A stretch of DNA of 32,752 nt from a virus. The stretch lies in IMG/VR virus record IMGVR_UViG_3300046171_000061, positions 1-32,752 of that record. One strand, 5' to 3'. The notes beneath the pieces were generated by a model, which worked only from the letters and a program-made list of their open reading frames with translations, did no database searches and had not been told where the DNA came from. The translations under genes were made by a program, and so were the position numbers. Positions 1 to 32,752 of this stretch are shown here, piece by piece; the stretch's first letter is position 1; each line of letters opens with the position of its first letter.

Positions 1-183
1 TTACCGATCGATGGCTATGTCGAGCCTGGTGGTGTCGAGTGGGCAGACATCGAAGCTGAGATGTTTAAGAAGGATGAGAACGGTAATTTGCTGCGCTCTG
101 TCGACATGAATCATGAGCGTAAGATCCAGCGCATGATGAAAGAGTTTGGCGGTGACAAACCTTACACACAGACGTTTGGCTAA
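1..183 (+). CDS. Scaffolding protein, C-terminal part (5'-truncated by window edge)
   Basis: Frame 1 is open from the first base and ends in TAA at 181-183, giving 60 residues rich in acidic and basic residues (reads LPIDGYVEPGG, then a K/R/E-rich tail ending TQTFG). It lies directly upstream of the major capsid gene, where T7-like phages encode the scaffold, and it is in frame with the open scaffold reading frame that runs off the right edge of the window at 32,752. I infer that the two are one gene of about 242 codons split by the way the sequence was opened. The role would be internal scaffold for procapsid assembly. The homology call rests on context and on the match to the N-terminal piece, not on a catalytic motif. 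Confidence 0.75.
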   Translation, partial: LPIDGYVEPGGVEWADIEAEMFKKDENGNLLRSVDMNHERKIQRMMKEFGGDKPYTQTFG

Positions 184-197
184 CCTAAACAATTAGT

Positions 198-229
198 GGT
201 ATCATCGCGAGATCGGATACCCCTTTTTT
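198..229 (+). terminator. Rho-independent terminator between scaffold and capsid
   Basis: GGTATC (198-203) pairs with GATACC (216-221), with extra pairing inside the loop, and is followed by CCTTTTTT (222-229). Hairpin plus U-tract is the standard intrinsic terminator form. It would separate portal/scaffold transcripts from capsid and tail transcripts, or lower read-through. Confidence 0.65.
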
Positions 230-233
230 AAGG

Positions 234-281
234 CCCGGTAGTTTTAGGTTGAAAGACTGACCGGCTACCGGGTACTCAGTC
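234..281 (+). promoter_or_regulatory. Two mutually exclusive hairpins in the capsid mRNA leader
   Basis: CCCGGTAG (234-241) is perfectly complementary to CTACCGGG (265-272). GACTGA-CCGG (255-264) is also complementary to CCGG (268-271) and TCAGTC (276-281). Both pairings use 265-272, so they cannot form together. In addition AACCTAAA (182-189) can pair with TTTAGGTT (243-250). The segment sits between the terminator and the capsid Shine-Dalgarno sequence (GAGGAG, about 319-324). It may be an RNA switch or stability element, or a processed mRNA 5' end; function is unknown. Confidence 0.4.
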
Positions 282-332
282 AGAAAACCTCTTAATCATT
301 GTTATCAACTTTGACAACGAGGAGACTGAACC

Positions 333-1166
333 ATGTCAAAGAATCTTTCGGCAGTTGCCGTACAAGAGTTTGACAGCATGGTGAAACAGGCATACCAGGG
401 TATGGGAATGCTTAAGCCAGCTGTCACTGTCCGCAATAATGTTGTGGGCGACATCTACAAGTTCCGCCGTATGGGTAAGGGCTTGGCTAACCAAAAATCT
501 ACTTCTGACCTCGTCACTCCAATGGACGTTACTCATGAGTTCAAGAATGCGACTCTCGCAAACTGGAACGCTCCTGAGTACACCGACATCTTTGACCAGC
601 AGGAAGTAAACTTTGACGAGAAGCAAGAGCTTGCGAACACTATCGCTGGCGCTCTTGGCCGTCGTTGTGACCAGCTCGTTATTGACGCGATGGATGCATC
701 TACTCCGCTGACTACTACAGTCGCTGCGGGTGGCACCAACTTGTCAATGGCTAAGGTCATCGATGCCCAGGTTGAGCTTCGTGATCAAGGTGTTCCATCT
801 TCTGAGTTGTTTGCTGTTATCGAAGCAGGCGGTTTGGGCGGATTGTTGAACGATGAGAAAGCAACTAACTCTGACTACCAGAACATCAAGGCTCTTGTGT
901 CTGGTGAGATCAACACTCTCGTAGGTTTCCAATTTGTTGTACTGGAGACTCGTACTGAGGGTGGTTTGACTGAAGCAGCGAATGTTGTTGACTCTTGGTT
1001 CTTCCAGCGTCCTGCTGTTGGCCTTGCTATCGGCATCGACATGAAGACCGAGATTAACTGGATTCCCGAGCGTACAGCTTGGCTTTCAAACGGTATGTTG
1101 AAGGCTGGCTCTGTTGTACGTGACGAGGGTGGTCTCGTTAAAGTTCAATACGACAAGACTGCGTAA
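333..1166 (+). CDS. Major capsid protein
   Basis: A 277-residue protein expected to form the icosahedral shell. Its length and composition fit small HK97-fold capsid proteins of podoviruses. The N-terminus (MSKNLSAVAVQEFDSMVKQ) is helical with a hydrophobic/charged pattern, the middle has the GALGRRCDQLVIDAMDAS segment typical of the capsid spine helix region, and the C-terminus is a beta-rich domain with INWIPERTAWLSNGML. A strong Shine-Dalgarno sequence (GAGGAGA) lies 9-14 bases before the ATG, consistent with high expression. It follows the scaffold gene and precedes a decoration-like gene and the tail adaptor, the normal capsid position in T7-like genomes. No separate head protease is visible nearby. 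Confidence 0.9.
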   Translation: MSKNLSAVAVQEFDSMVKQAYQGMGMLKPAVTVRNNVVGDIYKFRRMGKGLANQKSTSDLVTPMDVTHEFKNATLANWNAPEYTDIFDQQEVNFDEKQELANTIAGALGRRCDQLVIDAMDASTPLTTTVAAGGTNLSMAKVIDAQVELRDQGVPSSELFAVIEAGGLGGLLNDEKATNSDYQNIKALVSGEINTLVGFQFVVLETRTEGGLTEAANVVDSWFFQRPAVGLAIGIDMKTEINWIPERTAWLSNGMLKAGSVVRDEGGLVKVQYDKTA

Positions 1167-1180
1167 GGAGAAGCTAAGTC

Positions 1181-1438
1181 ATGGCATTTGATTACACAAA
1201 GCTATCCCGCATTGGCGGAATGGGCGACTCACAGAAGGTTTACGCATACGCGTCACCTGATTCAATCGCCACTGTGACTGGTGCGAATTACTTCCTGCCA
1301 GCAATCAACGAGCTTGAAGTCAACGACATCATTTTCGTAAGCGACTCCGATGCAGCTGCTGTTACTATCACTTTTGTGAAGAGCAACAATGGCACTGCAA
1401 TCGACTGCGCTTCCGGGACTGCACTCGGCGACAGCTAA
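1181..1438 (+). CDS. Small head decoration-type protein
   Basis: An 85-residue protein immediately after the capsid gene, with its own Shine-Dalgarno (AAGGAG) and followed by a terminator. It has no cysteine motif or enzyme signature apart from one Cys near the end. Its whole length resembles the first 65 or so residues of the head-fibre-like protein at 2042: both begin MAFD(Y/F), continue with an SR.GG segment, and share a 'G.(N/G)YF......(E/S)(L/V)(E/N)VND.I.V' block. That shared domain, the position beside the capsid gene and the small size point to an outer capsid decoration protein or a head-fibre anchor. This is inference; no named family is claimed. Confidence 0.6.
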   Translation: MAFDYTKLSRIGGMGDSQKVYAYASPDSIATVTGANYFLPAINELEVNDIIFVSDSDAAAVTITFVKSNNGTAIDCASGTALGDS

Positions 1439-1445
1439 GTTCCAC

Positions 1446-1471
1446 GGCCCCTTCGGGGGCCATTCTATTTC
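1446..1471 (+). terminator. GC-rich hairpin with UUCG loop after the capsid operon
   Basis: GGCCCC (1446-1451), loop TTCG (1452-1455), GGGGCC (1456-1461), then ATTCTATTTC. The perfect stem with a UUCG tetraloop is very stable. The following T-rich stretch is imperfect, so it may terminate partially or protect the 3' end of capsid mRNA. T7 also has a terminator just after its capsid gene. Confidence 0.7.
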
Positions 1472-1481
1472 TAGGTGAGTT

Positions 1482-2042
1482 ATGGCGAGTAAGATCGACT
1501 TAATTAGCAATGCGCTTATTCTGATCGGGGATACTCCGATTAATTCACTAACTGGTGGGACCAGGCGCGAGACGGTAGCCAACAATCTCTACGACAACAT
1601 AGTCCAGAACGAGCTGACAAAGCATCGTTGGGGCTTTGCACGTAGAAAGGCACAGATATCTCTGCTGACTGACACCCCGGTTGACCCCAATGGCTGGCGC
1701 AGCATCTACCAGCTACCCACTGACATGCTGTTTTTGATCACTGTAACGCCTGATTCCAACTATCAGATATACGGTGACAAGGTATACAGCAACTCCACTC
1801 AAGCCCTATACGCTGACTACATTGCAAACACGCCAGAAGATGAGTGGCCTGTGTACTTCGCAAAGATGATCGAGTACGCACTGGCTATGGACTTCGCTGC
1901 GAGCATTAGAGACAGCTCTTCAGCGCGCGCTGAGATGGCAGCGGCTTATGTGAATGCGTCCCGTATGGCGCGATTCACGGACTCTCAGCAGTATCCTACG
2001 GAGCAAATCAGAAGTAACCCATTCGTTAACGTGAGGTTCTAA
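1482..2042 (+). CDS. Tail tubular protein A (gp11-like head-tail adaptor)
   Basis: 186 residues, close to T7 gp11 in length. The N-terminus (IDLISNALILIGDTPINSL) followed by an ETVANNLYDNIVQNEL...HRWGFARRKA block is the typical opening of gp11-like adaptors, which form the ring linking portal to the nozzle. The middle 'GWRSIYQLPTDMLFLI' segment and a helical C-terminal half fit the same family. The stop codon overlaps the start of the next gene (TAATG). In T7 the next gene would be the gp12 nozzle; here a head-fibre-like gene is inserted between them. Confidence 0.85.
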   Translation: MASKIDLISNALILIGDTPINSLTGGTRRETVANNLYDNIVQNELTKHRWGFARRKAQISLLTDTPVDPNGWRSIYQLPTDMLFLITVTPDSNYQIYGDKVYSNSTQALYADYIANTPEDEWPVYFAKMIEYALAMDFAASIRDSSSARAEMAAAYVNASRMARFTDSQQYPTEQIRSNPFVNVRF

Positions 2043-2743
2043 TGGCTTTTGATTTCGAGTCATTTAGTCGCCACGGGGGAACTACTCCGGCACCATCTTG
2101 GTGGACCTATCAAACCGATGACACCTGGGATGTTGTTCTGGGTACTGGTTACTTCAATCGCGCCTACTCATCGGTCAACGTAAACGACTATATCCTCGTG
2201 AGAGCGTCTGTAACGACGTTTATGTGCCGCGTTACTGCAGTAGGAATTAGGACGGTAACGGTTGTAAGAGAGGATCTGGTGGCTGCTACAGGCATCGGAA
2301 GCGGGATCTTCGGCTCTAATGTGGATGTTACTGCTACAAATCCAAATACTGCCTACCAAGTGCCGTTTAATTTTTCGGTGACCAATGGTGGAGGCATACA
2401 GTTAAACCCGTTAGACAATACGAAGATTGAGTTTACTGAGGCTGGCACGTATTTGATTGCTGGGAACATTCAATTATTAAGCAATAGCGCGTCGGCTAAG
2501 ACGTTTTATTTCTGGCCTACTATTAATGGTAACGATACCGGCGCTAAGTCTGTGCGCACGACCATCAAAGAGAACAGCGCATACTTAAATGTTGGTGTTT
2601 CTGCCTCTCTTACTCTTGCGGCAGGTCAATATATTCAAGCCAACTATGCAACAAATGACGTTGATGCGTGGATGGAAGCCAGTGCGGCAACAGCATTTGC
2701 ACCGGCAACAAACGCAATACAGATTTCGGTGATTAAATTCTGA
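2042..2743 (+). CDS. Head-fibre-like protein: decoration domain plus C1q/TNF-like domain
   Basis: 233 residues in two parts. Residues 1 to about 65 match the small protein encoded at 1181 (MAFD start, SR.GG, VND block). Residues about 100-233 look like a C1q/TNF-type jelly roll: 'NPNTAYQVPFNFSV', 'KIEFTEAGTYLIAGNIQL', 'LTLAAGQYIQANYA' and a final 'NAIQISVIKF' strand are the usual strand pattern of these trimeric domains in phage surface proteins. A decoration-like anchor fused to a trimeric receptor-type domain suggests a capsid fibre. The gene overlaps by one base with both neighbours, so it is part of the tail operon. An alternative is a tail accessory protein. The C1q-like call is from pattern only. 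Confidence 0.65.
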   Translation: MAFDFESFSRHGGTTPAPSWWTYQTDDTWDVVLGTGYFNRAYSSVNVNDYILVRASVTTFMCRVTAVGIRTVTVVREDLVAATGIGSGIFGSNVDVTATNPNTAYQVPFNFSVTNGGGIQLNPLDNTKIEFTEAGTYLIAGNIQLLSNSASAKTFYFWPTINGNDTGAKSVRTTIKENSAYLNVGVSASLTLAAGQYIQANYATNDVDAWMEASAATAFAPATNAIQISVIKF

Positions 2744-5241
2744 TGGCTAAGTCTCGATTTATTCAGAACAACTTTGTAAGTGGCGAGCTGTCACCTTTAC
2801 TGCGTGGGCGAACCGATCTGCAGCAGTATTACCAGGCTTGTGAGACAGCAGATAACGTAGTCATCGTTCCCCAGGGTGGCTTGCGTCGTCGTCCTGGCAC
2901 TGAGTTTATCGGTGAATGCGTCAAGGGTATTTCAAAGATGTCGCCCACGTACACGATGCCCAATGGCGGAACTACGTCGGTACTCAATGACGGTGACGAC
3001 ACTACAACGACATCGACGACTGCAGGAATTGGCACGACTAACCCGTATGTTGTGGCAAAAATGGACCTGCTATCAGCACAGGCAATCGAGTTTGTTGATG
3101 TCCGTCGTATTAGCTTGTCTAGCGGAACCAGTACGCAGTTCAAGGTTCAGTATTCATCGGATGATGTGACATATATCGATGCGGCTACTATCTCTCTGAT
3201 TGGTACGAATCCACAGGACTTCAGACTTACTGTGTCACAGACTGCTCGGTACTGGCGCTTGGCACGTATTGGAGCGACTGACTTAGGCGCAGCTACAGTG
3301 ACCCTTGCAGGGCTGTCGTTATATCAAGAGTCGGCGATTCTAAGCACACCAAGGCTTGTAGATTTCAGCGTTGAGGATGACCGGCACTACCTCATTGAGT
3401 TTACCCGCGACAACATCCGCATCTATCGAACACCAGATATTTTTGCGGTTGATATCAAGCCTATATATAGCGGATTGCCATCGGATCAAATAGAAAACAT
3501 TCGCGTTGCTCAGATTGAAAACGTCATGCTCATTGTTGGCAACTTTGCGCCAATGCGATTGGTAAACTTAGGCACCGATACAGACTGGGTGATCGACGAG
3601 ATACCCTTCTCTAACGTGCCCCAGTTTGACTTTGACGACGATGATAGTCCTACGCCTGTTAATGACGTGCAGGTCATGACCCTGGGGGGCAGCAGTCTTG
3701 CTAAAGGTGACAGATTCCAGGTCGACATTGAGTCAATTCAGTCAAAAAACATCACATTTGCCGGTGATAGTACGCCTGATGAGCAAGCTGCAACCGTATT
3801 CAATATCCAAAAGAACCTGCAGGAGATGCCGGTTTACGGTGAGACGGGCGTAGCGGTAACAAGAACCGGCGCATTGCAATACACAATCACTGTGTCTGGT
3901 GAATCTGCCAAGGATTTCGAATTGTACTCTGGCTATTTCACTGAAGGTGACGCCAGCAATACTGTTTCATTTACGAAAACAGCGAACGGCTCACCAAGAA
4001 AGGAAGATGTTTGGTCTTCTACTCGTGGATGGCCCAATAGCGTCTGCTTTTATGAAGGCAGGTTAGTGTTTGGCGGCACCCAATCTAAACCTCAATCGAT
4101 ATTTTTCTCTAAGGCTGGTGACTTTTTTAACTTCGATACCGTAGACACAGACGATGACGACGGGATCTTTGCAACGATCTCAACACGCAAGCTGAATGAC
4201 GTTATCGATGTGTACCCTGGTAGAAACTTGCAGATATTTACCTCGGGTGCTGAGTTTGCTGTAACGAGTCGACCTGTAACACCGGCCAATGTACAGATTA
4301 CGCCACAAACAGCGCATGGTGCGAGCAACATCGAAGCGCAAGATGTAGATGGATCAACCATATTTGTAGACCGACATGGCAAATCGCTTCTAAGCTTCCT
4401 GTATTCGTTTAACGAGGACGCATATACCACCGATGATAGGTCGGTACTCGCCTCGCATTTGATTAATCAGCCGGTCGATATGGCGCTCCTAGCGGGTACT
4501 GCGAGTGACGACGCTAACTGGCTGTTCATTGTTAACAGTGACGGCAATGCCACGATACTTAACACGCTGAGAAGCCAAGACATTAACGGTTTTACTACGT
4601 GGAAAACTAATGGCGATATAAAAAGCGTCTGTGTTGTAGACGATGAGCTGTATATCTCAGTAGAACGCAGCATAAATTCTGTTACCAAGCTATTTATTGA
4701 GCGCTGGGACTTTAACTATATGCTTGATTGCTCTACTAAGGCGGCACGATCTGGATCAGATGTCACTGGACTAGAGCATCTAAACGGAGAAGAAGTCAGT
4801 GTCTTAGTTGATACAAAAAATTACGTGCTAGATAAGCGCACTGTGTCGTCTAACAAGATCGTCTTAGATTCTAATGAAGAGTATTCCGGTGATTATGAGG
4901 TCGGCTTTGTGTTCGTCCCTACGATCAAGCCTATGCCACTGAACACGAACATTGGATCAGGTGAAAATCAGATGCGCTTGAAGAAAATCATCCGCATGAA
5001 CCTGCGCGTTTATGAGTCGTCTGGTGTTTATATCAATGACTTGCCTGTGCCTATCCGCGCATTTGGTCCTGCCGGTGACACGTCTCCATTAACTCCAGAG
5101 GCAATTACCCCAACGAGCGGAATTATAGAAGACATCTACGATATTAACGGCTGGGCTAGAGAGCCTATACCGACAATCACTTGCCCTGACCCTACGCCAT
5201 TGCATCTGCAAATGATTGAATACGAAGTGGAGAGCAGCTGA
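2743..5241 (+). CDS. Tail tubular protein B (gp12-like nozzle)
   Basis: 832 residues, similar in size to T7 gp12 (794). The N-terminus has the family hallmark: FVSGELSPLLRGRTDLQQYYQ, then CETADNVVIVPQGGLRRRPGTEF. Later 'EGRLVFGGTQSKPQSIFFSK' and 'LNDVIDVYPGRNLQIFTSGAEF' also match the gp12 pattern. The protein forms the tail nozzle below the gp11 ring. An extra segment at roughly residues 66-195 (threonine-rich, then 'KVQYSSDDVTYIDA...QTARYWRLARIGA') resembles an F5/8 type C (discoidin-like) domain and may be an added binding module. It starts one base into the previous stop (TGATGG) and ends in an ATGA overlap with the next gene. Confidence 0.9.
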   Translation: MAKSRFIQNNFVSGELSPLLRGRTDLQQYYQACETADNVVIVPQGGLRRRPGTEFIGECVKGISKMSPTYTMPNGGTTSVLNDGDDTTTTSTTAGIGTTNPYVVAKMDLLSAQAIEFVDVRRISLSSGTSTQFKVQYSSDDVTYIDAATISLIGTNPQDFRLTVSQTARYWRLARIGATDLGAATVTLAGLSLYQESAILSTPRLVDFSVEDDRHYLIEFTRDNIRIYRTPDIFAVDIKPIYSGLPSDQIENIRVAQIENVMLIVGNFAPMRLVNLGTDTDWVIDEIPFSNVPQFDFDDDDSPTPVNDVQVMTLGGSSLAKGDRFQVDIESIQSKNITFAGDSTPDEQAATVFNIQKNLQEMPVYGETGVAVTRTGALQYTITVSGESAKDFELYSGYFTEGDASNTVSFTKTANGSPRKEDVWSSTRGWPNSVCFYEGRLVFGGTQSKPQSIFFSKAGDFFNFDTVDTDDDDGIFATISTRKLNDVIDVYPGRNLQIFTSGAEFAVTSRPVTPANVQITPQTAHGASNIEAQDVDGSTIFVDRHGKSLLSFLYSFNEDAYTTDDRSVLASHLINQPVDMALLAGTASDDANWLFIVNSDGNATILNTLRSQDINGFTTWKTNGDIKSVCVVDDELYISVERSINSVTKLFIERWDFNYMLDCSTKAARSGSDVTGLEHLNGEEVSVLVDTKNYVLDKRTVSSNKIVLDSNEEYSGDYEVGFVFVPTIKPMPLNTNIGSGENQMRLKKIIRMNLRVYESSGVYINDLPVPIRAFGPAGDTSPLTPEAITPTSGIIEDIYDINGWAREPIPTITCPDPTPLHLQMIEYEVESS

Positions 5242-5612
5242 TGAACCTGGCACTTCAAGACGGAATCTACAAAGCGCAGGACTTGTTGCTGCAAATGCCC
5301 CAGGCTGATTGCGAAGTGGTACATCATTTCGCAGATGGATTGTACGCCAGGGAGCTACAGATTCCCGCAGGAGTCGCGTTAGTCGGAGCGCTACATAGGA
5401 CTAACCATGTCTTTACTGTGTCTCAGGGCGAATGCTACGCGGTCACACACGAGGGTAAAGAGCACATTGTCGCACCGCACACTGGGCAGACACATCCTGG
5501 TATGAAGAGAGTAATATACGCAGTAACGGATACTGTTTGGACAACTTATCACCCGACAAATGAGACGGATGTCGATAAGATTGCACAAGAAATATTGGAG
5601 CCAGAGCAATGA
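5241..5612 (+). CDS. Cupin-like protein of the tail operon
   Basis: 123 residues. After a helical start, residues about 38-105 read as a short beta-barrel: RELQIPAGVALVGALHR, H52 and H56 followed by E64 (a cupin motif 1-like arrangement), then 'HIVAPHTGQTHPGMKRVIYAV' as the return strands. Small cupin-fold proteins of this size are common between nozzle and internal virion genes of podoviruses; their role is unsettled. The start codon overlaps the nozzle stop (TGATGA) and the stop overlaps the next start (ATGA), implying coupled translation with virion genes. Confidence 0.6.
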   Translation: MNLALQDGIYKAQDLLLQMPQADCEVVHHFADGLYARELQIPAGVALVGALHRTNHVFTVSQGECYAVTHEGKEHIVAPHTGQTHPGMKRVIYAVTDTVWTTYHPTNETDVDKIAQEILEPEQ

Positions 5613-6016
5613 GTTGGGTAATAACGGCAGTTGTGGCATCGACAGCAGCGAGTGTTTATACCTCATCTGTGTCGGCAAAGGCGCAACAAGCACAAATTCA
5701 AGACCAGATGAAGCAGGAGGAGTTAGCTGCTAAGTCTGAAGAGCTGGCACGTCGCGAAGAGTTAAACGCGGCACTGGCTGCTAATGCTATCGATGTCGCA
5801 CAGTCGGGTGTGGATGCCGCTACTTTTGCATCGCTCAGTCTAAACAGCGCACGACAAGCCGGACTTGCAGAGGGACAAGAGGAACTATCGCAAAGATTGC
5901 GCCAGGCAGCACTGCAGCGCAAAGCTAAAAACGTCGGTGCAATTCGGGATGCACAGATTGCCAGCACATTACTGCAAGCTCCGATTAAGGTTATGTCGCT
6001 CAAAGGTGAAGATTAA
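5609..6016 (+). CDS. Internal virion protein, gp14-like ejection protein
   Basis: 135 residues. A short hydrophobic alanine-rich N-terminus (VITAVVASTAASVYTSSVSA) is followed by a long alanine/glutamine/glutamate helix likely to be coiled coil, and the C-terminal part holds an R/Q-rich 'LSQRLRQAALQRKAKN' helix. This layout matches T7 gp14, which leaves the capsid and forms the outer-membrane part of the DNA-ejection channel. Position just before two larger internal proteins supports this. Overlaps: ATGA with the previous gene, one base (TAATG) with the next. Confidence 0.7.
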   Translation: MSWVITAVVASTAASVYTSSVSAKAQQAQIQDQMKQEELAAKSEELARREELNAALAANAIDVAQSGVDAATFASLSLNSARQAGLAEGQEELSQRLRQAALQRKAKNVGAIRDAQIASTLLQAPIKVMSLKGED

Positions 6017-7746
6017 TGGCTCAACAGCGCATCAATTACTACGGCAGGATTAGACCTGCAAATATCGACGATCTGTCTGTACAGCGCGTACAGGCTGTTG
6101 CGGGTGTAATACAAGATGTTGCTGACTTGGGCATGACTTTGGTCACGCAAAAGCAAAAGAAAAAAGCAGTTACGGAAGCAGAGGCTGCTGCAGCACAAGC
6201 AAGTATAGAAACTGGCGCACCAGAAGAGCAAGACCGGGCATTCAGTGCTATTAACGTATATGACCAAACGTATAACGAAGTGCTCAAGAAAGCGTACTTG
6301 GCCGGTGCTGAGACGCAGGTAAGAGAAAAGATCAACACCCTGGCTGTGTCATTTGCCGATGATTATCAGTCATTCAATACTTCTGCTACCGCTTTGCGTA
6401 ATGGTGTGCTCGAAGGTATGCCCGAAGAGTACCGACCGGCAATGCAGCTGCAGATGGATTCTCTGATTGGTGCGCAACGGTCCCGCGTACTGGCTGCAGA
6501 GAAAGCACGTCGACTTACAGAGGCTGATGAGCAGCTTGTTTTATCGTCAAATGACGCAGTAAATAACGCGCTAAGTGCTATTCAAGGCGGCGATGTTTTG
6601 CAAGCGGTGCAATCTATTGAAAATGCAAACCAAATTATTGACGATCGCGTTGCAGCAAGGGCAATTACTCCTGCTCAAGGAGAGCAAAACAAAAGAGAAA
6701 ACACTTTTAAGCTGCGGGTTGGAACGGCTCGAGCAACTTTGAGTAATCTCTTAACGTCTGATGAACCTAATGCGTTTACAAATGGCATTGCCTACGTTGG
6801 CTCTCTTGGCACATCGCCTGAGTTTGCAGACCTTACGCCAGTTGAGCGCGATGCTTTAATCCAGACAGCTAGGTCGGACTTAGGTGCGGCACTGACAAAC
6901 AACAATCAGATGCAAGCCCAGCTAGATTACAACCGGGAATTAGTACAAGAGCAAACTTACGGAGATTTGTCGGCACAAATAATTTTAGGAACAGCAGATG
7001 CATCAACTGTTCTGACTTCATATCAAACTCGATTCATTAGTGAGTCGCAGTTTGACAAGCTAAATAACCAGTTGCAAAGAACAGGCGCTGGCGTTGATAA
7101 CTGGGACACTATTTTCCAAATTCAAAGCTTGATGGCTACCGATCCGTATGGAGCGCAACAGGAAATCATCAACAACCGTCGAATAAATCTTACTGACGCC
7201 ACAGCTGTACGACTTTTAAATGCGGTTCAAAATTCTGGCCCATTATCAACAGAGCGAAGCAAATCAGCTAGAAAGTTCTTGTCTCAAAACATGGGGCAGG
7301 TAAATCAATTCACGGGTAAGTTCACTGGCAAGGGCACAAAAGAATTAGCAAGTAGGGCGATGCTGCAATTCGATTCTCGCGTTTTGGCTGGCGAAGATCC
7401 GTACGAAGTTGCTACAGATTTGTTTGATCTTTCAGACATTGATGGATATGGAAGTGCAGCAGACGTTACTGCAGCTATAGAGCAAGAACGCACAACTATG
7501 CAAGAAGCGATCCAAGAAATTTACGATGCCAAGCGAGGTCGCACTCAAGAGCAAGCAATAGCTATTTATTTTGATACCCCAGCAGGCAAGCTAGCCAAAG
7601 CTACTTTACTTAAATTACAAGGCCCACCAGAAGATAAAGGCCAAGGTGGTTATTTGGGCAGACTGCGCGCATTTGAAAAGTTAACGGCAGAAAAGCAAAG
7701 TGAAGCACGATTTGAGCGATTGACTGAGGAGAATAATAATGGCTAG
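6016..7746 (+). CDS. Internal virion protein, gp15-like ejection protein
   Basis: 576 residues, mostly predicted helix with many A, Q and E residues and no enzyme motif. It starts with RINYYGRIRPANIDDLSVQRVQ, a basic start seen in podovirus internal core proteins, and has repeated 'A..AI..G' helical segments through the middle. T7 gp15 is longer (747), so the match is by position and character: it lies between the gp14-like and gp16-like genes and overlaps the latter by 8 bases. The likely role is the periplasmic part of the ejection conduit. Confidence is limited by the low sequence conservation of this family. Confidence 0.65.
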   Translation: MAQQRINYYGRIRPANIDDLSVQRVQAVAGVIQDVADLGMTLVTQKQKKKAVTEAEAAAAQASIETGAPEEQDRAFSAINVYDQTYNEVLKKAYLAGAETQVREKINTLAVSFADDYQSFNTSATALRNGVLEGMPEEYRPAMQLQMDSLIGAQRSRVLAAEKARRLTEADEQLVLSSNDAVNNALSAIQGGDVLQAVQSIENANQIIDDRVAARAITPAQGEQNKRENTFKLRVGTARATLSNLLTSDEPNAFTNGIAYVGSLGTSPEFADLTPVERDALIQTARSDLGAALTNNNQMQAQLDYNRELVQEQTYGDLSAQIILGTADASTVLTSYQTRFISESQFDKLNNQLQRTGAGVDNWDTIFQIQSLMATDPYGAQQEIINNRRINLTDATAVRLLNAVQNSGPLSTERSKSARKFLSQNMGQVNQFTGKFTGKGTKELASRAMLQFDSRVLAGEDPYEVATDLFDLSDIDGYGSAADVTAAIEQERTTMQEAIQEIYDAKRGRTQEQAIAIYFDTPAGKLAKATLLKLQGPPEDKGQGGYLGRLRAFEKLTAEKQSEARFERLTEENNNG

Positions 7747-10700
7747 ACCAGGCACAGAGCTAATCGAAGCCATTGTAAAGCGTGTTTCGGAAACGCCTGA
7801 AGGTCTAAGAGAGGCTGGCTATCTAGGGCAAAACACTGAGGCTAACCCGCGAAACATTAAGTCTGCGACTACTCGTTATCGTAAAGCACTGGAGAAAGAC
7901 GAAGCGTTTGCTGAAAGTGAGCGTATGCGCACAGAAGGTCAGCTCAAAGTTAAAGACGCTGATGTTTCTGATAGACCCATAGTTAGACCAGAAGACTTGG
8001 AAGACTCGGTCATCATGGCTCATAAAGGCGACACAACCAAAACGCGATCAACACTAGAAGAGTTTGAAGGCGTCAAACTTGATGAGCCCGTAACAACTTT
8101 TGGCGGGCCCAAGTTTGGTGCGCAAGCTGACAACCTTGCAAACCGTATGTATTGGGCATCAATGCAAGATGCTGCGACACCTTTCCAAAACAAAGCGGAG
8201 GCACTGCAAGCGGCAAAGGATATGCCGGTCAATGCTGTATATGTAGCGATGGGGAAGGAAGGCAACTACTTCAACCAGGCGTTTGCTGATGCATTGTTGC
8301 AACGCACAATGGCTAACAAAAAGATATCGCAAAAAGCCTTAGACAAATTTGACGCAGATATGCGCGCGTCACGCGAAGATTGGGTAGGCATTCGTAGTCC
8401 AGACGCTAGAGCGCAACTCTTAGGTGTTGGCAAGTATCCAATGAAAGGCGCTGGTAAACTGCGATCTTCATTTGTTAAAAAGATTAACAAAGCGGAATAT
8501 AGAGAAGCAGGATTTGCATCGAATGATCGATTGCTGCGCGCATTTACGGAGCCTGATTTATTGGGCGCTCAACTTGGCGATGCAGGTTACTCTATCGGCG
8601 AGGTTGGTTACGACTACGGGCTGACTCGCATTGACTCGCATCCATCCTATAACACCGGAATCGGTGGCACTTACAAAGGTGGCTTCGAGCGCTCAATACC
8701 GGCAGAAATATTATTCCCTGAAGCGTGGCGAAAGCTTGGCACTGAATTAACAAAGCCAAGTAAGAAAGCACTTGCGAAAGGAGCAAAGCCTCGCCCCTTA
8801 AACAATGCAGAAAAAGTAGACGCCATCTCCAAGCGTAAAGACTTATTCCAGATTGCCGACGCGCAATGGGTAGACCGCGTATCGACTTGGCTGCGAAACA
8901 ATCCTGGCATGGATAATAGCGATGCAATCAAGGCGATTGGTTTGCCAACGGCTGCACTTTTCTTGCTTGATCCAGGTGAAGCACAGGCTGCCGCTGTAGA
9001 TGCCGTCTACGCGGGCACAGAACGCGATCTAACGGATGAAGAGGCTCAGGCCATAACTACCTACGTCCGCTTGCAACAAGCCGTACAGGCCACTGGAGGC
9101 ATGCCTACAGGCATGGTAATGGATGCGCAAAACATTCAGCTTGATTTGCAAGATATCGATCCAACGCCCGTGTTTTATGATGACGATGTTGATGGCAAGT
9201 ATTTAGAAGAACGCGATCGCGCTGAAGCTGAAAGCATTGACTTTTACACGCAGGGAATGGCCTTTAAAACAGAGACTCCCGACACTGCGGCAAGGATTTC
9301 TCAGGAGGGTGACCGCCCTCAATTTAGTCCTTACTACGATATTCCACAGGCATTTCAAGATATAGCGGTTCCAGCAGTAAGTGCTGCCGGTGCTGCAGCC
9401 GGTGATTTTTTGCGAGGCACTGTTATAGAAGGCCCGCGCGCAGTTGCTGGCGGATTTCTAGACGCTACGGCAGAAGCAGCCAAGGCAATGGAATCTGTTA
9501 TACCGCTGGGAACTATTAGCGGCCAAGACCCTGAATATTTACAGCTTGAGACGCGCCCAGAAACTGTAACCGGTGAGTTTGTGCGCAACATGTCGCAGTT
9601 TCTAACTGGGTTTTTGCCAGCTACTCGCGCATTTAAAGCCGCTGGAATGGGCAATATTAGCGCTGGCATGGCTGGCGGTGCAGCTGCTGACTTCTTTGTG
9701 TTTGATCCGCAAGAAGATCGCTTCTCAAACATTATACAAGGGACGCCATTGGCGACTCCCTTTACTGAATATCTAGCTGCGGGGGAAGATGACAGCGCTC
9801 TTGAGGGACGATTTAAAAATGCCGTAGAAGGTTTGTTTCTTGGGGGTGCTGTTGAGCTAATCATGGGCTTTGCTCGTGGCATGAAGAAAGCAAAACAAGT
9901 TCGCGAAGTTGCACAAGCAGAAGGCAAAACCCCTGAAGAGTTTATCGATGACGCCATGAAAAATCTCAAGGCCGGTCCTGATGCACCTCGGGTAGTAGAG
10001 CCAGCAGAGATGGCTGAAGGTCAGGAGTTCCTGCCATTTAGTGAAGCGTTAGATGCGGCTCAAGCTGAGATCGTAGTGCCCGATGCAAAGCCAGGGGCAA
10101 CAAAAGCGGAACCTGGCGCAGCGCGTAACATAAATCTAGGCAACTTAAGTACAACTGAAGATGTCAAAACGTTAATTGATGAGGTTGCTATTGCAGATGC
10201 AACGCCGATTAACGAGGCACGTCGGCAACAGATTTCTAACGAAGAGCTTGAAGCACTTGCCGGTGACGTTGGCATGACTGTTGAAAAGTTGTTGGCGCGT
10301 CGTGCAGGAGATTTACCAAGGGCAGAAGAGATACTAGCGTCTCGTAAGATCCTAACCGCATCTGGCGAAAACCTTATTAACATGGCGCAAGCTGCAAAAA
10401 ATGGTAGCGAGATGGATCTCATACTATTTAGACGAGCCATGACTCAACACCGAGCAATACAGGCCCAAGTCTCGGGAATGGCTGCGGAAGCTGGCCGTGC
10501 ATTGCAGCAGTTCAACATTGCAGCCAAGTCTGCCAAGGAACAAGAGCGACTGATTAAAGAGGCGCTTGAAACTACGGGTGGTGAAGGCCTGTCTCGCAAC
10601 ATGGCGGCAATGATTTCAGAGCTGAAGGATGTGAACCAGGTTGGCAAAGTTGTTAAAGAGGCAAACAAAGCTACGACCTTTGATAAATTGTATGAGGTGT

Positions 10701-12445
10701 GGATTAACGGACTTTTATCTGGCCCGACTACGCATAGTGTAAACGTCATCTCTAACGTAATGACTGCCGCGTTAACTGTAAGCGAGCGTAAAGTTGCATC
10801 TGTTTTAGGAAATTCTGTTGCCCCAGATGAAGCAACAGCGCAACTAAAAGGCATGATAGAAGGCGCAAAAGATGGCATGCGTTTGGCTTGGCAGGCATTA
10901 AAAACCGGCGAGCCTTCTGATCAGTTAAATAAGTTAGAAGCTGGCGAACAACATCGAGCAATATCAGCAGAAAACTTAAATGCGTCTGGTAACGCTGGAA
11001 GGTTTGCGGATTACTTAGGAAATGTTATTCGTATACCTGGCAACTTGCTTACAGCATCTGATGAATTCTTCAAGTCAGTTGGCTATCGTATGGAGCTACA
11101 AGCCCAGGCATATCGCACAGCATTTAACGAAGGGCTGACTGATGAGCGCGCCGCGGCTCGAGTTTATGAAGTGCTGGAGAACCCACCAGAAAATATAAAG
11201 CGCGCCGCAATTGATGCCATGAGGTATCAAACATTTACAAACTCTTTGCAAGAAACAAAGATTGGCACCCTCGGGGCGGCAGGGCAGGCGGCCGAAAGGC
11301 TTCGTCGCAGCGATGCGCCACTTTTAAGAGTATTTGGGAAAGTAATTATTCCATTTGTTAGAACGCCCACAAACATTGCGTCATTTACTTTAGAGCGCAC
11401 TCCAATGGCTCTAGCATCAAGAGCGGTTCGTGCTGATATTGCTGCTGGCGGCGCTAGGCGCGACCTGGCGCTGGCAAAGCTCACTACTGGCTCGTTTATT
11501 ATGGGGGCGGCAGCTGATCTAACACTAGGCGGTCAGATTACTGGCGGCGGTCCTACTGATTATCGGATGCAGGCTATTCTCAGAGAGAAGGGATGGCAGC
11601 CTTATTCCATTCTTATTAACGGGAAATATTATGCTTACAACAGGCTTGACCCAGTTGGCTCAATAATTGGCTTGGCAGCCGACATGACTGAGATTATTGG
11701 ACAGCTTGATGAGCCTGATGCTTTTGAGATTGGCGTTGCTGGAACTATCGCGGCCGCTTCAAATCTATCTAGTAAAACTTATCTTAGCGGACTAACAGAA
11801 TTTTTTGATGTCTTGTCTGGCACTCTGAGCGGTCGAGACAAAGACAATATTCGAGCTATGAATTACCTATCTCGGATGGGCACATCGCTTGTGCCATTTA
11901 CGTCTGCATTTAGAACATTCGAGCGCATTCAAGACCCTACAGTGCGATCAGCGTTTAGTTTTGTTGATGGCATTAAAGCGCGACTCCCTGGTTACAGTGA
12001 TGAGTTGCCACCGCGCAGAAATGTATTTGGTGAGCCAGTAGTTTTGTCCGGTGGGTTTGGCCTAGATAACATGGCCGGTATTTATACTTCTGAACTAAAA
12101 GAAGATGCAGTAGTTGATGAGATTGTTGCACAGCAGGTTGGCATTCCAATGCCTCGCAAAAGCATCGACGGCATCGAATTAGATGTATATCAGTACGATC
12201 GTTATATACAATTGATGAGTGGGAAGGATGGCATTGTGCCGCCTATCAAAGATCAATTAAGAAATATTTTTAATAGCACTGGTTATCAAATGCTCGATAC
12301 GGAAAGCAAGCAACAGTGGATAAGAGCAACATTTAGCGATGCGGCTGCAGCTGCCAGGGCTCAATTGATTGAAGAGGACGTTGAGTTGAAAAACGCTATC
12401 GAAATGAAAAATTACGAAGAAGCAGCGAAAAGGATGGGTTACTAA
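7739..12445 (+). CDS. Very large internal virion protein, gp16-like / polyvalent-type
   Basis: 1568 residues, the largest uninterrupted gene here. Residues 1 to about 400 contain blocks (around 80-130: 'SVIMAHKGDTTKTRSTLEEF' and the following GGPKFG) that resemble the associated domains of large polyvalent phage proteins. A hydrophobic stretch near residue 405 (ALFLLDPGEAQAAAVDAVYAG) and a glycine/alanine-rich stretch near 545-560 may be membrane-active. The C-terminal third has 'FGKVIIPFVRTPTNIASFTLE' near residue 1198, a signature commonly seen in large gp16-like ejection proteins. No clear lytic transglycosylase motif is visible, unlike T7 gp16. Likely injected with DNA into the host. It overlaps gp15-like by 8 bases and ends in TAATG with the fibre gene. 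Confidence 0.7.
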   Translation: MARPGTELIEAIVKRVSETPEGLREAGYLGQNTEANPRNIKSATTRYRKALEKDEAFAESERMRTEGQLKVKDADVSDRPIVRPEDLEDSVIMAHKGDTTKTRSTLEEFEGVKLDEPVTTFGGPKFGAQADNLANRMYWASMQDAATPFQNKAEALQAAKDMPVNAVYVAMGKEGNYFNQAFADALLQRTMANKKISQKALDKFDADMRASREDWVGIRSPDARAQLLGVGKYPMKGAGKLRSSFVKKINKAEYREAGFASNDRLLRAFTEPDLLGAQLGDAGYSIGEVGYDYGLTRIDSHPSYNTGIGGTYKGGFERSIPAEILFPEAWRKLGTELTKPSKKALAKGAKPRPLNNAEKVDAISKRKDLFQIADAQWVDRVSTWLRNNPGMDNSDAIKAIGLPTAALFLLDPGEAQAAAVDAVYAGTERDLTDEEAQAITTYVRLQQAVQATGGMPTGMVMDAQNIQLDLQDIDPTPVFYDDDVDGKYLEERDRAEAESIDFYTQGMAFKTETPDTAARISQEGDRPQFSPYYDIPQAFQDIAVPAVSAAGAAAGDFLRGTVIEGPRAVAGGFLDATAEAAKAMESVIPLGTISGQDPEYLQLETRPETVTGEFVRNMSQFLTGFLPATRAFKAAGMGNISAGMAGGAAADFFVFDPQEDRFSNIIQGTPLATPFTEYLAAGEDDSALEGRFKNAVEGLFLGGAVELIMGFARGMKKAKQVREVAQAEGKTPEEFIDDAMKNLKAGPDAPRVVEPAEMAEGQEFLPFSEALDAAQAEIVVPDAKPGATKAEPGAARNINLGNLSTTEDVKTLIDEVAIADATPINEARRQQISNEELEALAGDVGMTVEKLLARRAGDLPRAEEILASRKILTASGENLINMAQAAKNGSEMDLILFRRAMTQHRAIQAQVSGMAAEAGRALQQFNIAAKSAKEQERLIKEALETTGGEGLSRNMAAMISELKDVNQVGKVVKEANKATTFDKLYEVWINGLLSGPTTHSVNVISNVMTAALTVSERKVASVLGNSVAPDEATAQLKGMIEGAKDGMRLAWQALKTGEPSDQLNKLEAGEQHRAISAENLNASGNAGRFADYLGNVIRIPGNLLTASDEFFKSVGYRMELQAQAYRTAFNEGLTDERAAARVYEVLENPPENIKRAAIDAMRYQTFTNSLQETKIGTLGAAGQAAERLRRSDAPLLRVFGKVIIPFVRTPTNIASFTLERTPMALASRAVRADIAAGGARRDLALAKLTTGSFIMGAAADLTLGGQITGGGPTDYRMQAILREKGWQPYSILINGKYYAYNRLDPVGSIIGLAADMTEIIGQLDEPDAFEIGVAGTIAAASNLSSKTYLSGLTEFFDVLSGTLSGRDKDNIRAMNYLSRMGTSLVPFTSAFRTFERIQDPTVRSAFSFVDGIKARLPGYSDELPPRRNVFGEPVVLSGGFGLDNMAGIYTSELKEDAVVDEIVAQQVGIPMPRKSIDGIELDVYQYDRYIQLMSGKDGIVPPIKDQLRNIFNSTGYQMLDTESKQQWIRATFSDAAAAARAQLIEEDVELKNAIEMKNYEEAAKRMGY

Positions 12446-15400
12446 TGACAGTAGCAGACAACACAAGCCGTAACCAATACACAGCGACATCTGGTCAGAC
12501 GGTCTTTGCTTATACATTTGAGATCGTAGACAAGGACGATATTGTCGTACTAAAGAACGGCACTACCCTCTCAGAGGGCACTAATTACACTGTGTCGAAC
12601 GTAGGCAATGATAGCGGGGGCAACGTAACCCTTGCCGTCGGCGCGACTGCTGGAGACATTCTGACCCTTTACCGGGATATGCCCTACGCTCGCACCCAGA
12701 ACTATACAAACTCTGGTGACTTCCTAGCCTCTGAGGTAAACAGCGACTTCGATAATCTATGGCTGGCAGGCGAGCAGACCAACCGATCATTCTCTCAGTC
12801 TATTCGCAAGCCTATTACTGACTCAGACTCTATCTCGATGGAGCTGCCAGACGCGGCGACTCGTGCAAGTAAGTATCTTCGCTTCACTGATACTGGTGCG
12901 GTAACTGTTGCTACTGCCACAACAACGGTGGCGGCTGATTCGGTACTGATTGATGATGCTGGTAATTACTACGATTCAGATAATGTTGAGGGTGCGCTGC
13001 AAGAGATTGGCGCTGATCTAGTTTCGATTGATGCAGAGCTAGATACAAAAGCACCGATCAATAACCCTACATTCACTGGCACAGTCACGATTCCATCGCC
13101 GTTTACTCTTGACTCAACATCGGTAACTGTCTCAGGCACAGAGCTTAATTATCTCGATGGCGCAACCGGAAACATCCAAGAGCAGATTGACGCGGTTGAT
13201 GTAGAAAGCATTGCTCACATTAACGAGTACATTAATCCGCCAGATGGCAGTGGTCCGTTCTCTGATTCTGTTGCCCTTACAAACGCTTGTAACGCTGCTG
13301 AGGTCATTTTGTTTGGCGGCACGACTATGGACATTGATGCAGACTGGACGTTCCCAGTCGGCGGTATAGCGCGTCGATGGATGTTCCAAGGCAACACATG
13401 GAACCTAACTAATAACGCACAGATTGTTTTAGACAATGTTACTGACTTTGCGATCGTTGGTGACGGTGCAACTGTTAACGGTAACTGGAAAGTTGCGCGT
13501 GTAAATGGCGCTACCGCTTCACAGCCAACAACTATCACTGTTGACTCAGGCCACAACTTCGCTGTTGATGACATCGTTTCATCTAGCTGGTCGCTGGATT
13601 ATCTGCCTAACTCAGTATCTCGTGCGGCTGCGCCTCTTGGCGGCGACTTCAACCGTGTAGCGTCAACCACAGCAACAACAATCACGCTTGACCATCAGGT
13701 TGTCTTAACAGATACCATACCGGATGCTGACAACAAACTGGCAGGTGGCACATACCTAATCAACGCTGTATTCAGCAAGTCTGGTATTGAGTTTGAAGGG
13801 ACTGGTCACTTCCATGTGGAAGGCGTCACGTTCCAGAATATGCCAAACGCCTATGCGATTAACGTTAATGACTCTACGGAAACAGCAAAGGCAAGCATCG
13901 TAAACTGTGAGATCAACGGTATTGCCCTGGATGCGATCAACTTCCGGGGTGACACGCTCTATATGCGCGACTTTAAGGTACGCGATGTCCGAGATATTTC
14001 TAAGCAGGTACTTGTCTGGAGCAACCAGACGAAGAAAGGCAGACTCTACGGCGAAAACTGTGACTGGGCGCACAACAACCAAGACGCATTCTTCTACACA
14101 AACGTGTCAGAAACCGATGCACTGGCCTATGCGCCCGACATGGTATGGATCAACTGTGTCTTTGATGGCTTCAACAATGACGACTTTACTCCACGACAAG
14201 CCAAGCAAGGCAACTGTCTAAATTGGCAGTCTCGTGGCGGCGCGTCACACATCATCGCGGGCAAGGTTGAGTTCATCAACTGTAACTTCTTTAATGTTAA
14301 GCGTCACATTTTAGGTACAACGATACACCGGATTGAGGTTTACACGCAAGACAAGATTACATTCCAAAACTGTAATATGGATGCGGAAGGTGTGTACGTC
14401 GAAGGCGCTGGTATCAGCCGCTTAACTGTCGCTCCGATCATTTACGATAACTGTAATATGCGGGCGTCGAACTACCGACTACACATCGGCGTAGGCGAGG
14501 TTCACTATCGTAACTCTGTCATCCAAGAAAAGGGCGCAACCAACATTGCGTACTTCGTGCGTGGCGATGAGCAGGAAGAGACGTCGGCAACAACGACTCG
14601 CGTATACCACCAAGGCGAGTACATCATCAACACTGGCTCAGGCTTGGTATACGAGGCCACACCCGGCTCAAGCAATAGCTTTGTAACAACCAGCGGTGAC
14701 GCGCTTACTGGCTCTAAGTTTACCCAGGTCGCTCGTATTTACTATGTAGAGGCTGGCAGCACTACGACATCGGCATACGTGCGCGGTGACTTTGTTAAGA
14801 ACGCAGCAACCAACAAGATTTACGAGTGTGTTACGGGCGGCGCAGATCAGTACGAAGCCCCATCCGGCACGTCACTAGGTAACACAACACACTTCGAGAT
14901 CAACGAAGTAGATGTCCCTAATGGCCACTTCGAGAACACTCGCATCATCGGTAACTTCGACTTTGTTAGTAGCTCTGACACTGTATTCGACAACTTGTTA
15001 CTGCCTTATCGTAGCGGCTTGGTTGTTCCTCACTTCGAGCGTATCTATCAAGAGAACCTTGATAACAAAATCGTGCTTGAGGGTGCGACACCAACTGACG
15101 CAACTGCGATCAACACAGAGGATTGGTTCACTAACGGCACCAGCATTACTGACGTGCCAAGCCTGTCAATTAAGATTGCAGGAACCGACGCGATTGCTGA
15201 GTTTGGCGCGGATGAATCTTCACTGCGAGAGCTACACTTCAAGCTAAAGGCTAGGCGCTTTGACTCAACCGTAGGCGCAACGTCTCCGCTTCCAATGAAG
15301 GGTGCATTTCTCGTTGATCCACTAGAGAACAGCTTGGTCTTTGCTACCCGTCGTCCGGGTGATGTGAAGCGCATTACAGAAACGCATTCGGCAGATGTAA

Positions 15401-15549
15401 ATGCAAGTGCCTCAGCAGGTGCAAGCAGCGTTGTGATCACTAACGTCGCAAGTTCAGCGGTTCCTGTTGTTGGCGATTGGGTGTCGCTAAACAATAACGG
15501 CGACTCAGATGTGTACTTCCATGAGATTACAGCGGTAAGTGGCAGCTAG
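12445..15549 (+). CDS. Tail fibre / tailspike, N-terminal segment (gp17-type anchor, beta-helix, binding repeats)
   Basis: 1034 residues. Residues 1 to about 150 are the gp17-type tail anchor: 'SRNQYTATSGQTVFAYTFEI', 'VLKNGTTLSEGTNYTVSNVG', 'YRDMPYARTQNYTNSGDF', 'DFDNLWLAGEQ'. The middle (about 280-700) alternates short polar strands, as in right-handed beta-helix spikes. Two tandem repeats follow near residues 720-820 ('YHQGEYIIN...GLVYEATPG' and 'YVRGDFVKN...NKIYECVTG'), resembling small carbohydrate-binding modules. The frame ends at TAG (15,547-15,549) right after EITAVSGS, but the next frame continues the same sentence (SPYTLTITPTLTEAI) if one base is skipped. I therefore regard this as the first part of a longer fibre. 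Confidence 0.8.
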   Translation: MTVADNTSRNQYTATSGQTVFAYTFEIVDKDDIVVLKNGTTLSEGTNYTVSNVGNDSGGNVTLAVGATAGDILTLYRDMPYARTQNYTNSGDFLASEVNSDFDNLWLAGEQTNRSFSQSIRKPITDSDSISMELPDAATRASKYLRFTDTGAVTVATATTTVAADSVLIDDAGNYYDSDNVEGALQEIGADLVSIDAELDTKAPINNPTFTGTVTIPSPFTLDSTSVTVSGTELNYLDGATGNIQEQIDAVDVESIAHINEYINPPDGSGPFSDSVALTNACNAAEVILFGGTTMDIDADWTFPVGGIARRWMFQGNTWNLTNNAQIVLDNVTDFAIVGDGATVNGNWKVARVNGATASQPTTITVDSGHNFAVDDIVSSSWSLDYLPNSVSRAAAPLGGDFNRVASTTATTITLDHQVVLTDTIPDADNKLAGGTYLINAVFSKSGIEFEGTGHFHVEGVTFQNMPNAYAINVNDSTETAKASIVNCEINGIALDAINFRGDTLYMRDFKVRDVRDISKQVLVWSNQTKKGRLYGENCDWAHNNQDAFFYTNVSETDALAYAPDMVWINCVFDGFNNDDFTPRQAKQGNCLNWQSRGGASHIIAGKVEFINCNFFNVKRHILGTTIHRIEVYTQDKITFQNCNMDAEGVYVEGAGISRLTVAPIIYDNCNMRASNYRLHIGVGEVHYRNSVIQEKGATNIAYFVRGDEQEETSATTTRVYHQGEYIINTGSGLVYEATPGSSNSFVTTSGDALTGSKFTQVARIYYVEAGSTTTSAYVRGDFVKNAATNKIYECVTGGADQYEAPSGTSLGNTTHFEINEVDVPNGHFENTRIIGNFDFVSSSDTVFDNLLLPYRSGLVVPHFERIYQENLDNKIVLEGATPTDATAINTEDWFTNGTSITDVPSLSIKIAGTDAIAEFGADESSLRELHFKLKARRFDSTVGATSPLPMKGAFLVDPLENSLVFATRRPGDVKRITETHSADVNASASAGASSVVITNVASSAVPVVGDWVSLNNNGDSDVYFHEITAVSGS

Positions 15550-16120
15550 CCCCTACACGCTGACAATTACGCCAACACTGACAGAGGCTATCACTACCAG
15601 CACAAACTCCTACCTGATCAAGCACGAATACATTTATGTGCACGTTGATGACAATGGCGATATTGATGTTACGGGCGATGTCTTATTTGGCGACAACGAC
15701 AAGGCTATTTTCGGTGCTGGCTCTGACCTACAGATTTATCATGATATAAATGATAGCTATATCAGCGATCAAGGCTCAGGCAACCTAAAGTTACTAACTG
15801 ATGAGTTTAGGCTCAGAAATGCCGCTGATAGCGCCCATATGATTACAGGCAGTCAAGGCGGTGCAATTACTGCGTACCACAACGGAAGCGCCAAACTAGC
15901 CACAACCTCCACAGGCATCGACGTAACAGGAAAGCTAGAAACATCTGGCAACAACAACGGCGGCGCAAAAGCTAACTACATCCGAATCACTGACACTGAT
16001 ACAAGTGCAACCCTGAACAACCAGCAGGGCGGTATCGAGTTTTACACCAGCGATTCTGGCAACGAAGGCGTAACCGCTAGTATCGAAAACCTTTATGCGG
16101 GATCTGGTGCAGGGCAGTAA
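15539..16120 (+). CDS. Tail fibre, middle segment (+1 frame relative to preceding part)
   Basis: Open frame of 193 codons if the GTG at 15,539 is used. I doubt this is an independent gene: there is no Shine-Dalgarno, it overlaps the previous frame, and its sequence from SPYTLTITPTLTEAI continues the domain cut by the TAG at 15,547. Content is fibre-like: 'DVTGDVLFGDNDKAIFGAGS', 'LQIYHDINDSYISDQGSGNL', 'LATTSTGIDVTGKLETSG', the strand-turn repeats of marine phage fibres. It ends at TAA 16,118-16,120 just after GSGAG. Removing one G of GGG (16,112-16,114) carries the reading into the next segment as GSNLTVKTAASGG. The whole fibre would then be about 2,080 residues. Confidence 0.6.
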   Translation: MAASPYTLTITPTLTEAITTSTNSYLIKHEYIYVHVDDNGDIDVTGDVLFGDNDKAIFGAGSDLQIYHDINDSYISDQGSGNLKLLTDEFRLRNAADSAHMITGSQGGAITAYHNGSAKLATTSTGIDVTGKLETSGNNNGGAKANYIRITDTDTSATLNNQQGGIEFYTSDSGNEGVTASIENLYAGSGAGQ

Positions 16121-18677
16121 CTTAACTGTTAAGACTGCGGCTAGTGGTGGCGCTGGCGCAACGGAGAAGTTCAGGGTAGATGCAAATGGCGCGGTTGGCG
16201 TCGGCACATCCTCACCCGGCACTTATGGCGGCTTTACTGTTCAACAGGCATCTAACTCTAGCTCTAAGGGTATTGCCATTGTTGACTCTACAGCAGCGCA
16301 GTCAATCAAGCTGTGGGCAAACGCTACCTATGCGTACATATCATCCGGTAACACGGGCGCAGATCCTCTGATCTTAAACACTGGTGGCGGCTCAGTTCGA
16401 GTGGGTGATGTTCCTGCAACAGTCGATGGCAATTTTGCTGTACGGTCTAATTCCGATTCTCATGCAATAACTATGTATGAACCAACGGGCGGCAATGAAA
16501 GCTGGTCGTTAGGTATTAATGGCGCTGGTGATTTAGGTTTCTATAACTCTGGCTCTACTACCGCATCGGTTGTGTTTAATGATGCTGGAGGCATCGACGT
16601 TACGGGGAGTGTTACTGCTGATGGCGGTACTTTCGACGGCGCTGTTTTGATGAATTCCTCTAATGAGTTGCAGTTTTTCAATACAAACTACGGCATCAGA
16701 GCAAGCACTGGTTTAGAGATAAAAACAGGCGACTTTACAAGGTTTTTAGAAGGCTCTACAGAGCATATGAGAATTGCCAGTGGTGGCAATGTCGGTATAG
16801 GGACTTCGTCGCCCTCTAACCCCCTTTCGGTACTAGGCTCTGCTGGAACTATTGCATCATTTACCAACGGCGCTGATGCTGACCTTCTTATTAAAGCGCA
16901 ATCTGCCGTTACAACACTGACTCCATCAACAGGTACGTTGGCGTTTGGTACTAGCGACACAGAGCGTATGCGTATCAACAGCTCTGGCAATGTCGGTATA
17001 GGTGTCGTCCCAGAAACAGATTGGCACAGTAATTATACCGCTCTTCAGGTAAATACTGGCGGCGCATTAGCTTCTTACGCCAGCGGAACGACGTTCGGAA
17101 CTGCTATATCAACGAACCAAAGAACAACTGGCGATACGTTTGTTAATGGTAATAAGTACATAGCAAATGCGGCGGCTCAGTTATACCTACAAGATAACGG
17201 CGGCAACCACATTTGGTATAACGCCGCATCAGGAACAGCAGACGCAACAATAAGCTGGAATGAGCGTATGCGTATCGAGTCAGACGGCAATCTGCGGGTC
17301 TATAATTCAATCGACAACCTTACCGGAACATTAACGCTAAACGGACGCACCACTGGTCAGATTCGTTTTGAATCTGGCGGCAGTTTGAAGATGTTAATGA
17401 ATAGCTCTGGGCATTTAGGTATAGGAGTCTCGTCGGTAGCTGCGCCGCTCCATGTTTCTAAAAGCATAAACAACTATGTTGCTAGGTTTGAAAACTCAGA
17501 TGCATCAAACCCATACACTGTTTGGATACGTGAGCCTTCTTCTGCGTCGGCGGGATATCCTTTATTAAACATTTCAAACAATGCTGGAACTAATACTTAT
17601 CTTAGAGTTGATAGTAGCTCTGGCAACTTGCTGGCTGGTACCACTGATAACGACACGCAAAATAACAATGCAGGTTCTACGGCAGATAACGGTTTTGTTT
17701 ACAACAGAGGCTCAGGCGGTTATTTCAATGTAGCTAGATATAACGGAACAGTTGCTTATTTCAATAGAACAAGCACAGACGGCGCTATTGTAGACTTCCG
17801 CAAAGACGGCACTTCAGTCGGTAGTATCTTCAGTTACAACGGCTTTTTAGGCATTGGAAGTCCGTCTGGTAATGATGCTTATGTGATTATGGGTTCTGAC
17901 TTTATTGCCCCAGCTACAAGCACTGGCACAGCCAGAGATGGCGCAATTGATTTAGGTGCCAGCGGTAGGCGCTTCAAAGACCTTTACCTGTCAGGCGCTA
18001 TTACTTCTGGAAGTATTGATGCGGCAGGAGAGAGCTTCTTTGGTGGCTCTTTAGACATCCGCCTAAACTCTTCATCATCTAACTCCATTTTTGAGGGCAA
18101 CAGCAGCAGCATGGCTGTCCGAAGCAATGGAAGTAACAACATCAACTATGAGCTAGGTGGAGCAAACGTCCGCTACACCATGAACCTGTCGCGGTTCAAT
18201 GCAACAGATGACAATGCGCGAGAGCTTGGATCAAGTTCTACGAGATGGAGTACGGTCTACGCGGCTACTGGCACAATCAATACATCGGATGAGCGGCTTA
18301 AGCAGCAAGTCAGAGATATCAGCGAAGCAGAAGCCCGCGTTGCAGTAGCAGCAAAAGGCTTGCTCAAGGCATACAAGTACAACGATGCAGTTGAAGCCAA
18401 GGGCGATGGCGCTCGATGGCACATCGGTATTATGGCGCAAGAGCTAAAGGCTGCGTTTGAAGCCGAAGGTTTGGACGCGCATGAGTACGGTATGTTCTGC
18501 TGGAATGAGTGGTGGGAAGCCGAAGTTTGGCATGAAGACGAAAGCCTAGAGAATGGCGGTTACTACCAGCGTGAGACTTTTGATTCAGAAGCAGACGCAC
18601 CAGCAGACGCGGTAAGACACGACCGATACTCTATCCGTTATGAAGAACTACTAGCATTTATCATTGCATCTATTTGA
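16095..18677 (+). CDS. Tail fibre, C-terminal segment with S74 intramolecular chaperone
   Basis: 860 codons open; true content starts about codon 7 (GSNLTVKTA). The shaft carries repeats of the form 'ERMRI.SSGNVGIGTSSP' (for example near 16,150-16,215, 16,760-16,830, 16,960-17,000 and 17,400-17,440), typical of trimeric phage fibre shafts. The last 130 or so residues form a Peptidase S74 / endosialidase chaperone domain: NTSDERLKQQVRDI with the Ser (18,285) and Lys (18,300) of the S-D-x-x-x-K dyad, then 'HIGIMAQELKAAFEAEGLD' and 'YSIRYEELLAFIIASI'. In known proteins this domain drives trimer folding and then cuts itself off. A separately translated fibre is possible but no good start site is visible. 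Confidence 0.8.
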   Translation: MRDLVQGSNLTVKTAASGGAGATEKFRVDANGAVGVGTSSPGTYGGFTVQQASNSSSKGIAIVDSTAAQSIKLWANATYAYISSGNTGADPLILNTGGGSVRVGDVPATVDGNFAVRSNSDSHAITMYEPTGGNESWSLGINGAGDLGFYNSGSTTASVVFNDAGGIDVTGSVTADGGTFDGAVLMNSSNELQFFNTNYGIRASTGLEIKTGDFTRFLEGSTEHMRIASGGNVGIGTSSPSNPLSVLGSAGTIASFTNGADADLLIKAQSAVTTLTPSTGTLAFGTSDTERMRINSSGNVGIGVVPETDWHSNYTALQVNTGGALASYASGTTFGTAISTNQRTTGDTFVNGNKYIANAAAQLYLQDNGGNHIWYNAASGTADATISWNERMRIESDGNLRVYNSIDNLTGTLTLNGRTTGQIRFESGGSLKMLMNSSGHLGIGVSSVAAPLHVSKSINNYVARFENSDASNPYTVWIREPSSASAGYPLLNISNNAGTNTYLRVDSSSGNLLAGTTDNDTQNNNAGSTADNGFVYNRGSGGYFNVARYNGTVAYFNRTSTDGAIVDFRKDGTSVGSIFSYNGFLGIGSPSGNDAYVIMGSDFIAPATSTGTARDGAIDLGASGRRFKDLYLSGAITSGSIDAAGESFFGGSLDIRLNSSSSNSIFEGNSSSMAVRSNGSNNINYELGGANVRYTMNLSRFNATDDNARELGSSSTRWSTVYAATGTINTSDERLKQQVRDISEAEARVAVAAKGLLKAYKYNDAVEAKGDGARWHIGIMAQELKAAFEAEGLDAHEYGMFCWNEWWEAEVWHEDESLENGGYYQRETFDSEADAPADAVRHDRYSIRYEELLAFIIASI

Positions 18678-18687
18678 GGAACTACAA

Positions 18688-18996
18688 ATGGCAAACTGGC
18701 ACATAGCAACACTTGAGCACACGGTTTCGGACGGGGGCGTGATAGTAGCCCACTGGCGTGTAAACGAAGAAGAGACTGTTGGCGACGACACTTACTCAGC
18801 ATCGGCATACGGCACTTGCGGGTTCGAGTACGATCCATCAAGCCCCGACTTTGTACCCTACGCTGACCTAACCGAAGAAATGGTTTTGGGTTGGTGCTTC
18901 GCAGATGGCGTTGACAAGGATCAGATTGAAGCGGCATTGGCAGCTAACATCGCAGACCAAAAGAACCCTGTTACTGAAGATGGTGTTCCTTGGTAA
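18688..18996 (+). CDS. Small conserved phage protein next to the tail fibre
   Basis: 102 residues from ATG 18,688, chosen because GAGGA lies 8-12 bases upstream; a longer frame from 18,664 would lack a ribosome site and overlap the fibre gene. The sequence 'MANWHIATLEHTVSDGGVIVAHWRV', the 'GTCGFEYDPSSPDFVPY' core, 'LTEEMVLGWCF' and the final 'NIADQKNPVTEDGVPW' fit a family of about 100-residue proteins found after tail fibre genes in many marine podoviruses and myoviruses. Function is unknown; a fibre-associated or assembly role is a guess from position. Confidence 0.7.
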   Translation: MANWHIATLEHTVSDGGVIVAHWRVNEEETVGDDTYSASAYGTCGFEYDPSSPDFVPYADLTEEMVLGWCFADGVDKDQIEAALAANIADQKNPVTEDGVPW

Positions 18997-19394
18997 TGAA
19001 CCTTCAACACTTCAACGATCACTACGCTTATAAGTACGATGTCAAAGGTCGAGACCGATGGCGCGTACTAAATCAAGATTCCATTGGAATGTTTCGCGGT
19101 GATTGTGAAGACTACTCTTTGTCCATCCTGTACCACGTTATATCGCAGGGATCATGGCTCCGCTTTTGGTTTTACTTGTTTACTTTCCAAGCGCAGTTAT
19201 GTGGGTGCTATACGAAGAATGGCGGAGGTCATGCTGTCTTATGGTATCGCGGGCAGTACATTGATAACTGGACAAAGGCATGGGTTGATCGGGATCACAT
19301 GGAAGGCTTGGGCCACGACTTCTGGCCTTGGTATAGGGCTTTTATCCCAACAACTGTGGCAATCAAGATGTTATTAGCAAAGGTAGATCCATGA
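18996..19394 (+). CDS. Transglutaminase-like cysteine peptidase (BTLCP-type)
   Basis: 132 residues from ATG 18,996, which overlaps the previous stop (TAATG). The motif FRGDCEDYSLSILYH places a candidate nucleophile at C37 in the GDCEDY context used by transglutaminase/BTLCP-fold enzymes. H79 (GGGHAVLWY) and D90 (YIDNW) complete a Cys-His-Asp triad in the right order. A hydrophobic stretch around 53-70 (WLRFWFYLFTFQAQLCG) may be a buried helix. The role is not known: it could process a virion protein or cut host cell-wall crosslinks. It lies in the lysis region, four bases overlapping the following gene. Confidence 0.65.
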   Translation: MNLQHFNDHYAYKYDVKGRDRWRVLNQDSIGMFRGDCEDYSLSILYHVISQGSWLRFWFYLFTFQAQLCGCYTKNGGGHAVLWYRGQYIDNWTKAWVDRDHMEGLGHDFWPWYRAFIPTTVAIKMLLAKVDP

Positions 19395-19690
19395 GCACAC
19401 CAGCTTGGCAGCGTAAAGAAGGTAAAAATCCGCGCGGAGGTTTGAACGAAGCAGGTAGACGTTCTGCCAGGGCGCAGGGTATGAACCTCAAGCGTCCAGT
19501 GAAGAGCGGTGACAACCCAAGACGGGCGTCGTTCCTTGCTCGTATGGGCAACATGCCGGGACCAGAGAAGAAAGACGGCGAACCTACACGTTTATTGTTA
19601 TCATTGCGGGCATGGGGTGCCAGCTCGAAAGCTGATGCCAGGGCAAAAGCAGCGGCAATATCTCGACGAAACAAAGCGAGGAAAGCATGA
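19391..19690 (+). CDS. Small basic conserved phage protein (DUF6321-like)
   Basis: 99 residues, strongly basic. The sequence has the pattern 'PAWQRKEGKNPRGGLNEAGR', then 'GMNLKRPVKSGDNPRRASFLARM', then a PGP..KDG.P.R...SL..W segment, as in a compact family of phage proteins recognised by the AWQRKEGKNP start. It may bind nucleic acid, given charge and size, but no role is established. It is translationally coupled through ATGA overlaps on both sides. Confidence 0.65.
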   Translation: MSTPAWQRKEGKNPRGGLNEAGRRSARAQGMNLKRPVKSGDNPRRASFLARMGNMPGPEKKDGEPTRLLLSLRAWGASSKADARAKAAAISRRNKARKA

Positions 19691-19842
19691 AAAAACCAAA
19701 GAAAGGTTTGTACTACAACATCATGAAGAAGCGAGAGCGGATTGCTGCTGGCTCAGGCGAGCGTATGCGTAAGCCAGGGACTAAAGGTGCTCCGACTTCC
19801 AAGGCATTTAAAGATGCAGCTAAGACGGCCAAGAAGAGATAA
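19687..19842 (+). CDS. Small very basic conserved phage protein
   Basis: 51 residues: KKPKKGLYYNIMKKRERI, then AAGSGERMRKPGTKGAPTSK. The start overlaps the previous stop in ATGA and the stop TAA is at 19,840-19,842. The 'KKGL..NI..KR.RI..GSGERMRKPG.KGAPT' pattern recurs in short phage proteins near holin/endolysin genes. More than a quarter of the residues are K or R, so DNA or envelope contact is plausible. Function unknown. Confidence 0.7.
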   Translation: MKKPKKGLYYNIMKKRERIAAGSGERMRKPGTKGAPTSKAFKDAAKTAKKR

Positions 19843-19845
19843 CCC

Positions 19846-20112
19846 GTGGACGATCGGCGGCTAGACAGGATCGAAGGAAAGCTAGATAAACTTAGTGAAG
19901 TTATTACTGCTATTGCTCGCGTTGAGGAGAAGTTGTTGGCTAGTCATAACCGCATTGATCGCTTAGAAAGTCGCGCCGATAAACACGGCAAAGAGATCGA
20001 TGATCTTAAAAAGATTTCACAGTACAACCACACATACGTGAAGACTATCGAACGTCTAGCGTGGATACTGATTAGCGCAACTGTCGGATTCCTAACCTAC
20101 TACCTACGATGA
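19846..20112 (+). CDS. Coiled-coil protein with C-terminal membrane helix (lysis-associated)
   Basis: 88 residues from a GTG start. Residues 3-60 form a heptad-rich charged coiled coil (RLDRIEGKLDKLSEVITAIA, then RIDRLESRADKHGKEIDDL). The C-terminal 20 residues (LAWILISATVGFLTYYLR) form one membrane-spanning segment. This layout matches small XhlA/haemolysin-type phage lysis accessories. It ends in ATGA overlap with the holin gene, so both membrane proteins are likely made together. It may regulate the holin or anchor the lysis complex. Confidence 0.65.
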   Translation: MDDRRLDRIEGKLDKLSEVITAIARVEEKLLASHNRIDRLESRADKHGKEIDDLKKISQYNHTYVKTIERLAWILISATVGFLTYYLR

Positions 20113-20504
20113 TTGACAAGCTAATAGGTCCGATATCAGCGCTGTTAGATAAGATCATTCCCGACGCGGATGAGCGCAGTCGGTTATCGCATGAGATAGC
20201 CACACTAGCGGAGAGACAGGCCCATGAAATCGCTAAGGCTCAGATCGCTGTTAACAAAGAAGAAGCGGCAAGCCATTCAATGTTTGTTTCGGGATGGCGT
20301 CCGGCTGTTGGTTGGGTGTGCACATTGGGTCTTGCGACCAACTACCTGTTTGTGCCTGTTTGCAATTTTCTACTTACTCTCAATGAATCCCCTATCACCG
20401 TTCCGCCCTTAGACCTGAGCGAGATGATGCCCGTTCTCTTGGGTATGCTAGGACTTGGCGGTCTGCGTACTTACGAGAAGACAAAGGCCGTTGCCCGCAA
20501 ATGA
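20109..20504 (+). CDS. Holin (3TM / GTA-holin type)
   Basis: 131 residues. A charged N-terminal half (DADERSRLSHEIATLAERQA, then AQIAVNKEEAASHSMFVSGWRPAVGW) leads into hydrophobic segments at about 74-98 and 111-121. The 'E...S.F...WRP..GW......Y' pattern is characteristic of the 3TM holin family first noted in gene transfer agents. The endolysin gene follows with a 4-base overlap. The product would permeabilise the inner membrane at the end of infection. Confidence 0.8.
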   Translation: MIDKLIGPISALLDKIIPDADERSRLSHEIATLAERQAHEIAKAQIAVNKEEAASHSMFVSGWRPAVGWVCTLGLATNYLFVPVCNFLLTLNESPITVPPLDLSEMMPVLLGMLGLGGLRTYEKTKAVARK

Positions 20505-20851
20505 GCTTCAAATATTTCAGACTCGAAGAGTTCAACTGTACTCACACTAACCTGAATTCCATGGACCTGGCATTCATCCATCGGCTCGATGAGCTGCGCC
20601 AGCGTGTCGGTTTCCCCATGATTGTGACCAGCGGTTACAGGGATGCAACCCATCCTGCCGAAGCTCGGAAGCAAACGCCAGGCACACACAACCAGGGCAT
20701 TGCTGCAGACATCGCAGTGTCAAATGGGTTCGAGCGTATGAACCTGGTGCATGAAGCACTCAAAATGTCTTTCGGGGGCATCGGTGTTTCCAAGTCATTT
20801 ATCCATATCGATGACCGCAAGACTACTCCGGTCATGTGGACTTACTCTTAA
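20501..20851 (+). CDS. Endolysin, M15-family zinc peptidase
   Basis: 116 residues, about the size of a single M15A/M15_3 domain. Zinc ligands can be read as H63 and D70 in THNQGIAADI and H102 in FIHID, with D104 as a likely catalytic neighbour. 'MIVTSGYRD' is the typical strand before the first metal ligand. These enzymes cut peptide bridges in peptidoglycan (L-Ala-D-Glu or D-Ala-D-Ala type). There is no signal peptide, so release depends on the holin encoded immediately upstream. It is the last gene before the control region at 20.85-20.94 kb. Confidence 0.85.
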   Translation: MSFKYFRLEEFNCTHTNLNSMDLAFIHRLDELRQRVGFPMIVTSGYRDATHPAEARKQTPGTHNQGIAADIAVSNGFERMNLVHEALKMSFGGIGVSKSFIHIDDRKTTPVMWTYS

Positions 20852-20869
20852 AATAATTAACGGAACCTG

Positions 20870-20908
20870 TTGATTCTCCCTAGCACTTAACGTAGACTGT
20901 TGAACAGT
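20870..20908 (+). promoter_or_regulatory. Candidate promoter with overlapping palindromic operator
   Basis: TTGATT (20,870-20,875), a 17-base spacer and TAGACT (20,893-20,898) form a modest sigma-70 type promoter. Overlapping the -10 element is a perfect inverted repeat ACTGTT-G-AACAGT (20,896-20,908). It is followed by ACCAAGGGAGAG, the ribosome site of the gene at 20,942. Placement upstream of the DNA-metabolism operon suggests its main promoter and a repressor or activator site; the HTH protein encoded at 21,975 is a candidate binder. Confidence 0.45.
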
Positions 20909-20941
20909 TGGCGATAATGCCACGCACCAAGGGAGAGTAAT

Positions 20942-21088
20942 ATGAGTAAGATCGGATCTTACGTTTTAGATCATCAGATCGCTGAAGACGAAAAGTCTAT
21001 TCCTCAAATCATGCGAGACATGGACGACCAGGTGACTGACCTGTTCGCTGCATGGGAACGATTCTTGGAGGAAGCAGACGATGAGTGA
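20942..21088 (+). CDS. Small acidic protein, first gene of DNA-metabolism operon
   Basis: 48 residues, strongly acidic, with a short N-terminal part and a helical C-terminal half (IPQIMRDMDDQVTDLFAAWE...). The start is supported by AAGGGAGAG 7-15 bases upstream; the stop overlaps the next gene by 8 bases. No family is recognised. Small acidic phage proteins at operon starts often bind a host protein or mimic DNA, but nothing here proves it. Confidence 0.65.
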   Translation: MSKIGSYVLDHQIAEDEKSIPQIMRDMDDQVTDLFAAWERFLEEADDE

Positions 21089-21704
21089 TATTCCACAGCC
21101 GGTCATTGACGTATTGAAAGAGATTGGCGAGACCGCCAAGACATCCACATGGGATTGCCACGGTACTCGCGTGATCCTGCACAAGGCGCTTGAGAAGATT
21201 GCCGCACACAGGGAAATTGAGTTCGAAGAGCCTCGTCACCTGGTTACCGATCCAGCTAATAAGCAGGTAGCTATCCAGGTCATTGGCTCTATGCGAGACG
21301 CGCAAGGTAAGTTTCGAACAGAATGGTCAATCGGTGAGGTGTCACCGGCCAATTGCAAGAACGCTTACCCGTTTGCGATGGCAGAGAAGCGCGCCAAAGA
21401 TCGCGTGATCCTAAAGCTCGCTGGCTTGCATGGTTACGTGTACTCAGAGGATGAGGCTGAAGACTTCAAAGAGTCACCCCATGCCGAGCTGCTGGCGTAT
21501 AACGAAGCAGTGCGCGAGAACATCGACTTTGTATTCCAGGTCAAAGAGGCAGTAGCCAATGAGGAATGGGATATGTTGCGAGCGATCATCGAGGAAACAC
21601 CAAACGATGTGAAGCTTGCGCTCAATCGTGCCCCCAGCAAGGGCGGCATATTTACCACGCACGAAGTTAAGTGCATGAAACAAAACCCAAAGGGAGATAA
21701 GTAA
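21081..21704 (+). CDS. Putative single-strand DNA annealing protein (Rad52/ERF-like)
   Basis: 207 residues. The N-terminal two thirds carry 'STWDCHGTRVILHKALEKIA', a 'QVAIQVIGSMRD' strand, 'EWSIGEVSPANCKNAYPFAM' and AEKRAKDRVILKLAGLHG. The AEKRAKDR helix with preceding conserved Y-P/A pattern is what I associate with ERF/Rad52-type annealing proteins of phages. The C-terminal part is acidic and helical. Such proteins pair complementary single strands in recombination-dependent replication. Its neighbour is an SSB-like protein, a usual partner. A different DNA-binding role is possible, because no catalytic residues exist to test by eye. Confidence 0.6.
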   Translation: MSDIPQPVIDVLKEIGETAKTSTWDCHGTRVILHKALEKIAAHREIEFEEPRHLVTDPANKQVAIQVIGSMRDAQGKFRTEWSIGEVSPANCKNAYPFAMAEKRAKDRVILKLAGLHGYVYSEDEAEDFKESPHAELLAYNEAVRENIDFVFQVKEAVANEEWDMLRAIIEETPNDVKLALNRAPSKGGIFTTHEVKCMKQNPKGDK

Positions 21705-21991
21705 TGGAGTACCAAAAAAAACCTGGCGAAGCCAAGTTGTTTAGGAACAAAGACAAGGTCAAAGAAAGTGACGCTGATTACCAGGGCTACTATTTGCACG
21801 ACGACGGTGTGACTGAGGAAGGCATCAATGCCTGGGTCAACACCGCAGCCAATGGCAGCAAGTACATGAAGCTGTCGTTTTGGAATAAGTCAGAGGCTGC
21901 AGCCAAAGGCATAGCAGAAGCGCGACAGGCTATTGCACCGCAACCCGCACCGCAACCACAGGAGCCATTCGCGGATGACATCCCGTTTTAA
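21704..21991 (+). CDS. SSB-like single-strand DNA-binding protein (short)
   Basis: 95 residues. The C-terminus is a proline/glutamine linker followed by EPFADDIPF, which closely copies the acidic tip of bacterial SSB (DDDIPF). The N-terminal 60 residues (KLFRNKDKVKESDADYQGYY, then 'WVNTAANGSKYMKLSFWNK') could make a reduced OB-like strand set but are too short for a full SSB fold. The SSB tip normally recruits replication and repair enzymes of the host. The gene begins at the stop of the annealing-protein gene (TAATGG), supporting a joint role. Confidence 0.6.
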   Translation: MEYQKKPGEAKLFRNKDKVKESDADYQGYYLHDDGVTEEGINAWVNTAANGSKYMKLSFWNKSEAAAKGIAEARQAIAPQPAPQPQEPFADDIPF

Positions 21992-22259
21992 ACCAGGGCG
22001 CGCCATCCAGGTGGCGCAAACCCTTCTCGACATCGATAACCGCACCCTGGCTAAACAGCTGGGGTGTCACGAAATGACAGTGTGTCGGATGCGTTTAGCT
22101 GATGACATCAAAGTAAATAGGCTTGCAGAAGTGGCAGATGCATTTGGCATGTCACTGATGGAGCTGCTTAGTTTAGGAGACGACAATGAGTCAGAAAGAT
22201 CGAGTGTTGCAGTATCTCAAGCAAGGCAAAGTGCTCACCAGGTTGAACGCCTGGGATGA
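21975..22259 (+). CDS. Cro/XRE-type helix-turn-helix regulator
   Basis: 94 residues from ATG 21,975, inside the end of the SSB-like gene. Residues 8-60 read as a five-helix HTH: 'AIQVAQTLLDIDNRTLAKQL', 'GCHEMTVCRMRLADDIKVNR', then 'LAEVADAFGMSLMELLSLGD'. This is a Cro/C1-like fold and the likely binder of an operator such as the palindrome at 20,896. After SLGDDNE the frame runs 74 bases into the next gene with low-complexity S/Q/A residues. The expected stop would be at the ATGA junction at 22,186-22,189, so the tail may be an indel artefact. Confidence 0.7.
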   Translation: MTSRFKPGRAIQVAQTLLDIDNRTLAKQLGCHEMTVCRMRLADDIKVNRLAEVADAFGMSLMELLSLGDDNESERSSVAVSQARQSAHQVERLG

Positions 22260-22392
22260 GCTTGGCGTTATTGAAACTCCAGCCCGGATACACGAGCTGC
22301 GCAGTGAAGGTTACGACATCCAATCAACCAGGAAGCAGGTGCTCAATCGTTACGGCGAGACAGTCAACATTGCCGAGTGGTTTATCAGGTGA
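22186..22392 (+). CDS. Small winged-helix-like DNA-binding protein
   Basis: 68 residues with a clear Shine-Dalgarno (TAGGAGA). The pattern 'QKDRVLQYLKQGKVLTRLNA' then 'WDELGVIETPARIHELRSEG' and 'YDIQSTRKQVLNRYGETVNI' is the compact phage HTH domain (HTH_39-like): helix, LT...A....G......RI.ELR..G..I, and a beta wing. It would bind DNA as a small regulator or replication accessory. A strong hairpin lies immediately after its stop. Confidence 0.7.
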   Translation: MSQKDRVLQYLKQGKVLTRLNAWDELGVIETPARIHELRSEGYDIQSTRKQVLNRYGETVNIAEWFIR

Positions 22393-22419
22393 AAAAAAGC
22401 CCGGCTGTAGGACCGGGCT
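22392..22419 (-). terminator. Intrinsic terminator facing left
   Basis: AGCCCGG (22,398-22,404) and CCGGGCT (22,413-22,419) form a perfect stem with an 8-base loop. On the plus strand it is preceded by seven A residues, so on the minus strand the hairpin is followed by TTTTTTT, the classic terminator form. It would stop transcription coming from the right. On the plus strand it lacks a U-tract, so there it would be weak. Confidence 0.65.
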
Positions 22420-22724
22420 AGGTTGTCCAAGGGAGTGGACGGTGTTATCTTCAAGGGGTCAAATCGTGAAGATGTATAGAGTATACACTAAACAACTCGT
22501 TACAACACTCTATTACACCTTCCTACTTGTCAGAGATTACTGGGCGTTAGGCCAGGGAATATGAAAACCCTGGAGACAGAGTTGACCCTCTCTATGATGC
22601 GCCCCGCTGGTCGAGAGCAGATCAAGCGGATAGATGTCAAGATTCGATACAGTAATCAATGCTCGCGATTGTTAATTTCATTTCATTGTTGTCCGACAGG
22701 ACATCAAAAGGGAAAGTGTGGATT
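22420..22724. other. Noncoding stretch with hairpins between regulator and replication genes
   Basis: This stretch of about 300 bases lacks a convincing gene. It contains ATCTTCA/TGAAGAT (22,447-22,453 with 22,467-22,473), the inverted repeat TGTATA-GAG-TATACA (22,473-22,487), and an AC-rich stretch with loosely repeated TTACAAC/ATTACAC (about 22,495-22,520). A 58-codon frame at 22,561-22,737 has no family features. A noncoding structured segment just before a DnaT-like gene is a reasonable place for a replication origin or a regulatory leader, but no iterons or clear promoter were found. Confidence 0.35.
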
Positions 22725-23096
22725 ATGTTTAAGTTAAAAACGAAAGCCGGGAACGATTGGGAACCATCGGAACCAAAGATCGATACGTGGAAAGAAACAT
22801 TTCCTAACTGCGATGTGGAAGCGGAGCTGCGCAAGATGGCACTGTGGTTAGAGGATAACCCTGCCCGCAGGAAGACTGCAAAAGGCATGCCAAGATTCTG
22901 CTCTAGCTGGCTAACCAGAGCGAATGAGATGGGCGGCTCACCTCAGCTGACTGTCAACATGAAGCGATCGATGCGGGAATGGTCTGCCCTAGATCACCTT
23001 ACGCATGACTACCTAAACTCAGAAGCCTACCGGCAAATGGCGCTGCGCAAGTACGGGCAGTACGTGACGTTTGATGGTGAGAGGGTTGAGGCATGA
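22725..23096 (+). CDS. DnaT-like phage replication protein (C-terminal-domain type)
   Basis: 123 residues from ATG 22,725; an upstream in-frame ATG (22,659) gives a less plausible hydrophobic start. The core 'WEPSEPKIDTWKETFPNCDV', 'AELRKMALWLEDNPARRKTA' and 'MPRFCSSWLTRANE' matches the pattern W.P....I..W...FP..DV..EL..M..WL..NP..RKT..GM.RF...WL, found at the C-termini of phage replication initiators and DnaT-type primosome proteins. It may bind single-stranded DNA and recruit host primosome or helicase. It is the only replication-specific protein recognised in the window. There is no separate origin-binding domain in the same chain. Confidence 0.55.
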   Translation: MFKLKTKAGNDWEPSEPKIDTWKETFPNCDVEAELRKMALWLEDNPARRKTAKGMPRFCSSWLTRANEMGGSPQLTVNMKRSMREWSALDHLTHDYLNSEAYRQMALRKYGQYVTFDGERVEA

Positions 23097-23389
23097 CATA
23101 CTTTTATTACGATAGAATCGAGGTGCGTTATAAGTTTGATAAAAACAGTAAGCACAAAGGACGATGGACAATGATTGGTGTTCGTCCTGATCGCGCTCAT
23201 GAAAACTTGACGCCTGCAAGGTCTGAACGCTGGCGCGGTGAATGGATGCGCGATGAAGCCTTTCAATACATTCTTAAGCGATCATATCCCGATGAACGCG
23301 CATACACTAGAAGAGCGCGCATTGTGGTTTGGTTTACTAAAGAAGGAAAATTTTTTGGTGTTCGCGGAAATAAGGTAGATCCAGAATGA
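23093..23389 (+). CDS. Hypothetical basic protein
   Basis: 98 residues, rich in R, K, Y and W (MTYFYYDRIEVRYKFDKN, then 'DERAYTRRARIVVWFTKEGK'). The sequence has no recognised motif. It reads as a beta-rich small domain, and the charge suggests nucleic acid contact. It overlaps both neighbours by four bases (ATGA), so it belongs to the replication/recombination operon. I do not recognise the family. Confidence 0.6.
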   Translation: MTYFYYDRIEVRYKFDKNSKHKGRWTMIGVRPDRAHENLTPARSERWRGEWMRDEAFQYILKRSYPDERAYTRRARIVVWFTKEGKFFGVRGNKVDPE

Positions 23390-23778
23390 GCCATCGATGG
23401 ACAGTCAAAACAAAGTTCCAGGCTGAAGAGCTGTGCAAGTTCATCATGGCGCACTGCGAGGATGGCAAGACCTACGAGATCCACGAGCCTACATTGACCG
23501 GCCAGCAGATCAAAGCGGTGCATGCCTACTGCGATCATGTAGCCAGGGATATGAACGCTGCGGGTATTGACATGCAGCATGTCTTAAGCGGTGCTAAACT
23601 ATCGATACCACCAACAGGTAAGATGCTATATCACATAATGTGGAAGCCAATCCAAACCGCCATGCTACAAAAGGCAGATTTACCTTCAGTCGGTAAGTAT
23701 GAAGTGGATCAAATATATCAGGTCATGGCGCGTCACCTGGTTGAAGCTCACGATGTCGATGTGAGGTTTGGCCGATAG
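23386..23778 (+). CDS. NinB-like recombination-associated protein
   Basis: 130 residues. Key pattern: 'TGQQIKAVHAYCDHVARDMN...GIDMQHVLSG', then 'KMLYHIMWKPIQTAMLQKADLPSV' and a last helix 'YEVDQIYQVMARHLVEAHDV'. This resembles the phage family with 'Q..ALH.Y.......LN..G.DM', 'K..LWRP.Q.A' and 'EV..VY....RHL', which sits in recombination regions and is compared with lambda NinB (a DNA-binding Orf-like protein). Neighbouring annealing, SSB-like and HNH genes support this. NinB itself is more divergent, so the exact role is uncertain. Confidence 0.5.
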   Translation: MSHRWTVKTKFQAEELCKFIMAHCEDGKTYEIHEPTLTGQQIKAVHAYCDHVARDMNAAGIDMQHVLSGAKLSIPPTGKMLYHIMWKPIQTAMLQKADLPSVGKYEVDQIYQVMARHLVEAHDVDVRFGR

Positions 23779-23792
23779 TTCTGGGGGGAGCT

Positions 23793-24959
23793 ATGGACCT
23801 TCTTGATTTCTGTACGACCGAACGACAGCAAGCAATTATAGAGCTGTACCAACAAGGCTTAGGCTATACAAAGATAGCAGAAAAGCTTGGCCTTAAAACT
23901 CGATGGGCTGCGCGCGATACAATTCGCACTGTTAAAGCCAAAGCTGCTATACAGGGCTACTCACCCCAACATGACATGACACACACAGTGCCCCCAGGCT
24001 TCACGGTGAAAGGTGTCTCGACCTATTATTCAGAGGACGGGAAACCTGTTGGACAATGGGTGAAGTCAACAGCTGACAAAGAAGCACAGTTCAAGGCCGC
24101 ACTCGAGGCTTTCAAAGCTGGATTCCTCGATGAACTAGATGGCCTTTACAGCCCCATACAAGCCCCACAAGCAGCGCTAAACGAAGACAGGCTATCACTC
24201 TACCTCATAGGGGATCATCACCTGAACGCCCTATGCTGGTCTCCAGAGACAGGTGGTGATGACTGGGACGTAAACATCGCTCAGGATGTGCTGATTAAAG
24301 CCGTGGATAAGCTGGTGTCTGCATCGAGCGAGTCAAGGGTAGGTGCCCTGGTTAATCTCGGTGATTTTTTGCATGCCAATTCATCGGATAATAAGACCGG
24401 CAAAGGAACGCCTGTCGATGTGGACGGTAGGCTCGGGCGCACTATCCGCGTGTTGGGTAATCTATTCCGCATACTCATTACCCGAATGCTCGAGACTCAT
24501 GAAGAGGTTTGGCTGATCAACGTGCGAGGGAATCACGATCCCGATGCGAGCCTTTGGTTGAATGAAATGATGCGCCTGTACTTCTCGGATGAGCCGCGCG
24601 TAGTTGTCTTTGATAACTTCAACAAGTGGATCGACTTCGAGTGGGGCAAGAACCTAGTAGTCATGCATCACGGTGACAGGATAAACGCGCAGCGATTGTA
24701 CGAAGCGGTGACCAGGGACTACGCTGAAGCTTGGGGTAGAACCAAGTACCGCTATCTATTCCACGGTCATATCCATCATAAGACTGTGACAGAGCTAGGC
24801 GGATTGCACCTGGAAAGCCTGGGGGTGCTCTGCCCACCTGACAGCTACCATTCAGGTGCGGGCTTTGGTTCAGCCAGGTCGATGTCCTGCGTTGTGCTTG
24901 ATAAGGACTACGGAGAGCATAGTCGATTCAAAGTCGGCATCGATGAGGTGAACGCATGA
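23793..24959 (+). CDS. Metallophosphoesterase with N-terminal helix-turn-helix
   Basis: 388 residues with Shine-Dalgarno GGGGGGAG before ATG. Residues 8-50 (ERQQAIIELYQQGLGYTKIA, then EKLGLKTRWAARDTIRTV) form an HTH like those of small terminases and resolvases. The catalytic part has all calcineurin-like motifs in order: GDHH (140-143), GD (190-191, LGDFLHA), GNHD (246-249), HHGD (292-295) and HGHIHH (324-329). It should bind two metals and hydrolyse phosphodiesters. Family members include Mre11/SbcD-type nucleases, so DNA end processing is possible, but the fold also covers phosphatases. No SbcC-like partner is visible. It overlaps the next gene by four bases. Confidence 0.85.
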   Translation: MDLLDFCTTERQQAIIELYQQGLGYTKIAEKLGLKTRWAARDTIRTVKAKAAIQGYSPQHDMTHTVPPGFTVKGVSTYYSEDGKPVGQWVKSTADKEAQFKAALEAFKAGFLDELDGLYSPIQAPQAALNEDRLSLYLIGDHHLNALCWSPETGGDDWDVNIAQDVLIKAVDKLVSASSESRVGALVNLGDFLHANSSDNKTGKGTPVDVDGRLGRTIRVLGNLFRILITRMLETHEEVWLINVRGNHDPDASLWLNEMMRLYFSDEPRVVVFDNFNKWIDFEWGKNLVVMHHGDRINAQRLYEAVTRDYAEAWGRTKYRYLFHGHIHHKTVTELGGLHLESLGVLCPPDSYHSGAGFGSARSMSCVVLDKDYGEHSRFKVGIDEVNA

Positions 24960-25201
24960 TCCCGATAATCAGTTGTCCGCTACCAGGCGGCGGTCAAGCG
25001 CTCATAAAGACACAGGATATTGGCGGCGCAACCAGTGGCAAGAATCCAAAACATTGTGATGTGTATGTGCTAGGTTGGGCGGCTAATGGAATCACGATCG
25101 ATTTAAGCTTGGATGACTTCGCGGAGGTATGGGTATCCGCTTTACTTGATGATGGTGGACACGGATATGACATCGTATTTACCCCAGATGCAATGCACTG
25201 A
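24956..25201 (+). CDS. Hypothetical protein
   Basis: 81 residues, slightly acidic (MIPIISCPLPGGGQALIKTQ, then 'GITIDLSLDDFAEVWVSALL'). It has alternating hydrophobic and polar residues and a C-terminal D-rich end. No motif is recognised. It is coupled by an ATGA overlap to the phosphoesterase and overlaps the next small gene by 35 bases in another frame. Confidence 0.55.
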   Translation: MIPIISCPLPGGGQALIKTQDIGGATSGKNPKHCDVYVLGWAANGITIDLSLDDFAEVWVSALLDDGGHGYDIVFTPDAMH

Positions 25202-25358
25202 ATGCTACAAAATCATGGTGCCGCAGTTTAAGAAAGAGTATCCCCACAAGCTGGATGGCTGGTCGTGCGATTGCGGCAACAGCGAGAAGGCTATTCTCCG
25301 AGAGCGTCAATACACGAGAGACCAAGATGGCAAAGATCAACAACGGGCCAGCGGATAA
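25167..25358 (+). CDS. Small zinc-ribbon-like protein
   Basis: 63 residues from ATG 25,167. It contains CTECYK (C..C spacing) followed 18 residues later by CDCGN, a Cys4-type pattern (C-x2-C ... C-x-C) that could bind one zinc ion. The C-terminus is basic and glutamine-rich. Small zinc-ribbon proteins in phage early regions often modulate transcription or bind nucleic acid. It overlaps the HNH gene by 32 bases in a different frame, so both ends need checking. Confidence 0.45.
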   Translation: MTSYLPQMQCTECYKIMVPQFKKEYPHKLDGWSCDCGNSEKAILRERQYTRDQDGKDQQRASG

Positions 25359-25713
25359 AGAATTTAGCAGGGCTGTAAGACTGCGCGATGGTGAGTGCTT
25401 GCACTGCCACAAGCAAGGGCGACTAGAGTGCTGTCATATTTTTGGGCGACGTAACAAGCGGTTGCGATGGGCTATGTCGAACGCAGTTTCCATGTGCCAC
25501 TACTGTCATCGGTATATGACCGAACAGCCAATAATTTTCCACGAGTGGCTGAGAGAGATGTATGGGGATGAGCGCATGGATAAGTTGCGCCTAACAAGTA
25601 ATGAGATTTACAAGACTACCGAAGCGGTAAGAAAGGAAATCGCGGCACATTACCGCGATGAAGTCAGAAAAAAAGAAGCTGATCCGGATCACGAGATTCA
25701 GAGCTGGAACTAA
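25327..25713 (+). CDS. HNH-type endonuclease (NinG/Rap-like)
   Basis: 128 residues from ATG 25,327; an upstream in-frame start adds an unlikely arginine-rich extension. The pattern 'RAVRLRDGECLHCHKQG' (CxxC), 'LECCHIFGRR' (HNH first histidine), 'AMSNAVSMCHYCHRYM' (second CxxC pair with N in between) is a zinc-stabilised HNH fold like phage NinG/Rap Holliday-junction enzymes and related recombination nucleases. Position beside NinB-like and annealing proteins agrees with a recombination role. Its last 50 bases overlap the minus-strand sigma-like gene tail to tail. Confidence 0.7.
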   Translation: MAKINNGPADKEFSRAVRLRDGECLHCHKQGRLECCHIFGRRNKRLRWAMSNAVSMCHYCHRYMTEQPIIFHEWLREMYGDERMDKLRLTSNEIYKTTEAVRKEIAAHYRDEVRKKEADPDHEIQSWN

Positions 25714-25861
25714 ACTCAGCCCAGGCTGCGTAATCATCATGCTCAAGCAATTTTCGCATGGCGTCTTGTTCAATCTGTTTTACACGTTGACGAGAAACTC
25801 CGAGCACCTCAGCGATCTCGGAGTATGTCATGTGGTACTCAGAATTGATTGCAGCTGTCAT
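25664..25861 (-). CDS. Stand-alone sigma-70 region 4-like protein
   Basis: 65 residues on the minus strand. 'MTYSEIAEVLGVSRQRVKQI' followed by EQDAMRKLLEHDD closely follows region 4.2 of RpoD-type sigma factors (T.EE....F.V.RER.RQIE.KALRKL), the helix-turn-helix that contacts the -35 element and the beta flap. Nothing like regions 2 or 3 is present, so it cannot be a complete sigma factor. It may bind DNA or host RNA polymerase to redirect transcription, as other small phage proteins do (T4 AsiA/MotA act through the same region of sigma). The last gene of the leftward cluster; its start overlaps the upstream stop (ATGA). Confidence 0.7.
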   Translation of the reverse strand: MTAAINSEYHMTYSEIAEVLGVSRQRVKQIEQDAMRKLLEHDDYAAWAEFSSSSESRDPDQLLFF

Positions 25862-26004
25862 TGGCTTCCCTCGTAGGGATCATGAGTGCCAGGATACTTC
25901 AGCAGCCAGCTGCCCTGCAGATTCTCGATGTACTTGGTGCTGACATCATGATTTTTACACCAGCGCAAAGCACTCTCCAAACTATCAAATACGATTGTTG
26001 TCAT
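25858..26004 (-). CDS. Small hypothetical protein of the leftward cluster
   Basis: 48 residues: MTTIVFDSLESALRWCKNHD, then 'STKYIENLQGSWLLKYPGTH'. The upstream AAGGTGG is a good ribosome site, and ATGA overlaps tie it to both neighbours, which is the best evidence that it is real. It looks like a small alpha/beta domain. No family is recognised. Confidence 0.65.
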   Translation of the reverse strand: MTTIVFDSLESALRWCKNHDVSTKYIENLQGSWLLKYPGTHDPYEGSQ

Positions 26005-26216
26005 GCTTTCCACCTTATGCAACTCGCTGTGCTACATGCCCTGGGTTGAATGGTGCTGAATGGAATCCACCAGTTCTGACCTTCTGATTTAACGAGCACT
26101 TCAAGCGACAGCACATTGCTCTCTTGCTCAATGCGGGAACCGAAGACAACGGACTCTTCAGCCACGTCACCTCCGATCATGAATTGAACTACCTTGCCTA
26201 TTGTTTTTGGTCTCAT
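26001..26216 (-). CDS. Small hypothetical protein of the leftward cluster
   Basis: 71 residues: MRPKTIGKVVQFMIGGDVAE and 'ESVVFGSRIEQESNVLSLEV', a beta-rich start with a mixed tail ending 'STASCIRWKA'. No motif is recognised. It is coupled by ATGA overlaps with genes on both sides, in the same leftward transcript as the sigma-like protein. The unusual C-terminal composition could be natural or a frame slip near its end. Confidence 0.55.
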   Translation of the reverse strand: MRPKTIGKVVQFMIGGDVAEESVVFGSRIEQESNVLSLEVLVKSEGQNWWIPFSTIQPRACSTASCIRWKA

Positions 26217-26407
26217 GAGTAGGCTTTCTCTTCTAAATCCATGAGGTCACTTAGCATGGCGTCACGGATTTGGTTTAGCTGGATGACAGATTGACCCTGG
26301 ATATCAGTCAGGGCGCAGTGTAGATCAGCCCGAGTAAGCTCTGCGAGAGTCTCATCAAGTCTGTCGAGGATGGTATTGTACTGCTCGATACGGTCGTCTA
26401 ATCCCAT
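26213..26407 (-). CDS. Small coiled-coil protein of the leftward cluster
   Basis: 64 residues, almost wholly helical with heptad-like spacing (DDRIEQYNTILDRLDETLAE, then 'IQLNQIRDAMLSDLMDLEEK'). It has one cysteine and is acidic. The start is preceded by ACCAAGGGAG (complement of 26,415-26,424), the same ribosome-site module used by other early genes here. Likely a dimer; function unknown. Confidence 0.65.
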   Translation of the reverse strand: MGLDDRIEQYNTILDRLDETLAELTRADLHCALTDIQGQSVIQLNQIRDAMLSDLMDLEEKAYS

Positions 26408-26427
26408 TGTGTTTCTCCCTTGGTAAA

Positions 26428-26443
26428 GGCCGCTTATGCGGCC
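26428..26443 (-). terminator. GC-rich hairpin over the stop codon of the first leftward gene
   Basis: GGCCGC (26,428-26,433) and GCGGCC (26,438-26,443) form a perfect six-base stem with a TTAT loop; the complement of the loop holds part of the stop codon TAA. On the minus strand it is followed only by TTTA, so it is at best a partial terminator. It could lower expression of the downstream leftward genes or stabilise the first message. Confidence 0.45.
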
Positions 26444-26646
26444 CGTTTGATTTGCTTCGCCATGATCTTGCCAAGGTAGTATTCTTGGCGATCAAACAGC
26501 TCGTTGATTTCATCGCTTACTTGGTGAAGCGTTGCGACGTGCTCTGCGTCGTTGAAGTCAGTGCAGTCAGCTAATAGTGCGCGGCGCTCAATAAGTTCAG
26601 CCAGTTGCTTGGCGACGTTGGTTACGATTTCGAGGTCTGTGTACAT
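26434..26646 (-). CDS. Small helical protein, first gene of the leftward cluster
   Basis: 70 residues, helical and acidic with a basic end (MYTDLEIVTNVAKQLAELIE, then 'VSDEINELFDRQEYYLGKIM' and AKQIKRAA). No motif is recognised. The ribosome site AAGGGAA is the ACCAAGGGA module (complement of 26,654-26,663). As the promoter-proximal gene it should be made earliest and most strongly, a usual place for host-interaction proteins; this is inference. Confidence 0.65.
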   Translation of the reverse strand: MYTDLEIVTNVAKQLAELIERRALLADCTDFNDAEHVATLHQVSDEINELFDRQEYYLGKIMAKQIKRAA

Positions 26647-26711
26647 GTCTTTATTCCCTTGGTTAGTGGCTGTGTCCCCAGCCGATGACTAATACTTACA
26701 TACCTAAATCT

Positions 26712-26775
26712 ATAGTTCAACACTTTCCGTGATGTTTATTTAAAATAGTTTATAAATCACTGATCGTGTTATACT
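26712..26775. promoter_or_regulatory. Divergent control region of leftward and rightward early genes
   Basis: Rightward: TGTTATACT (26,767-26,775) is an extended -10 (TG-N-TATACT) with no clear -35, reading toward 26,807. Leftward: the complement contains TTGAAC within AGTGTTGAACTAT (26,712-26,724), usable as a -35 for the cluster starting at 26,646, with only a weak -10. The core TGTTGAAC also occurs at the 20.9 kb control palindrome. The segment 26,731-26,760 is AT-rich. The two promoters are about 50 bases apart. Confidence 0.45.
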
Positions 26776-26806
26776 AGGACACGTCATAGCTACTGGGATT
26801 AACCCA

Positions 26807-26998
26807 ATGTGTGAGACGGTAAAACGCGCCATGTTTTGCGCGCGCAACAAAGAGCAGCACATCGAGAACCTGGAGGTCGTATGTACTCTGGTTGGTCGGT
26901 TGAAAGGATTGACTCAGAGTCAGTACCTGGATCTATGTGCGAAGGATAAGCTCGAGAATGCGCGCATACTACACATGGCAAAACATTATCCAGCATAG
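26807..26998 (+). CDS. Small cysteine-containing protein, first rightward early gene
   Basis: 63 residues: MCETVKRAMFCARNKEQHIE, then 'NLEVVCTLVGRLKGLTQSQY'. Four cysteines, helical, basic. No ribosome site precedes ATG 26,807. It may be read as a leaderless or near-leaderless message, since the -10 ends only 32 bases upstream, or it may start at ATG 26,831. No family is recognised. Confidence 0.45.
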   Translation: MCETVKRAMFCARNKEQHIENLEVVCTLVGRLKGLTQSQYLDLCAKDKLENARILHMAKHYPA

Positions 26999-27006
26999 AG
27001 GGAGAT

Positions 27007-27078
27007 ATGGCTGATTCTTTTTGGGACGTGATTCCATTCCTAATCGCGCTAGTCGTTTATGTCTCATACGTTTTATGA
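27007..27078 (+). CDS. 23-residue membrane microprotein
   Basis: ATG 27,007 with ribosome site GAGGGAGA; it reads MADSFWDVIPFLIALVVYVS then YVL. Residues 8-23 are one hydrophobic membrane segment. The stop overlaps the next start as ATGA, which argues for a translated gene. It may act on a host membrane protein; there is no known family. Confidence 0.55.
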   Translation: MADSFWDVIPFLIALVVYVSYVL

Positions 27079-27257
27079 AGCTAACGTATAAACAGGTCAA
27101 AGAAGCGCGCGATCTATACTACAACGGTGTAGTGCTTGATAACCTGGCTGCGCTTTTCGATGTCAGCCCGTATATAATGTCTAAGTACATTCGCGCAATC
27201 GATCGATACGGGAAATCCTTTTGGTCACCCTATCCAACTGAGGTAGAAGATGTCTGA
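27075..27257 (+). CDS. Small HTH protein
   Basis: 60 residues from ATG 27,075. 'LTYKQVKEARDLYYNGVVLD' then 'NLAALFDVSPYIMSKYIRAI' is a resolvase/terminase-small-type helix-turn-helix (V..AR.LY..G.....LA..F.VS......I). Acidic C-terminus. It may be a transcription regulator of the packaging region; it is coupled with the microprotein and overlaps the next gene by 8 bases. Confidence 0.6.
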   Translation: MKLTYKQVKEARDLYYNGVVLDNLAALFDVSPYIMSKYIRAIDRYGKSFWSPYPTEVEDV

Positions 27258-27420
27258 TCAAAGGCATAAACTCGACAAGGAAACCAGGGACCGACACTTC
27301 CCTGAATACAATGGCGGCAAAGGCAGCAAGCCGCGCAACTCAACTGCTCAATCCAGACAAGCGTATAAGGATGGATGGGATAGGATATTTGGTAATGGCA
27401 AAGACAAGAGCACAGCTTAA
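27250..27420 (+). CDS. Small polar hypothetical protein
   Basis: 56 residues: MSDQRHKLDKETRDRHFPEY, then NGGKGSKPRNSTAQSRQAYK. It is hydrophilic and lacks hydrophobic core residues, so probably disordered or a binding peptide. It begins inside the end of the HTH gene and ends inside the small-terminase gene (26-base overlap). No family is recognised. Confidence 0.55.
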   Translation: MSDQRHKLDKETRDRHFPEYNGGKGSKPRNSTAQSRQAYKDGWDRIFGNGKDKSTA

Positions 27421-27685
27421 TCGGGCAGCACGTCAAGCCGAGATGCGCAACAAGATTGAGGCATCAGGGTATGAATCGCATGTTGCTAATGTTGTTAAGA
27501 AATTGCTAGATCCTGAGCAGGAATATGACTCTATCGAGGTGCAGCGCATGAAGTCTGCTGCCGACCTATCGATCAAGATGATGGCTAAGTTCATGCCAGA
27601 CCTTAAATCCACTGAGATTACAGGTGCCGATGGCGGTGACCTGGTGATTGCTGTACAACGTAAGCGCTTCGATGGCGACGATTGA
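27395..27685 (+). CDS. Probable terminase small subunit
   Basis: 96 residues from ATG 27,395. 'KTRAQLNRAARQAEMRNKIE', 'YESHVANVVKKLLDPEQEYD' and 'MKSAADLSIKMMAKFMPDLK' suggest a mostly helical protein ending in a loose acidic/basic tail (TGADGGDLVIAVQRKRFDGDD). Location just before the large terminase, with a 14-base overlap, is the main reason for the call. The small subunit recognises phage DNA for packaging. Sequence similarity in this family is weak, so confidence is moderate. Confidence 0.55.
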   Translation: MAKTRAQLNRAARQAEMRNKIEASGYESHVANVVKKLLDPEQEYDSIEVQRMKSAADLSIKMMAKFMPDLKSTEITGADGGDLVIAVQRKRFDGDD

Positions 27686-28646
27686 ATATGTAATGAAGCC
27701 GCAAGGCAGGGTGCTCGAGGAGTTTGCTGACTGCCGATCACGTAACTCATTCATCATGGGGCCACTAGGCTCCGGCAAGACCGTCCAGGTTATCCTTAAA
27801 TTCCTAGAGTTGATGTGCGAGCAGGCACCAGTCACTCGTGAGACGCATCCAAACTACGGCGTCCGGCTATCACGCATCATCGCAGCCAGGAACACGTACT
27901 CAGAACTATTTTCGACCACCATCAAGGACTGGCTCGAGGTACATGGTGACTTGGGTGAGTTTAAGCAGGGTAACAAAGAGCCTCCTACGCACAAGATTCA
28001 GTTCAAGCTAGGGGATGGTACGACTGTTCGCAGCGAAGTCATCTTCATTGCTTTTGATCGACCTGATCACGTCAAGAAAGCACGAGGTATACAGACGACC
28101 TGGGTGTGGCTGAACGAAGCCAAAGAGCATTCCAAGAGCGTTGTCGATATGCTGGACCTGCGATGCGGTCGGTACCCATCGATGAAGGAAGGCATCAAGC
28201 CTACGCACTACGGAATGATTGGAGATTCCAATGCCCCGGACGAGGATCACTGGTACTACAAGCTGGCTGAAGAGGAACGTCCAGAAGGATGGAAGTTTCA
28301 CCGTCAACCAGGTGGTGTATATCGGGAAGGCGATGGATGGTATCTCAACGAGAAGGCAGAGAACCTGCATAACCTACCCGAGGATTACTATCGGCGCGGA
28401 CTACAGGGGAAAACAGATGATTGGATCAAGGTTAATCTCGCGAATGAGTACGGCTTTGTCTCGAGCGGTAAGCCAGTTCATCCACTTTACACTGATTCTA
28501 TACACTGCCTTGGCGATGATTTCGTTCCTAATTCTGACACCCCTGTTGTTCTTGGTTTCGATTTTGGTCGGACTCCCGCTTGCGCTTTTATACAGCGTGA
28601 TGCACTCGGGTCGATGGGTCTGTTTCGACGAATTCTGCATGACTGA
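27672..28646 (+). CDS. Terminase large subunit, N-terminal segment (frameshifted)
   Basis: Start ATG 27,672 gives MATIEYVMKPQGRVLEEF. The ATPase part is complete: Walker A GPLGSGKT at residues 30-37, Walker B TTWVWLNEAKE with E149 as catalytic glutamate, and a later motif 'GMIGDSNAPDEDHWYYKLAE'. Nuclease residue D297 appears in VVLGFDFGRTPACAF. After QRDALG the frame leaves the family sequence and stops at 28,646; the +1 frame from 28,611 continues correctly as RWVCFDEFC. Deleting one G of GGG (28,608-28,610) restores it. The enzyme packages DNA into the prohead. Confidence 0.85.
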   Translation: MATIEYVMKPQGRVLEEFADCRSRNSFIMGPLGSGKTVQVILKFLELMCEQAPVTRETHPNYGVRLSRIIAARNTYSELFSTTIKDWLEVHGDLGEFKQGNKEPPTHKIQFKLGDGTTVRSEVIFIAFDRPDHVKKARGIQTTWVWLNEAKEHSKSVVDMLDLRCGRYPSMKEGIKPTHYGMIGDSNAPDEDHWYYKLAEEERPEGWKFHRQPGGVYREGDGWYLNEKAENLHNLPEDYYRRGLQGKTDDWIKVNLANEYGFVSSGKPVHPLYTDSIHCLGDDFVPNSDTPVVLGFDFGRTPACAFIQRDALGSMGLFRRILHD

Positions 28647-28977
28647 TTCCGGGGCTGTGGACTTTGCGCCCAGTCTCAAACGCTACATCGAGGCTAACTA
28701 TCCGAAGTTCAAGTTTCGTGGTTGGGGCGATCCCTCGGGCGACAACAAGAACCAGGCTAACGCTGACACTCCATTCAAGATTATGCGCGCTGCTGGCATA
28801 CCTTGTACTCCTACGCTGACTAATGACCCAGCATTACGGAGAGCAGCTCTGGAACTACCCATGAAGGAGCTGTGCATGGATGGCAAACCTCGATTCCTAA
28901 TCAGCCCGAAGGCAAGGATGATCCGCAAAGGGCTTGCAAGGTGGGTTCTGTTACCGGCGCATACAGGTATCGGGTGA
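28600..28977 (+). CDS. Terminase large subunit, middle segment (frame 1, frameshifted)
   Basis: Open frame through the nuclease domain. From RWVCFDEFCMTDSGAVDF the reading continues that of the previous segment. 'FKFRGWGDPSGDNKNQ' holds a conserved nuclease aspartate block (GWGDP), followed by 'NADTPFKIMRAAGIPCTPTL' and 'KPRFLISPKARMIRKGL'. After RKGL it runs out of family sequence and stops at 28,977. Removing one G of GGG at 28,930-28,932 continues as QGGFCYRRIQVSG. There is no independent ribosome site, so this is a fragment of one gene. Confidence 0.8.
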   Translation: MHSGRWVCFDEFCMTDSGAVDFAPSLKRYIEANYPKFKFRGWGDPSGDNKNQANADTPFKIMRAAGIPCTPTLTNDPALRRAALELPMKELCMDGKPRFLISPKARMIRKGLARWVLLPAHTGIG

Positions 28978-29137
28978 CAAGTACACTGATGAACCCGACA
29001 AGAACGAATACTCGCACCCGGTCGAGGCGCTCGAGTACGCGCTGCAGGGCGAAGGTGAGGGACGCCAGGCAGTAAGAACGCAACATGTTCAGCGACAACC
29101 GAGGCGAGCGGAGATGGCATTCGATGTATGGCGATGA
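28934..29137 (+). CDS. Terminase large subunit, C-terminal segment (frame 2)
   Basis: Reads QGGFCYRRIQVSGDKYTDEP and 'NEYSHPVEALEYALQGEGEG', the typical end of podovirus large terminases (the ..SH..EALQYALLG.GE.. pattern). The D/H residues of the last nuclease motif (KNEYSHPVEAL) lie here, so an unrepaired gene would lack the final catalytic residue. The stop TGA is at 29,135-29,137, after the start of the next gene. Confidence 0.8.
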   Translation: MQGGFCYRRIQVSGDKYTDEPDKNEYSHPVEALEYALQGEGEGRQAVRTQHVQRQPRRAEMAFDVWR

Positions 29138-29495
29138 TGTGTACGTTGCATTCTGCATGGATGACGGGCCGCACTGGTGGTCATGGATGCTACATCCCAC
29201 GATTAAGCACTGTTACGTGGTCATGCCGCACCGAGGTGAATGGCTGGCGTTTGGTAAGTCAACGGATGGTATCGAGCTGATGTTGGTCGAGAACATTTAC
29301 GATGTAGTCGAAAACGATATTCTGGTAAAGTGCAAGGTATTCAAGCCTAAACGTGGATTGTTTATGTTGAACACTTGCGTTGGGTATACGAAACAGATAC
29401 TAGGAATTAACAAGCCGTTCATTTGGACACCGTATCAACTGTATCGGTATTTGGAGAAAGCAGAATGTCGGGTAAGTTTGGTCTGGATAAAATGA
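29124..29495 (+). CDS. Terminase-adjacent conserved protein, possible papain-like fold
   Basis: 123 residues from ATG 29,124, overlapping the terminase stop by 14 bases; an earlier in-frame start (29,085) is less likely. The pattern is 'DDVYVAFCMDDGPHWWSWML', 'HPTIKHCYVVMPHRGEWLAF' and at the end 'LNTCVGYTKQILGINKPFIW' with TPYQLYRYLEK. This matches a family found right after the large terminase in many podoviruses, with a conserved H..HC near the start and a C in NTCV...K..LGI....TP..LY..L. The Cys/His pairing resembles papain-like enzymes, but the catalytic assignment is my inference. Confidence 0.6.
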   Translation: MYGDDVYVAFCMDDGPHWWSWMLHPTIKHCYVVMPHRGEWLAFGKSTDGIELMLVENIYDVVENDILVKCKVFKPKRGLFMLNTCVGYTKQILGINKPFIWTPYQLYRYLEKAECRVSLVWIK

Positions 29496-29689
29496 TGAAG
29501 GGCCAATTGGGTTTGTTGCAGGGTAAAAGTTTCCGCAAATCAGCTGGTCTCGAGCGCACAGCTAAAAAGCAAGAGCGTTATGAAAGAGAGCAGGGACGCA
29601 AGCGTCCGTCGATACTGAGCTACGATGGCGAAAAATTTACCCGTAATGGACAACCCTTTACACCATCGACGAGGTTGAAAAACTCATGA
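29465..29689 (+). CDS. Small basic virion-region protein
   Basis: 74 residues from ATG 29,465: MSGKFGLDKMMKGQLGLLQG, then AKKQERYEREQGRKRPSILS. Basic and hydrophilic. The start is preceded by GGAGAAAG and the gene overlaps its neighbours at both ends (31 bases upstream, four bases downstream as ATGA). The position between terminase and portal suggests a head or internal protein; no family is recognised. Confidence 0.55.
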   Translation: MSGKFGLDKMMKGQLGLLQGKSFRKSAGLERTAKKQERYEREQGRKRPSILSYDGEKFTRNGQPFTPSTRLKNS

Positions 29690-29997
29690 AATCACCAAAG
29701 AAACCTAAGCCTACAGCACAGCAGCTCGCTGTTGAACGTCGCCAATCAATGGCGCTAGACAAAGAAATCGAGGAGCAAGAGGAGCGTCAACGTGCCCTGG
29801 CGCGCGGTCAGCTCGGCACACGCTCACTGCTAGGTGGCGTACCCCGCACTGCTAGAGAGGCTGCTACCGGCGGTCGTGCTGCAGCTACAGCTCGTACCAT
29901 GCTAGGCGCTGGCGGTGGTGCTGGACGTGTTGCACCTCGTGGTGGTAGAGGCTCACGATCAGGTCCATATAACGGCTCTATGCCACAACTACGATAG
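29686..29997 (+). CDS. Low-complexity basic protein before the portal
   Basis: 103 residues. The N-terminus is charged helix (KKPKPTAQQLAVERRQSMAL, then DKEIEEQEERQRALARGQLG), followed by 'TRSLLGGVPRT' and a long A/G/R-rich tail 'TGGRAAATARTMLGAGGGAG'. The RG..GTRSLLGG segment is seen in small proteins near portal genes of podoviruses. A role in head assembly or ejection is a guess. Confidence 0.55.
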   Translation: MKSPKKPKPTAQQLAVERRQSMALDKEIEEQEERQRALARGQLGTRSLLGGVPRTAREAATGGRAAATARTMLGAGGGAGRVAPRGGRGSRSGPYNGSMPQLR

Positions 29998-30005
29998 GTA
30001 TCCCA

Positions 30006-30905
30006 ATGGCACTCCCTCCCCAGTTTGGCAACATCAAAGGTCTCAAAGATCGCGAAGCAAAAGCGTTCAAGTACGAGACACAATGGCACGATCAGCTGAC
30101 AGATGCGTATGAGTATTTCTTACCGCAGCGTAACCTGTTCAACACCGAGAACACCGGTCAAAAGAAGATGGATCGTATCTTCGATGCGACTTCATTGATC
30201 GCTATTCAGCAAGGTGCGAGCAAGCTGCAAGAGAACATAGCTCCGATCTGGTCACGCTGGGCTACCTTTCAGCCTACTGATGACATCCTAAAGCTGCTGG
30301 AGACGGGTGAGTTTGGCGTATCTGAAGAGGACGTGCGCGCTAACCTGGACGAGCAGTGCGACTTGGTCTTTGACTACATCAATCGGTCCAACTTCCACAC
30401 GCAGTTCTATGAGTGCGCCCTGGATATCCTGATCGGCACCGGCACGATGAAGATCGAAGAGACCGATGACGACACGAACCCGCTTTGCTTCCGTGCTATT
30501 CCACAGAAAGGCATCGCATTCGAGGAAGGTCCATACGGCACAGTCGAATCACACTGGCGGCGCTTCCAGGTTAAGGCGCGATTGCTCGAGCGCATGTGGC
30601 GAGGCTTCAAAGCATCGGAGAAGATCAAGAACATGATCGAAAACTCTCCCGATACTGAGGTAGGTGTAAGCGAAGGTGTCCTGTTTGACCCAAAGACCAG
30701 GAAGTATTACGGCGTTCTATGGGTGCAAAACGAGAACCGCATCTCGTGGGAAGAGGATTTTGGAGAGACATCTCCCTGGGTGACCGGTCGTTACACGAAA
30801 GTCTCTGGTGAAGTGCGTGGTCGCGGTCCTGCCATGCAATGTCTGCCCGATGTGCGCTCACTGAAACAAAGTCAAAGAATTTGTACTGCAAAAAACAGCG
30901 CTTGA
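30006..30905 (+). CDS. Portal protein (head-tail connector), N-terminal segment
   Basis: About 290 residues of true portal sequence, ending after VRSL. The gp8-like features are 'HDQLTDAYEYFLPQRNLFNT', 'KKMDRIFDATSLIAIQQGAS', 'LQENIAPIWSRWATFQPTDD', 'HTQFYECALDILIGTGTMKI' and 'WVTGRYTKVSGEVRGRGPAM'. The family is the podovirus head-tail connector, which forms the dodecameric portal. After 'DVRSL' the frame leaves the family pattern and stops at 30,905; removing one A of AAA at 30,864-30,866 continues as NKVKEFVLQKTALDVAGMYT. Confidence 0.85.
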   Translation: MALPPQFGNIKGLKDREAKAFKYETQWHDQLTDAYEYFLPQRNLFNTENTGQKKMDRIFDATSLIAIQQGASKLQENIAPIWSRWATFQPTDDILKLLETGEFGVSEEDVRANLDEQCDLVFDYINRSNFHTQFYECALDILIGTGTMKIEETDDDTNPLCFRAIPQKGIAFEEGPYGTVESHWRRFQVKARLLERMWRGFKASEKIKNMIENSPDTEVGVSEGVLFDPKTRKYYGVLWVQNENRISWEEDFGETSPWVTGRYTKVSGEVRGRGPAMQCLPDVRSLKQSQRICTAKNSA

Positions 30906-30915
30906 TGTCGCTGGA

Positions 30916-31596
30916 ATGTATACTGCGACCGACGATGGGGTGACCAATCCCTACAACATGACCATCGCACCAGGCGTTGTCATCCCCGTTGGCTCAAACA
31001 ACACGAACAACCCATCAATCCAGCGCTTAGACACGGGGACTAACCTTGCACTGGCTCAGTTTGAGATCAATGAACTACAGCTCGCTATTAAGTTGGCGCT
31101 GTTTTCTGATCTTCGTGACCCAACTGGTCCTGTGCGCACTGCTACTGAGGTTGCTATCGAGCAGCGAGAGCTTGCCAAACGGATCGGGTCGGCATTTGGT
31201 CGACTCCAGACCGAGGTACTCATACCTGTCTTAAAGCGCGTGGTGGCGATTCTGACGCGACGTGGACTGATTGTACCTATCGAGCTAGAAGGCCGTGACG
31301 TTAAGGTCAAGTTCACCTCTCCATTGGCTCGTGCACAAGACGGTGAAGACCTGTTAGCTGTTCAGCAAGGCCGTACAGTTTGTATTGAACACAGGCTGGT
31401 CCCGAGCAAGTGCAGATGGCGTACAAGACTGAAGACTTCGGAACCTGGGCAGGCTACGAAAACAGGCATGCCAGCAGAGCTAGTACGCTCTGACATGGAG
31501 AAACAGCAAGTAATCATGGCCGGTGCTCAGGCATCAGCCGTAGAAGCTGGGGTTGACCCAGAAACAATGGCCGCTGAGGCCGGAATAACAACGTAA
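30916..31596 (+). CDS. Portal protein, C-terminal segment (with three compensating indels)
   Basis: 226 codons in frame 1. The true portal region runs 'NPYNMTIAPGVVIPVGSNNT', 'IQRLDTGTNLALAQFEINEL', 'DPTGPVRTATEVAIEQRELA' and the wing helices 'RLQTEVLIPVLKRVVAILTR'. Between 31,369 and 31,458 the given frame reads non-family sequence. Removing one G at each of three places (31,369/70, 31,394/95, 31,458) gives QAVQFVLNTAGPEQVQMAYK then TEDFGTWAGYKTGMPAEL, the known portal pattern 'GPE....... AELVRSD'. The net change is zero modulo three, so the frame remains open and ends normally at 31,596. Confidence 0.8.
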   Translation: MYTATDDGVTNPYNMTIAPGVVIPVGSNNTNNPSIQRLDTGTNLALAQFEINELQLAIKLALFSDLRDPTGPVRTATEVAIEQRELAKRIGSAFGRLQTEVLIPVLKRVVAILTRRGLIVPIELEGRDVKVKFTSPLARAQDGEDLLAVQQGRTVCIEHRLVPSKCRWRTRLKTSEPGQATKTGMPAELVRSDMEKQQVIMAGAQASAVEAGVDPETMAAEAGITT

Positions 31597-31611
31597 AACC
31601 AAAGGAAAGCT

Positions 31612-31886
31612 ATGAGCTGGGACACGATTGAGGGTGAGAACCCGAAGGCGCGTGAGCAGCAGGAAGCAGCCAGGGAGAGACAGGCCGAGTTATGCAAAGC
31701 ATACGCTCGGTGTTTCAACACTGATGACGGACAGAAGGTTCTGAAGACCTGACTCGTCGATTCCTGCTCGAAAACGCTACCGCATTGGAAAGTAACAACG
31801 TCGAATACGAGGCTGCCTACCACAATGGCGAGGCTGGTGTCATTCGATTGATCATTCACTACATCCAGAACGCGGAGAAGCTATGA
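31612..31886 (+). pseudogene. Bbp19-like small virion protein, frameshifted as given
   Basis: The reading from ATG 31,612 gives 46 residues (MSWDTIEGENPKAREQQEAA ... FNTDDGQKVLKT) before a stop at 31,750-31,752. Adding one G near 31,743 gives KVLEDLTRRFLLENATALES and an end at TGA 31,884-31,886. That fits the Bbp19 family, whose core reads 'F....G..VL.DL..RF' with a following 'EG..R..I..IL' helix ('NGEAGVIRLIIHYIQNAEKL'). The gene ends in ATGA with the next one. It is the only one of the nine shifts that needs an added base. Confidence 0.7.
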
Positions 31887-32203
31887 GCGAAGAAGAAGTC
31901 AAGAAACCCAAGCGTAAAGTCAAACCCAAATACGAAGTTGTGTGCGAGGAAACGGACCATCTGAAGGCAATCGGCTTTGATATGGCGTGGCTAGGTAACC
32001 TGGCTGACCAATATCAGTTCGATCAGTTCCAATACCTGCACAAGTTTCGCGCATTTCGATGCTACAAGGCCGGGCAACACGTCGATTGGATCGATGTCAA
32101 CGACATTGCACTGCTGAATGGCAAGCGAAGGCTTGAAGACATACGTCTCAGGCATCAACCCCTAAGCCCTAAGCGGGCGATTATTCAATATCCTTGGAGA
32201 TAA
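31883..32203 (+). CDS. Hypothetical protein between portal region and scaffold
   Basis: 106 residues, basic N-terminus (SEEEVKKPKRKVKPKYEVVC), then 'FDMAWLGNLADQYQFDQFQY' and 'HKFRAFRCYKAGQHVDWIDV'. No family is recognised. It ends just before the scaffold start; position suggests a head-assembly accessory. It is coupled by ATGA to the Bbp19-like gene. Confidence 0.6.
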   Translation: MSEEEVKKPKRKVKPKYEVVCEETDHLKAIGFDMAWLGNLADQYQFDQFQYLHKFRAFRCYKAGQHVDWIDVNDIALLNGKRRLEDIRLRHQPLSPKRAIIQYPWR

Positions 32204-32206
32204 ATC

Positions 32207-32752
32207 ATGGAAGACCAGGCCGTAGAAACAAACGATACCCTGACATCGCTAGTCGGTGAGGCAGAACCTACATTAGCAGAGGGTGAATACTTCTTATCTG
32301 ACAATATTAAAGGCATTGGCGAGACGCCTGAGTGGTACAAGGCTGATAAATACAAGTCAGTCGCTGAACAGGCGCGCGCATACACTGAGCTAGAGAAAAA
32401 GTTCGGTGGCTTTAACGGCGCACCCAAGGATGGCTACCAGCTATACGACGGTGTCGAGTCTGACGATGCATTATGGGCAGAGCTGGTTGAGTTTGGCACC
32501 GCCAACAACATGAACCAGAACGCTTTGCACCAGGCATGGGAGCTGCTGACCGCACAAGAGGAAGCAATCGAGCAAGTATCGGTTGAAGAAGAGATAGGGA
32601 AGCTGGGACCAAACGCAAATGAGCGTATTACTACTGTCGAGCAGATCATGCGGAACAACTTGGAGCCAGAGCTGTATGAAAAGTACCGAGATGTTGTTAC
32701 TAGCGCGATAATGATTGAGTTTATCGAAGACTTTTCTAAGTCAATGCGCCCT
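32207..32752 (+). CDS. Scaffolding protein, N-terminal part (3'-truncated by window edge)
   Basis: ATG 32,207 with GGAGA 10-14 bases upstream. 182 residues to the window end: an acidic start (MEDQAVETNDTLTSLVGEAE), then 'WYKADKYKSVAEQARAYTEL', 'EKKFGGFNGAPKDGYQLYDG' and helical 'NNMNQNALHQAWELLTAQEE'. This acidic helical character with the 'WYKADKYKSVAEQA' block fits T7-like scaffold/assembly proteins. The last codon ends exactly at 32,752 and the reading continues in frame into base 1 (SMRP then LPIDGYVEPGG), so the complete gene would be about 242 codons. Confidence 0.8.
   Translation, partial: MEDQAVETNDTLTSLVGEAEPTLAEGEYFLSDNIKGIGETPEWYKADKYKSVAEQARAYTELEKKFGGFNGAPKDGYQLYDGVESDDALWAELVEFGTANNMNQNALHQAWELLTAQEEAIEQVSVEEEIGKLGPNANERITTVEQIMRNNLEPELYEKYRDVVTSAIMIEFIEDFSKSMRP

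Follow-up and report, generated by a model that had tools for sequence, protein, structure and literature searches.

The window analysed here, the whole 32,752 bases of the IMG/VR virus record IMGVR_UViG_3300046171_000061, has an open reading frame running off each of its ends. This raises the question of whether the two ends are halves of one gene and, if so, whether the record represents a complete phage genome, as a preliminary description of the sequence had proposed. The features that bear directly on this question are as follows:

32207–32752, + strand: presumed scaffold (capsid assembly) gene, 5' 182 codons, named by position only.
1–183, + strand: presumed scaffold gene, last 60 codons and stop, cut by the left end of the record.
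32752, no strand: end-to-start join, where two codons (six bases; A-Q in the closest relatives) are lacking between the last base of the record and base 1.
333–1166, + strand: major capsid protein (Phage_capsid_2, Pfam, E 2.7e-65; phrog_3437).

The description of both edges was accurate. The right-edge frame stays open for 182 codons and closes on a codon boundary at 32,752, and the frame opening at base 1 comprises 60 codons and a TAA stop, with the capsid gene following from 333. The two frames are in phase, and together they give 242 codons without a stop. When the joined protein was used to scan IMG/VR, 179 matches were confirmed; 76 of the best 80 aligned over residues 1–242, with identities of up to 99% among these 80, indicating that the joined reading frame is not due to chance. 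DNA of two close relatives also crosses the join, from window position 30734 to 7176 in L002 (9.2 kb, 95.7% identity) and from 28897 to 1608 in L003 (5.5 kb, 97.5% identity), which shows that the two ends of the record adjoin in the real genome. The name of the gene is presumed from its place just upstream of the capsid gene, where Methylophilales phage MEP301 has a "capsid assembly protein". No PHROG or Pfam family matched the joined protein, so that it could not be placed in a named podovirus scaffold family, and a tblastn search of GenBank phages (E 1e-5) returned no match.

The join is not exact. Two further residues are found at this point in all 135 distinct contigs that span it, and the record is thus six bases short of closing. 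These contigs come from 139 distinct ones pooled from the scaffold and capsid scans (best 80 matches of each); the remaining four (L087, L106, L119, and L129) start to the right of the join. The spanning loci number 140, five being second copies of the same contig, and many of the 135 contigs are closely similar to one another and hence not independent. The gap falls exactly between codons 182 and 183 in 134 of the 135 alignments, and the extra residue pair is A-K in 109 contigs, Q-K in 13, A-Q in 11, A-P in one, and Q-R in one. At the DNA level, a gap lies no more than 20 columns from the join in all 80 alignments that span it, and the hexamer present there in the nearest relatives (L002, L003, and L004) is GCACAG. 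L002, L003, and L008, whose scaffold proteins are 99, 99, and 95% identical to the joined protein and whose capsids are all 100% identical, likewise have the two codons that the record is without. The proposal of one gene over both ends therefore stands insofar as relatives align to the joined protein, and needs amending by the two residues absent at the join. Residues missing there in comparison with homologous scaffolds had been named beforehand as an outcome against that proposal; what they refute is an exact join only.

Since the missing piece lies exactly at the contig ends, it was presumably lost when the circle was opened. The simplest account is a circular long-read contig that came out six bases too short: a podophage genome would have been assembled as a circle and cut at some arbitrary position within the presumed scaffold gene, and the six bases would have dropped out at the opening, during computational circularisation of the long-read assembly. 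Passages of Wick and Holt (PMC6966772) describe a similar behaviour for Flye, whose circular contigs often lacked tens of bases at their beginning and end. The break point itself is without biological meaning.

A terminal repeat was also sought in the record, and no exact end overlap above 5 bases was found, so that closure is unproven from within the record itself. In 14 of 14 long relatives, the distance between the starts of the matches to the two scaffold-gene halves is 552 to 564 bases, compared with 546 in the record. Three of 16 long relatives, in contrast to the record, have exact end repeats (127 bases in G013, 57 in G012, and 123 in G029) and close into circles of 29,941, 29,729, and 31,051 bases, respectively. 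These circles open at other points, corresponding to window positions near 24.5–24.6 kb (G013), 31.1 kb (G012), and 12.2–12.4 kb (G029). In a gene-by-gene comparison covering 14 long relatives, matching genes keep the circular order of the window in all three. The order is not without exceptions among the long relatives: 5609 and 6016 are swapped in G006 (both weak matches), the early genes are oppositely oriented in G030 and G031, and some matches to gp2042 land on the homologue of gp1181. For many window genes, one or more of the 14 gave no match; the capsid gene is in two frames in G011, and G007 gave no capsid match. A circle of about 32.75 kb fits this phage group.

Taken as signs of a closed genome, the adjacency of the ends in other contigs is present (135 of 135, six bases apart), a join free of lost or duplicated bases is not (six are lost), and neither is a terminal repeat in the record. 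As the ends are adjacent in relatives and the record spans essentially the whole circle, completeness is supported. On these sequence comparisons, the record is very probably an essentially complete genome with a circular map, arbitrarily opened and six bases short. The earlier whole-genome reading thus holds in that the ends adjoin and essentially the whole circle is covered, while its seamless join has to be given up.

The remaining annotated features of the window are these:

1482–2042, + strand: tail protein, tail tubular protein A by gene order (phrog_394; weak match to phrog_9239, tail tubular protein).
2743–5241, + strand: tail protein, tail tubular protein B by gene order (phrog_376).
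7739–12445, + strand: internal virion protein (phrog_6651).
12445–18677, + strand: tail fibre region, three overlapping frames (12445–15549, 15539–16120, and 16095–18677).
20109–20851, + strand: holin (GTA_holin_3TM) and M15 peptidase (endolysin).
27648–29137, + strand: large terminase, with single-base insertions near 28610 and 28932; the end is an estimate based on relatives in which the frame is intact.
30006–31596, + strand: portal (head-tail connector; Pfam Head-tail_con), with insertions near 30864, 31368, 31394, and 31452.

The statement that all expected virion genes are present once is fair as gene content, with the qualification that the portal and large terminase genes are frameshifted. 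We compared the window with relatives for single-base indels, using only alignments of at least 85% identity and counting loci, so that copies of one contig could be counted separately. We retained ten sites at which every covering locus, or every one with a single exception, supported a window-only indel. Eight lie between 28.6 and 31.75 kb, near 28610 (7/7 loci), 28932 (8/8), 29459 (9/10), 30864, 31368, 31394, and 31452 (12/12 each), and 31742 (13/13). Seven of them are insertions and one is a loss; together they disrupt the large terminase, the portal, and small genes nearby. The other two are insertions in the fibre region, at 15545 (2/2 loci) and 16114 (1/1 locus). Mixed or thin signals were left out, namely those at 1173 (6/12), 2053 (23/33), 3438 and 3871/3877 (1/2 each), 6520 (2/3), 12866 (9/17), 14323/14329 (a cancelling pair, 2/2), and 23827/23832 (1/2), as well as single-locus signals at 18684, 18801, and 21017 (1/1 each) and a 21-base difference at 13022 (2/2).

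The portal is a 539-codon open frame in L003, L004, and L009. Its substitutions relative to L003 are distributed 44:2:9 over codon positions 3:2:1 (44 of 55 at the third position), and third positions account for 56 of 68 substitutions relative to L004 and 59 of 68 relative to L009. This mostly third-position divergence suggests a gene under selection rather than in decay, and the ten single-base differences look like residual long-read errors. They are unevenly spread, being dense between 28.6 and 31.7 kb with none found in most of the first 15.5 kb, which counts against a uniformly unpolished long-read contig. The three fibre frames, with a Peptidase_S74 match near the C-terminus of the region, probably belong to one gene in which +1 errors occurred near 15545 and 16114. 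The record needs to be used with care: gene counts or claims of split genes drawn from it would mislead, because single-base errors split the portal, the terminase, and probably the fibre gene, and the join is short.

Other origins of the six-base gap were considered. To judge from its frameshifts, part of the record may have been poorly error-corrected, and the gap might stem from some accident of trimming or of read ends unrelated to circularisation, such as the loss of bases from both ends of one long molecule. The virion DNA of headful and terminal-repeat phages, however, is terminally redundant, whereas the record shows no redundancy, and we regard such an accident as very unlikely. Slightly less probable again is that the join is exact, the phage truly being without the two codons and the circle having been cut precisely at a natural deletion. 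The loss is in frame, so that the joined gene stays open, but the two codons are kept in every spanning contig, including L002 and L003 despite their 99% identical proteins, and a natural deletion falling exactly at an arbitrary cut in 32.7 kb would be a very unlikely coincidence. The same low standing applies to the idea that a longer genome is represented here by a linear fragment, with ends adjacent in appearance only. The record has no end repeat, and IMG/VR virus records without end repeats are often fragments; against this, its ends lie six bases apart in each of the 135 spanning contigs, and the three related circles measure only 29.7 to 31.1 kb. Something could still be missing from the interior of the window, though not from its ends.

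Blunting of a 3' overhang removes the overhang bases and leaves no repeat, and exactly six missing bases without a repeat would match such a loss at physical virion DNA ends. The ends of the record as cohesive ends, with a terminase of the group cutting inside the scaffold gene and six single-stranded bases removed in library preparation before sequencing, are nevertheless the least credible of these alternatives, with hardly any probability left to them, as the site falls within a coding gene, some 3.6 kb beyond where the large terminase gene is estimated to end, the circular relatives open elsewhere, and none of 70 left contig ends lies within 20 bases of the join. The last count is a weak test, since chance alone would place only about half of one end there; the 70 positions were taken from the best 80 capsid-scan matches, the other ten having 10 kb on the left.

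An arbitrarily opened circle that lost six bases thus remains the preferred reading, and it has no bearing on the form of the packaged DNA. A headful (permuted) genome, one with direct terminal repeats, and a circular replicative form would all be equally likely to give an arbitrary opening; being compatible with several genome forms, the opening point says nothing about the virion ends. MEP301 was likewise assembled as a single circular contig, and passages of its report (PMC8024684) take this to suggest either permutation or terminal repeats. Excerpts describing the HTVC010P-like phage skadi (PMC10504331) give nine of ten contigs as circular, four of them with a 125-base direct terminal repeat. 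Skadi belongs to a more distant group, and its terminal repeat does not settle the packaging type of the window phage. We also looked at the large terminase as a guide to packaging type, and found no match to a solved structure. Among GenBank phages, searched with the intact protein of the relative G008 as query, the nearest large terminase was that of Burkholderia phage BcepC6B (NC_005887.1; 42.4 kb), at 51% identity over 99% of the query, and that of Mx8 was more distant, matching over 53%. A literature search for the packaging type of BcepC6B did not find it. The N-terminal part of the window terminase matched five of 16 capsid-scan records and 10 of 14 long relatives, so that this terminase is not common to all relatives with a similar capsid; G029, one of the three closed circles, gave no match. 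Terminase type may vary within the group, some of the misses perhaps being due to fragments.

The virion genes are T7-like, with a Phage_capsid_2 capsid, a head-tail connector portal, tail tubular proteins A and B (names partly taken from gene order), and an internal virion protein. Within the protein encoded at 2743–5241, residues 82–173 gave a weak match, below the Pfam cut-off, to the galactose-binding-domain family F5_F8_type_C_2, and may possibly be an inserted carbohydrate-binding domain. The small protein encoded after the capsid (1181–1438) and the N-terminus of that encoded at 2042–2743 are paralogous (38% identity over 56 residues, E 6e-10); speculatively, the two could have an attachment domain in common, one as a decoration protein and the other as a head fibre. 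The proteins at 21081–21704 and 23386–23778, which we take to resemble a Rad52-like annealing protein and NinB, had no match in PHROGs and none above cut-off in Pfam. Neither a DNA polymerase nor an RNA polymerase turned up among the window proteins searched, a subset of the open reading frames. A stretch of about 0.9 kb (25877–26800) contains only short frames on both strands, and short parts of it are similar in L014.

The phage group is common in IMG/VR, where the capsid scan matched at least 599 stretches, 598 of them confirmed, and the record provides evidence of an essentially complete genome for this uncultivated group. Yet 50,697 GenBank phage records contained no DNA match to positions 1–8000 (blastn) or 6016–18677 (megablast). 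At the protein level, GenBank phage matches were obtained for the capsid and terminase only, all below 60% identity. No relative was found in a host genome (22 pattern matches, none confirmed).

Among known phages, Vibrio podophages of about 32 kb (e.g. 1.138.O, MG592509.1) resemble the window phage in length and in gene order (terminase, portal, capsid, head completion, head closure), with a capsid at 34% identity. The 21 records that the terminase search matched do not include them. Dunaliella viridis virus SI2 (HQ332136.1; 37.3 kb), with an algal host as labelled in its record, has a capsid 41% identical to that of the window (bit score 216, compared with 208 for MEP301) and a large terminase at 32%. 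The capsid of MEP301 (MW452941.1; 34,774 bases) is 44% identical and the closest isolate capsid by search ranking, and its large terminase is at 37% (query from G008). MEP301 differs from the window in several respects: it gave no match to the joined scaffold protein (tblastn, E 1e-5) and no DNA match to positions 1–8000, its GC content is 40.4% compared with about 45–53% along the window, and it is annotated with RusA and ERF, whereas the window has a NinG match. Its gene order is the same as that of the window, running from the head-tail connector through two small genes, the capsid assembly protein, the capsid, a small gene, and tail tubular proteins A and B to the internal virion protein, fibre, holin, and M15 peptidase. 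Judged by these sequence similarities, the window comes from an uncultivated podophage that carries T7-like virion genes, is related to MEP301 and, as its isolate relatives suggest, is probably marine.
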